A DNA stretch of 46,768 nt from Bacillota bacterium (GCA_021797675.1 JAJZZH010000055.1:1-46768), one strand, 5' to 3'; numbered from the stretch's first letter, positions 1 to 46,768 are shown. The notes: generated by a model not told the origin, from the letters alone. Numbers and translations: made by a program.

Positions 1-72
1 ACATTGTCGCATTCTGCAACGCAACGGAGGATGGCACTATGCACAAAAACCCATTTCCGCCTAGCGGCGCAA

Positions 73-117
73 GCCCGCTTTCCTCCCCACGGCTAAAGCC
101 GGGGGCTTCTCGCGGGC
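73..117 (+). mobile_element. IS200/IS605-type right-end hairpin (remnant)
   Basis: A nested hairpin: outer stem GCCCGC (73-78) with GCGGGC (112-117), inner stem CCCC-A-CGGC / GCCG-GGGG closed by a TAAA loop. The core CTCCCCACGGCTAAAGCCG is typical of the right ends (omega-RNA 3' portion) of IS200/IS605 tnpB elements, which I recognise from memory and could not search. No tnpB reading frame is visible because the window begins only 72 bases upstream. It could also be a transcription terminator of an upstream gene. Confidence 0.45.
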
Positions 118-147
118 ATTCGGTGAAAGAATCGGAGGGATAGGAAC

Positions 148-1116
148 ATGGCCGTCCAAACAGCCTTCTTCGAACCAGCCGACGAAGCTCTGGCAGCACT
201 CGCCGATGTCACTCAGGAATTTCACACGTCGCAGGGGAAGGTGCTCGCCTGCGACCGGGTCACCCTGGCGGTCCAGCGAGGGCAGAGCCTCGGGCTGGTC
301 GGTGAAAGCGGCAGCGGCAAGTCGACGGCGATTCGCCTCATTCAACGGTTGATCCGCCCCAGCCGCGGCCGGATCCTCTGGCAAGGCCAGGAGATCACGC
401 GCTGGAGCGATCGACGGCTCAAACCCTATCGCCGGCATATGGGGTTTGTCGCCCAGGACCCTTACGGGTCCCTGTTTCCCAACCGAACGGTGGTCGGCAA
501 TGTCCTCGAACCCCTGATCCTCCACCGTTGGGAGGACCCTCGGGCCCGCAAGGCTCGTGCCGAGGAACTGCTTGGGCGCGTCGGGATTCCGTCCGCCTAT
601 GCGGCCGTGTTTCCGCATGAACTCTCGGGCGGCCAGCAGCAACGCGTGGCCATCGCCCGCGCATTGGCGTTGAATCCGGATCTTTTGCTGCTCGACGAAG
701 CGGTTTCAAGCCTCGATGTGTCCATTCAGGCCCAAATCATCAATCTGTTGCAGGACCTCAAAGAGGATTTGGCCCTGACGTATCTCTTCGTCTCTCACAA
801 TCTCGCCGTGGTCCGCCTGCTGTGTGAGCAGGTAGCCGTGATGTATCTCGGGAAGATCGTAGAAGTGAGCGACACCGCCGCACTCTTCGCCCATCCCCGG
901 CATCCGTACACCGAGATGTTAATCCATTCTATCCCATCCTTTAACGACAGCGGCGTCTCGCCCCTGCCGGATGACCCCCGCCAGGCCGGCGCGGTGCCCA
1001 GCCCAGGTTGCCCTTTCGAGCCCCGGTGTCCGCTGGCGGTCGAGCAATGTCGTGCTGAGACGCCCGTCTTGCGGCAGCTCGGTGACGGTAGCCAGGTCGC
1101 CTGCCACCGGGTGTAG
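148..1116 (+). CDS. Oligopeptide/dipeptide ABC transporter ATP-binding protein (OppF/DppF type)
   Basis: Cytoplasmic ATPase that powers a peptide- or sugar-type ABC importer of the Opp/Dpp family. Visible motifs are Walker A GESGSGKST (residues 52-60), Q-loop Q103, signature LSGGQQQR (159-166), Walker B LLLLDE (179-184) and switch His217. The C-terminus carries the Opp/Dpp extension with HPYTEML and the Cys-rich stretch GCPFEPRCPLA. At 322 residues it has the usual OppF length. The ATG has a GGAGGG site 7 nt upstream. OppF normally comes last in an opp/dpp operon, so the permeases and OppD presumably lie left of the window. The enolase-superfamily gene follows after 36 nt, so it may share the transcript. 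The exact substrate cannot be told. Confidence 0.93.
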   Translation: MAVQTAFFEPADEALAALADVTQEFHTSQGKVLACDRVTLAVQRGQSLGLVGESGSGKSTAIRLIQRLIRPSRGRILWQGQEITRWSDRRLKPYRRHMGFVAQDPYGSLFPNRTVVGNVLEPLILHRWEDPRARKARAEELLGRVGIPSAYAAVFPHELSGGQQQRVAIARALALNPDLLLLDEAVSSLDVSIQAQIINLLQDLKEDLALTYLFVSHNLAVVRLLCEQVAVMYLGKIVEVSDTAALFAHPRHPYTEMLIHSIPSFNDSGVSPLPDDPRQAGAVPSPGCPFEPRCPLAVEQCRAETPVLRQLGDGSQVACHRV

Positions 1117-1152
1117 CACGTTACGCGCTTAGAACGATAGGAGGAAAAGCTC

Positions 1153-2274
1153 ATGCGCATTGCAGCGGTGCGCTGCCATCCCGTGCACCTGCCCCTGCGG
1201 CGCCCCTTGGTTACGGCGGGCGGCGTGGTTGGCGACCCCCAGGCAGGGGCCCCCCACGTGTACATCGAACTGGTGGCCGAGGACGGAACGACCGGCCTCG
1301 GAGAATCCCGGCCGAGTCCACGATGGGGCGACGAAACCCTGGAAAGTGTGCTCAGCGCGGTCACCCGGTACTTCGCTCCAGCCTGGCAGGGCATGGCCAC
1401 CGACGACTTGCGGCAGCTGGCCGAACGCCTCGACGTAGAAATCCGCGGCTTAACCCGCCCCGGCCAAGCCGTGGCCAAAGCGGGCATGACCACGGCGGCT
1501 CATGACCTGCTGGCCCGACAGCGAAACCTCCGCCTGTCGGAATTGTGGGAGACGAAGGCACGAGGCTCGGTAGCGCTTTCCTATCTCATCAGCACGGATG
1601 CCGTTGAAGCGGCAGAGCGTATGGCCGAAACGGCCTTAGCGGAGGGCTATCGGGGCCTTGACGTCAAAATCGGTCGGCAACTCGAGCGTGATCTGGAATT
1701 GGTTGCCGCCGTGGCAGCCAAGGCACCAGGCTGCTTTCTTCGCGTCGATGCCAATCAAGGCTATAGCTTGAGCGAGGCCAAGCGCGCCGCCCGGCGGCTC
1801 TGTCAGATCGGCGTGGACGTCTTCGAACAGCCGCTGCCGGCGGCGCTGCTTACCGGATTGGCCGAGGTCCGCCGCGTGAGCGATGTGCCCATCGCCTTGG
1901 ACGAAAGCATCTCCACGGCCCGGGAATTACTGGAAGCTATCCGTCGGGAAGCGCTCGACGCGGTGGTCGTAAAGGTCACCAAATCGGGAGGGCTGGCCGA
2001 GGCGAAACTCATCGGCGAAATAGCCCGCGAGGCCGGTCTGGACCTCTTGGGGGGCGGGTTGACCGAATCTACCGTGGGTCTGACTGCCAGCGCGTACCTC
2101 TTCGATTATCTGCAAATCACCACGCCGGTCGACCTCAACGGTCCCCTCTTTCTCGGCGATGATCCGGTGCAAGGCGGCGCCAAGCTAGAGGGCGGCAGGG
2201 TGATCCTGCCAGAGGGACCGGGACTCGACTGCACGCTGAACCGAGAAAAATTGTCACGCTATAGCACCCCCTAG
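1153..2274 (+). CDS. Mandelate racemase/muconate lactonizing enzyme family protein (enolase superfamily)
   Basis: Enolase-superfamily enzyme of 373 residues that would abstract a proton alpha to a carboxylate. The Mg ligands are visible: D199 (RVDAN), E225 (FEQPLP) and D250 (ALDES). A Lys on the C-terminal side, K274 (VVVKVTKSGG), places it in the MLE subgroup (cycloisomerase, OSBS, dipeptide epimerase) rather than the His-based acid-sugar dehydratases. The first-side motif is D-V-K-I-G: K172 is kept, but the preceding Lys of the usual KxK is Asp. Near the C-terminus DLNGPLFL replaces the DxD expected of dipeptide epimerases. RBS AGGAGG precedes the ATG. Its neighbours (OppF upstream, sugar dehydrogenases downstream) allow either a peptide-epimerase-like or a sugar-acid role, and I cannot decide between them. 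Confidence 0.88.
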   Translation: MRIAAVRCHPVHLPLRRPLVTAGGVVGDPQAGAPHVYIELVAEDGTTGLGESRPSPRWGDETLESVLSAVTRYFAPAWQGMATDDLRQLAERLDVEIRGLTRPGQAVAKAGMTTAAHDLLARQRNLRLSELWETKARGSVALSYLISTDAVEAAERMAETALAEGYRGLDVKIGRQLERDLELVAAVAAKAPGCFLRVDANQGYSLSEAKRAARRLCQIGVDVFEQPLPAALLTGLAEVRRVSDVPIALDESISTARELLEAIRREALDAVVVKVTKSGGLAEAKLIGEIAREAGLDLLGGGLTESTVGLTASAYLFDYLQITTPVDLNGPLFLGDDPVQGGAKLEGGRVILPEGPGLDCTLNREKLSRYSTP

Positions 2275-2326
2275 GAGGAGTGCTTTCCCCCGTTGGCCAA
2301 CGCGGCAAGAGAAAGGGTTGGAAACC

Positions 2327-3355
2327 ATGCGCACCAAAGAGACGGTACGATTTGCCATTATCGGCTGCGGTACGGTCGCGCCGCTGCACGCGGAATCGAT
2401 TATTGCCGCCGCCGACGCGGAATTGGTGGCAGTGGCTGACGTTGACCAGGATCGCGCCCGCGCTTTCGGCGCCCGTTTCGGCGATCCCCGGATCTACGGC
2501 GACGTCGACCGCTTGTTGGCGGCAGACGACATCGACGTGGTAACGATTGCCACCCCGAGCGGGCTGCACGCCGAGCTGGCGGTGGCAGCGGCGCAAGCCG
2601 GCAAGCACGTCTTGTGCGAAAAGCCGCTCGACGTCCGAGCCGACAACATGACCAAGATGATCGAGGCGGCCGACCGCGCAGGGACCAAGCTGGGCGTCAT
2701 TTATCAGCGGCGAGCCTATCCCGTCGGGCTGGCGGTGCATGCCGCCCTGGCAGAGGGGACCTTCGGTCGGATCGTGTTGGCTGACGCTTACCTCAAATAC
2801 TATCGCAGCCAAGCGTATTACGACAGCGCCGGCTGGCGGGGAACGTGGGCCATGGACGGCGGCGGAGCGCTGATGAACCAGGGCGTCCACGGTGTCGACA
2901 TGATCCAGTGGCTGGCGGGGGGCATCCGCTCGGTGTTTGCACGGGCCGGACATCTTGCTCGTCGCATTGAGGTGGAAGATACGGCGGTGGCCGCCGTCGA
3001 ATACACCCACGGCGGATTTGGGGTGATCGAGGCCACCACCTTGGCTTATCCGGAACGCACCACGCGTTTCGAGGTGCACGGGGAATCGGGAACCGTAATC
3101 TTCGATGATCAGGGACTGCAGGAATGGCATCACCTGGGAGGCCAACCCGCCCCGCAGTCGCTCGCCGCGCCGGAGATGGCGGGAGTGCACTCGTACGGAC
3201 ACTACCGCTTTATTGAGGATATGGCGGCGGCGGTGCGGAATAACCGAGAGCCGTTGGTATCTGGCCGTGAGGCGAGAAAGGCGGTCGATATCATCTTGGC
3301 GATCTACCGTTCAGCCGAACGCGGCACGCCGGTGACCGTGGAGCCCTCTTCATGA
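2327..3355 (+). CDS. Gfo/Idh/MocA family NAD(P)-dependent oxidoreductase
   Basis: Likely NAD(P)-dependent dehydrogenase or oxidoreductase acting on a sugar, inositol or amino sugar. The N-terminal Rossmann motif is IIGCGTVAPLHAE (residues 11-23) and the family's EKP motif is at 98-100. The C-terminal domain contains GGALMNQGVHGVDMIQW, where the His and Asp of the active site are expected. I chose the ATG at 2327, with GAAAGGG 9 nt upstream, over a TTG at 2318. Its stop overlaps the next start as ATGA, so the two are translationally coupled. A second member of the family is encoded at 13080-14117, so two different oxidations may be handled by this locus. Confidence 0.92.
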   Translation: MRTKETVRFAIIGCGTVAPLHAESIIAAADAELVAVADVDQDRARAFGARFGDPRIYGDVDRLLAADDIDVVTIATPSGLHAELAVAAAQAGKHVLCEKPLDVRADNMTKMIEAADRAGTKLGVIYQRRAYPVGLAVHAALAEGTFGRIVLADAYLKYYRSQAYYDSAGWRGTWAMDGGGALMNQGVHGVDMIQWLAGGIRSVFARAGHLARRIEVEDTAVAAVEYTHGGFGVIEATTLAYPERTTRFEVHGESGTVIFDDQGLQEWHHLGGQPAPQSLAAPEMAGVHSYGHYRFIEDMAAAVRNNREPLVSGREARKAVDIILAIYRSAERGTPVTVEPSS

Positions 3356-4377
3356 ACGCCAGCATAAATTCCGTCCAGCTGAACGAGGCCTTGACCGATC
3401 CGAGTCCTGCCCTGCTCGCAGCCGGGGCGGATTGGGACGGTGATATCCTGATTTTGGGCGCAGGGGGAAAAATCGGTCCCTCGTTGGCCCATATGGCGCA
3501 AAGAGTTCTGACCGCCTTGGCCAAGCCCTTCCGGGTGGTGGCCGCATCCCGGTTTACCGACCAGGCGCTGCGAAAAGACCTCGAGCGCGCGGGGGTGGAA
3601 ACTATCGCCGTAGACTTCTTGGACGACACCACGTGGCGGCGCTTGCCCCGCCTCCCGAACGTCTTCTGCTTGGCGGGGCAAAAGTTCGGCACGACGGAAT
3701 TCGCCGCACGGACGTGGGCCATGAACACCTATGTCGCCGGACGCGTGGCGGAGACCTTCAAAGCCTCCCGGATTGTGGTCTATTCGACCGGAAACCTCTA
3801 TCCCCTAACCGACATCCGGAGCGGCGGCTCGGTGGAGACCGACCCTCCCCGTCCGTTGGGCGAATATGCCGCGTCCTGTCTCGGGCGCGAGCGCGTGATG
3901 GAATTCTTTTCACGGACCCACGGCACCCCAATGGTCTTCTTTCGCCTGAATTACGCGGTGGCGCTGACGTACGGGGTGCTGACCGATGTCGCTCTGGCCG
4001 TCTATCGCGGCGAGGCCGTCGACGTAAGCATGGGGTTGGTCAACGTCCTCTGGCAGGGCGATGCCAACGATTATGCGCTGCGCACCCTGACCTGGTGCCA
4101 GACCCCGCCAACCGTCGTCAATGCGACCGGCCCGGAGACCATTTCGGTGCGCTGGCTGGCCGAGGAATTTGGCCGCCGTTTTGCCCGTACGCCTTCCTTC
4201 GGCCCACCGCCCGGCGAGACCGCGCTGCTTAGCAACGCGGCCGAACTGTTTCGGCGCGCCGGGTACCCTCGGGTCACCCTAGGCCAGATGATCGACTGGA
4301 CCGCTGAGTGGGTGGCTACCGGGCAACCGCTGTGGGATCGGCCCACGCACTTTCAACAACGGCAGGGGGCGTTTTAA
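3352..4377 (+). CDS. NAD-dependent epimerase/dehydratase-like protein (extended SDR)
   Basis: Extended short-chain dehydrogenase fold, 341 residues. The nucleotide-binding loop GAGGKIG is at 36-42, an active-site-like Ser/Thr pair (S145, T146, in YSTGNLYP) is present, and the catalytic Tyr is at 172. In the normal Y-x3-K motif the Lys is replaced by Cys (EYAASC, C176), so the classical Tyr-Lys proton relay is incomplete. A 32-residue lead-in before the Rossmann strand is longer than usual. The ATG overlaps the upstream stop (ATGA), and its own TAA shares its last A with the ATG of the next gene. A sugar epimerase, dehydratase or dehydrogenase in the same pathway as its operon partners is likely. 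The substitution makes the exact chemistry uncertain. Confidence 0.85.
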   Translation: MNASINSVQLNEALTDPSPALLAAGADWDGDILILGAGGKIGPSLAHMAQRVLTALAKPFRVVAASRFTDQALRKDLERAGVETIAVDFLDDTTWRRLPRLPNVFCLAGQKFGTTEFAARTWAMNTYVAGRVAETFKASRIVVYSTGNLYPLTDIRSGGSVETDPPRPLGEYAASCLGRERVMEFFSRTHGTPMVFFRLNYAVALTYGVLTDVALAVYRGEAVDVSMGLVNVLWQGDANDYALRTLTWCQTPPTVVNATGPETISVRWLAEEFGRRFARTPSFGPPPGETALLSNAAELFRRAGYPRVTLGQMIDWTAEWVATGQPLWDRPTHFQQRQGAF

Positions 4378-5417
4378 TGACGAATCTGAGCCAGCCACGG
4401 ATGCCCGGTGGCGTCCTGGTCGCCCATCCCCTGGCTTTGGACGCTTCCCGGCGCCTGGACGAACGGCATCAGCGCGCTCTCAGCCGCTACTATTTGGCGG
4501 CGGGCGCGGATGGCCTCGCGGTTGGGGTGCATACGACCCAGTTTGCGGTCCATGATCCCGCCCGCGGGCTCTACGCTCCCGTCCTCGGCCTCGCCGCCGA
4601 GACGGTCCAGGCCGAGGCCGGCCGGCCGGTGGCCCTCGTCGCGGGCGTAATGGGACCGACCAGGCAAGCCGTGGACGAGGCGGAGATAGCGCGGGCCTTG
4701 GGGTATCACCTGGCGCTGGTGGCTTCCGTCGGAACCGACGACGAGGATGAAGATGCGTTAATGGATCGCATCCGCGCGGTGGGCGACGTGTTGCCCGTCT
4801 TTGCCTTTTATTTACAGCCCAAAGTGGGCGGCCGCCTGTTATCAGCGCGGTTTTGGCGCCGAATTGCCGACCTTGAGCAGGTGTGGGCGGTCAAATTGGC
4901 CCCCTTCGACCGCTATCAGACGGCCGCCGCGGTCACTCAACTCTTGGCCGCCGGCCGTCGGGATCTTGCGCTGTACACGGGCAACGACGACCACTTTATC
5001 GCCGACTTGATGACCCCCTGGCCGGGTCCCGGCGGCCAAACGCGCTACCTGGCGGGCGGGCTCTTGGGCCAGTGGGCGATATGGACCCGGACCGCCGTCC
5101 TGCTTTGGCGCCGCATTCAAACCTGGCGCGGGGATGCCCCGGAGCCCGGCGAAACCCACGCCTTGCTCAAGGAAAACGTCATCTGGACGCTCGCCAACCA
5201 GGCTTTGTTTGACGCCGATCATGACTTTCGCGGGAGCATCGCCGGCCTGCATGAAATTTTGCGGCGGCAGGGACTGATGGCGGGCCGTTGGTGCCTAAAT
5301 CCCCATGAAGACGTCTCGCCGGGACAGTTGGCGGCCATCGACGCCATCCGTGAAGCGTATCCCGAGTTGGCGGACGATGAGTTCGTGGCGGAACACTTGG
5401 ACCAGTGGCTTCACTGA
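4377..5417 (+). CDS. Dihydrodipicolinate synthase/N-acetylneuraminate lyase family protein
   Basis: Class I aldolase-type TIM barrel, 346 residues. The Schiff-base Lys is K173 (VWAVKLAPFD) and the family Tyr is Y145 (FAFYLQP), at the usual spacing of about 28 residues. The barrel starts at GGVLVAHPLALD, and the region around residue 95 (VMGPTRQAV) matches the family's substrate loop. The family makes or cleaves 2-keto acids, for example 2-keto-3-deoxy sugar acids to pyruvate plus an aldehyde, which would fit the sugar-oxidising neighbours. The start overlaps the previous stop as TAATG, so expression is coupled. The C-terminus is about 40-50 residues longer than a minimal DHDPS. The specific substrate is not determined. 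Confidence 0.87.
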   Translation: MTNLSQPRMPGGVLVAHPLALDASRRLDERHQRALSRYYLAAGADGLAVGVHTTQFAVHDPARGLYAPVLGLAAETVQAEAGRPVALVAGVMGPTRQAVDEAEIARALGYHLALVASVGTDDEDEDALMDRIRAVGDVLPVFAFYLQPKVGGRLLSARFWRRIADLEQVWAVKLAPFDRYQTAAAVTQLLAAGRRDLALYTGNDDHFIADLMTPWPGPGGQTRYLAGGLLGQWAIWTRTAVLLWRRIQTWRGDAPEPGETHALLKENVIWTLANQALFDADHDFRGSIAGLHEILRRQGLMAGRWCLNPHEDVSPGQLAAIDAIREAYPELADDEFVAEHLDQWLH

Positions 5418-5449
5418 GCGAGCGGCTGTCAAGGAGATGAAGCAAACGC

Positions 5450-6352
5450 ATGGACGTTGATCAACGCCGCGACCAATTGTGGTCGCTCTTGGGAGAATTG
5501 CCGGATCGCACCCGGCCGCTTACGGCAAAACCGATGCGCGTGTGGGAAACGCCCACCTACCGCGTCGAGCATTTGGTGCTCGACTTGAACGGCATCGAAC
5601 CGGTGCCCGCCTATTTCACGCGTCCTCGGGACGCGTCGGGGGCCCTGCCCACCGTGTTGTACCACCACGCCAGCGGCCCCTATGAAATCGGCAAACAGGA
5701 ACTGCTGGCCGGCCGGCCGGCCTTGGCCGACCCCCCCTACGCCGAGGCACTGGCCGAGCAAGGCGTGCAAGCCCTGTGCATCGACGCCTGGGGTTGGGGC
5801 GAGCGCCGCGGGCGCACCGAGAGTTCCCTGGCCAAGTGGATGTTGTGGAAGGGTAGCACGCTCTGGGGGATGATGGTGTTTGACGCCGTGCGTGCCATCG
5901 ATTATCTGATCAGCCGCCCCGATGTGGACCCGAACCGAGTGGCCACGCTGGGCCTTTCTATGGGCAGCACGATGGCTTGGTGGACGGCGGCCCTCGACCC
6001 GCGGATCGCCGTCACGGTGGATATCTGCTGTTTAACCGATTTCGAAGCGTTGGTTGCCCGCTGGGGGCTAGATGGTCACGGCCTCTATTATTATGTTCCC
6101 GGACTGTTAAAATTCTTTTCCACGGCAGACATTAACCGGTTGATTGCCCCCCGCCCGCATTTAAGTTTGAACGGCAACCATGATCCCCTGACCCCTCCCG
6201 AGGGGCTGTCGCGCATCGACCGGACGCTTCAAGACGTCTACACATCGTTCGGCGCGGAAAACGCCTGGAAGTGTTTTCGTTCCGACACCGGCCATTTCGA
6301 AACCCAAGCCATGCGGGAAGAGATTGTGGCGTGGCTCAACACCTGGCTGTAG
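5450..6352 (+). CDS. Alpha/beta hydrolase (dienelactone-hydrolase-like)
   Basis: Soluble serine hydrolase of 300 residues. The triad is visible: nucleophile S170 in GLSMGS, acid D245 in NGNHDPLTP, and base H282 in [21 protein letters not shown] (71-86) contains an HH pair typical of the oxyanion region in acetyl-xylan-esterase and dienelactone-hydrolase relatives, and [12 protein letters not shown] (110-121) is a characteristic strand-loop. AAGGAG lies 13 nt before the ATG. It is the last gene of the plus operon and ends 19 nt from the convergent permease. In context it could open a sugar lactone or deacylate a sugar, but carboxylesterase activity on another ester cannot be excluded. Confidence 0.85.
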
Positions 6353-6371
6353 ACAACAACGGCGGCGGAGA

Positions 6372-7295
6372 TTAATGAACCAATGGCAGGAGCGAAATAA
6401 CTAGCGTCACGGTGATGATACTGAACAACGTCGACGAAAATACCGCCTGCGAGGCGAAGTCGGGTTCATTGTCGAATTCGACGGCCAAGATCATGCTGTT
6501 CAATGAGGTCGGCGTGGCTCCGGAAAGAACCAAGGCCTTTGCCGTCAGCCCGTGGATCGCCAGCAAACGCACGGTCGCATAGGCCAACAGAGGGCCGAAG
6601 CACAGCCGGAGAAGGTTGGCCAGGGCGACGTCAGAAGCCCGAATCTGCCAGTGCATCTGTCCGAGCTGCATGCCGAGGGTGGTGAGCGCCACGGCCAGAA
6701 ATCCCCGGCTGATATAGGTTAAGGGCAGATCAAGAGGATGGGGCACCGGCACGTGTCCGAACCGCATCAAGAGCGCCAGGGGAATGGCGTAGAGCGCAGG
6801 CAAGGTGCGAACCGTCCGCCAGATTTGAGCCAAGGTCTGTTTGTGGCGATTGACGCTGTAGACTCCATAGGTATTGGGCAAGAGATTTTGCATCATCATG
6901 ATGATGATTTGAATCGACTGCGCGAACGGGTTGCCCGAGAATACCAGATGGTTGAGCGGGATACCATAATTGGCACTATTGTAAAAGATCACCGTGTTCC
7001 GCATGGCCGCCCGCATTCCGCCGCGATAGCCGCGCACGGTGGAGACGACCCAGACGACTCCGTGCAAGAGCCCAAAATAGATGGCAAAAAAGAGCAGCAC
7101 CCGTCCAAAGGTGGCGGCAGACGTGGTGGCCGTGTACAGTTTGACAAACACGAGCACGGGAGAAAACAGGTAGAACAAGAGTTTTGACATCGTCTTGACG
7201 TCGAGCCAGAATACCCTTTGCAGCAAAATCCCGAAGCCAATCATCATCACCAACGGGGCGATGTTTTGGGTCAGAATCGTGATGAAATCGCTCAC
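6372..7295 (-). CDS. AEC family transporter (auxin efflux carrier-type permease)
   Basis: Integral membrane transporter of the AEC family, which moves organic acids such as malate or related anions. About ten hydrophobic segments are visible, beginning with LVMMIGFGILLQRVFW. A central loop contains FYNSANYGIPL, matching the family's N-x-x-N/G-x-P region, and a second half-repeat contains LSGATPTSLNSMILAVEF. I chose GTG at 7295 (AAAGGGG 5 nt upstream), giving 307 residues. The longer frame to 7385 adds an Arg-rich, non-membrane head unlike the family. It lies convergent to the sugar-acid operon, so export or uptake of a carboxylate intermediate is plausible. Confidence 0.87.
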   Translation of the reverse strand: MSDFITILTQNIAPLVMMIGFGILLQRVFWLDVKTMSKLLFYLFSPVLVFVKLYTATTSAATFGRVLLFFAIYFGLLHGVVWVVSTVRGYRGGMRAAMRNTVIFYNSANYGIPLNHLVFSGNPFAQSIQIIIMMMQNLLPNTYGVYSVNRHKQTLAQIWRTVRTLPALYAIPLALLMRFGHVPVPHPLDLPLTYISRGFLAVALTTLGMQLGQMHWQIRASDVALANLLRLCFGPLLAYATVRLLAIHGLTAKALVLSGATPTSLNSMILAVEFDNEPDFASQAVFSSTLFSIITVTLVISLLPLVH

Positions 7296-8194
7296 ACGCA
7301 CCCCTTTCGATCGGCCCCGGCCGTCCGGGCCCGATCGAATAGGGCCCGCAAGGACGAGGCGGCTGCCAGCCAACTTTCTCATCATAGCCTCTGGTTTTGA
7401 TGCGTGTCCATATCCGTTTCGCCATCAGCCGGACCCGTTCAAGCTTCCTCAGCCGGGCGATCGTGGTTGCTCCGCTGTGATGACATCTGGCGGCGCACCA
7501 AACCGCCGGACTCTGCGTCGCAGCTCGGCTAGGGACTGCGCGCTGCGCGCGCAATCCGCGACATCAGGTTCATCACGTATGGGCAATCGGCGCAGGGATC
7601 GCCGGCATAACGATCGGTTACGGCGTTGGGTTCGCAAGCGGTGAGATGAAGGCCCTCGAGGTCGTCATCGACGCCAATTTTCGAAGCGGAACCGGCCCAG
7701 GACGGGCTAGCGATGTTCAGCGTTTTTTCGGTGAGGCTTTGCGGCCGCCGGAGCCCCCAGCACAAGAACATGCTGCAGAAACGGAAGGGGGCGATGGAAG
7801 GGTGACGCAACCCCGGCCAGTGGGCGGCGATGCTGGTGATCGCCACGACCTATTCCCTGCCAAACGACGCGGTGCTTCAGCCACGGCTAACCAGATGGCG
7901 TGGCAGGCCTTGGGGACCGAGGCCTGCCACACGCCCACACACCGGTTGTTTCTCCCAGCCAGCAGGTCCGATCCTTCCACGCGTCCTTGCCGCACGGCGC
8001 CCATGGCCCGGAGATTGCGCGTCCGCATTGGGTGGACACCATCGTTGGGCTCGGTCCAATCGAGGGTTTGCACAATGCGGGGGCCGTGCCGACCAGGCTG
8101 CGAATCCAATTCCCTGGGCAACCTCCGAATAGCTAAGCTATGGCTTAGATTGCCGGCGGGGACCGGAGGCCCCCCTTACGAGCCCGCCGTCTTT
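7296..8194. other. Gap with no intact gene
   Basis: About 900 bases between the permease start and the stop of the sulfatase-like gene. The long plus-strand frame through here continues into the antisense of the sulfatase gene and has no RBS, so I do not call it. On the minus strand short frames contain protein-like pieces, for example CADCPYVMN near 7590-7620 and RLRKLERVRLMAKRIW near 7400-7440. They are broken by stops and frame changes and look like a decayed gene. A hairpin-forming stretch (CGGCGGG ... CCCGCCG, about 8153-8190) follows the sulfatase stop. Confidence 0.5.
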
Positions 8195-9592
8195 CTAGGG
8201 TCGGACCGTTGCGTCCCGGCGCGTGCGTTCGCACGCCGCGTCGTACCATGCGCGATTCGGGTTGTGTTTCCAGTTTTCCCAGCTCATCCCCGCCTCGCGC
8301 AAGATCTGGTCCATACGGCGAACAAACGGCAGGCCGTTCTGAACGATGGGCAGCATGGGATCCTGATCGCCCCATCGCGCCACCCATGCCCGGAGTTCCT
8401 GGGCAAACTGCTCCGCGAGCCCCGGTTCGGCCTCGACAAGATTCTGGGTCTCACCGGGATCGTCGCTGACCCGGTACAGTTCACGCGGTGGCCGTTCATA
8501 GACCCCAGAATCCAGCGTCTCAATATATTTGTACGACGCGGTCCGAATCCCGCGCGCCGCCTGCCACGCGCATTCGCTCAGGTGTACGCGATCGCGTGGC
8601 CAGGGGCCATCTCCAGACAAGAGTGGCCAAAGCGACATCCCGTCGATGGGCTCCGCCGCAGAAATTCCCAAGGCTTCATAAATCGTCGGCACCACGTCAA
8701 TTTGCTGAACGAATTCAGAAACCGTCCGGCCGGCTGGCATCTTGGCCGGCCAGCGCATAATCAGGGGAATGTGCACGGTCGGTTCGTAAAGCCCACAGTG
8801 GTCCCAAAAGATATCATGTTCGGTCAGGCTTTCGCCGTGGTCGGCGATCAGGATCAGCCACGTATCTTGCCAAATCCCCAATTCCGCCAAGGTTTGGTCC
8901 AGGCGTTGCAACTGGTCGTCAAGATAGCGAACTTCCCCGTCATAACGAGCGCTCAGGTATTCGGGATCGGTCACCGGGCCCAGTAAGTCATAATGGTGGC
9001 GCTTGAAAAACGGATAGGCCAGATGGTTGTATGCTCGCTCCATGTCGTGGCGGGCAGGGTCGAATGGGTCTCGACCCGGCGGGTAAAACGGCTCATAGTA
9101 TCCCGGGGGCGGGAGATAGGGGCTGTGCGGGTCCCAATAGTGCACGAACAAGAAGAACGGCGTTCGATAGTGCTGCCGAAGCCAGTCCACGGCTTCTTGG
9201 GTCACGTCGGCACCATCGATCCATCGCTGCTGCGACACCATGTTGACATAGTAACGAAAACCCCGAGCGAACCAGGTTTTGAGCTGATAAAGATTGTCGA
9301 TCGCGGCGGTCGTCAGTCCGGCTCGGCGCAACGCCTCCGGAAGCCACGTTACCGTTTCCGGCAAGGCCGGATAGGGATGGCCGTGGGACACGATCCCGGT
9401 GGCGGCTCCCCAGCGGCCGCAAAACAGGCCAGTATGCGCCACTTCGGTAGGAATATCCGACACATAGGCCTCAGCGAACCGCACCCCTTGGCGGGCAATG
9501 GTGTCTAGATAGGGCGTGGTAGGCTTGTCGTAGCCATAGCACGTCAGGCGGTCTCTACGCAGCGTGTCCAAGGACACGACCACAATGTTCAA
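8195..9592 (-). CDS. Alkaline-phosphatase-superfamily hydrolase annotated as sulfatase, without the formylglycine Cys/Ser
   Basis: Metal-dependent hydrolase of the sulfatase/AlkP superfamily, 465 residues. Metal ligands are visible at D9 (SLDTLR), D251-H252 (IADHGES) and H265 (DHCGLYE), with the conserved block HYWDPHSPYLPP at 151-162. Where sulfatases carry C/S-x-P-x-R, this protein reads T-E-V-A-H with Thr49 at the nucleophile position, so it cannot form formylglycine. Phosphodiesterases and phosphoglycerol transferases of the superfamily use Thr. I chose TTG at 9592 (GGGAG, 8 nt spacing), because the upstream extension is not family-like. No signal peptide is seen, so the protein is probably cytoplasmic. 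A phospho-sugar or phosphodiester substrate is as likely as a sulfate ester. Confidence 0.88.
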   Translation of the reverse strand: MNIVVVSLDTLRRDRLTCYGYDKPTTPYLDTIARQGVRFAEAYVSDIPTEVAHTGLFCGRWGAATGIVSHGHPYPALPETVTWLPEALRRAGLTTAAIDNLYQLKTWFARGFRYYVNMVSQQRWIDGADVTQEAVDWLRQHYRTPFFLFVHYWDPHSPYLPPPGYYEPFYPPGRDPFDPARHDMERAYNHLAYPFFKRHHYDLLGPVTDPEYLSARYDGEVRYLDDQLQRLDQTLAELGIWQDTWLILIADHGESLTEHDIFWDHCGLYEPTVHIPLIMRWPAKMPAGRTVSEFVQQIDVVPTIYEALGISAAEPIDGMSLWPLLSGDGPWPRDRVHLSECAWQAARGIRTASYKYIETLDSGVYERPPRELYRVSDDPGETQNLVEAEPGLAEQFAQELRAWVARWGDQDPMLPIVQNGLPFVRRMDQILREAGMSWENWKHNPNRAWYDAACERTRRDATVRP

Positions 9593-9927
9593 CGTCGGGG
9601 CTCCCTTCCGCCTCGAATCCTCAGTGCCCAATTGGGCCGTCGTCGTCCTTAGGGCCGACGGCATCAGGCGGGCATCCCGCGATGTATGCCGACCCATCGC
9701 ATCTCCGAGACGTCACGTTCTACCAGTACCGTTACAATGACCGCGTACGGGGCGGGCGGCCATGGGCATTGGGTTGGGGTGCAGCGAGTCCTGAACCAGA
9801 CGTTAACGTGACGATATGCGTCACTTCGCGGTCCCGATGGGGGACGCGAACCGGTTCGCGGCTCGGCGATCCCCCGGAATTCGGGGCCGGCCGGTAGGCG
9901 TCGCGGGTGCCCCCGCGACGTGGTTTG
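9593..9927. other. Intergenic region between AraC-type gene and sulfatase-like gene
   Basis: 335 bases, both flanking genes on the minus strand. It holds a GC-rich hairpin just after the AraC-type stop (9899-9920) and a near-palindrome GTGACG-ATAT-GCGTCAC (9809-9825 by count, approximate), a possible regulator site for the sulfatase-like gene. No gene with an RBS is seen. Confidence 0.5.
9899..9920 (-). terminator. Hairpin after AraC-type regulator gene
   Basis: Perfect 9-bp stem CGTCGCGGG / CCCGCGACG with a TGCC loop, beginning 8 nt past the stop of the AraC-type gene. There is no U-tract, so it may act as an RNA 3'-end stabiliser rather than a classical intrinsic terminator. Confidence 0.45.
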
Positions 9928-10884
9928 TCAGGTGGGGAATTCATGGTGCTCCATCCCGCCTCCCCGCCGTCGGGGTTCCCAGGACTCCCGGCGTTCTTGT
10001 CGGCGATACTGCCCTGGCGGCACGCCAACCTGTCGATGGAACAACCGGCTGAAGAACGCCGGATCTTCATACCCGACCTTCTCCGCAATGGTGCCTACGG
10101 TATCCCCGGTCTCTTCAAGCAGACGGCGTGCGCGGGCGATCCGCACGTTGTGCAGATGGTCGATAACGCTCATCCCGGTCTCTCGGCGCACAATTCGCTC
10201 CATGTGCCGACGGCTCAGATGAAAGCGGGCCGCCAGTGCGTCCAGACTCGTTTTTTGCGCTGCGTGCAGTTCCAGATAGCCACATATCCGCCGCACCATC
10301 TCCGTGGTTGGGGAAGGCACCGCGCGCTCTTCGGCGCGCGGTTGGCGGCCGTATTCACTCGAGGCGAGCAGCAGCAATTCCATGAGTTGCAGGCGGAGGA
10401 GTTCGGCCGCTGCTTGACCCGTCTGCGCAAAGCCGCTCCATTCTCCCAGCATTTGCCGGAGCAGCGCGCGGACGTACTCCCGGGTCGGACCACTGAGATT
10501 GACCACCCGTCGAAAGCGTTCGGCGGGGTGCAAAAAGGGATGGATATAGAGGTAGTCGAGACCGTCCATGGGCACCATGGTTCGCACCAGGGGTTCGGGC
10601 AAGATATCGGGGAGAAACAAGCAATTGACGATGGCCACCCATTCCCCGTCAGGAAAATCAAAGGTGTGGGCCTCTCCAGGATTAATGAGGAAGATATCCC
10701 CGGAACTTAGCCAGTAGCGAGCGTCCTCAAAGACATGATATCCCTCCCCAGCCTCCACAAAGACCATCTCAATAAACTCATGACTGTGCCACGATGGCGC
10801 GTGCAAACGGTCATGGCGTTCTGACCGAATGGCAAAGGGAAAGTCATCAGCCAAGTATCGTGCAGAGGAAAGCTCGGGAATCAT
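9928..10884 (-). CDS. AraC family transcriptional regulator with cupin sensor domain
   Basis: Ligand-responsive transcription factor of 318 residues. The N-terminal cupin domain (about 15-110) contains WHSHEFIEMVFVEAGEG and FLINPGEAHTF, typical sugar-sensing jelly-roll motifs. The C-terminal double helix-turn-helix domain spans about 195-297, with LDALAARFHLSRRHMERI (first HTH) and IAEKVGYEDPAFFSRLFHR (second HTH, the AraC signature). Its ATG overlaps the stop of the upstream sulfatase-like gene (ATGA), so it is made together with the operon it probably controls. Two direct repeats 21 bp apart at 14222-14253 are its likely operator. The C-terminal tail after the HTH is Arg-rich and adds about 20 residues. 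Confidence 0.93.
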   Translation of the reverse strand: MIPELSSARYLADDFPFAIRSERHDRLHAPSWHSHEFIEMVFVEAGEGYHVFEDARYWLSSGDIFLINPGEAHTFDFPDGEWVAIVNCLFLPDILPEPLVRTMVPMDGLDYLYIHPFLHPAERFRRVVNLSGPTREYVRALLRQMLGEWSGFAQTGQAAAELLRLQLMELLLLASSEYGRQPRAEERAVPSPTTEMVRRICGYLELHAAQKTSLDALAARFHLSRRHMERIVRRETGMSVIDHLHNVRIARARRLLEETGDTVGTIAEKVGYEDPAFFSRLFHRQVGVPPGQYRRQERRESWEPRRRGGGMEHHEFPT

Positions 10885-12284
10885 GACGATTCCTCCTTGG
10901 CCCGATCTTGCAGCTGCCGGGCAGCTTGAATCGACCCGATATGCAGCGTACGATATGCCTCTTCGCTGCTGACAAACGGGCCTCGGTCGAGGCCGTGCCA
11001 GGCGAGCGTGGTGAGCATCGGGTTGGGGCGACCGGTTTCTTCCACCCGGCGGGCGATGTGGGCCTCCATGCGGTCGGTCAGCCTGTTCACCACGTCTGCA
11101 CGTGAATCGGCCAGATTGGTCGATTCACCCGGATCAGCCACGAGGTCATAGAGCTCTACCGCGGGTTTAAAGTGAAAGTCGGGTTCCAGAGCGCGGATCA
11201 GCTTCCATTCCGGTGTCCGCCAGCCGTGCTTGCGCATCCAGGTGGCTTCGGTGAGATAGAATTCGCTCGGCGCCGACGCGCCAGCCTCCGCACCCTGCTG
11301 CCACTCCGCCGCCAAATTTCGCCCGTCAAACGGCATATTGGCCGTGATTCCCATCACCGTCAACAGCGTGGGCATCACATCCTTCGCTTCAGAATAACGA
11401 AGCGTACGAAATCCACGCGGAACCGCTTTCGGGTAGCGGAGAATCAGCGGAACCCGCAAGGTGGATTCGTAGAGTCCGTGATGATCGTAATAGCACTCAT
11501 GCTCCAAGAGCGATTCACCGTGGTCGGAGGTGACCCCGATCACGCTGTCCTCGTCCAGATGGTGGTGCCTTAAGGCCGTCATAAGGACGGCGATATTCAC
11601 GTCGAGATAGGCGATGGCACCGTCGTACTGGCTATTGATATATTCGGCGTCCGTTACCCCGGGGGGAAACCAAGAACGGAAAAAGTCGCCAAAAGGCGTG
11701 AAACCCAAGACGGGATCCAGCGAGTGATTGGCCGGGTCCCGCTCATTACCGTGATAAAAGAGACGGTCAAAGGGCGTGGGCGGCAAATATGGCGAATGCG
11801 GATCCATATGCCGCAGGAAGAGAAAAAACGGATCGGAATGCTGGGCCAGCTCATCCAAAAGGGGCACCACCACCCGGTTCAGCGCCTCGGCTTTGGGAGC
11901 CCGTCCGGTGACCGGGTCCGGGTGCCACGACTCGTAGGATACGTAGGTATCAAAGCCTCGAGCCGCTGGATTTTTGTCGAAGCCCACGCAAATGGTTCGG
12001 TAACCCTGCGTCTTGAGCACCTCGGCCAACGTGACGGCGCCTTCGGCTAAATCCCCGGCATGCCGTAGGGCCACCACTCCGGTGCCGAAACAGTCCTTTC
12101 CGGTCAGCATCGATGCATACCCCGGCGTGGTGGGAATACTGGGGCTGAAATGATTGACGAAGAGAGCGCCCTCTTTGGCCAAGCGATCCAGATGCGGCGA
12201 CGTACCCCGTCCATATCCATACGCACTGAGATGGTCCGCCCGGAGCGTATCAATCCCCAATAGGATAAGGTTGGGCGCACTCAT
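10881..12284 (-). CDS. Second alkaline-phosphatase-superfamily 'sulfatase' with Thr at the nucleophile position
   Basis: 467-residue AlkP-superfamily hydrolase, a distant paralogue of the product of 8195-9592. Metal ligands are D12 (GIDTLR), D254-H255 (TSDHGES) and H268 (DHHGLYE), with RHMDPHSPYLPPTPF at 158-172. The sulfatase signature C/S-x-P-x-R is T-T-P-G-Y here, with T52 at the modified-residue position and Tyr56 for the Arg; the ASMLTG segment that follows aligns well. It should therefore not be a formylglycine sulfatase. The ATG at 12284 overlaps the upstream stop (ATGA) and GGGGGGAG precedes it. The longer frame upstream is antisense noise. No signal peptide is visible. It sits in an AraC-controlled operon with an isomerase and a dehydrogenase. 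Confidence 0.9.
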   Translation of the reverse strand: MSAPNLILLGIDTLRADHLSAYGYGRGTSPHLDRLAKEGALFVNHFSPSIPTTPGYASMLTGKDCFGTGVVALRHAGDLAEGAVTLAEVLKTQGYRTICVGFDKNPAARGFDTYVSYESWHPDPVTGRAPKAEALNRVVVPLLDELAQHSDPFFLFLRHMDPHSPYLPPTPFDRLFYHGNERDPANHSLDPVLGFTPFGDFFRSWFPPGVTDAEYINSQYDGAIAYLDVNIAVLMTALRHHHLDEDSVIGVTSDHGESLLEHECYYDHHGLYESTLRVPLILRYPKAVPRGFRTLRYSEAKDVMPTLLTVMGITANMPFDGRNLAAEWQQGAEAGASAPSEFYLTEATWMRKHGWRTPEWKLIRALEPDFHFKPAVELYDLVADPGESTNLADSRADVVNRLTDRMEAHIARRVEETGRPNPMLTTLAWHGLDRGPFVSSEEAYRTLHIGSIQAARQLQDRAKEESS

Positions 12285-13087
12285 GACGCCGCTCCCCCCG
12301 TCTGCCGCAGCAGCGCCCGGAGATAGCCGCGGTTTTCCGCAGCCAGCATGCCAAGGGTGGTGAGGGACTCGTCCCGGACGCCAATCACCTCTAGGGTGAG
12401 CGCACCCTGGTACCCGCCGGCCACCAAGGTGGAGCAAAACTTCTTCAGGTCGATGTCTCCGCGACCACAGATCTGCTCGGTGACAGGACCCGGCCCTTTC
12501 GCATCCCGCTTGCAATCGCGGATATGCACATGGTGGATGCGTCCCATCACCGCCGCGGCCGCGTCGGCCGGGTCTTCGCCGGACCGGAAGAGATGGCTCG
12601 GGTCCAGATCTACCCCGAAATGCGGCGACGACACCTGGGACAGCACCTCGATCGTCGTCGGAGTATTGTACATGGACTGGCCGATATGAGCCTTGACCGC
12701 CAAGTTAACCCCCGCGGCATCGGCCATCTCGGCCAGCCTCTGCAGGCGGTCCAGCATTTGACGCCATTGCTCGGTATCGTCCGATTTGCCTCCCGGCCCA
12801 ATGGTCACCGTCGGAATGCCCAACGCCTGAGCCGCTTCCAACGCTTGTTGCACGCGCGTCGGATCGGGCGACCCAACCTCCATCGCGACCCAGACTAGCC
12901 CCGACTCCGCAACCAGCGTCCGATACGGGGTGACCTGCTCCCGCCACCGCGACAGGTCGAGGTGCTCACACATCCCTTGGATGGCAGCAATCTCAATGCC
13001 ATCATACCCGGCCGCGGCAATGGTGCGGACCGCGGTGGGAAAATCGGCACCCCGCAACAGGACGGAATTGACCGCAACGTTAATCAT
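12281..13087 (-). CDS. Sugar phosphate isomerase/epimerase-like TIM barrel (xylose isomerase-like, AP endonuclease 2 fold)
   Basis: 268-residue TIM barrel expected to isomerise or epimerise a sugar or keto-sugar at a divalent metal. Visible are AGYDGIEIAAIQG (26-38), a metal-site-like D160-L-D-P-S-H165, HVHIRDC (186-192) and the C-terminal Glu E233 (LTLEVIG). Where many members have E-N-H for a metal-binding Glu, this one has V-K-A-H (K132, H134), a variant metal site. It overlaps the upstream dehydrogenase gene by 8 nt and the downstream sulfatase-like gene by 4 nt, so the three are one translational unit. The substrate is unknown. Confidence 0.88.
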   Translation of the reverse strand: MINVAVNSVLLRGADFPTAVRTIAAAGYDGIEIAAIQGMCEHLDLSRWREQVTPYRTLVAESGLVWVAMEVGSPDPTRVQQALEAAQALGIPTVTIGPGGKSDDTEQWRQMLDRLQRLAEMADAAGVNLAVKAHIGQSMYNTPTTIEVLSQVSSPHFGVDLDPSHLFRSGEDPADAAAAVMGRIHHVHIRDCKRDAKGPGPVTEQICGRGDIDLKKFCSTLVAGGYQGALTLEVIGVRDESLTTLGMLAAENRGYLRALLRQTGGAAS

Positions 13088-14117
13088 GGTGCGCCTCCTT
13101 AGCCGAGTCCGGTTCGTTGAGGGTGACGACGGAACCCGTCTCCCAGGAACGAATGGCCGCTTCGATCACCTCTTGCGCCTTGAGGGCGTCGAGCCCGGAC
13201 CCATCGATGGCATCGTAGGGCGTCCCCGCCAGGAGTTGGTCGACAAACGTGCCTATCCGACTGTCGAAGGTCTCCCCAAAGGATCGCATACCGCCTAAAT
13301 AGCGATAGGATTCGACCTCGATGCTGCGTCGAGGATAATAGGTGAGCGCTTCACAAGCGTCCTCAAGGACAAACCGCCCGGCCGAACCGACGACTTCCAA
13401 CTGCTCCAAGCCGTAACTCGCCCCCGCGTCATAACTGCCGACCAAATGCCCAATCGCTCCCGACTGAAATTGCAGCAGCACCTGAGTATTGGACCAGATC
13501 GTGCGGTTGGCACCTTTAACCATAAAGGCCGCCACCCGGGCGATCTCCCCGCCGAAATATCGCAGGACGTCTATCGAATGCGGATGCAGGGCGCGGAGAT
13601 GGAACCACGGCGACGACTCGACCGGATTGTTAATCCACATCCGCATGTTCAGCATGTGCAGCGTGCCCAGCCGGCCCTGTTCGACCCACTCCTTGGCCCG
13701 ATAAGCCGCGGGTGTAAAGCGATGGTTTAGGTTGATCGCGTAGGGAATATGCCGGTTTTCCGCATACGCTACCATCTCCCGCCCTTCTTCCAGACGGTTG
13801 GAAATCGGTTTCTCGCCCAGCACCGCGATCCCCGCTCGTAACAGCGCCATGGTGGGCGCATAATGCTCGCCGCCGTTTTCCTCCCCCTTGGTGGCCACGC
13901 TGGCCGCATCGAGCCGCAGATTGGCGGCCAGCAGCGCGTCCACGCTCGCAAAGGCCTGAGCCCCCACTTCTTTGGCCAGCGCCTCCGCCTTCTCCGGAAT
14001 GATGTCCGCGATGGCTACCAGATCAACCCGAGGGTGGCGCTGGTAGACGAGGGCATGGGTCCGGCCAATGTGGCCAGCGCCCACCACGGCAACGCGGAGC
14101 GATTTCTCTTGGGTCAT
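13080..14117 (-). CDS. Gfo/Idh/MocA family oxidoreductase
   Basis: NAD(P)-dependent sugar or polyol oxidoreductase, 345 residues, first gene of the AraC-type operon. The Rossmann loop VVGAGHIGRTHA is at 11-22, GEKPIS (101-106) is the family motif, and RALHPHSIDVLRYFGG in the C-terminal domain carries the conserved His and Asp pair. The ATG has an AGGGGGAAC-type purine stretch just upstream. Together with the isomerase it encodes the enzymes next to the two AlkP hydrolases, so oxidation of the sugar released by them is a reasonable guess. It is only distantly similar to the dehydrogenase at 2327-3355. Confidence 0.92.
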   Translation of the reverse strand: MTQEKSLRVAVVGAGHIGRTHALVYQRHPRVDLVAIADIIPEKAEALAKEVGAQAFASVDALLAANLRLDAASVATKGEENGGEHYAPTMALLRAGIAVLGEKPISNRLEEGREMVAYAENRHIPYAINLNHRFTPAAYRAKEWVEQGRLGTLHMLNMRMWINNPVESSPWFHLRALHPHSIDVLRYFGGEIARVAAFMVKGANRTIWSNTQVLLQFQSGAIGHLVGSYDAGASYGLEQLEVVGSAGRFVLEDACEALTYYPRRSIEVESYRYLGGMRSFGETFDSRIGTFVDQLLAGTPYDAIDGSGLDALKAQEVIEAAIRSWETGSVVTLNEPDSAKEAHHD

Positions 14118-14221
14118 GTCGTTCCCCCTCTCTGATGGCTCGCGAATTGCCCGAGTATTGGCGATGATTCCCGAGACTTCGCAATTTACGATAATGTGTG
14201 GTGAGATTTTTCGCCATAGGG

Positions 14222-14253
14222 GATTGCGCCAAAAGTATGGCCGATTGCGCCAA
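14222..14253 (-). promoter_or_regulatory. Direct repeats, candidate AraC-type operator
   Basis: GATTGCGCCAA occurs at 14222-14232 and again at 14243-14253, start to start 21 bp, that is two helical turns on one DNA face. This matches how AraC-family dimers bind tandem half-sites. The repeats lie about 105-135 bp upstream of the first gene of the minus-strand operon ending in the araC-type gene. Between them and the gene, minus-strand ACATTATCG (about 14190) could be part of the -10 region. Confidence 0.55.
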
Positions 14254-14295
14254 GGTATCTGCCTGCGAGTGCCTATACGATGACGTATCCGCTGG

Positions 14296-15183
14296 CTACC
14301 GACGCCAAGCCGAGAGATCCTTGGACAACAACGCCTCGAGCCGCTCGATGTCTTCTGCGTAAGCCGCCAACAGACGCCGTCGCGTGTCGGAGCACATCAC
14401 CGGGTGGTCTAAGGTCATGCCCAGCACGCGCTCACGGAGCGCGTCCCGCCATGGCTCCGGTACCAGACGTTTTAGCCACGGCGTAAACGCGTACCCCCAA
14501 GTCAACGCCTGCCGCACGCCCGGAACTTTCGGCCGTCCCGACTGGTTGTAGCGCACGGCGACGTTCACCGGGTAGGCGGCGTCCACGCCCAAAAACTCGA
14601 ACAGCCTGCTCAGCACTCCGCGCGGCTGCTGCACGAACTCCTCGTACCAGACGACGTAAACCCGCTCGCGCCCGAAGTGCTCGAGATACGCGCGCACGCG
14701 TTCGGCGTAGCGTCCCATTTCGAAGTAATGCCACATGGGCTCATAGCCCGCACGCTTGCGTTCATCTTCCTGAGCCAGCCCTTCTTCGAAGCTCAGCCGT
14801 TCTCGCGCATCCCGCAGCTGGTGCAGATAAGCGCTGTACGCCCGGTCTACGGGGTGGCGCAGCAAGATCACGATTTTGGCGTCCGGTACCGCCTTTGCGA
14901 TCGCGCCGGCGGCCGGATAATAGAGATAGAGGACCGAACATTCCCCGACGGCTTTCCCCTCAGCGCCGGCGAACAGCGCTTCATAGTCATCCCGGTCGCG
15001 AATGAACAGGCGATTGGCGCGTTCGTCGCCGGGCCCTTGAAAGGCTGACGGAAGGTGTTCGGCCACAAAAAACGAGGCCTCTTTATGCGGGCTCATATAG
15101 ATTTGCGGATGCTGGCCAAGGTAGTGCGTGAGGGAGGTGGTGCCGGATCGCGCGGCGCCCACGATATAAAAGTTCGGCAACAT
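14296..15183 (-). CDS. PAPS-dependent sulfotransferase
   Basis: 295-residue sulfotransferase of the heparan-sulfate/NodH-like type, transferring sulfate from PAPS to a hydroxyl or amine of a carbohydrate or lipid. The 5'-phosphosulfate loop GAARSGTTS is at residues 9-17, and the 3'-phosphate motif LRHPVDRAYSAY (108-119) has R109 and S117. A further conserved block, YEEFVQQPRGVLSRLFEFLG, is in the C-terminal half. The ATG has AGGGAG 11 nt upstream. There is no signal or membrane segment, so it is cytosolic, where PAPS is made. It precedes the AraC-type operon on the same strand by about 180 nt. A sulfotransferase next to proteins of the sulfatase fold suggests an acidic-sugar theme, though those two proteins lack the sulfatase nucleophile. 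Confidence 0.9.
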   Translation of the reverse strand: MLPNFYIVGAARSGTTSLTHYLGQHPQIYMSPHKEASFFVAEHLPSAFQGPGDERANRLFIRDRDDYEALFAGAEGKAVGECSVLYLYYPAAGAIAKAVPDAKIVILLRHPVDRAYSAYLHQLRDARERLSFEEGLAQEDERKRAGYEPMWHYFEMGRYAERVRAYLEHFGRERVYVVWYEEFVQQPRGVLSRLFEFLGVDAAYPVNVAVRYNQSGRPKVPGVRQALTWGYAFTPWLKRLVPEPWRDALRERVLGMTLDHPVMCSDTRRRLLAAYAEDIERLEALLSKDLSAWRR

Positions 15184-15841
15184 TGCTTAACACACTCCCT
15201 GACACGGGGTACCGTATCGGTCTATGTCCTAATCCTAGCCCATTTCGGTTCGATGGCAACCACGAAGGCATTTGCGGACCCGTGCGAATCGGGGTCCTAC
15301 GAGGGAGGCCCCCTCGATCGGACGCCGACGACTGCTGGGAGGAAACGCTCTTCGCGATACCCCACATCATCCGTCTCCCTGGGAACCCGTCACCACGACA
15401 CATGCTGCTCCGCGGTGCACATGCGCTCCCCAGCGCTCAGACGGCGACCGGATGGATCCCCCTCACCGAACCTGCCGGGCCAAGGCCAAGACATCTCCCG
15501 GTGAATCCAGGAAAGCGTTCTTACGGCGGATTAGCTTCGGGATGTTCCCACGTCCGAAACAATCACCACCTTGCCCCGTTCGTCGATTCGGCCACGGATC
15601 TCCTCAATTCACTTCGTAATTTCAAAACGAATGGATGTCACCCTTGGGGACTGGGGGTTGACCCCGACGATGGCAGAAGACATCGTGCACAAAGGGACCG
15701 CGATAGTCGGAGGACGTCGCGGTCCCTTTCCGGCGACCAGCAAGGCAAACTAGACCATGAGTCCGGCGTGTGGCCGTACCGTGCCATTCTTCGGGTCCAA
15801 TCGGTCAGCGAACTACCACCCGTGGAGATATTGCTGCAATT
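15184..15841. other. Gap with no intact gene
   Basis: About 660 bases between the sulfotransferase and the sugar importer. Plus-strand frames here lack RBS and family features. On the minus strand a peptide-like stretch (RGRIDERGKVVIVSDVGTS, about 15550-15610) is interrupted by stops and may be the tail of a lost gene. The only clear structure is the hairpin at 15691-15729. Confidence 0.5.
15691..15729. terminator. Bidirectional terminator-like hairpin
   Basis: Perfect 13-bp inverted repeat AAAGGGACCGCGA / TCGCGGTCCCTTT with a 13-nt loop. It sits downstream of the sugar importer operon (which runs leftward and ends at 15842), giving a plausible transcription stop for it. U-tracts are only three long. 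Confidence 0.6.
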
Positions 15842-16723
15842 TTACCCTTTTAGTCCGGTAAAATTGAGACCTTTGATCAGGCGTCCTTGCCCCACAGCAA
15901 ACAAGATCATAATAGGTAACGCAAACACTACCGAGGCAGCCATTAAACGGCCCCACTGCATGCCGTGAATGCTGACGAATCGATATAACCCCAGGGATAT
16001 CGTCCACTTGTTGGGATTATTCAGATAGAGCAAGGGGGCAACGAAATCTCCCCATGTACCCATAAACACAAAAATTAGCATCGCAGTGATCGGTCCAATA
16101 AGCTCGGGAAGAATAACGCTGTAGAACACCCGAATTTCCGAAGCGCCATCGATTCGCGCGGACTCGCTCAACTCGGCCGGAATCCCCATCATAAACTGGC
16201 GCAGCAGAAATATGAAAAAGGCGTTTCCGAAAAATGCCGGAACAATCAGCGGCAAATAGGTGTTAATCCAGTGTAAATTGTGAAACAGAATGTATAGCGG
16301 TATCATGGTCACTTGGTACGGAAGCATCATGGTCGCCAGAATAATCAGAAAGGCGACATTCCTTCCTTTCCAGGGGATTTTCGCTAATGAATAAGCAACC
16401 AAGGTGTTACTGACCAAGTTGCCCAACATGACAAACCCAGCGATGAACAACGTGTTCTTCATGTACAACCACAAAGGCACCTCTTGAAAAGCGTCGATAA
16501 AGTGAATCAGCGTGACACTTTGGGGAATCAAAGCGGCGATACCCGTCTTGGTCAAAATTTGGGTCGGTTCCAACGCCGATAACAACATCCACCAAAATGG
16601 CAGCAAGAGCGCCAACGCCACCACCAGCAGGACGAAATACGAGAGGGAGGACCGTACATTAATCCGTGCTCGGTGGTTGCCAACGCGTTTCGGTTGATGT
16701 AGTGCTCTCCTATTGTCCACCAT
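15842..16723 (-). CDS. Carbohydrate ABC transporter permease (MalG-like, CUT1)
   Basis: Inner-membrane permease subunit of a CUT1 sugar importer, 293 residues with six predicted membrane segments. The cytoplasmic EAA loop with its coupling Gly reads ELSESARIDGASEIRVFYSVILPE. The protein ends in NFTGLKG, the typical MalG-type terminus. The first membrane segment starts near residue 28 after a short charged tail. The start overlaps the upstream permease gene by 14 nt. It pairs with the MalF-like protein and the binding protein encoded upstream. No ATPase gene is nearby, so a shared MsmX-type ATPase elsewhere in the genome is expected. Confidence 0.94.
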   Translation of the reverse strand: MVDNRRALHQPKRVGNHRARINVRSSLSYFVLLVVALALLLPFWWMLLSALEPTQILTKTGIAALIPQSVTLIHFIDAFQEVPLWLYMKNTLFIAGFVMLGNLVSNTLVAYSLAKIPWKGRNVAFLIILATMMLPYQVTMIPLYILFHNLHWINTYLPLIVPAFFGNAFFIFLLRQFMMGIPAELSESARIDGASEIRVFYSVILPELIGPITAMLIFVFMGTWGDFVAPLLYLNNPNKWTISLGLYRFVSIHGMQWGRLMAASVVFALPIMILFAVGQGRLIKGLNFTGLKG

Positions 16724-17615
16724 AAAACAACCACCCTCTTGCCCACTTTAGTACCGTCAAGGTCAGCAGAAGGCTCATGACTAAGAGCGTCCATGCCAAC
16801 GCCGATGCGTATCCCATATTGAGGTAATGCAGAGCCTGGGAATAAATGTAGACCGATAGGAATAGTAATGATCCGTCGGGAGAGCCCGAACCTCCTCCAA
16901 TGATATATGGCGAGGTAAACGAACTTAAGGTTCCAATCATTCCGGTGATCAACAAAAACAACGTCACCGGAGACACCATCGGAATGGTGATGTGACGCAT
17001 TTGAGCCCAAGTTCCGGCTCCGTCCAGCTGTGCGGCTTCATAGAGCTCACTGGGAACCGCCTTCATCGCCGACAAATACAACAAGCCAGTATATCCGACG
17101 CCCCATAACCCCGCGCCTATCAAAAATGGCTTGGCCCACGTTGCGCTGTCGTACCAAAGGGGTTGCGGGAGGTGGACTAGTCCGAGAATCTGATTCACCA
17201 AGCCTACAGCTGGATTGAACAACCAGAGCATGACGAATAGGCTAGCCACAGCCGGCATCGCGTTGGGTAAAAAAAACGACGTTCGGAAAAGTGGCATGAG
17301 CCGCGTTTTTCCATTCATTAGGTGGCCAATTAGGAATCCCCCGATTAACCCTATTGGCAGACCGATTATGATCATATAGACGGTATTACCCAAAGCTTGA
17401 TAAAAATTGCTATCTTGAAAGACTGCGGCGTAATTCTGCAGCCCTATCCACCTTGGGGGACTAAAAATGTCATATTGAGTAAAGCTGTAATAGAGCGATG
17501 CGCCGATGGGATATAGCTGAAATGCCAAGAATCCAACAATCCACGGCAGGGCAAATAACAAGCCATTGCGCAGGTGCGTATGGCTAATGCTGTGGCGCTT
17601 CGAAATTGTCAACAT
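16710..17615 (-). CDS. Carbohydrate ABC transporter permease (MalF-like, CUT1)
   Basis: Second permease subunit, about 301 residues with six membrane segments starting at GLLFALPWIVGFLAFQLYP. The EAA loop reads ELYEAAQLDGAGTWAQMRHITIP, with the coupling Gly. I chose ATG at 17615, preceded by GGGGGAGG. A TTG one codon later has better spacing and is equally possible. The longer frame to 17822 runs back into the coding end of the binding-protein gene and adds a basic, unrelated head. It is co-transcribed with the binding protein upstream and the MalG-like gene downstream. Confidence 0.92.
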   Translation of the reverse strand: MLTISKRHSISHTHLRNGLLFALPWIVGFLAFQLYPIGASLYYSFTQYDIFSPPRWIGLQNYAAVFQDSNFYQALGNTVYMIIIGLPIGLIGGFLIGHLMNGKTRLMPLFRTSFFLPNAMPAVASLFVMLWLFNPAVGLVNQILGLVHLPQPLWYDSATWAKPFLIGAGLWGVGYTGLLYLSAMKAVPSELYEAAQLDGAGTWAQMRHITIPMVSPVTLFLLITGMIGTLSSFTSPYIIGGGSGSPDGSLLFLSVYIYSQALHYLNMGYASALAWTLLVMSLLLTLTVLKWARGWLFYGGQ

Positions 17616-17730
17616 CTCCTCCCCCTCGTATCCATCGATGCGCAGAACGAAGGATGGAGAATCTCCTTCCTTCGTCCTCTTTTTTCCTGCTTTCTGTCTG
17701 CCAAAGGTATGTTCGAGAAGATCCCAACCA

Positions 17731-19035
17731 TTAAGGAATCCGCGATGCTTGTTGTATTTTCGCCTGAGTGGCAGCCAAGGCCTTTCCAGGAGAGATTTTG
17801 AAATCCAATGCCAATCCTTCATACTTTCCCCAAATGGTGGCCAATTGAGGGAGAACGGTAAGGGACGGCCAATTATACAAATGGGGGCTGGTCGAATAGC
17901 GAACGAAATTAAGCAGTTTTGGATTGTTAGCGAATAAGGGGTTTTTGAGCGATGCGGGCGTGGTTGGAATTTTGCCCCGGATGCCGGTAAACCAGCCCTG
18001 CCACTTCGGACTTGTCAGAAACTGTATGAGTTCGAATGCTGCCTGGGGATGCGCCGCATTTCGAGGAATGAAAATTGCCCCGGGCGAAACCCATCCGCTA
18101 TCTTTCAGCGCTGGGTGGCCATTTGGATATGGAATCGGCGCGACGCCATAGTTCAGATGGGGCGCGTACTGCCTGATCCAAGAGGTAATCCACTCCCCGT
18201 CAACGTACATAGCCAGTTTCCCACTAAAAAACGGATTGGTTGCCGATGAATAGTTCCCGAATCCCGCAACTGCCTTGGTAAGGCGGACCAAACCATAGGT
18301 ATGTTCATACGATACCAGGAACTTCAACGCTGCCACATTCGCCGGGGACGTGAACGTAAACTTGTGGGTGGCCGGGTTATAAAATCGGCCACCAAACACA
18401 TAGTTCCAAAGCCGCTGGTAGGGATACGGATAGAGCGGATCAAAACCCAGCCGCACAATCTTGCCATTCTTAACGATGGTTAGCTTCTTGGCATCCTGCA
18501 ACATCTGACCGATGGTCTTAGGAGGCTGTTTGATGCCGGAGGCGGCGAAATCTGCCTTATTGTAGTACAACATGGCGACATCTTCAGTATACGGCAGTGC
18601 ATAAACTTTGCCGTGATTCTTGAAGACATGCAACGCCGTGGGGCTAAATTCACTTAGGTTGAGGCGCGCGTGCTGGATCATCGAACTCAACGGCAGGATT
18701 GCCCCTTTGGCTGCCCAAGAGGGAATCTCATAGTTTGCCCAAGTCTGAATAACATCCGGCGGCGATCCGCTGGCCATGGCAGCCAAATCCTTGGTTGGGG
18801 TCGTTCCTCCCAGGAGGTTAACCTTAATGCCAGGGTGAGTTTTCTCAAATATCGCGATGAGGTGTTTCTGAGCGTTATTGCTGGCTGCGCTTCCCCACGT
18901 GTTCCAATACGTGATTGTGATCGACTTTGCTCGACGCAAGGCAGGGTTTCGAAGAGTGGTGGACGGATATGCCCATCCGCCAAGCACTAGCACAACCGTG
19001 GTCGTCGCCAATAGGCTGCTGGTCAGAGTTTTCAT
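17731..19035 (-). CDS. Sugar ABC transporter substrate-binding protein
   Basis: Extracellular solute-binding protein family 1, 434 residues from the ATG at 19035 (GGGGAG 8 nt upstream). The N-terminus is a signal peptide (MKTLTSSLLATTTVVLVLGG). The mature part begins around SITITYWNTWG, the usual first strand, and shows family blocks such as PDVIQTWANYEIPSWAAKG, ALPYTEDVAMLYYNK and FFSGKLAMYVDGEW. There is no Cys near the signal peptide, so no lipobox is seen, which is unusual for a Gram-positive binding protein that must stay at the membrane. It is the first gene of the three-gene importer operon. The ligand is probably an oligosaccharide, not identified. Confidence 0.93.
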   Translation of the reverse strand: MKTLTSSLLATTTVVLVLGGWAYPSTTLRNPALRRAKSITITYWNTWGSAASNNAQKHLIAIFEKTHPGIKVNLLGGTTPTKDLAAMASGSPPDVIQTWANYEIPSWAAKGAILPLSSMIQHARLNLSEFSPTALHVFKNHGKVYALPYTEDVAMLYYNKADFAASGIKQPPKTIGQMLQDAKKLTIVKNGKIVRLGFDPLYPYPYQRLWNYVFGGRFYNPATHKFTFTSPANVAALKFLVSYEHTYGLVRLTKAVAGFGNYSSATNPFFSGKLAMYVDGEWITSWIRQYAPHLNYGVAPIPYPNGHPALKDSGWVSPGAIFIPRNAAHPQAAFELIQFLTSPKWQGWFTGIRGKIPTTPASLKNPLFANNPKLLNFVRYSTSPHLYNWPSLTVLPQLATIWGKYEGLALDFKISPGKALAATQAKIQQASRIP

Positions 19036-19103
19036 CCAAAAGGCTCCCCTCAAAATTAAACTCATAAGAACATCTTCCATCGGCGTGTTCTAAAGGGTGA
19101 ACT

Positions 19104-19113
19104 CTGTTAACAG
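19104..19113. promoter_or_regulatory. Palindrome upstream of the sugar importer operon
   Basis: CTGTTAACAG, a perfect 10-bp palindrome about 70 bp before the binding-protein ATG. A related half, CTGTTCTCAG, follows at 19115-19124. It is a candidate site for a LacI-type or similar sugar repressor, and no such regulator is encoded in the window. Confidence 0.35.
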
Positions 19114-19130
19114 GCTGTTCTCAGGAATTA

Positions 19131-19214
19131 TTAAACGTAGATACTTTTCACTCGACGACTAATTTCAGATTCGATCACTACGGTTGATCCTATCACCGCC
19201 GCATTTGAAGCCAT
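19131..19214 (-). CDS. Possible 27-residue leader peptide
   Basis: Short frame, ATG at 19214 with GAGGAG 4-5 nt upstream, ending in TAA 96 nt before the binding-protein gene. The peptide (MASNAAVIGSTVV... then IESEISRRVKSIYV) resembles nothing I can name. It may be a regulatory leader of the importer operon or chance. Its RBS is the only argument for it. Confidence 0.25.
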   Translation of the reverse strand: MASNAAVIGSTVVIESEISRRVKSIYV

Positions 19215-19339
19215 GAGTCTCCTCGCGCGGTCCCAGGTTATCACCAACTGAGTTAACTTTTCTAACTAATTAATAGAATAGCATCGAACTATTATCAATA
19301 CAAGGACAGTTTGCCTTTAGTGCGAGCTTTTCGCGCTGC

Positions 19340-20815
19340 GTTGAAATTCCTATCAAATCGAAACCTATCGCCAGCTGGCCGAAGACATGGCCCGGCATCT
19401 CGCCGAAACAGCTCAGGCCACGTAGGGGGGGACCCTGATGCGGAGTCCTCATCGATACCGGATCGATGGAGAAATGGGACGAGTCCGCTTTGCCACCTAT
19501 CTGTTGCAAGCGGGGAAACACGTCTTGTGGACGCCGGAGGCCGACGGGTTCCCGGCGTTAGGGTCTCGCGAACATCATGTGACGGCGAACTTTCGGGAGT
19601 GGGTGTTGACCCTCACTAGCCTCATGTCGTATCGCAACACCCGCATGTCGTGCGGCGCATCCGTCAGGGAGCTGTTGATGCTCGGACGCCCCTGACCACG
19701 CTGGTCGACTTGGTCGATCGCGAAGGGGCCGCAGTGCAAGCCTGGATCGCCCAGAAGACGGCCACGACCTTGGCCCAATACGAGTTTACGGCCGCGCGGG
19801 CGCCGACCACAACAGCCGGTCAAACCGCTTGCGGGCCATCAAGGCCGCCTACCCCAAAGCGTGATTGACCAGGCGGTGGCGCAGGATAATGCCGGAAAGT
19901 CCGACGAGCAGCAGATTCCGGCGAAGGCCGCACACGACTTCTACGAAGATCCCGCCACGGTGATCGATATCTCGGTGGATGATGTGAGCGTGAAAAAGCA
20001 AAAAGTTCATCGGAAACCGTCGTTAGCGTCCGCCGCCTTGGCGGCGGAGCCCTCGGCATCTCTCCCGCCCGAGTCAGGAGACTCCACCGAGGCTCCCACC
20101 CCCGTAAAGAGTGGCCTCCCCGGACCGGCTGACCCGAAAGGGGCCGAGGCTCTCAAACGTGTGCATAATACCATTGCGCATATCCAGAGTTCAGCGGGCC
20201 AGTATATCTTGAGCGGTAGAGACACCGCAACGGTCTTACCCATCCTCGTGGCGTTTTTGCTCCTTCAGGACGTGTTGGCCACGCACCGTATCCCATGCTT
20301 TGCTGATGGAGCCCGGGCTCTGCATGGTGCCATTCGGCAGGTTTTTGACGGGGTCCCTTCCCTCGCATCCTCTTCGATTGGTATCATCACGAGAAGAAGT
20401 GCGGGGAGTACCTCAGTATGGCCCTCGCCGGGCGAGCCATTCGCAAAGACGTCCTGCACACCCTCACCGGCTACCTGTGGCTCGGACGAGTGGACGATGC
20501 CATCACGTATTTGCAGCATCTCCGTGCCGATCGGATCAGAACCAGAAACAGCTCGATCAAACCATCGACTATTTGCAGCGTCATCGCGAGGAAATTCCCT
20601 GCTATGCGTTACGCCAGGCCTTGGGGTTGGGCAATTCCAGCAACCGCGGGGAAAAGGCGAACGATCGGTGTGTGGCAGACCGACAAAAACATCAGGGGAT
20701 GAGTTGGTCGTCCGACGGGTCCACTCGCTTGACGAGTACGACGACCCTCCTGCGAAATCATGAATGCGATCGATGGTGCACGGACCAAGAATTGGGGTGG
20801 CAATGGGTGGCCTGA
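19340..20815 (+). pseudogene. Decayed transposase (ISKra4/ISLre2-like, family uncertain)
   Basis: A transposase reading frame broken into at least five pieces by frameshifts and stops. Pieces in order: YRQLAEDMARHLAE (about 19360-19420, then TAG), YRIDGEMGRVRF and SREHHVTANFREW (19438-19695), LVDLVDREGAAVQAW (19650-19868), DISVDDVSVKKQKVHRK and IPCFADGARALHGAI (19861-20360), GRAIRKDVLHTLTGYLWLG (about 20430-20500), and ALGLGNSSNRGEKANDRCV with KHQGMSWSSDG (20610-20720). The 'EKAND ... RQKHxGMSWS' ending is typical of a transposase group I associate with ISKra4 or ISLre2. No clear terminal inverted repeats were found at the edges. Confidence 0.7.
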
Positions 20816-20904
20816 GGCCGTCGCGAGGTGACGGTGTGCTGACTATCCAAGCAACCGTACAGCTCGAAACAATTTCGCGACCGTCGCGGCACCCACACCA
20901 GGCG

Positions 20905-22644
20905 TCACACCGCCTCTTCGGCGAATTGGTGCGCGTACAGCCGGGCATATAACGGGCAATCTGTCAGAAGTTGCTCGTGTCTGCCGTCTCCCACGATCTC
21001 CCCATCCACCATCACCACAATTCGGGGAAATCCAATGATCGAGGAGATCTTGTGCGCAATCACCAGAATGGTTTTCTCGGTAAACTCCGCAAGCAGTTGC
21101 TCAAGCACGATTCTCGACATCGTACTATCTAACGCCGAGGTCCCCTCGTCTAAGATGATAACGGATGGGTCGCGCACAAAGGCGCGCGCCAGCGCCACCC
21201 GTTGGCGTTCCCCTCCCGAGAGCCGAGTGCCGCCCTCGCCAACGCTCGCAGGTGCTCCATGAGCGGCCATCGCCCAGTGATCCGCCATGCCCGCTAATCG
21301 GACCGCGTGCGCGACCCGATCCGACGTCGCATTCGGTACCCCCAACTTGACGTTCTCTTCGATCGTGGCATCGAAGAGGTAGGGATCCTGCATCACGACG
21401 GCCACGTTGGGCCGAATGGTCGACGGACGAGGTGCCGCTATGGCGGCACCTCCCACGGAGACTTCGCCGTTATCCGGAGCGTAGAGGCCCGCAATCAAGT
21501 AGGTAAGGGTGGTCTTCCCGCACCCCGAGGGCCCTACAATCGCGATATGCTCGCCAGCGTCGATGCGCAAATTGAGGCCTTTGAGGACCGGCCGGTGGCT
21601 TTCAAAGGCAAACCAGACGTCCCTCAGCTCGACATCCAAACCGCCTTGTGACCCCGCCGCGAGATCATCCCGTGCCGGAAACGTTGGATAATCGAATAGT
21701 GCATTCAAACGACCAATGGAAACCCGGATCACCTGCAGCTCGCTATAGAATCGAAGGAAATTCACCACAGGATCGACGAGCATGCCATTGTACATCATAA
21801 AAGCGGTTAGGCCGCCGATGGAGAGTTTGCCCTGGGATACCAGCACCGCGCCAAAGGTCATAATGAGACCAATGACCGCCATGAAAAAGCCCCGATTTAG
21901 CGATTCGGTGCGCTCGTTGTAGAGGGCCTCCTGAACCGTCGCGTGCGTTGCCCCCGCGCTGCAAGCGAGAAGCTTGCCCCGCATCTCGTCGGTCCCATTG
22001 TTCGTCTGCACGTCCTTTAATCCGCGCATGACTTCGGCAAATAAACTCCACATGGCCGTCGTCTGATTGCGGACCTCCCCGGCCAGCGATCGCATCCTTC
22101 CTCCGGTGCGACGCGTCAAAATCGCGGAAAAGAGTCCCAACGGAAACACCAACAGGGTCATTTGCCAATCGATCGACAACATGATGACCAAACCAATCAC
22201 AAACTGTGTCACCGACTGTAGAATATTGACCACCGGACGCATAAAGTTGGTCGTGGCAATCTCCGAATCCTTGAGTGCATTCATTACCACGTCATTCGTG
22301 GATGCTCCGGTCAACGGTAATGGCCGTAAATTCAGCGCTTGCTCCCAAATCCTGCTGCGGAGTTGATGGCCCCGTTCAGCCTGCAGCGTTCGGTACAACG
22401 TATTGAGCACAAAGCGTGCGACACTGGCCAGAATGAATACGCCAATGTACACCGCGCCCAGTGCGATAATGGTCGGTGTCTTGGTGGCCGCGCCTTTTCC
22501 TACCGCGATATCCACTATCCTTTGAATCAGTTTCATGGGATAGGCTTCGCTGATCCCCACCACGATGACGAGCAGGACGAGCGGCACCAACTTCCAGCCG
22601 TTATTGATGATAAGGCTCTTGAGCCTCAGTTGGTTCGTCTTCAT
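20905..22644 (-). CDS. ABC exporter, fused membrane and ATP-binding domains
   Basis: Half-transporter of 579 residues that should work as a homodimer exporting a drug, lipid or peptide. The N-terminal membrane domain has about six helices (first at VPLVLLVIVVGISEAY, last region around LTAFMMYNGMLVDPV near 280-293). The ATPase domain shows Walker A GPSGCGKTT (371-379), signature LSGGERQR (475-482), Walker B VIILDE (495-500) and His531. The ATG at 22644 has GGAG 7 nt upstream. No partner half-transporter, precursor peptide or regulator is encoded next to it, so the substrate is open. It lies between the decayed transposase and the accessory island. Confidence 0.92.
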   Translation of the reverse strand: MKTNQLRLKSLIINNGWKLVPLVLLVIVVGISEAYPMKLIQRIVDIAVGKGAATKTPTIIALGAVYIGVFILASVARFVLNTLYRTLQAERGHQLRSRIWEQALNLRPLPLTGASTNDVVMNALKDSEIATTNFMRPVVNILQSVTQFVIGLVIMLSIDWQMTLLVFPLGLFSAILTRRTGGRMRSLAGEVRNQTTAMWSLFAEVMRGLKDVQTNNGTDEMRGKLLACSAGATHATVQEALYNERTESLNRGFFMAVIGLIMTFGAVLVSQGKLSIGGLTAFMMYNGMLVDPVVNFLRFYSELQVIRVSIGRLNALFDYPTFPARDDLAAGSQGGLDVELRDVWFAFESHRPVLKGLNLRIDAGEHIAIVGPSGCGKTTLTYLIAGLYAPDNGEVSVGGAAIAAPRPSTIRPNVAVVMQDPYLFDATIEENVKLGVPNATSDRVAHAVRLAGMADHWAMAAHGAPASVGEGGTRLSGGERQRVALARAFVRDPSVIILDEGTSALDSTMSRIVLEQLLAEFTEKTILVIAHKISSIIGFPRIVVMVDGEIVGDGRHEQLLTDCPLYARLYAHQFAEEAV

Positions 22645-23109
22645 TGCTAGCTCCAATTCTCAAAATGCGGAACGTTACCCGGAACGGTCCGCTCCTGACT
22701 CTCAGACGGGGCAAGCCCGATACACGCTAATGTATCGCGCGTAATCGCACTGATACCGCTGTTTTTGAGGTTCTTTCATGTAGATGCCGTATCGACCTTT
22801 GTGGCGCCTTCCAGTCCCGGAGATCCACCCAACCTTGGATGATTTGACCAAGGCGACTCCAGCCCATTTAAGTATAGCGCCAGATAGCGGTGTCTTGGCT
22901 CTGCCAGATGACCTGCCGTTCTGATCCGAAGGGAACCGCCTCCCTTAATGCGGGCCATATCACTGCCAGGGACACTCATCGCAATATGCCCCAGGGCCGG
23001 GAAATCCCGAGACCCGATTCCCCCGGCAGCGGAGCTTCACCGCGGCGGTTTGCCTGATAAGTTGGACCGAAACGTTTTTGGACCCTAGTTTCCCCCTGGC
23101 GCCGCGCCG
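22645..23109. other. Intergenic region without an intact gene
   Basis: About 465 bases between the ABC exporter and the AbrB/PIN operon, the exporter being transcribed away to the left. Short minus-strand frames (for example one with SKVGWISGTGRRHKGRYGIY near 22770-22860) have no RBS and are broken. No repeats or RNA gene were recognised. The boundary of the accessory island probably lies here. Confidence 0.45.
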
Positions 23110-23115
23110 TATAAT
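23110..23115 (+). promoter_or_regulatory. -10 element of the AbrB/PIN operon
   Basis: Consensus TATAAT about 40 bp before the antitoxin ATG. With 18-bp spacing only a weak -35 (TAGTTT) is seen, consistent with a regulated, autorepressed promoter. Confidence 0.5.
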
Positions 23116-23154
23116 GTAAGCACTGAGATAGTGATGTCTGAGAAGGAGGACAAT

Positions 23155-23397
23155 ATGGCTACTGTTCATGTTTCCAGTAAGCGCCAGATTACAATCCCCA
23201 GTGATCTGGCAAAGAGAGTCGGCATTGGCCCGCATGATGACGTCTGGATTGAAGCCATCGGCGATACATTGCATGTCCGGAAGGCGCCGGAACACCCTGC
23301 CGACTACTTCGCGGGTCGTCTCGCCCATTTGTTTCCCGATCCCCACACGGCGGAAGACTGGTTAACGAAGGAACGCGACGCATGGATCCGTGGATAG
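23155..23397 (+). CDS. SpoVT-AbrB domain antitoxin
   Basis: 80-residue DNA-binding antitoxin of the MazE/VapB swapped-hairpin type. The core reads VHVSSKRQITIPSDLAKRVGI (residues 4-24), the standard SpoVT-AbrB motif. The C-terminal tail (AEDWLTKERDAWIRG) would wrap the toxin. I chose ATG at 23155 with GGAGG 6 nt upstream over GTG at 23131. It overlaps the toxin gene by 16 nt, as is normal for such pairs. Expected to repress its own promoter together with the PIN toxin. Confidence 0.88.
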   Translation: MATVHVSSKRQITIPSDLAKRVGIGPHDDVWIEAIGDTLHVRKAPEHPADYFAGRLAHLFPDPHTAEDWLTKERDAWIRG

Positions 23398-23840
23398 AGA
23401 GGTGGCTCGGTCAAACCGTGGCCTTGGATACCAATGTGCTGATCTACTACTTTGTTAAGCATCCGACGTACTATCCTGTTGTCCACCCGATTTTTCAAGC
23501 GTTAGAGTCCGATGACCTGCAGGCCATCGTGTCCGTGGTCACGGAAGCTGAGCTTCGCACGCTCCCAGAATCCCAAAAGGATGCTGAGGGGTTGCACGCA
23601 TTGGGTCTGTTTTTTCAGCAATTCCCGAACGTGACCGTAGTGCCCGTGACGCGGCCGATCGCACGCATAGCCGCCCAACTCCGCGGCACCCATCGCCTGC
23701 GCCTGCCTGATGCCCTCATCATTGGCACGGCCATCGAACGGCAATGCGCGGCCGTGATTGGAAATGATGCGGGATGGCGTGATCGGACGGATCCTTGTCC
23801 CTATGTGCATTTGGACGCGTTGCGCCCGACTACCCCATAA
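23382..23840 (+). CDS. PIN domain ribonuclease toxin (VapC-like)
   Basis: 152-residue PIN-domain endoribonuclease. Acidic metal-binding residues are visible: D16 (ALDTNVLIYY), E55 (VVTEAEL), D110 (RLPDALIIGTA) and D129 (IGNDAGW), at the spacing of the family. A short extra N-terminal helix (MDPWIERWLGQ) precedes the first strand. The gene overlaps the antitoxin by 16 nt in a different frame and is followed by a terminator-like hairpin at 23905. Likely cleaves tRNA or rRNA when the antitoxin is lost. Its role here may be stabilisation of the accessory island. Confidence 0.9.
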   Translation: MDPWIERWLGQTVALDTNVLIYYFVKHPTYYPVVHPIFQALESDDLQAIVSVVTEAELRTLPESQKDAEGLHALGLFFQQFPNVTVVPVTRPIARIAAQLRGTHRLRLPDALIIGTAIERQCAAVIGNDAGWRDRTDPCPYVHLDALRPTTP

Positions 23841-23904
23841 AGGGGCCGCCGCCATCGGGACCTCGATGGCTGATAAACGGGTGACCATCACGCTCGCGGA
23901 AGTG

Positions 23905-23958
23905 GGAAACCAGGTGCGGTCGGCAAGACACACTACCTGGTTTCCTTTCTTCCCTTCT
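23905..23958 (+). terminator. Terminator after the AbrB/PIN operon
   Basis: Perfect 11-bp inverted repeat GGAAACCAGGT (23905-23915) / ACCTGGTTTCC (23935-23945) with a 19-nt loop, followed by a pyrimidine-rich T tract (TTTCTTCCCTTCTTT). It lies 65 nt after the toxin stop. Confidence 0.65.
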
Positions 23959-24110
23959 TTGCGTGCAGTATCGTATTACCACCACTGCACCACAACACAG
24001 GAACCCACACCAAATTTTAAGAACCATTTTTAACAACAAATTTTCAGCAACCCATACCGGTCATCGAATATGGGATAATGGACCCATTTTGTGGTCATAT
24101 AGATTTAGAC

Positions 24111-24522
24111 TCAACACAATTGTGCTCCCAGCCGTCCGTAGAGGCACTCAATCTCTTGCGTAGTCAGTGACCGTAAAGGACGTGGGCCTAAGCCGTCAAT
24201 GACATAACCCAGTTTTTGCCGATATCCGCGCAAGGTGCTGGGTCGTGTCCGTGGCGGTTGCATCGTCTCCAGCCATTCGATCAAAAAAGTTTCGACGGTT
24301 TTATCAGTGGGTGGCTTCCGATGCGGATCCTCCCGGTAGGCCATCTCTTGCTCCCGGCTCCACTTTTTGGCTTCCCGTGCCGTGGCAAAGGTTTGACTGG
24401 TTTCCCGGCGTTTCCCGGCGTTTCCCGGTGTCCGGGTCATAATAGGTCACCCGGGCTTGCCAGCGACCACTCGGGAGTTTCCGAGGATCAATCGCATGGG
24501 GTTCTTTGGGACGATTCGGCAC
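24111..24522 (-). pseudogene. Tyrosine recombinase (phage-type integrase), N-terminal part, frameshifted and truncated
   Basis: The AP2-like arm-binding domain (KLPSGRWQARVTYYDPDTGK) is followed, after a frameshift, by the SAM-like core-binding domain (TFATAREAKKWSREQE, then VETFLIEWLETM and STLRGYRQKLGYVIDGLG). The catalytic domain is missing: the frame stops at 24111 and no Arg/His/Tyr box follows. The frameshift is at a 10-bp tandem triplication (24401-24430). With two copies the two parts would be in one frame. A GTG at 24522 with AGGTGAGG upstream is the probable original start. Confidence 0.8.
24401..24430. repeat. 10-bp tandem repeat, three copies, inside the integrase remnant
   Basis: TTTCCCGGCG, TTTCCCGGCG, TTTCCCGGTG in a row. 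On the coding strand two copies would encode GKRRET and leave the frame open; the third copy adds 10 bp and shifts it. Slipped-strand expansion is the natural explanation. Confidence 0.85.
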
Positions 24523-24602
24523 CAGTCCTCACCTCTCCCCACGATTCTCCATAAAAAGCGGTGATTCCCGCTGGGGGGGTGATTAGAGTGCAAGGCGGCC
24601 AG

Positions 24603-24833
24603 CTACTCTGCTCCTTGCTCTCTGCCGAGCACGGCCTGGTTCGCGGCTTGATCGAGGTGGTAAATCGTCCAATCCTTGAGCGTCCGGCCTTCGGCTGAGG
24701 CAGCCGCTCGCCACCGTTCGCGGGTATCCGGAGGAATCCGAATCGATACCTGGTTTTTGTCGCGATGACGATCTTCGTGATTACGCTTTTGGATCCATGC
24801 GGGATCGGCGCTCACAGTCTTAGGTCGTGCCAC
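24603..24833 (-). CDS. Ribbon-helix-helix DNA-binding protein
   Basis: 76-residue basic protein from GTG at 24833 (GAGGAGG 7 nt upstream). The stretch QVSIRIPPDTRERWRAAA is an RHH beta strand and first helix, followed by EGRTLKDWTIYHLDQAANQ for the second helix, as in CopG/Arc-type regulators of plasmids. The N-terminus (KTVSADPAWIQKRNHEDRHRDK) is highly charged. It is divergent from a 48-residue membrane protein gene, with two GGTGA-n4-TCACC-type dyads between them, so it probably autoregulates and controls that gene. Confidence 0.75.
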   Translation of the reverse strand: MARPKTVSADPAWIQKRNHEDRHRDKNQVSIRIPPDTRERWRAAASAEGRTLKDWTIYHLDQAANQAVLGREQGAE

Positions 24834-24853
24834 AGCAATACCTCCTCGGGTCG

Positions 24854-24859
24854 AGTATA
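24854..24859 (-). promoter_or_regulatory. -10 element for the ribbon-helix-helix gene
   Basis: TATACT on the minus strand, 21 bp before the GTG start. The imperfect dyad at 24875-24888 lies just upstream, overlapping where the -35 would be, so binding there could repress. Confidence 0.4.
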
Positions 24860-24874
24860 CCACGCTATGTTCAT

Positions 24875-24888
24875 GGCGACTGCTCACC
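24875..24888. promoter_or_regulatory. Imperfect operator dyad GGCGA-CTGC-TCACC
   Basis: Thirteen of fourteen bases match the perfect dyad at 24932-24945. The pair flank the divergent promoters of the RHH gene and the 48-residue ORF. Confidence 0.45.
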
Positions 24889-24925
24889 GTGTAAGATCTT
24901 AAGGAATTCTTTAGATATTGGTCTA

Positions 24926-24954
24926 TTGGGGGGTGACTGCTCACCTGTCATAAT
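24926..24954 (+). promoter_or_regulatory. Promoter with operator dyad in its spacer
   Basis: -35 TTGGGG (24926-24931), 17-bp spacer, -10 CATAAT (24949-24954). The spacer contains the dyad GGTGA-CTGC-TCACC (24932-24945). It drives the 48-residue ORF at 24985; a bound repressor would block polymerase directly. Confidence 0.5.
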
Positions 24955-24984
24955 AAAGATAGAACTCCAAGGGAGGAACCAGCC

Positions 24985-25131
24985 ATGCGGAAAGATTTCT
25001 ATGCGGAGTACGAGGCGGAGTACGAATATCGGATGCGGAGCCAGGAGCGGTTCCGGAACATGATCACCCTGGCCGGGTTACTCGGGATAACGATCGCGAT
25101 GGTGGTCTCGTTCCTGGCAGCGGTACACTAA
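24985..25131 (+). CDS. Small membrane protein, 48 residues
   Basis: Short gene with a strong GGGAGG site 7 nt before its ATG. The first 25 residues are charged and Tyr-rich (YAEYEAEYEYRMRSQERF), followed by a single membrane helix (MITLAGLLGITIAMVVSFLA). The fold is that of a tail-anchored small protein with a cytoplasmic head. I do not recognise a family. It is followed 21 nt later by another small ORF in the same direction, so the two probably form an operon under the dyad-containing promoter. Confidence 0.6.
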   Translation: MRKDFYAEYEAEYEYRMRSQERFRNMITLAGLLGITIAMVVSFLAAVH

Positions 25132-25152
25132 AGTGAGGAAGAGGGTGGCCTG

Positions 25153-25428
25153 ATGATTCGATACGATGACGGTGGCCATCCACCGGACGCCTACGAAGGG
25201 GCGGCTCGTTGCATCGGGCGGATCGTGTGGGGGGCGGCGGCAATCTTCGCCGCCCACGGGGTGCTGTCCATACCACCAATCGCCCACTGGGCGGATGCGT
25301 TGCCGGCAACCATAAACCTGCCCCGATTTGGCGGCACCCTGCCGTTGGGCTGGCCGCTCTGGCTGCTTCAGCACCCGGCCCACATGTTTAAAGCCTGGCT
25401 TGACGCTATTCTTGGGCGGTTCCCTTGA
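25153..25428 (+). CDS. Hypothetical protein, 91 residues, membrane-associated
   Basis: Second gene of the small operon starting at 24985, with GAGGGTGG before its ATG. A hydrophobic segment RIVWGAAAIFAAHGVLSIPP (about residues 23-42) could span the membrane, and the C-terminal part (PLGWPLWLLQHPAHMFKAWL) is Trp-rich and amphipathic. No family recognised. Small paired membrane proteins beside a plasmid-type RHH regulator are common in conjugative or entry-exclusion regions, but nothing here proves that. Confidence 0.5.
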   Translation: MIRYDDGGHPPDAYEGAARCIGRIVWGAAAIFAAHGVLSIPPIAHWADALPATINLPRFGGTLPLGWPLWLLQHPAHMFKAWLDAILGRFP

Positions 25429-25437
25429 GGGCCGCCC
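25414..25437 (+). terminator. Terminator-like hairpin overlapping the stop of the 91-residue ORF
   Basis: GGGCGG (25414-25419) pairs with CCGCCC (25432-25437), followed by a C/T-rich tract (CCCCTTCTTCT). It is weak as an intrinsic terminator because the tail is not pure T. Confidence 0.35.
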
Positions 25438-25565
25438 CCCCTTCTTCTCTACGGGGCTTTTCATCCTCTTCCACTCTCCGCCCGACACGCTGTGCCGGAG
25501 GCTGCGGACCGCTTTATCGCGCAGAGCCGCAGGTGACAGGACGGCGAGGCGGATTGGACTAGGCA

Positions 25566-25597
25566 CGGACCCTTTGAGCGGCAGCTGATAGGGTCCG
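25566..25597 (-). terminator. Hairpin downstream of hicB
   Basis: Perfect 8-bp stem CGGACCCT / AGGGTCCG with a 16-nt loop, 36 nt past the hicB stop between convergent genes. Confidence 0.4.
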
Positions 25598-25632
25598 AAC
25601 CTCTCCGGGTCCACTCCCCTGCCGTCGCCATT

Positions 25633-26058
25633 TCAATGGGAATTATCCGCCAGTCCCCCGGCCACCCCGAGCCGAGACTTAAGCGCTTCTTGCAGGACTT
25701 GGGAATAATTGATGTCAGCCCGGTCCGCCGCGTCTGCCAGCCACTTAGGAACGGTTAAGTTTTTCTTGACCGACTGATTGGCCATTTTACTACGGATCAC
25801 GGGCATCCACGCCTCCACCACAGCGACCATCGCCTGGGGAGGGACGGTTGCGGGCTTCAACCGGGACGGCTCAGGAATCGGTTCGTGATCCTCTTCCATG
25901 CCATATACATGCAATTCCAAGGCTTCTTTCGCCATGGCAAACGCCTCTTCCAGGGTGTCCCCTTCCGTAATACAACCCGGCAGATCGGGAAACATGACCG
26001 TATACCCCGCAGTATCGCCAGGTTCAAAAATGGCCGGAAATAGATATCGGTCTTTCAT
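25633..26058 (-). CDS. hicB: HicB-type antitoxin
   Basis: 141-residue antitoxin with the two-part HicB plan. The N-terminal partial RNase-H fold reads PAIFEPGDTAGYTVMFPDLPG then CITEGDTLEEAFAMAKEAL (about residues 8-47). The C-terminal Arc-type ribbon-helix-helix is KKNLTVPKWLADAADRADIN with SQVLQEALKSRL (about 98-130), which would bind operator DNA. It lies 21 nt downstream of hicA in the usual toxin-first order. A palindrome over the operon promoter (26314-26325) is its likely binding site. Confidence 0.92.
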   Translation of the reverse strand: MKDRYLFPAIFEPGDTAGYTVMFPDLPGCITEGDTLEEAFAMAKEALELHVYGMEEDHEPIPEPSRLKPATVPPQAMVAVVEAWMPVIRSKMANQSVKKNLTVPKWLADAADRADINYSQVLQEALKSRLGVAGGLADNSH

Positions 26059-26079
26059 CGCTCACTCGCCTCCTGGGTT

Positions 26080-26283
26080 TCACGTATGGGGGAACACGAC
26101 ACCGGATTGCCTCGCGATGCTCCGCAGAGTCTTCGGGTCCAAATTCTTCCGAGGGTGCGGGACCGTTGTTTTGCCGGGCTTGACGCGATGCACCAGCTGA
26201 ACGTGAGACCCCGTCTGGTGTTTAATCACCCAGCCATCTGCCAAGAGGATGCGCAAGACCTCCCGTGACCAATACGATTTCAT
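26080..26283 (-). CDS. hicA: HicA-type mRNA interferase toxin
   Basis: 67-residue dsRBD-fold ribonuclease. The family core is clear: LLADGWVIKHQTGSHVQLVH, where the His of GSH is the catalytic residue, then TTVPHPRKNLDPKTLRSIARQSGV. I chose ATG at 26283 (AGGAAGG 5 nt upstream) over GTG two codons earlier. It forms an operon with hicB. Acts by cleaving mRNA in the cytoplasm unless bound by HicB. Confidence 0.9.
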   Translation of the reverse strand: MKSYWSREVLRILLADGWVIKHQTGSHVQLVHRVKPGKTTVPHPRKNLDPKTLRSIARQSGVVFPHT

Positions 26284-26313
26284 GGCCACCTTCCTCGCTT
26301 CCCCCTTTTACTA

Positions 26314-26325
26314 TAATACGTATTA
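26314..26325. promoter_or_regulatory. Palindromic operator candidate at the hicAB promoter
   Basis: TAATACGTATTA is a perfect 12-bp palindrome 31 bp before hicA. It overlaps the probable -10 (minus-strand TATTAT or TTATAG, with TTGCTG as a -35), where the HicB ribbon-helix-helix dimer would repress. Confidence 0.5.
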
Positions 26326-26399
26326 CAATGCGCAGCAATTGGCGGCGTACTCCAAACGACTTCTTTTTGCGGTACAAGTGAGGCACCAACACGAAGGGC

Positions 26400-27062
26400 C
26401 TAAACTCCGCGCTGGGCCTCATCGGCTCGGCTGGGAAATAGACCCCTTTTGTCGGTATAGGCATCGACCGCTTTGACATAGCGTTGCAGCGTACTCAGCG
26501 CGACGTCGGCTTGATGCGCGGCTTGTCGCCAGGACAGGGTGCCGGACCGTAAGAGAGGGAGTACCCCGTCCATCCGGGCTTGTTTCTTTGGATCGATCCC
26601 TTTGGGCCGGCCAATCGCCTTCCCTTCCTGCCGGGCGCGTTCCATGCCGGCGGTCACCCGTTCGCGAATCAGTTCCAATTCAAACTCCGCCAGGCTGGCC
26701 AGCAAGTTTATGAGCAGCCGACCTAATGCGGTGGTCGTGTCAAAGCCTTCCTGAGCGCTGAGAAATCCGATGTTCAAGGGGTCCCAGACGGCGAGCGTAT
26801 CGTGCATGTGTTTGACCGAACGAAACGCCCGGTCGAGCTTGAAGACTAAGACCGCATCGAATTTCTTCTTGGTGGCATCGATTTGCAGATCTTTCCAGGC
26901 CGTGTGGCGGAGCAAGTCATTGGCGCTGGCCTGGTCGACATAACTCTTGGTCACGTGCCACTCCGGGTGTGGCCCGGCAAACTGCCGTAAGCGGAGCAAT
27001 TGGGTTTCCGGGTTCTGGTCTTTGTCTCGGGTGCTGACCCGAGCGTACAAGGCAATGCGCAT
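26400..27062 (-). CDS. Serine recombinase (resolvase/invertase family)
   Basis: 220-residue small serine recombinase. The catalytic domain begins MRIALYARVSTRDKDQNPE with R8 and nucleophile S10. KLDRAFRSVKHMHDTL carries the conserved Arg pair, the long E helix is LASLAEFELELIRERVTAGMERAR in the middle, and GRPKG links to a C-terminal helix-turn-helix (SWRQAAHQADVALSTLQRYV). Length and motifs are complete, so it should be active. AAGGATG lies upstream of the ATG. It may resolve or invert segments of this island; a res or crossover site was not pinned down. It could also be the transposase-linked resolvase of a lost Tn3-type element. Confidence 0.92.
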   Translation of the reverse strand: MRIALYARVSTRDKDQNPETQLLRLRQFAGPHPEWHVTKSYVDQASANDLLRHTAWKDLQIDATKKKFDAVLVFKLDRAFRSVKHMHDTLAVWDPLNIGFLSAQEGFDTTTALGRLLINLLASLAEFELELIRERVTAGMERARQEGKAIGRPKGIDPKKQARMDGVLPLLRSGTLSWRQAAHQADVALSTLQRYVKAVDAYTDKRGLFPSRADEAQRGV

Positions 27063-27173
27063 GATGAGTCACATCCTTTCACTTATACAGGGGGTGGACA
27101 ACGCGGCGCGAACGTGGTAAGGTGAAGCCGTATCTGATGCTCACTGAGGGTTCGTTGACAAGGAGGCTGCCCA

Positions 27174-27539
27174 ATCACCACCGCAGGAACCGCACAATCC
27201 ACGGACATTTGGACCAAGATGGAAGAAGCCAAGAGTCACTTCACCGCCGACCTTGACCCCGACGAATGACAAAAGATATACGCCGAGGCGTTGCGTTTGA
27301 ATGCTGACGGCAAGTACGATGTCCCCGATCAAGAATCCGATTCCCTAAGCACGGAAATCAAAGTGACCATCGATGGCACGGAATATGACATTCGCGATTG
27401 CGCCGAGGCACATCCGGAAGATTGGCGATTCGACAAGTATGAAGTGTTTGACCAGGCTCGATGCGAACGATTCGGGAATTGGTTGATTGACGCCAGCGTC
27501 CCGTTTCGCGTGTTGGTGCGCCCGTACTTCACAGATTAA
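27174..27539 (+). pseudogene. Hypothetical gene with lost start and internal stop
   Basis: An open frame from 27174 to TAA at 27539 is protein-like (acidic, for example KMEEAKSHFTADLDPDE, then YAEALRLNADGKYDV, then DWRFDKYEVFDQARCERFGN). It is interrupted by TGA at 27267-27269, where TGG (Trp) would fit, and at the position expected for the start, 7 nt after AAGGAGG, the codon is ATC instead of ATG. Two single-base changes would restore about 121 residues. No family recognised. The part from 27291 could still be made from an internal TTG. Confidence 0.6.
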
Positions 27540-27581
27540 GCCGTGTGGGAATTTCGCCAGGTAGCCTAAGGTTCCGTTAAC

Positions 27582-27615
27582 ACTCCCGATGCCTTCCTGG
27601 GTCGGGAGTTTTTTT
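27582..27615 (+). terminator. Rho-independent terminator
   Basis: Stem ACTCCCGA / TCGGGAGT with a 12-nt loop followed by seven T, 42 nt past the pseudogene stop. This is a textbook intrinsic terminator. Confidence 0.85.
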
Positions 27616-27639
27616 GGTTACTGAAAAAACTCAGTAACC
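27616..27639. repeat. Inverted repeat directly after the terminator
   Basis: Perfect 9-bp stem GGTTACTGA / TCAGTAACC with an AAAAAC loop, starting as the T-run of the preceding terminator ends. Confidence 0.6.
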
Positions 27640-27659
27640 ATGGACACGAACAGGCCAAA

Positions 27660-27698
27660 CCCATAGAGAGAAAGCCTTATGACTTTTCTCTCTATGGG
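27660..27698. repeat. 14-bp perfect inverted repeat
   Basis: CCCATAGAGAGAAA (27660-27673) / TTTCTCTCTATGGG (27685-27698) with an 11-nt loop. It is a third consecutive hairpin. It could be a bidirectional terminator or the end of a mobile element. Confidence 0.6.
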
Positions 27699-27838
27699 CA
27701 TTGCGAGCAGCGACCGGGGATACCCCGGATCGGGCGATAGTTTGTTAGAATATCATCAGAACACTGGGTGGCCTTAACGGGCAGGTTGGTCCTGTCGGAC
27801 GATCCTAAATCATGGTGCGGGATGGTAGAAATAATCAA

Positions 27839-28022
27839 AAAATCCTTATTTGCACAGTGTTGCAATTGATGATACGATTTTGGCATCCTAACAGCGGAGG
27901 TGTCAAAGCACATGTCCAAGAGCAGAAATTCTTGCATTAAATACGCGAAAAACGCTAAGGTACCGCTCGTTCTCCCACATGGATTAAGGATTTTGCATCA
28001 ACAATGTGCAAATAAGGATTTT
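27839..28022. mobile_element. MITE-like element, copy 1 (184 bp)
   Basis: Non-autonomous element with terminal inverted repeats AAAATCCTTATTTGCACA (18 bp perfect, 23 of 24 when extended) and flanked by the perfect 8-bp target duplication ATAATCAA (27831-27838 and 28023-28030). Inside are an RBS (GGAGG) and an ATG (27912) that start a short ORF leaving by the right end. It is almost identical to copy 2, so both moved recently. It looks like an internal-deletion derivative of an IS, but no full-length relative is in the window. Confidence 0.88.
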
Positions 28023-28070
28023 ATAATCAACGAGTTTTCATATGCGGCTGTGGAGGAACGCTTGCAATGA
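27912..28070 (+). CDS. 52-residue ORF starting in the MITE and coupled to lspA
   Basis: ATG at 27912 has GGAGG 11 nt upstream inside the element. The frame (MSKSRNSCIKYAKNAK at the start) runs out through the right terminal repeat, across the target duplication, and ends in TGA at 28068-28070, overlapping the lspA ATG as ATGA. The first 37 residues are element-encoded (probably the N-terminus of a transposase) and the last 15 come from the lspA leader (INEFSYAAVEERLQ). The arrangement would couple translation of lspA to this frame. Whether the peptide itself has a function is unknown. Confidence 0.45.
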   Translation: MSKSRNSCIKYAKNAKVPLVLPHGLRILHQQCANKDFIINEFSYAAVEERLQ

Positions 28071-28588
28071 AAATTAGACCGCATCAGGTCCAGGTCGTGG
28101 GGTTGGCCGTGGCGGTGTTTATTTTGGATCGGGTGACCAAGGGCTTGGTAGCTGAACGCATGGCCATCGGCCAGTCCATTATTTTGATTCCGCGTGCGCT
28201 GGATCTCACCTATGTCTTGAATAACGGGGCGGCGTTTGGGGTCCTGGCCCATCGCACTATGCTATTCATCATTGTCGCTTTTGTCTTGCTGTATGGCGTT
28301 TTGTGGGCGACCTTTAGTCGCACATCGATGGAAAGACGGATGATTTGGGGGCTCGGTCTTTTAGCCGGGGGTGCCGTGGGCAATCTCTGGGACCGCATGG
28401 TGGCCGGCCAGGTCATTGATTTTATCCATTTTCGTTATGGGCCGGTCGTTAATTTTGCCGATGCCTCGATTCTGATCGGGATGGGTCTGGTGCTGATGGA
28501 TTTCTGGCGACGCGAGAGTGTGAAGGCGAGGGATCGTCATCAAGGAAGCGACCGAGACCGCGACACGGACGATTCTCGTTCCGGATGA
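28067..28588 (+). CDS. lspA: Lipoprotein signal peptidase (signal peptidase II)
   Basis: Membrane aspartyl protease that removes signal peptides from prolipoproteins. It has 173 residues and four membrane helices. Conserved boxes are LDRVTK (20-25), NNGAAFG (52-58), GGAVGNLWDR (101-110), VIDFI with D118, and NFADASI with D132; the two Asp are the catalytic pair. GGAGG lies 10 nt before the ATG. It has a charged C-terminal tail (RDRHQGSDRDRDTDDS). Normally lspA is in a housekeeping operon with rluD or ileS. Here it is alone between two MITE copies in an accessory region, so it is probably a second, acquired copy. Confidence 0.96.
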   Translation: MKIRPHQVQVVGLAVAVFILDRVTKGLVAERMAIGQSIILIPRALDLTYVLNNGAAFGVLAHRTMLFIIVAFVLLYGVLWATFSRTSMERRMIWGLGLLAGGAVGNLWDRMVAGQVIDFIHFRYGPVVNFADASILIGMGLVLMDFWRRESVKARDRHQGSDRDRDTDDSRSG

Positions 28589-28636
28589 TCCATCCCCGAT
28601 TCGGCTGAGTTACAATGTCACATTGTTGAATTAACG

Positions 28637-28675
28637 GGGGCGTTTGTGCAGTAATCGTTACGGCACATACGCCCC
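28637..28675 (+). terminator. Hairpin after lspA
   Basis: GGGGCGTTTGTG pairs with CACATACGCCCC (one mismatch) around a 15-nt loop, 48 nt after the lspA stop. No T-run follows. The stretch from here to 28878 contains nothing else recognisable. Confidence 0.4.
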
Positions 28676-28878
28676 ATCACTGTCATCTCAAGTCGTCACC
28701 ATCTATTTTTGACCATTTATGCGAACAGGGATCTCCCACGTCCCGCAAAAACCAGCAGCACCCCGGATGCCAGCAAGGAGCTCTATTACGGAGCGCAGCA
28801 CTAATACGTAGAGGCCTGCGCCGGGCTGGTGGTTTAATCAGCCGACGACGTGGTTCACTCTTCGCAAACATTTTCTAT

Positions 28879-29062
28879 AAAATCCTTATTTGCACAGTGT
28901 TGCAATTGATGATACGATTTTGGCATCCTAACAGCGGAGGTGTCAAAGCACATGTCCAAGAGCAGAAATTCTTGCATTAAGTACGCGAAAAACGCTAAGG
29001 TGCCGCTCGTTCTCCCACATGGATTAAGGATTTTGCATCAACAATGTGCAAATAAGGATTTT
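28879..29062. mobile_element. MITE-like element, copy 2 (184 bp)
   Basis: Same 184-bp unit in the same orientation as copy 1, with only two base differences noted by eye (28981 region and 29002 region). Flanks show a target duplication TTCTAT on both sides, or TTTTCTAT if two T of the right end are counted as target. Its internal ORF (ATG 28952) continues to 29167 and gives a 71-residue frame antisense to the methyltransferase end, which I regard as non-functional. Confidence 0.85.
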
Positions 29063-29132
29063 TTCTATCGATGGTTAAACCGGGACCGCCTTGCCGAAAC
29101 GTCTGATAGAACCGGGCAACGAGTTGGTTGGG

Positions 29133-29981
29133 TCAGCCCCGCTCTGCCGACCGGTCGTAGAAGTTGAGTTCGACATCGCCAGCCCACTGTGAGAAGCGAC
29201 CTTGGTCGGAGGCGTCATCGAGCAGATGCCGAAGATCGTCTTCAAAGCGCGCCAAGTCATCACCGAACAGATGCGGCGCACTATTCGAGTGCGACAGCAC
29301 CCAGGAGATGATGTCGCCAACGGATCTTTCTAGGCCGTCGCCCCCCTTGACCGGCACTGAGCGGGCGGGTCGAAAGCCCGCCCCCACGAGCACCCTGGCC
29401 TCACCGTCCGGCGTCCCATAACGGAGCACGCTTTGCCCGGCACGATGGTCCTCCCCGAGATAGGACTTAATCAACGCGTCGATCTCCGCTCGCGGCGGTG
29501 AAGGGAACGGAAGCACTGGCGATTGCGAGCTGGCAACCGCTGTGTTGACGTGCACGAAAGCCCCACCCGGCTCGATCATCCGAAACATGATCTCCGCAAC
29601 CACCTCGCGCTCCATCCAGTGAAACGACTGGGCAAAGGTGGCGTAGCGAAAGTGGCCGAGTCCAGCGGGAAGGGCTTCTGCTCGTAGATGGACCCAGCGA
29701 ACGTTCTCGACGCCGAACTCCGCTGCTCGCCCCGCCGCCTCGACGAGCATGTCAGCATCAGGGTCGACGCCGATCACCTCGGCGAACAGGCACGCGAGCG
29801 CCACCGCGACCGTCCCTGGCCCACAACCAACGTCGATCAAGCGGGGAGCACCGCTGAGATCTGCGCCCAAGCGAAAGCGCTCGGCTAGCGCGGACGGATA
29901 CGGAAGACGCCCGCGCGCGTAATGCGGCCCGGCACCTTTGTATAGCGTTGGGTCCCATTGCCAACCTTTCGGCATGATCAC
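29133..29981 (-). CDS. Class I SAM-dependent methyltransferase
   Basis: 282-residue methyltransferase of the UbiE/Methyltransf_11 type. SAM motif I is IDVGCGPGTVAVAL (49-62), the acidic end of strand 2 is D73 (GVDPDADML), and motif post-I continues with RAEALPAG. FAQSFHWM is the motif II region and MIEPGGAFVHV motif III. AAGGAG is 5 nt before GTG 29981 and 11 nt before ATG 29975, so either may be the start. The methylated substrate, small molecule or other, is not evident. It is the leftmost of a block of unrelated modifying enzymes on the minus strand. Confidence 0.9.
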   Translation of the reverse strand: MIMPKGWQWDPTLYKGAGPHYARGRLPYPSALAERFRLGADLSGAPRLIDVGCGPGTVAVALACLFAEVIGVDPDADMLVEAAGRAAEFGVENVRWVHLRAEALPAGLGHFRYATFAQSFHWMEREVVAEIMFRMIEPGGAFVHVNTAVASSQSPVLPFPSPPRAEIDALIKSYLGEDHRAGQSVLRYGTPDGEARVLVGAGFRPARSVPVKGGDGLERSVGDIISWVLSHSNSAPHLFGDDLARFEDDLRHLLDDASDQGRFSQWAGDVELNFYDRSAERG

Positions 29982-30052
29982 TCTGTCTCCTTGTCAAACC
30001 GTGCTTGATGCACTTAAGCCCCCGTAAACGCAGCAACACTCCGTAGCCGGAG

Positions 30053-30640
30053 TCAGTCAACTTTTAATTCGGAGTCCAGAATTCCCATCGATAGGTCGTC
30101 CCACCAACGGTCGTCCAACCATAGGGACTCTCGCTCACGACCCTCCACGACGAACCCGCAGCTTTTATAGCTGCGAATGGCCCGGACATTATAGGCCGCC
30201 ACGCGCAGAGCCACCCGGTGTAGGTTCAGGTCGTCAAAGGTGTCCTGCAAAATGCGCCTAACCGCCTCGCGACCGAATCCGCGCGACCAAAATCGGCGGT
30301 CATAGATGCCCATGCGAAGACGGGCATTCCGATGGTCAGGGTCGATATCGAAAATGGTGATTTGCCCGATATACCGACCTTTCGGCTCGAAAATCGCGGT
30401 ACCGTCGGGCCAGACTTTGGCGGCCAGTATCCATGATCGACTGACAGCGCTGTTCGCTGCCGTTAAGGCGGACAACTTCGCGCGGACCTCGTCGGGCGCA
30501 AGCGTTTTGGGACTACCGTCTCCACCATACATCCGATTCTCTTCCGGATCGCGAGGGATCTCGACGCGACTGGGGATATCGGCCTCGACGGGCTGTCGCA
30601 ACCACAGACGTGCTGTCTCGAATTCGACAACAGGACTCAA
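30053..30640 (-). CDS. GNAT family N-acetyltransferase (RimJ/RimL-like)
   Basis: 195-residue acetyl-CoA-dependent transferase. The N-terminal FETARLWLRQPVEAD is the typical opening of the RimJ/RimL group. The acetyl-CoA loop reads RRFWSRGFGREAV, followed by ALRVAAYNVRAIRSYKSCGF, where the Asn and Tyr of motif B are seen. TTG at 30640 with GGGGTGG upstream is the best start. The C-terminal acidic tail includes DDRWWDDLSMG. It may acetylate a small molecule (possibly an antibiotic) or a ribosomal-protein-like N-terminus; the neighbouring kinase-like gene at 31713 makes the former attractive. Confidence 0.87.
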   Translation of the reverse strand: MSPVVEFETARLWLRQPVEADIPSRVEIPRDPEENRMYGGDGSPKTLAPDEVRAKLSALTAANSAVSRSWILAAKVWPDGTAIFEPKGRYIGQITIFDIDPDHRNARLRMGIYDRRFWSRGFGREAVRRILQDTFDDLNLHRVALRVAAYNVRAIRSYKSCGFVVEGRERESLWLDDRWWDDLSMGILDSELKVD

Positions 30641-30848
30641 AGAACCACCCCTTCATTCCAGTCATGTCCATAGAGCGATTACGGCCGCATGATACAACGC
30701 CGCCGGTTGAATTCGACGACAATCACAGGGTGTTCCTTCTCGGATTCTCGCCTCCAAGTACGCATTAAGGAGTTCCACCGAGTTTCGGTAGAGGGCGGAC
30801 CAAGGAAATAGCTCTCAAGGTTTCCAACGTCGTATGGACGTCCTGCCC

Positions 30849-31046
30849 CTAGCCATCTTCACCTGGCCACCGGCCATCGTCCTCTTGCAATGCTTCTAGT
30901 CTGCTAAGCGAGTCGGCGATCAAGGGAGAATCAGGCGCAACGCCCATGACACACAGGCAGTTAATCATCCACGCGAAGTTGCTGGCCTCCAGTTGCGACA
31001 ATCGCGCCCGAAGACCATCCATTATTTGCTGTGCGCCTGGCTTAGC
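30849..31046 (-). pseudogene. Remnant of a prenyltransferase/squalene-cyclase-type repeat protein
   Basis: Only the C-terminal end is left: LEASNFAWMINCLCVMGV and LSRLEALQEDDGRWPGEDG, the last being a QW-like repeat motif. The reading frame upstream of 31046 is antisense noise, so the 5' part was deleted. It abuts the truncated peptidase E gene, marking a deletion junction at about 31045. Confidence 0.45.
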
Positions 31047-31599
31047 CGATAGCGTAGTCCAGCGGTGAGCCAATCTCCCGATTATCTGACGCATAGTGCG
31101 GGCCAATCGTGAAGTCGATTAACCCTAATCCGTCCCAAATGACCTCACCGGAATAACGCGGCACGACGACGTCGGGCTCATCCACCAGTTCAAATCCCCG
31201 AAGTGTGGGACCGGCGACCACGCTGCCCGCACTCGTTTCCACGTAGACGAGTTGCACTTGGGCCAATAGTGGCCAGATAACTGGGTCGAAACCACTCTGA
31301 TACATGGCGCGCCGCAGGACAAACGCATTGCCCCCAAGCGCCCAGACCAGGCCGAACTGTCGCAACGCCGATTCGATATCGCCGCCGGCGAAGTAGTCGC
31401 GCAGGTCGAGCCTGTCGCAGGGAAACCCCAGCCCTGCGAGCCCACGTTGCGCAGATTCCTCCCAAAACCGAACGGTAGATTCATCGGCTATCACATCCAG
31501 AGCATTCAAGACCCGACCCACCCGCGGATTCGCTCCGAGGAGCTCAAGCAGGCGGGCCGGTTCTTTGCCGAGATGCGCGGATGTCAAATAGAGCTTCAT
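31042..31599 (-). CDS. Peptidase E-like (S51) serine peptidase, 3'-truncated
   Basis: 185-residue protein of the dipeptidase E / class I glutamine-amidotransferase-like fold. The nucleophile elbow is T-S-A-G-S with S123, preceded by WALGGNAFVLRRAM (glycine-rich loop, 87-100). The catalytic His region DFTIGPHYASDN is present near the end. Normal members continue for another 30-50 residues after this, but here the frame ends LDYAIG at a junction with an unrelated remnant. It may still fold but is probably damaged. The ATG at 31599 has no strong SD. Confidence 0.75.
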   Translation of the reverse strand: MKLYLTSAHLGKEPARLLELLGANPRVGRVLNALDVIADESTVRFWEESAQRGLAGLGFPCDRLDLRDYFAGGDIESALRQFGLVWALGGNAFVLRRAMYQSGFDPVIWPLLAQVQLVYVETSAGSVVAGPTLRGFELVDEPDVVVPRYSGEVIWDGLGLIDFTIGPHYASDNREIGSPLDYAIG

Positions 31600-31712
31600 G
31601 AATCGAAGTATATCATTGGGCGCATGGGTACCCCCCTTAAAAATTGTCGCCCAACACTGCTTTATGCATTTACGCCCTCGTTAGCGCCCCAGGCATGGAA
31701 TTCCTCAGTAGG

Positions 31713-32588
31713 CTACCTGTGCTTAAACTCGATAATGACTTCATTGAACACACGCCGAGCATCTTCCCGCTTAGACACATCGGTTCCCACTTCGACCAGC
31801 GTGATGAGCGCTTTCCATATCGCCCACCCCCGAGCCCGGGCCCACGTTCCAGCGTCTGCTTCAAGATGGCTGCGGAACGCCTCTCGGCTCGGCCCGGAGA
31901 AGAAGGTCCACGCGATGGCCAAATCGCATGCGGGATCACCGATCCCCAGGCAACCAAAGTCGATGACCGCACTGAGGCGGCCATTTTGCACTAACAGGTT
32001 CGTCGAGGATATATCCCCATGCACCCAGACCGGCATATCGCCCCATGCTTCGTGTAGTGCCGCTTCCCAGACGGCCGTCGCCGCCGCAGCATCGATCTGA
32101 GCTTCGAGGTCTCGGATCGCTTGCCGGGTTTCGTCGTGATAAACCTGAAGGTCGCCACCACGATAGAAATTAAGGGGGCCTGGCAGCGGCCCCCCTGCGG
32201 CCTCCGTTCGTTGCAACGCCACCAAGAAGTGCGCGACGTCGACCGCAAACGCCGGAAGGTCGGCAATACGGGCGACCTGTGCAGTTTCTCCTTCGATCCA
32301 GCGATACACGGACCACTGCCAGGGGTATTCGTCGGACGGCAGCCCTTTCGCCACGGGCATCGGAATGGCTACGGGCAATTGGGCGGCCAACTGGGGCAGC
32401 CATCGTTGCTCCTTGGCCACTTGCGCTGCGTAGGCGGCATGGCTAGGAAGCCGCACCGTCAGGTCTGATCCCAGACGAAAGGTGCGATTATCCCAGCCAC
32501 CGGGTTCAATTTTCTGAATGGGGAGCCCTCGCCATTGCGGACACTGCTGGTCGATTAATCGACGAACTAAAGAGACATCGATATCCAT
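31713..32588 (-). CDS. Aminoglycoside phosphotransferase family protein
   Basis: 291-residue kinase-like protein from ATG 32588 (GAGGAG 10 nt upstream). The catalytic loop is VHGDISSTNLL with H190, D192 and N197, and the metal-binding motif is VIDFGCLGIGDP with D210. The N-lobe has a TVRLPSH strand in place of the usual VLRxP. The family phosphorylates aminoglycosides, macrolides or small metabolites such as choline and hydroxyurea-like compounds, so resistance is possible but not shown. The longer upstream frame is not part of the protein. Confidence 0.88.
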   Translation of the reverse strand: MDIDVSLVRRLIDQQCPQWRGLPIQKIEPGGWDNRTFRLGSDLTVRLPSHAAYAAQVAKEQRWLPQLAAQLPVAIPMPVAKGLPSDEYPWQWSVYRWIEGETAQVARIADLPAFAVDVAHFLVALQRTEAAGGPLPGPLNFYRGGDLQVYHDETRQAIRDLEAQIDAAAATAVWEAALHEAWGDMPVWVHGDISSTNLLVQNGRLSAVIDFGCLGIGDPACDLAIAWTFFSGPSREAFRSHLEADAGTWARARGWAIWKALITLVEVGTDVSKREDARRVFNEVIIEFKHR

Positions 32589-32906
32589 CGGGGATACACT
32601 CCTCACACGGCCATCTTGTCCTGTATTGATTGGGTGTATGATGCGGGAGCCTCCAACTCCGCCCAACAATAAGTCCAATGCTGAGCATTTAGTCACCCTT
32701 GATGAGACGGATGTATCGGGCCACAAATCCTGATCATGGCACCACAACCATACGCCAATTCCGCATGGATGACGCCTCTGTCTTACTTTTGGAAGGGGAC
32801 GCTCCCTCTCATGGCTTAGTGCAGCTACCTGCCCGTTAAGGCCCCGGAGACTCATGCTCTGGGGCTTAGTATAACGGATCACAGAACCTTCGTCATCGTC
32901 CGCCGT
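32589..32906. other. Gap without an intact gene
   Basis: 318 bases between the kinase-like gene and a recombinase remnant. It holds a terminator-like hairpin CCCCGGAG-n7-CTCTGGGG (about 32849-32871) on the plus strand. Nothing coding was recognised. Confidence 0.45.
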
Positions 32907-33105
32907 TCACTGCACAAAATACCGTTGATAGGCTTGGTGGCGGGCCTCTCCGCTCAAGACGGCATAGAGTTGGGTGGTCTCGGGTTTCTCATGGCCGAGA
33001 ATCGATTGCACGGCCACCAAGGGAGCCCCTTGGTTGAGTAAGGTGGTGGCTAACGTATGGCGAAGCACATGGGGGTGAACCTTTTGGGCCAAGCCACAGC
33101 GTCCA
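32907..33105 (-). pseudogene. Tyrosine recombinase, C-terminal catalytic remnant
   Basis: The end of a XerC/D-type recombinase: [18 protein letters not shown] (HxLRH box), then [18 protein letters not shown] (LGH and the Tyr nucleophile) to the stop. Upstream the frame changes into the ParB-like pseudogene, so the remaining two-thirds of the recombinase are missing. Confidence 0.75.
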
Positions 33106-34340
33106 GCAATCCGTCTGGCAACGCGTCTTGCGTGGGAACGGCGGTGGTCGTGATTTGCACAGTGGGATCGGGATGGAGATTCTGCCCGAGTACTTGATAA
33201 AGCGGTGTGACCACGGTTTGCAGTTGATCGGCAATCGCTTGGATTTCGCTGACCGCGTAATCGGCTAAGGTACAATGGATCGTCAGTGGAGCCAAGGTGG
33301 GCCATGCTTGCAAGAGCGGTTGGGTGGTAGCTTGAAGTTGGACCATGAGAGCAGCCCCATGCTTGACGGCCAAGTCGTGAATTTGCGCACTCTGTCCGAT
33401 GGTCTCCAATGTCTTTTGGGCCGTGGCGAGCTGCTACGCCAAGTGCCCGGCTTGGTTGTCCGCCGCAGCCAACCGTTGCTTGTAATAGGCCTGGGTCTCC
33501 AGACGTTTCTTTTCGGCAGCCTCGGCCTTTCGTTGTTCGCGCACAATGCGCTTTTGCAGTTCGTCGAGTCGTTCTACCAAGGATGGGTCCGGGGTGGGCA
33601 CGGCCTTTTCGATGATGCGTTCCACCACGGACGGCGGGGTGGCTTGGAGTTTCGCCACTTCCGCCGCCAGTTGGTTGCGTTCCGCTTGCACGTCGGCCAG
33701 TTGGTCGGCCAGGTCCGCGTCGGGGTCGGCGGTGGATTGCTCGCGCAGTTGGGCTTCCAGCGCGTCGTTTTGCGCTTGGAGGGCCTTGACCCGCTGCAGG
33801 ATAGCTTGGATCTCCGACGCCGTATGACGGGGCTCCCCCTCCCGTTTGGCGGCTTGGATGTCCGAGAGTTTCAAGGCTGCCACCGATTCGCCGATGGCGT
33901 CCCAGAGGGCCTGTTGTTGATCCGCCGACAGTGCAGATAACGCCATGCCGTGAGCCGGAGCGAGACGCCCCTGGCTCACTAACGCTTGTAACGGGGGAAT
34001 CAGTTTGTTCAGCCGATTCAGCTGCTTGGCTGTTTCCGGTGCAACGCCGCCAGTCTGAGCCACTTCGGTAAAGTTTACCGAAGTGCCGCGGGTCCCTTGA
34101 CGAATCCCGGCTTTCTCCTTTAACCGGCGAATCAGCCGGGCTTGTTCCATCGGGGTCAGTTGCCGGCGGAGAACGTTATCGGCGATCAGCCGGTCCTCCG
34201 CTTCTTCCGTATCGCGGGTGGTATTTTAGCCGAGGTAGCTCTAGCGCGGTATATACTGCGCGGCCGCCCCGCATCAGCGGCAGGATTTCATGTGCGTGAA
34301 TCGGGTGCATTTTCTCGGATTTCGCCAGCGTGTAGTACAT
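33050..34340 (-). pseudogene. ParB-like partition protein, broken
   Basis: Start ATG 34340 with AAGGAG. A short N-terminus (HPIHAHEILPLMRG) resembles the ParB opening, then most of the ParB core is deleted. After a frameshift near 34215 the sequence continues as [20 protein letters not shown], a helix-turn-helix ([20 protein letters not shown]), [19 protein letters not shown], and a long coiled coil ([20 protein letters not shown]). TAG at 33435-33437 interrupts the frame, which otherwise stays open ([20 protein letters not shown] onward) to 33050. So there is one deletion, one frameshift and one amber stop. It was probably the plasmid partition or regulatory protein of the island. Confidence 0.75.
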
Positions 34341-34900
34341 ATGCTCACTCCTTTTAATGAAATGGTTGTCGGAATATGTAAGCGTTTTGGGTCGGCCCCA
34401 ATCTGTGGCGGGCGTCCTGGATTTCGTTCGGCCGGCGGCGCGGGTGTGCGGGCTCACCGGAGGGAGCAGAGCATCGGGAGCCATATGCCCCTATCTTCTC
34501 CGGCGGTAGCGCTCCCGGCGAGAGTCGTCCGTAGCGATCTCGGGTGTCGTCTCGATCCACGATCTGTGACCGATCCTTTCACGCAGTGGTATTGACTTGG
34601 ACATTTGACGGTCGCGCCTGAGTGGTGGGCGGGGCGGGACTGGGTGGTCGGTGATGTCCCTGTGCGATGCTACTGGCTCCGTCGCCAACCGGGATGATAG
34701 TCGTTCACGACGGCGGGCTGGGTCAGGTGCTGCGTCGGTGATTCGGTGGCTCCCTCGTTCCTGAGTTTAGTTGACACCCGCGTGTACTCGAGTGCAAACC
34801 AGTGGGTTTATTTACGAAAAATGACCGCAAACAAGGAAAGACCCCGAACTCGGCTCACAGAGCGGCTTTCATGGTATGGATAACTATCTTCAGTTAATCT
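34341..34900. other. 560-base region without a recognised gene
   Basis: GC-rich, with short frames on both strands that lack family signals. A minus-strand frame with MSKSIPLRERIGHR (ATG about 34602) has no convincing RBS. A hairpin AAACC-AGT-GGGTTT followed by ATTT (34796-34813) may be a terminator. The region probably held the part of the partition locus lost by deletion. Confidence 0.4.
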
Positions 34901-35338
34901 TTAGCTTAAATGCCACGATTTAAGTAGTGCCCTCACCACGTCTTTCTGTGCCGCATCCAAACGCGGCCACACGGCTGATAGCGGATCGGTGGGCTCTGCG
35001 GGTGCATTCTTGGGCGGGAGCCCCACCGACCAGTCGACCGAGCGACTGGCGGCTAGGTAGTCCCGGCCGCTAAAACGCTCCATATCTCCACCCATCTTCA
35101 GCAGCATTGGTCCGACCGCACCAGACCACGCCTCCCAGTCGGATTCGCATCCCCACACACCGCACAAGCCCGGGCCAAGACGGCCCATGACCGCGGTGAC
35201 GGCCACTAAGTCGGCGGGGGTCCCGCCAGCGCCGTCCACGACTAGCGCCAGCGCGGACCCGGAGACCGAGTCGAAAAAACCCGCATCGATGAGTCCTCGA
35301 CGGCGTTGGCCCAGGGTGTCGGCCATCAGCGAGTCCAC
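34901..35338 (-). CDS. Hypothetical protein
   Basis: Up to 145 residues; the start is unclear (GTG 35338 or ATG 35326, no strong SD). The N-terminal half is small-residue rich (VDGAGGTPADLVAVTAVMGRL), followed by a Trp-containing middle (GVWGCESDWEAWSGAVG) and a C-terminal helix DAAQKDVVRALLKSWHLS. I do not recognise a family. Codon use with high GC third positions supports it being coding. It is transcribed away from the candidate origin and replication genes. Confidence 0.45.
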   Translation of the reverse strand: MDSLMADTLGQRRRGLIDAGFFDSVSGSALALVVDGAGGTPADLVAVTAVMGRLGPGLCGVWGCESDWEAWSGAVGPMLLKMGGDMERFSGRDYLAASRSVDWSVGLPPKNAPAEPTDPLSAVWPRLDAAQKDVVRALLKSWHLS

Positions 35339-35396
35339 GCCTCGCGCGCGCCATCAGAGGCTGTGCTGCCGAACGAGGGCGACCATTGGTGAACAT

Positions 35397-35542
35397 ACAT
35401 GCCCGGATAAGTCAGGTGACAGGGTTCGAACCTTAAAATGACTGGGTTATACACGGAAACGTGAACCCTAGCTGGCTAAAATGACCGGATTTTTATCTTT
35501 TCCCTCTTCGCACTGCTCCCAACCTGACTTATCCAGGCATGT
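35397..35542. repeat. Inverted repeat pair with AT-rich spacer, candidate origin or transfer site
   Basis: A 21-bp arm at 35397-35417 (ACATGCCCGGATAAGTCAGG...) and its inverse at 35522-35542 match at 20 of 21 positions. The 104-bp spacer is AT-rich for this DNA and contains a direct repeat TAAAATGACTGG / TAAAATGACCGG and the palindrome GGTTCGAACC. It sits about 220 bp before the replication protein genes. Confidence 0.5.
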
Positions 35543-35763
35543 GTGTTGGTGAATTGGCACGGTGCCTCGGCATCGAAGTTTCCCGGCGATTTGCTGGGGC
35601 TTTTTTCTTTTTTGCGCAGGGCTGATTTTGCCCTTGGGGGGACGAGCCGTCGCTTCCTTTGGACTCGTTCGTAACAAACACAGGTCAACGACGGAAAGGA
35701 CTCCGCGTTCCCCCTTTTTGGCCCGAATCATCACACCGTTTCAACGCCTTAGGAGGTATCCCG

Positions 35764-36801
35764 GTGGAGACGATCATTCGCGTTCAAAAAAATCGTCGGA
35801 ACCCTTATGTCATGATTCGCAACTCGGTATTCGAGGATCCGTTGATTAGTTGGAAAGCCAAAGGACTGATGGGGTATTTCCTGTCTCGGCCCGATCATTG
35901 GACGATTTTGCTCTCCGATCTAGTGAAGCGCAGCCCGGACGGGCGCGATAAGGTCTACTCGGGCTTGGCGGAGTTAAAGCAACATGGCTATGTGGAGCAT
36001 GTATTCGACCGCGATCAAGGCAAGATTGTGCGGGGGCGCTACATCGTCTACGAAGAACCCCAAGCTCCGCATCCGGAAAATCCGGAAACGGGTGGAACCG
36101 ACGAGCCGTATCCGGATTTTCCGGATACGGCAAACCCGGTTCGGGAAAACCCACCACTAGTAATAACTGATCAAGAACCAAGTACGGAAAAAGATCTAAG
36201 CCCGATCCCGGAAACAGATCCTTCGACTCCTTCGGAGTCTCCGGATCTGACGGCTCTGCCGTGCAACGCCGCCTCAGCACCCACCGAATTGTCGGCAGGG
36301 TCCAAGGCTCCAGCGATTCAGAAATCTACCGAAACCCTGCTCAAAGTCGCCGAGTCCCGCCGAGACGAGATTCGGGCCGAGAAGGATGAACAGGCGATGG
36401 GAACCTCGACGCCTGAGGCATCCAACTCGTCGACCACACGAACGGTATCGCCCGAGGCAAAGCGGCTAGCCGGCGGCCTCAAACAACGACTCAAGGCCCG
36501 CGGGGTCACCGTCTTTCCACGAGACTGGCACCTGAAGGCCCAAGCCAGCGCGCAACGCCTCTTAGGCACGCTGTCGATCGCCGAGGCGGAGGCGTTGATG
36601 GACTGGGCGCTGGCCCATCCGTTCTGGGGCACCAAAATCTCCGACATGTACCGCATTGTCACATTGGCGCCCGAGTGGCAACAGGAGCGGCACCTAGGGA
36701 AAGGAGGACCAACCGATGGCCCGAATCGACTGCCAACCAGTCTCACTGCCGGACGGCACCCTAATCAAGATTCCCTTGATACCCTCATCCAAGGGCCCTG
36801 A
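35764..36801 (+). CDS. Winged-helix replication protein (phage/plasmid replisome-organizer type)
   Basis: 345 residues from GTG with AGGAGG 8 nt upstream. The N-terminal winged helix spans about residues 5-95: NPYVMIRNSVFEDP, ISWKAKGLMGYFLSRP, WTILLSDLVKRSPDGRDKVY and LAELKQHGYVEHV, as in initiators that open the origin or recruit the loader. A Pro/Glu/Ser-rich linker (about 100-230) follows, then a C-terminal helical segment (LAGGLKQRLKARGVTVFPRD and SIAEAEALMDWALAHPFWG) that could contact the helicase loader. The DnaC-like gene overlaps its 3' end by 86 nt. Together they form a replication module. Confidence 0.75.
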   Translation: METIIRVQKNRRNPYVMIRNSVFEDPLISWKAKGLMGYFLSRPDHWTILLSDLVKRSPDGRDKVYSGLAELKQHGYVEHVFDRDQGKIVRGRYIVYEEPQAPHPENPETGGTDEPYPDFPDTANPVRENPPLVITDQEPSTEKDLSPIPETDPSTPSESPDLTALPCNAASAPTELSAGSKAPAIQKSTETLLKVAESRRDEIRAEKDEQAMGTSTPEASNSSTTRTVSPEAKRLAGGLKQRLKARGVTVFPRDWHLKAQASAQRLLGTLSIAEAEALMDWALAHPFWGTKISDMYRIVTLAPEWQQERHLGKGGPTDGPNRLPTSLTAGRHPNQDSLDTLIQGP

Positions 36802-37591
36802 CCCGGAGCCGGTGATCTGCGAGCGATGCGGGCAACGCGTCGACGGCGCATGGCAGGCCGTGCCCCATCTATCCTTGCGGATCTGGCACTGGCACTTTTG
36901 TGGCTGCATGCAGACGGCCATGGCGTATGAGGCGGACCAACGGGAGCGCGGCCAACTGCCCGAGCAGCGGCGGCAACGACGCGAGCATTTCGACCACGAC
37001 CAAGCGGCCTGGTGGACGATGTTCCCCCAGTTGCCTCGGTCTAAGCGGGCCAACCGACAGACCTTCGCGACCTTCGAGCCCCGCCCGGGAACCGAGCAGG
37101 CTTTGGCCAAGGTGAAGGCCTGGGCGAATACATGGCCGCGGGAGGGCTTTTTGCTCACGGGAAACGTCGGCACCGGGAAAACCCACCTGGTTCGGGCGGT
37201 GGTTCATACGGTACTCGCCGCTGAACGCCATGTGCTGTATACCAGCACGCCGTATCTCCTGGAACGCCTGCGACCGGACGCCCGGCCCGATGCGCCGAGC
37301 ATGGACACGATCCTCAACTTGCATTACCGGGCCGACGTGGTGGTGTGGGACGACCTCGGCACCGAAAAGCCGAGTGAGTGGGTGACCGAACGCTTGTACT
37401 TGTTGGTGGATACCTGCTATGAAGCGGAACGGCCCATGCTGGTGACCAGCAATTACGGCCTGGATGATCTCAAGGGGCGGGTGGGCGATCGGATTGTCAG
37501 CCGGCTCCTCGAAATGGGTCCGGTGTGGGCCGTGGGCGGGGACGACGCCCGAGTGCAGATCGCGCGGTCCCGTTTGGCAGGGGCGTCGTGA
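36716..37591 (+). CDS. DnaC/DnaI-type helicase loader ATPase
   Basis: AAA+ ATPase of 291 residues that would load the replicative helicase at an origin. The N-terminal zinc-binding region has C35/C38 (CERC) and C62/C64 (CGC). The AAA+ core shows Walker A GNVGTGKT (149-156), Walker B VVVWDD (208-213), sensor I VTSNYG (around 243-247) and a C-terminal Arg (GDRIVSRL) as arginine finger. ATG 36716 has AAGGAGG 8 nt upstream. The 86-nt overlap with the preceding gene is long but the RBS is convincing. Such loaders beside a winged-helix protein are typical of plasmids and prophages. Confidence 0.9.
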   Translation: MARIDCQPVSLPDGTLIKIPLIPSSKGPDPEPVICERCGQRVDGAWQAVPHLSLRIWHWHFCGCMQTAMAYEADQRERGQLPEQRRQRREHFDHDQAAWWTMFPQLPRSKRANRQTFATFEPRPGTEQALAKVKAWANTWPREGFLLTGNVGTGKTHLVRAVVHTVLAAERHVLYTSTPYLLERLRPDARPDAPSMDTILNLHYRADVVVWDDLGTEKPSEWVTERLYLLVDTCYEAERPMLVTSNYGLDDLKGRVGDRIVSRLLEMGPVWAVGGDDARVQIARSRLAGAS

Positions 37592-37617
37592 TCGGGGAGG
37601 GGAGAAAGGAGCGTGCG

Positions 37618-37932
37618 ATGATGACGCATCAGCTGCAAATCTTGCCGCAATACTTCGAGGCCATCGTGCAGGAGGAAAAGCCATTTGAGCTGAGACGCGA
37701 AGACGACCGCCGATTTGCGCGGGGCGATATCCTGGTGTTGCGCGAAGTCAATCCGGAGTTGTTCGAGATGGCGGAGGCCACGCACGACGAGACGATCCTG
37801 TAGACCGGGCGGTACGTCGAAGCCGCAGTGGTGGGTGAGCCCGTTCGCGATATCACCTGGTTGCAACCGGGGTGTGTGACTCTCGGGATTCTCGTTCTAC
37901 GGGTCTTCCCCGGTGGGGAGGCGGCGGCATGA
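37618..37932 (+). pseudogene. DUF3850/ASCH-like protein with in-frame amber stop
   Basis: ATG 37618 with AAAGGAG 7 nt upstream starts a frame with LQILPQYFEAIVQEEKPFEL and DDRRFARGDILVLREVNPE, as in DUF3850 proteins (an RNA-binding ASCH-like fold of phages and plasmids). TAG at 37801-37803 comes immediately before TGRYVEAAV, which is the conserved continuation of the family. The frame then stays open through GCVTLGILVLRVFP to TGA at 37932. That TGA overlaps the next ATG as ATGA, as in an intact operon. Either a recent nonsense mutation or a readthrough product. Without readthrough the protein is 61 residues. Confidence 0.65.
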
Positions 37933-38159
37933 TCCGTCGGCGCGACGGCAACGCCGTGAAGGACACCGTCCGCTGTCCGCAGTGTGGGTTCGAAAACCTT
38001 CGCCCTCGCGACCCACCGGGTGAACGGACGGTGCATTTTACGTGCAGGCGTTGTGGATTTCCGAACCTCACGCCGTTCGGACGACGGTACTTGGCCGAGC
38101 ATCCGCAAATCGCCGCAGACTTTCGGGAGCTTCAGTCCCACGCCGCCAGGAAGCGCTAG
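37929..38159 (+). CDS. Zinc-ribbon protein, 76 residues
   Basis: Two CxxC knuckles, CPQCGFENLRP (residues 16-26) and CRRCGFPN (39-46), make a rubredoxin-like zinc ribbon. The rest is basic with a helical tail (AADFRELQSHAARKR). The ATG overlaps the TGA of the preceding (interrupted) DUF3850-like frame. Such small ribbons bind nucleic acid or act as adaptor modules in phage and plasmid operons. No specific function can be assigned. Confidence 0.65.
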   Translation: MIRRRDGNAVKDTVRCPQCGFENLRPRDPPGERTVHFTCRRCGFPNLTPFGRRYLAEHPQIAADFRELQSHAARKR

Positions 38160-38202
38160 AGTCCGTGGGGATTTGGCGGATGACATCACGGAGGGATGAC
38201 GA

Positions 38203-38946
38203 ATGTTAGCGCCCTACGGGGGACTGACCGGCGATGCCCTGCAGCCGCTGCGGTCGTTGGCCCTGGCCTGGCTTTCGCCCGATCACGTGGCGATCGCAGG
38301 GGGACTCTTCGGGTGGGTGGTCCTGTGGTTTCTCACACGACGGCGACGGACTCGGGGGCCACGGTCCCGAGTGCGCTCTCGCCAGGAAGAGGCCCAACAG
38401 CGGGCCGGGCAGGTGGGCGAAAGCCTCACTACTCGGGTCTTCAACCACCGGCTGCCTCATGCCCAAGTCTGGCCAGATGTCCATGTCGCGTATGGCTATC
38501 GGACGAGCCAATGCGACCACATCGTGTACGGGGCATTCGGGTTGGTCGTGGTGGAAACGAAACATTGGACGGGTACGCTGAGCCGGGTTAATGCGGACCA
38601 TTGGCTGCAGGCCAACGCGTCCGGGGCATTCAAACTGTACGAGTCCCCCGAGAGTCAAAACGCGTATCACGGTCGGGTGGTCGCCGCCGTCCTGCGACGG
38701 CATGGTTTGGGGAGCATTCCCGTTTACGGAGCCATTGTGTTGTCCAATCCTCGGGCCCAGTTTATCAGCGAAGCCGGGCACAAGCCGATTGGTACCCCGG
38801 AGTACATCGCGGAGTGGATCCAACGGGTTACCTCTAGCGGTCCGATCACCGAGCGGAGAGCGTGTGGAAACTGTGCTGCGACGGTCCGGAGCTGGGATTC
38901 GACGCGCCACGCCCTGGGGATAGTTCCTACGGCTGCGTTTGGCTGA
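38203..38946 (+). CDS. NERD domain protein with N-terminal membrane helix
   Basis: 247 residues, ATG preceded by GGAGGG. One membrane segment (VAIAGGLFGWVVLWFL, about 29-44) is followed by a basic stretch and a NERD nuclease-related domain (about 70-190). Core residues of the PD-(D/E)xK-like fold are CDHIVYG with D105, VVVETKHW with E118 and K120, and WLQANASG with Q136. The C-terminus has CGNC. NERD proteins are found in plasmid and defence contexts as membrane-anchored nucleases. The catalytic residues look intact. GGAGGGATGACGA before the start supports expression. Confidence 0.82.
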   Translation: MLAPYGGLTGDALQPLRSLALAWLSPDHVAIAGGLFGWVVLWFLTRRRRTRGPRSRVRSRQEEAQQRAGQVGESLTTRVFNHRLPHAQVWPDVHVAYGYRTSQCDHIVYGAFGLVVVETKHWTGTLSRVNADHWLQANASGAFKLYESPESQNAYHGRVVAAVLRRHGLGSIPVYGAIVLSNPRAQFISEAGHKPIGTPEYIAEWIQRVTSSGPITERRACGNCAATVRSWDSTRHALGIVPTAAFG

Positions 38947-39040
38947 CGGCTGAAACCCATAGTGTACGCCAAACCAGTGGTCCGCCTTCGCCGGCCGCTG
39001 GTTGATTGTGTTGCCTAGCGGTAGAAGGGAGCATACGCCG

Positions 39041-39448
39041 ATGCAGATTCACTTGAACCCCCAATTGGAAGACCGCCTGATAGACCTTCTCACGTCGATC
39101 ACGCAAGAGCTTCATGCCGTTCAGTCCAACGCCGACGTCGAGTCCAGTGCGACGACCGTGGCCGACCTGTGGCCCGCCTCTACCTATCCGTCCCTGGTAA
39201 CCCATTTAGATCGGCATCGGGAGCTGTGGGAGGTCGCGATCACCGCAGGGTTGCCCCAGAAGCATTATTGGCTGGCGGACTGGTTTCTGAAGATGGATGC
39301 GCTCCTCGTGCGCTTGCTGGAGACCCAAGATTCCGCCGCAGGCACCCAGCGCACCCCAGGCGAGCAACCGCGGCCACGACCCACCTACGACCTCGTGTTC
39401 CAAGCCGTGCCGTCAACGAACGTTCTCTTCGGCACGGACCAAGGTTAG
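39041..39448 (+). CDS. Hypothetical protein, 135 residues
   Basis: ATG 39041 with GAAGGGAG 9 nt upstream. Mostly helical: LEDRLIDLLTSITQELHAVQ, then YPSLVTHLDRHRELWEVAIT and WLADWFLKMDALLVRLLET. A Pro-rich tail (PGEQPRPRPTYDLVFQAVP) follows. I do not recognise it. Part of the same plus-strand series as the NERD gene and the repeat protein, spaced 28-95 nt, so it may belong to one transcript. Confidence 0.6.
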   Translation: MQIHLNPQLEDRLIDLLTSITQELHAVQSNADVESSATTVADLWPASTYPSLVTHLDRHRELWEVAITAGLPQKHYWLADWFLKMDALLVRLLETQDSAAGTQRTPGEQPRPRPTYDLVFQAVPSTNVLFGTDQG

Positions 39449-39475
39449 CTAGATGATCGAGAGGAGAGAAAGACG

Positions 39476-39865
39476 ATGCCAGAAATCAAGCTCATCGACA
39501 TGCGCGCCGGTCACGCCCGTACGGTGCAAAGCGTTTCGCCGTTGCCCGAGGACGCCTTCCAGCGCCAACAGATGGCATACGATTCCAACACTACTGCAGC
39601 GCAGTTCCGGGCGCTGGTCTCTGATCCGGTCTTTTCGGTGCGTTATGCGGTGGCGACCTCGGGATTAACGCCGCCGCTGTTGACGCTCATGGTGGTGGAT
39701 GCGCACCCATACGTCCGTGCGGGTATCGCGCATAATCCACGGACTCCGGATTATGCGCTGAAAGTCTTGATCAAGGACGCCGATTCTAACGTGCGCGAGG
39801 TGGCCCAAATCGCCTGGGCCCACCGTCGCCAGGCTCCCGCTCACGGACCTGAGCGGGGTCTCTAG
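39476..39865 (+). CDS. Leucine-rich-repeat-variant/HEAT-like repeat protein
   Basis: 129 residues, ATG 39476 with GAGGAGAG upstream. Three short helical repeats of about 24 residues are visible in series: SDPVFSVRYAVATSGLTPPL, DAHPYVRAGIAHNPRTPDYA and DADSNVREVAQIAWAHRR, each with the D-x-x-x-x-V-R-x-x-(V/I)-A pattern of LRV repeats. Such scaffolds bind protein or nucleic acid. It lies between two unknown or nuclease-type genes and just before the AbiEii-type gene, so it may be part of a defence cassette. Confidence 0.65.
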   Translation: MPEIKLIDMRAGHARTVQSVSPLPEDAFQRQQMAYDSNTTAAQFRALVSDPVFSVRYAVATSGLTPPLLTLMVVDAHPYVRAGIAHNPRTPDYALKVLIKDADSNVREVAQIAWAHRRQAPAHGPERGL

Positions 39866-39921
39866 GCCGCCGTCAATCTGAAGAGCTTCGCTCAGAGCGC
39901 CAACACCATGCCGAACCCGGG

Positions 39922-39927
39922 TATAAT
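39922..39927 (+). promoter_or_regulatory. -10 element before the AbiEii-type gene
   Basis: TATAAT about 60 bp before the start, without a clear -35. It suggests that the nucleotidyltransferase gene has its own regulated promoter. A small hairpin ATCCCC-TTTC-GGGGAT (39956-39971) lies between. Confidence 0.4.
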
Positions 39928-39985
39928 AAGGTTAAAGATGGGCGCGGGAATTCCCATCCCCTTTCGGGGATAGGGAGCGTCACAT

Positions 39986-40966
39986 GTGCCCGAAAGGACG
40001 GTCACTCTGGTGGAACCCCTGAAGGCAACCGAAGAGGGCTGGTCGCGTTGGCTCACCCAGGATCCTGGGTCATGGCCCTTACGGCGCTTATTCTGGTCAA
40101 GCCGTGTGCCCCGGCCGGAGGACGCTACGGATCCCGAGTGGATTGCCGCCGTCTTGACCGCGATTTTGGAAGAAGGGACTGCCGCAGATTGGCGGTCTCT
40201 TCGTTGGGATGCCATATGGTCCATTTGGGATCGGTTGCCAATCCCCTCTACGGTGCGCTCGTTTTGGGATTGGTATCGAAAGGAGGAATACGCCATCGCT
40301 CATCGGGATCCCGTCCTCGACGCCGAGCAACATCAGGTTTTGGCCGTGGCGGCGACTGTCTTACCACCGTATGGCTTCGAACTAGCGGGAGGCACGGCGT
40401 TGGCCGCGGGATATCTGGGCCACCGACTATCCGAGGACTTCGATCTTTTCACCGGAGATGCGACAGTCGGCCTCGCCATTCCTGCGGTGCAAGCCGCATG
40501 GAGTGCGGCGGGGATTCCGTCCCGCGTCGAGAACACGTATGCTACTTTTGCTCGCCTCTGGGTGGGCCAGCGCCCGTTGAAAGTGGAACTCGCCCAAGAC
40601 AGTCCGTTCCGCCTGGCCTCGTCTGCGACGACGGTGGATGGCATGCCCGTACGGTCGCTTAAGGATTTAGCCGCAGACAAGACATTGGCGCTCTTTGGTC
40701 GAGCCACCACCCGCGACTTTGTTGACGTGTACATGCTTCTGCAGCGATACGGCCTCTCTCAGCTGATGAATTGGGCTCGCCAGAAAGATCCGGGCTTCGA
40801 CCGCGATTGGTTTATTAAAGCTTTGATTCAAGTGGAAAATGTTCAGCCCAAACGCGTTCAGATGCTGGTGCCATTGGACTGGGACCATCTTCGTCTTACG
40901 TTTCGTCAGGCGGCCCTGCGGCTAGACCGCGAATCCCGGAACGCGGATCAAGACTACCAGCGCTAA
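39986..40966 (+). CDS. AbiEii/AbiGii-type nucleotidyltransferase toxin with N-terminal extension
   Basis: 326 residues. GTG 39986 has GGGAG 8 nt upstream; a second GTG at 40010 is possible. Residues about 115-320 are a DNA polymerase-beta-like nucleotidyltransferase: FELAGGTALAAGYLGHRLSE then DFDLF, with GGT 135-137 and D151/D153; RSLKDLAADKTLALFGR (223-239), and TTRDFVDVYMLLQRY with R243, D244 and D247. These match the AbiEii motifs. Residues 1-110 (Trp-rich, EEGWSRWLTQDPGSW and WDAIWSIWDRLP) are extra. No separate AbiEi-type regulator is next to it, so the extension might supply that role. Likely a toxin or phage-defence effector. Confidence 0.8.
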   Translation: MPERTVTLVEPLKATEEGWSRWLTQDPGSWPLRRLFWSSRVPRPEDATDPEWIAAVLTAILEEGTAADWRSLRWDAIWSIWDRLPIPSTVRSFWDWYRKEEYAIAHRDPVLDAEQHQVLAVAATVLPPYGFELAGGTALAAGYLGHRLSEDFDLFTGDATVGLAIPAVQAAWSAAGIPSRVENTYATFARLWVGQRPLKVELAQDSPFRLASSATTVDGMPVRSLKDLAADKTLALFGRATTRDFVDVYMLLQRYGLSQLMNWARQKDPGFDRDWFIKALIQVENVQPKRVQMLVPLDWDHLRLTFRQAALRLDRESRNADQDYQR

Positions 40967-41013
40967 TCATTGCCACTAGCCCGATACAGAGTTCACATCT
41001 CGATAGGAATTGT

Positions 41014-41039
41014 CAGCCCGCTCTCAAGTGAGCGGGCTG
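41014..41039 (+). terminator. Terminator-like hairpin after the nucleotidyltransferase gene
   Basis: Perfect 10-bp stem CAGCCCGCTC / GAGCGGGCTG with a TCAAGT loop, 47 nt after the stop. A T-rich run does not follow, only GGTTCTGTTG. Confidence 0.55.
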
Positions 41040-41171
41040 GGTTCTGTTGTGGAAAGCGGCTCCGCATCATTAGAAGGTGTTTTGCGCGCGGATTACCCGA
41101 AATCGGGCGTCAATCGATCCGGCCGAGGTCTCATGACCCCGGCTTTGACTATGAATAGGAGACGCTCGTTA

Positions 41172-42104
41172 ATGTCCGAGAGAATCGCGATTGATGCCGG
41201 CCACGGCTTCACGAAAGCCTTGGCTGACGACGCTCAAATGATCTTTCCCAGCCTCATTTGCCCTGCACCGGCGACCGTCGATTTGGGGGAGTTTGTCCAG
41301 TCACACACGGTGGCTATCGATGGAGTGCCGTACCTGGTCGGGGAGGCGGCCCGCAAACACGCGACTCCCCTGTGGTCACGGGACAAAGCAGCCGACCCGG
41401 ACACGCTACGGCTCGTCTTGGTCGCTGCCGCCCAACTGGGTGCCATGGGACCGGTAGCGCTGGCCACGGGCCTACCGTTGTCCTGGTTCGGATCACAGCG
41501 CCGACGTTTTCGCGAAGCGCTAAGGGGGTATGGGGCTTCGGTCCAATTGCCCGGTCAAGCGGCCCAACGCCTCTGGATTGAATCCGTGATGGTGTTGCCC
41601 CAGGGGGTCGCCGCGGCGGGGCCCGTGTTATCGTCGGTGGATTATGCACCAGGCGCGTACCTGATTGTCGATATCGGGTATCGCACCACGGATTACATTC
41701 TCGTCACCAAAGCACCCCACGACACCTTGGACTACGCGCCGGATGCCGCCGGATCGCTCCCAGTGGGCATGAGCGCGGTGACGAAAACCGTGGTCGACGC
41801 CATTAACCGCCAATACCCGGTGGAGTACACGCCAGCCGAGATCGAGAGTCAGACGACGGTCACCGTGCGAGGTCAGCACATTGATGTGACCCAACGGCGA
41901 CGCGAGACCCAAACGAGCGTCGGCAAGCAAATCGCGCAACAACTGGCCTTAGCGTTAGGCCCCAACCTCGACAAATTGTTGGGCATTGTGGCCGTGGATG
42001 GCGGATCGAGCCTACTGACCCAGGTCTTGCCCGGCTTGATTGTGCCCCACGATCCCCAATGGGCCAACGTGCAGGGGTATGCCGCCGTACAGAGTGGAAG
42101 CTAA
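41172..42104 (+). CDS. ParM/StbA-like actin-family plasmid segregation protein
   Basis: 310-residue ATPase of the actin-like protein family that polymerises to separate plasmid copies. Phosphate 1 motif IAIDAGHGFTKA has D8, phosphate 2 is LIVDIGYRTTDY (164-175, D167) and the adenosine motif is VAVDGGSSLL (273-282). The ATG at 41172 has TAGGAG 10 nt upstream; the longer frame from 41010 is unsupported. It is followed by four GGTACGAT repeats and a truncated small gene where the adaptor (ParR-type) gene normally lies. Presence in a chromosome-like context indicates an integrated plasmid. Confidence 0.85.
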   Translation: MSERIAIDAGHGFTKALADDAQMIFPSLICPAPATVDLGEFVQSHTVAIDGVPYLVGEAARKHATPLWSRDKAADPDTLRLVLVAAAQLGAMGPVALATGLPLSWFGSQRRRFREALRGYGASVQLPGQAAQRLWIESVMVLPQGVAAAGPVLSSVDYAPGAYLIVDIGYRTTDYILVTKAPHDTLDYAPDAAGSLPVGMSAVTKTVVDAINRQYPVEYTPAEIESQTTVTVRGQHIDVTQRRRETQTSVGKQIAQQLALALGPNLDKLLGIVAVDGGSSLLTQVLPGLIVPHDPQWANVQGYAAVQSGS

Positions 42105-42114
42105 CCGGATGATT

Positions 42115-42280
42115 GGGTACGATAGCTCGACCCGTGCGCCGTCAGCCTTTGACCGGCTTTTTTGGGCACTTCGGGTACGATGACCGCAAAACGTCCGCAA
42201 AAAATCCGATGATCGTACCCAAATCGACGGCCAAGGAGCCTCAAACCCGCATGGTCGTAGGAAGGGAGCTCGGTACGATG
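42115..42280. promoter_or_regulatory. Four GGTACGAT repeats, candidate partition centromere or operator
   Basis: GGGTACGAT at 42115-42123 and 42173-42181, its inverse ATCGTACCC at 42212-42220, and GGTACGAT at 42272-42279 overlapping the start of the next gene. A weak hairpin with six T (AGCC-n7-GGCTTTTTT, about 42144-42163) lies among them. Repeats of this kind between parM and the adaptor gene are expected binding sites for the adaptor. Confidence 0.5.
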
Positions 42281-42436
42281 AAACTCCATTTTACCCTCGA
42301 CGACGCCGATCAAGACGCCATCCGGTTCTGGCGGGACGTCCATCGCCGATACTGCCCAGGCGGATGGGATCGGTCGACGACGCTCTGCCAACTAGGATCG
42401 GAGATCACCTCGTCGATGGTCCCGTCCCAGTACTGA
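42278..42436 (+). pseudogene. Truncated small gene after parM-like gene (possible ParR-type adaptor)
   Basis: ATG 42278 with GAAGGGAG upstream starts MKLHFTLDDADQDAIRFWRD, an RHH-like beginning expected for a ParR-type adaptor. After about 25 residues (near 42345) the sequence becomes the antisense of the rhamnosidase-like fragment, and the frame ends by chance at 42436. The 3' part of the gene is lost at this junction. Confidence 0.55.
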
Positions 42437-42807
42437 ATGGTGAGACGACACAGGAACCCCGGTTTCCCGATGGGCCAGGTTCCGTCTCCCGATCCATAAA
42501 ACAGCACCGCCACGCCCAACACGTTCGTTCCGTGCTGCAAGACATCGGTCAGATTCATCGGGTCGGCCTCCGGCCACCGCGGGTCGGCGGGGGCAGGCCC
42601 CCACTGGATGCGGCGGCCATTGATCGACAAGCGATAGCGACTATCCGCCAAAATCCATCCGCGTGCCTCGCGAATGGCCTTGGTGACCACCAGTTCTTTT
42701 CGAAAGAGGATAACCGTATTGGCTAGCGTCCTCTCCGATGGATACCAAATCCATTGCGCTCCCATGAAGTCTTTCTGAGAACTCGTGCCGGAACCTGTCT
42801 CCGTCAC
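42345..42807 (-). pseudogene. Alpha-L-rhamnosidase-like (GH78) gene, N-terminal fragment
   Basis: GTG at 42807 with GAGGAGGGG upstream begins a frame whose WIWYPSERTLANTVILFRKE is the usual opening of bacterial rhamnosidases and related inverting glycosidases. It continues with SRYRLSINGRRIQWGPAPAD, DVLQHGTNVLGVAVLFYGSG and DPSWQSVVDRSHPPGQYRRW, all in the N-terminal beta domains. At about 42345 it stops matching and joins the parM locus, so the catalytic domain is absent. The gene was interrupted by, or deleted at, the island boundary. Confidence 0.7.
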
Positions 42808-43177
42808 ATTCGACCCCTCCTCGTCAATTTGAGCACAACCCCACTCCCGCATCCTGGTCGCCGTTAGGACCCGTTCGCCGAGGTTCTTTACCTTGCTCCT
42901 CGTCGATTGCCATCCGCATGCGATCTGCCAGCTGGCAACCACATCTATCAGGACTTCACTTGGTTCCCCATTGCACCTAGCCGAATCGACTGCATATGAG
43001 GCATCCGGAGGGTCCTGTCCGACCATTTGCGTAATTCTGCCCGTGCCCTGGGAAGACCTCCCCTTGGGGGCAACCCCGTATCATATCAACCGATCCCATA
43101 CGGCCACCGTTCGTCACTGTGGATGCGACCCAAAACACGAGTCTGTGCTGGATTTTCAACGTTTTTGGTGTTAGCGG
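42808..43177. other. Intergenic stretch between the rhamnosidase-like fragment and the GH95-like gene
   Basis: 370 bases; both neighbours are on the minus strand. Minus-strand frames (for example one with VKNLGERVLTATRMREWG) lack an RBS and a complete gene. No terminator was recognised after the GH95-like stop. Confidence 0.4.
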
Positions 43178-45601
43178 TTACGGGCGATATGCCTGAGGCC
43201 GACCCTCCGAGGTGAGACGAATGAATTCCCCGGCCTGCATGGCCACGGTCAAGACGCGTTCGGCCAGAACAATTTCTTCGGTGTTGGACCGATGGATCCT
43301 CACCGCTGCCCTGGCCCACGGATTACGCAAACGCAGCTCGGCCTCCGTCTCGCTGGTTACCTCAACCCATTGGACTTGGCCCTTCGCCTGCCGAGCGCTG
43401 ACCAAAAAGGCTCCCACAGCCCGCAACGTGCGAAATTCTGCTGCGCGTTCGGATGGCCAATTAGGGAAGAGCCGCAGGGTACCATCATAACTCTGGAGCA
43501 AGCATTCGTTAATCACCACCGGTAGGCCGAAGTTTTCTACCCAGATCCCCATGTGAGCCATCCCCGTAAAATCTCTGGCATCATGACGTCGTCCGCCCGT
43601 TTCGGTCATCATATTTGTCCACGTCCCGTTGGGCAAGTGACTGTACCGTAGATGACGTTTGAAGCGGTCCAGGTCTAAAATGCCTAGGCGCACTCCTGCC
43701 AGGTAATAGAGGACGATCTCATTGCCGCCTTCATTGCGGTGATTGCGATACGAGTTAACCGCCACCGCGAAATTTTCGTCTGTAGCGTCCGACGCCGCGA
43801 GTCCCATTTCTTCCCCCGGGAACACGGGCGTCAGCGGATTGGGTAAGTTGTAGACCGTCTCCGGATCCTCTCCGGCCACCGACACCCACACCTTACCCCG
43901 CGGTGACTCGGCCGTCGGATACTGCGGAAAATGATCTAGGATCTCCTGAACGCGCTGCAGGAGCGGCGCCTCTTCGGACGTTTTCTCTAAAATTGTGCAC
44001 ATTTCCACAAACGCTCGAAAAATAAACCGCGTGAGCGTGAGGTCTACCAAACAATCCGCATTCTTCTGGAATCCTGGGGTCAACCCATAGAGTTCGGGGA
44101 CCACCGTCGGAAAAATGTGATACCCGTCGTCTCCCCACTGCGGCCCATGCGCCTCTTGTCGCATCATATACTCAACCATAAACTGCACGGCGGCCTGGAT
44201 CGGCGCAAAAGCGCGGTCGTGCAGAAATCGCCGATCCTGGGTATACAGATAGTGCCACCAGAGGCTTTGCACGGTAAAGGGCGTTTCACAAAGTTCCCAC
44301 CCCCAATGCGGCGTGGGATACGGCATCATGTGCATGTCCACGGGATACGCCGAGTGCGGAAAATAAGCCCCGTGCAAACCATAATAGTGTTCGGCCCAAG
44401 TCCGGCTTAAGGGCATGAGCGTTTCGACCAAACTCACATACGATTCATGCAGATCGGCATGATTGCTGGAAAAGGTCACCCAGAACGGCTGTTCAGTGTT
44501 GTAATTCATATGGTAATCGCCGTGCCAAGCGGACCCAATCGACCGGTAACTCCAATTACCAAAGAGCCCGGGGCACACACCTCCCGGCGTGACCGCACAT
44601 TTTAGAAAGTACAGATTCCAATACCATACCTGTTCCAGTTCCGGATCATCGAGTTGAACCCCGGACCGTTCCCAGTAGGTACGCCAAGCCTTCATCGACG
44701 CCTCGTGGGCCGCGTTCCAGTCGGCCCGAGATGGGGTGCTGGGCACGAGATCCAGTGCGGCCGCTCCACACTCTGCTGCCCGACCATGCTGCAAGGTGAT
44801 GCACGTCACGAGGTCGCGGGCGTGGTCCCATCGCATTTCCAAGGTCCCTTCGGTGGACGGCGCAACGCCAGCTACGGAGACGGATGCCGTGATCACGAAC
44901 GCACGGTCACGAGGGTCTGGGGCTCCATCGACGCGACCAGGCAACACTTGACGAAATCCGATCCGAGGCTCTTGGCCTCTCCTCACGGTTTCGGGAACAG
45001 GCAACCCTGCCCGAGGCTCGGGATCCGGCAGGACTTTGATGCGGTTGAAAATCGGCGCGGGGGATTCCCCGCCCTCTTCCGTCCGGGTGCGAACCCAGAT
45101 ACGGTCTCGCGTGGGTTCAACGATCATCGCGGCCTGCAGAGCTGCTCCCGTCTCGACGCGAAGAAACTGCACCACGCATAATCCTTCGTCGATATGCAGC
45201 GTGTGGCCCACCAGTTCGACCTCCCGGCGGTCCCATCCGAAGAGGACCGAGCCACAGGGCATGGGGCATGGATACGGTTGGGCATAATTGTCCTCCGCCA
45301 TCTGACAATACGCCCGATACCAGGGATCGTCGTTCAGCGTGGCCAATGACGGAGAAATCGCCTGCACTCTTCGGAATACGTCCGTAAAGGTTCCAAGCTC
45401 TTCCGCATGATCTTCGGCCAGTCGAATGTCCCACACCGCATTGTGCCCTACATGAAGCACCAGCGCATCGGGCCGGGTGGTTACCACCACCCCCAACCCC
45501 CCATTGCCCAGGAGCGCTCCCTCAAAAAAATCTGGCGCTGGCTTGGGCATCAGAATCGGATGCTTGCCTGCCTGCGCGACCACATCCATACCGTCGCCCA
45601 T
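43178..45601 (-). CDS. Glycoside hydrolase family 95-like protein (alpha-L-fucosidase type)
   Basis: 807-residue glycosidase with the GH95 plan. An N-terminal beta domain (ALLGNGGLGVVVTTRPDALV near residue 28) is followed by a linker, an (alpha/alpha)6 barrel, and a C-terminal beta domain. Core signatures are CPGLFGNWSY, SAWHGDYHMNYNTEQPFWVT (the Asn pair and Asp region), FGLPVVINECLLQSYDG and LRLFPNWP. The barrel also has WWHYLYTQDRRFLHDRAF, a common (alpha/alpha)6 helix. It acts on terminal alpha-L-fucosides or alpha-L-galactosides by inversion. ATG 45601 has GAGGAAGG upstream. No signal peptide, so it is intracellular and needs imported substrate. Confidence 0.85.
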   Translation of the reverse strand: MGDGMDVVAQAGKHPILMPKPAPDFFEGALLGNGGLGVVVTTRPDALVLHVGHNAVWDIRLAEDHAEELGTFTDVFRRVQAISPSLATLNDDPWYRAYCQMAEDNYAQPYPCPMPCGSVLFGWDRREVELVGHTLHIDEGLCVVQFLRVETGAALQAAMIVEPTRDRIWVRTRTEEGGESPAPIFNRIKVLPDPEPRAGLPVPETVRRGQEPRIGFRQVLPGRVDGAPDPRDRAFVITASVSVAGVAPSTEGTLEMRWDHARDLVTCITLQHGRAAECGAAALDLVPSTPSRADWNAAHEASMKAWRTYWERSGVQLDDPELEQVWYWNLYFLKCAVTPGGVCPGLFGNWSYRSIGSAWHGDYHMNYNTEQPFWVTFSSNHADLHESYVSLVETLMPLSRTWAEHYYGLHGAYFPHSAYPVDMHMMPYPTPHWGWELCETPFTVQSLWWHYLYTQDRRFLHDRAFAPIQAAVQFMVEYMMRQEAHGPQWGDDGYHIFPTVVPELYGLTPGFQKNADCLVDLTLTRFIFRAFVEMCTILEKTSEEAPLLQRVQEILDHFPQYPTAESPRGKVWVSVAGEDPETVYNLPNPLTPVFPGEEMGLAASDATDENFAVAVNSYRNHRNEGGNEIVLYYLAGVRLGILDLDRFKRHLRYSHLPNGTWTNMMTETGGRRHDARDFTGMAHMGIWVENFGLPVVINECLLQSYDGTLRLFPNWPSERAAEFRTLRAVGAFLVSARQAKGQVQWVEVTSETEAELRLRNPWARAAVRIHRSNTEEIVLAERVLTVAMQAGEFIRLTSEGRPQAYRP

Positions 45602-45981
45602 GTTCTCACCTTCCTCTATGATTGACTATGGACCACGGGATCGGGAACTGCCGATCGACCGCGGTTTTCTGGACGCACTTAGCCATTAGGATGGACGCCA
45701 CGGAATGTTCCGTGACTGTGCCCCGACAGCATCGTCTCCCGTAATCGTAGCGCTTCTAGGACGTACGCCCCTGTGGCTCTCACGCTTGGGCGGGTTGAAG
45801 CGATAAGCGACACCGCATCCACACCTTGTCTCCTCCGCACATGTCAACTCTGTAAATGTTGACTGGGTCAGGGAAACGGAGTTCGGTCCCCTCCCGTGTG
45901 AAGGTTGGCAAATGCCCCTTGGGCTAGACGGGTCGAGCAACAAGCGAACAATCCGGGTAAGACCACCCAGAGCACCATGAC
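45602..45981. other. Intergenic region upstream of the GH95-like gene
   Basis: 380 bases. It contains the palindromes CACGGAA-TG-TTCCGTG (45697-45712) and GTCAAC-n9-GTTGAC (about 45842-45862), which may be operators for the GH95-like gene. Short frames are without RBS. No RNA gene was recognised. Confidence 0.4.
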
Positions 45982-46437
45982 ATGCGCCAACGTGACGAGC
46001 AAGATCAGCAGTCCGAAGCCCGCCAAGGTACTCGATGGGGACTCGTTTGGAGATTAGCCTTAATGACGGGATTGCGACGCGGAGAAATTCTTGGGTTACA
46101 ATGGACGGACATCAACTGGGAGACCGGAACCCTCACGGTGCAGCGTGCCATGAATCGCTACAATAAACCCTGGCCGCCGAAAACGGCTCAAGGGAAACGG
46201 ACCGTAGCCCTTGATACAGATACCTTAAGCGCTCTTCGCGAAGCTAATCAACGTTCGGCTCATGGCGTTTGGGTCTTCGAAACCCGCAATGGTACTCCTA
46301 TCAACGCACGCAATCTTAGCCGCGCATACTACCAGGCTATCGCACAATCTCAGGTCCCGTCCATTCGGTTTCACGACCTTCGCCATTATGGGTTGACCAC
46401 GATTATGCGAAGTCACCCCCAGAGTAGCGCGATTTAG
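45982..46437 (+). pseudogene. Tyrosine recombinase, internal fragment
   Basis: Catalytic-domain piece of a phage-type integrase: LALMTGLRRGEILGLQWTDI (first catalytic Arg), KTAQGKRTVALDTDTL (beta hairpin with the Lys) and IRFHDLRH (HxxR box). After HDLRH the frame becomes unrelated and stops at 46437, so the Tyr is missing. The N-terminal domains are also absent. It faces the recombinase fragment at 46472, and the two may be residues of different elements. Confidence 0.75.
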
Positions 46438-46471
46438 AAAGCCTTCAACTCAATATCCTGTCACATAATGT

Positions 46472-46768
46472 TCAGCGGCAGAGGTCTTCCAGCCACGCCA
46501 TGAGCTCGCCGTCGCGGTCCCATCCGGGCATCTGGCCCGCGTCAAATCCATAATCGACCCGCTCCAACGCCTGGCGTTTCATTTCGGTATCGGCTCGGGC
46601 ATAGATTTCCGTGGTGGTGACCGTGGCATGGCCTAAAAAATCGCGAATGTTGACCAGATTGATGCCCGCTTGCAGCATGTGGACGGCTCGGCTGTGACGG
46701 AACACGTGGGGGGGTAATGCGGCCGTGCACCTGAAAACCCGGGACCGTACTGGCTTGCTGTACATACT
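46472..46768 (-). CDS. Tyrosine recombinase, C-terminal part (runs off the window)
   Basis: XerC/D-like catalytic end: PHVFRHSRAVHMLQAG (HxFRHS box), IRDFLGHATVTTTEIYARAD (LGH and the Tyr nucleophile), then QALERVDYGFDAGQMP and an Asp/Trp tail to the stop. The 5' part lies beyond the window end, so completeness cannot be judged. All visible catalytic residues are present, unlike the three recombinase remnants at 24111, 32907 and 45982. Confidence 0.7.
   Translation of the reverse strand, partial: SMYSKPVRSRVFRCTAALPPHVFRHSRAVHMLQAGINLVNIRDFLGHATVTTTEIYARADTEMKRQALERVDYGFDAGQMPGWDRDGELMAWLEDLCR

Follow-up and report, generated by a model that had tools for sequence, protein, structure and literature searches.

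Threonine in place of the formylglycine precursor in two sulfatase-family proteins of a conserved sugar cassette in Bacillota

Introduction

Formylglycine is regarded as essential for efficient type I sulfatases, which carry its precursor, Cys or Ser, at the first place of the (C/S)xPxR signature. What, then, are two proteins that have the sulfatase fold and metal site but a threonine at that place? Such a pair, A and B, is encoded within one cassette on a 46,768-nt stretch of DNA from a Bacillota bacterium (GCA_021797675.1 JAJZZH010000055.1:1-46768), analyzed whole and here called the window. Thr nucleophiles serve LtaS, EptA/MCR, OpgB, and NPP enzymes of the same superfamily, and a preliminary description of this DNA had proposed that the pair cannot be formylglycine sulfatases and are instead Thr-dependent phosphodiesterases, phosphatases, or transferases that automated annotation would mislabel. 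The labeling was as foreseen: on the one annotated plasmid copy, PGAP gave both A and B the name “sulfatase” and labeled the CxPxR protein “sulfatase-like hydrolase/transferase.” That PF00884 includes Thr members with misleading annotations has been known since 2016, when Barbeyron et al. found Thr in 30 of 59 seed sequences and held the profile responsible for the spread of false annotations (PMC5066984).

Results and Discussion

Threonine at the nucleophile site

Gene A (8195 to 9592, minus strand) encodes 465 amino acids when read from the TTG codon at 9592, in front of which GGAAGGGAG could serve as a ribosome site; the residue at the formylglycine place is then Thr49 (T-E-V-A-H), or Thr84 if the alternative ATG at 9697 is the start. 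Gene B (10881 to 12284, minus strand) encodes 467 amino acids, its ATG start overlapping the stop codon of the isomerase gene upstream, so that the two genes share 4 bp, and it has Thr52 (T-T-P-G-Y) at the same place, in the context P51-T-T-P-G-Y-A-S-M-L-T-G. Both proteins were matched by PF00884 (153 and 147 bits; cut-off, 25) and strongly by SGSH_C; each lacks a signal or membrane segment and opens directly with the first catalytic strand.

The metal-ligand blocks, described earlier as intact, were so in both proteins and were invariant in both families: D9/T49/D251/H252 in A (TTG numbering) and D12/T52/D254/H255 in B. Together they form the site typical of S1 sulfatases, with an Asp near the N terminus and an Asp-His/Asn-Gly pair. 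Also invariant in both families were a D-x-H motif (D154/H156 in A; D161/H163 in B) and an extra His (H265 in A; H268 in B). The assignment of Thr to the Cys/Ser position, likewise made from the sequence in the preliminary description, was confirmed in several ways. The Thr of A and B precedes the T/C of the closing T-G by 9 residues, the same spacing as from Cys51 to Thr60 in Pseudomonas aeruginosa AtsA (PAS); when B is aligned by profile to the solved structure 9koq, Thr52 falls opposite the Cys and Tyr56 opposite the Arg of that protein; and in the confidently predicted models of the two proteins (pLDDT, 89.6 and 87.1) the catalytic helix begins with the Thr. These three lines, the constant T-G spacing, the modeled helix start, and the 9koq alignment, ruled out misalignment of the nucleophile. 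Other residues of the sulfatase site were altered. The place of the CxPxR Arg is taken by His in A and by Tyr or Phe in B, and the sulfate-binding Lys pair is gone, with Asn (A) or Phe (B) at the place of PAS Lys113 and Asp-His in both at that of Lys375, whereas most CxPxR neighbors keep Lys; PAS His115 is not kept in either protein.

Conservation of the threonine in relatives

Relatives of B were sought in a scan of species genomes that returned at least 575 matches encoding them, from which the best 80 loci were taken; these come mostly from Paenibacillaceae and Bacillaceae and are not independent. With the window counted, A was present in 59 of 81 loci, and families A and B share roughly 33 to 37% identity. 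Every readable A relative had Thr at the site (57/57, one further sequence being a fragment with a gap), as did every B relative (80/80), so that neither the Cys/Ser of S1 sulfatases nor the Cys from which phosphonate monoester hydrolases (PMHs; S1_0) derive formylglycine is found there, and both families share the nucleophile-site Thr of LtaS, EptA, and OpgB. The other PF00884 proteins of the same loci had Cys in 51 of 52 cases. Chance substitution or a pseudogene was ruled out by the invariance of Thr in relatives.

That A and B are catalytically dead and serve as binding or regulatory proteins might be read from the joint change of nucleophile and Arg partner, but we consider it very unlikely: no variation occurs among the sampled sequences at the metal-site residues or at more than 100 columns, and what is fixed in both families is Thr rather than a random residue.

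Two observations stand beside this survey. The window’s own genome has 17 further PF00884 matches, and Cys is found in all that can be read at the site but one, a T-I-P-M-R protein (L096, G000:C91:3121-4167) with Thr in an otherwise normal motif, which groups with Cys members in the tree. A contig binned as a Halobacteriales archaeon (L048) encodes a B protein 60% identical to that of the window, by misbinning or transfer.

Probable independence from the formylglycine machinery

If A and B were ordinary formylglycine sulfatases, with another residue modified, each carrier genome would be expected to encode a maturation enzyme. Twelve carrier genomes were sampled for FGE and anSME: FGE was missing in three (those of L026, L029, and L040), and anSME over the cut-off was found in none of the 12. 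In those three genomes, the PF00884 content comprised only A, B, and large proteins that, by length and motif, look LtaS-type. A and B are thus maintained in genomes for which searches detected no known maturation enzyme. The window’s genome does encode an anSME over the cut-off (FGE was not found), and fold and family scores would suit an ordinary sulfatase; against this, no readable member has a Cys or Ser at the site, carriers exist with neither FGE nor anSME over the cut-off, and oxidation of Thr would yield a ketone (PMC5066984). We therefore regard this explanation as extremely improbable. The claim that the pair cannot be formylglycine sulfatases is accordingly well supported by a Thr fixed in both families and by the three genomes with no detected FGE or anSME, and the predicted structures and alignments place Thr at the site.

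A stronger reading, that A and B cannot be sulfatases at all, does not follow. A choline sulfatase with unmodified Cys still performs many turnovers, at 0.27 per second (PMC6189696), and sulfatase action without formylglycine is thus possible in principle.

Placement within the superfamily

Sequence profiles, predicted models, and a tree place A and B in the branch of Cys-type sulfatases and PMHs, with Cys-type proteins as nearest relatives. The NCBIfam arylsulfatase model scored 160 and 138 bits for the two proteins and the EptA, LtaS, and LapC models at most 34, although none of the curated NCBIfam models reached its cut-off for A or B. PF01663 (NPP) gave 29 and 45 bits, far below the PF00884 scores. 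Among solved structures, the best match of both models was the S1_25 sulfatase 6hr5 (A, Z 36.9, 2.4 Å over 347 residues; B, Z 35.6, 3.6 Å over 357), other S1 sulfatases, PMHs, and YejM following a few Z units behind; the 50 structural matches listed included no EptA, LtaS, or NPP, which may nonetheless match farther down the ranking. In a maximum-likelihood tree from which the motif columns had been left out, A and B formed one clade inside the Cys sulfatases (SH-aLRT 91, in a quick tree and below the threshold of 95), and LtaS proteins lay outside the sulfatase branch. The LtaS and EptA alignment rows seem shifted by two residues at the nucleophile column, and their letters there were left out, as were the exact places of EptA, OpgB, and LapC, which have long branches in this tree.

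The clade neighboring A and B is a Cys-type group with a D-x-P-C-x-P-S-R motif that already has a His near the place of PAS Lys375. Cys-type relatives with this or a similar motif and a His near the Lys place were seen in L179, L180, and L182, on haloarchaeal plasmids, and in L181; among the sequences compared, no characterized member of this subgroup stood out. The simplest history would have Lys replaced by His first and Cys by Thr later, in the ancestor of A and B; because the tree is a quick one with support below the threshold, we infer this order rather than observe it.

Set against known systems, A and B are closest to S1 formylglycine sulfatases such as S1_25 (6hr5), the source of their best profile and structure matches, in fold, in the combination of PF00884 with SGSH_C, and in the Asp/Asp-His metal site. 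They differ from these in having Thr for Cys/Ser, His or Tyr for the motif Arg, and no Lys pair. The PMHs and phosphodiesterases of S1_0 (RlPMH, BcPMH, and SpPMH) are also among the close structural and profile matches but rely on formylglycine and a Cys/Ser signature (PMC5066984). YejM/LapC shares a Thr catalytic residue and a related domain (Z about 31 to 32 over 313 to 320 residues) but is membrane anchored and periplasmic, with much lower sequence scores. Unlike LtaS, EptA/MCR, and OpgB, A and B lack a membrane domain before the catalytic domain and stay at 34 NCBIfam bits or below where the curated cut-offs are 400 or more. They resemble the Thr-containing PF00884 proteins reported before in having Thr for Cys/Ser and in being matched by the sulfatase profile, but the example given there is TxNxE (PMC5066984), while TEVAH and TTPGY belong to the sulfatase branch. 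Kinship with NPP or LtaS enzymes, as first suggested, is thus not supported by NCBIfam scores, S1 structural matches, and the tree.

That A and B are nevertheless Thr phosphoesterases (phosphodiesterases, phosphonate monoesterases, or phosphatases) acting on a phospho ester of a sugar or polyol, with the sulfur genes nearby serving other steps, is a serious possibility that we think probably does not hold. Thr is the residue generally used for phosphoryl transfer in NPP, LtaS, and EptA, and the His at the Lys375 place of A and B is reminiscent of the second metal site in EptA and NPP. YejM is a phosphatase that acts through Thr302 (PMC7576196). PMHs are among the close structural matches, and the sulfate-binding Lys residues are replaced, one of them by His. 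The Lys-to-His change, however, is common to the Cys-type sister group and is therefore not a mark of a switch to phosphate.

A sugar cassette linked to sulfate activation

All genes of the cassette in the window are on the minus strand. Between B and A lies an AraC-type regulator (9928 to 10884; 4-bp overlap with B). Upstream of B are a xylose-isomerase-like TIM barrel (PF01261; 12281 to 13087, 4-bp overlap with B), an IolG-like Gfo/Idh/MocA oxidoreductase (13080 to 14117, 8-bp overlap with the TIM barrel gene), a sulfotransferase recognized by its profile match (Sulfotransfer_3; 14296 to 15183), and a carbohydrate ABC importer (15842 to 19080; permeases at 15842 to 16723 and 16710 to 17822 and solute-binding protein at 17731 to 19080). 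The core of oxidoreductase, TIM barrel, and B is almost universal: of 81 loci, window counted, 80 have the TIM barrel and 79 the oxidoreductase, and the TIM barrel gene stands directly before B in 74. Carbohydrate ABC importers recur beside the cassette in relatives.

Genes of sulfur metabolism recur there too. Members of an APS kinase cluster occurred in 45 loci (three of three tested passed the TIGR00455 cut-off), and their consensus keeps the P-loop, DGD, LGFSxxxR, and KGLYxKAR motifs. In 36 loci the gene lies directly 5′ of A, overlapping it (often by 4 bp) or at most 64 bp away, in two gene orders. The genomes counted, of 4 to 9 Mb, have 1 to 3 strong APS kinase copies each, and chance presence in a 17-kb locus would thus be about 1%; most carrier genomes counted have one or more further copies elsewhere. 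A CxPxR sulfatase was encoded in 46 loci and ATP sulfurylase in 8. Among 87 neighbors without family assignment that were scanned, no other sulfur or phosphate family appeared among the 25 commonest, and no phosphate-related gene was seen recurring near the cassette. The neighborhood, as read from these sequences, points to sulfur rather than phosphorus, and the recurrence of APS kinase, ATP sulfurylase, and Cys sulfatase genes speaks against phosphoesterases. Of the inference first drawn for this pair, then, the replacement of the formylglycine precursor by Thr is supported in both families, and membership among NPP or LtaS enzymes is not.

A role of A, or of both proteins, as a transferase, in which Thr would accept a sulfuryl or phosphoryl group from, for example, PAPS supplied by APS kinase and pass it to a sugar, seems unlikely. 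EptA and LtaS transfer from phospholipid donors, and the overlap of A and APS kinase genes in many loci would suit such a role. So would the sulfotransferase gene, which precedes the oxidoreductase gene in the window and in one other locus (L009), whose relative (1154 to 2044) is 83% identical; in a BLAST search at E ≤ 0.01, L009 was the only other locus with a relative, and the sulfotransferase is presumably part of the functional unit. Sugar importers and genes for catabolic-type dehydrogenases and isomerases in the loci argue the other way, as does A itself, which matched no nucleotide-binding family.

Other features of the window are recorded here in their own right. At 9738 to 9932 (minus strand), the ASRT (PF07100) protein of L010 was weakly matched in tblastn (E 1.6e-4, 34%), and the matched stretch may be a decayed copy; in L010 that protein sits between AraC and A, and ASRT-type genes occur near the cassette in about 18 loci. 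A second catabolic-looking run (148 to 6352, plus strand) encodes an Opp-type ATPase, an enolase-superfamily enzyme, a Gfo/Idh/MocA oxidoreductase, an NAD epimerase, a DHDPS-like protein, and an AXE1-like hydrolase. Farther along are an AbiEii-type nucleotidyltransferase followed by an actin-like (ALP/MreB-like) protein (39986 to 42101, plus strand) and, at 42313 to 45601 (minus strand), a rhamnosidase N-terminal-like open reading frame (42313 to 43026) with a GH95-type glycosidase (43181 to 45601).

A possible mechanism

The explanation that we judge best, with somewhat less than even confidence, is that A and B are cytosolic, formylglycine-independent ester hydrolases with a Thr nucleophile, descended from Cys-type sulfatases and acting on an ester, most likely a sulfate, of an imported sugar or polyol. 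In this proposal, a plain threonine would have taken the place of the modified residue of the ancestral formylglycine enzymes. Activated by a divalent metal bound to Asp, Thr, Asp, and His, Thr49 of A or Thr52 of B would attack the ester, and the resulting covalent Thr intermediate would then be hydrolyzed by water. The D-x-H motif and the His at the sulfate-binding Lys place could act as leaving-group or water catalysts or form a second metal site. The substrate, a sugar- or polyol-sized ester, would be brought in by the carbohydrate ABC transporter; the Gfo/Idh/MocA dehydrogenase and the TIM-barrel isomerase would process the same sugar or polyol, and APS kinase may help to channel the freed sulfate into PAPS. 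Sequence, conservation, predicted fold, clade, cassette content, and the lack of detected maturation enzymes in some carriers are observations; from these data we infer catalysis by A and B, Thr as the nucleophile, the covalent intermediate, sulfate as the group, and sugar as the substrate.

Chemistry alone favors phosphate as the group removed, and context favors sulfate, which we slightly favor in view of the link between A and APS kinase and of the CxPxR sulfatase frequent in the cassette. Several points weigh against sulfate-ester hydrolysis by A and B, which we hold only tentatively. The Thr nucleophiles known in the superfamily serve phosphoryl transfer; Lys113, Lys375, and His115 of PAS are all replaced or lost; APS kinase is missing from the window locus and, within 8 kb, from many Bacillus loci; a Lederbergia block of ATP sulfurylase and APS kinase could be ordinary assimilation adjoining by chance; and the non-independent loci are mainly from two families. 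In its boldest form, which may be right but on balance falls a little short of an even chance, the proposal would make A and B true sulfate-ester hydrolases (or sulfuryl transferases) working on an unmodified Thr, a sulfatase lineage freed from formylglycine, with A partnered with APS kinase.

Implications

No description of the A/B clade and its cassette, of formylglycine-independent sulfatases, or of an operon of APS kinase, sulfatase, and Gfo genes was found in the literature searched, most subscription papers lying outside it. A Thr clade nested among Cys sulfatases, the pairing of A and B in one cassette, and the link to APS kinase appear to be new. Their recognition would correct the database labels of many proteins, given at least 575 matches encoding relatives of B. 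The clade opens two questions to experiment: whether efficient cleavage of sulfate esters is achievable without formylglycine, or whether replacing Cys by Thr converts a sulfatase into a phosphoesterase. With an unvarying Thr for Cys and a place in a widely conserved sugar operon, in many loci together with a gene for sulfate activation, A and B may show how a sulfatase-type enzyme can work without the formylglycine modification.
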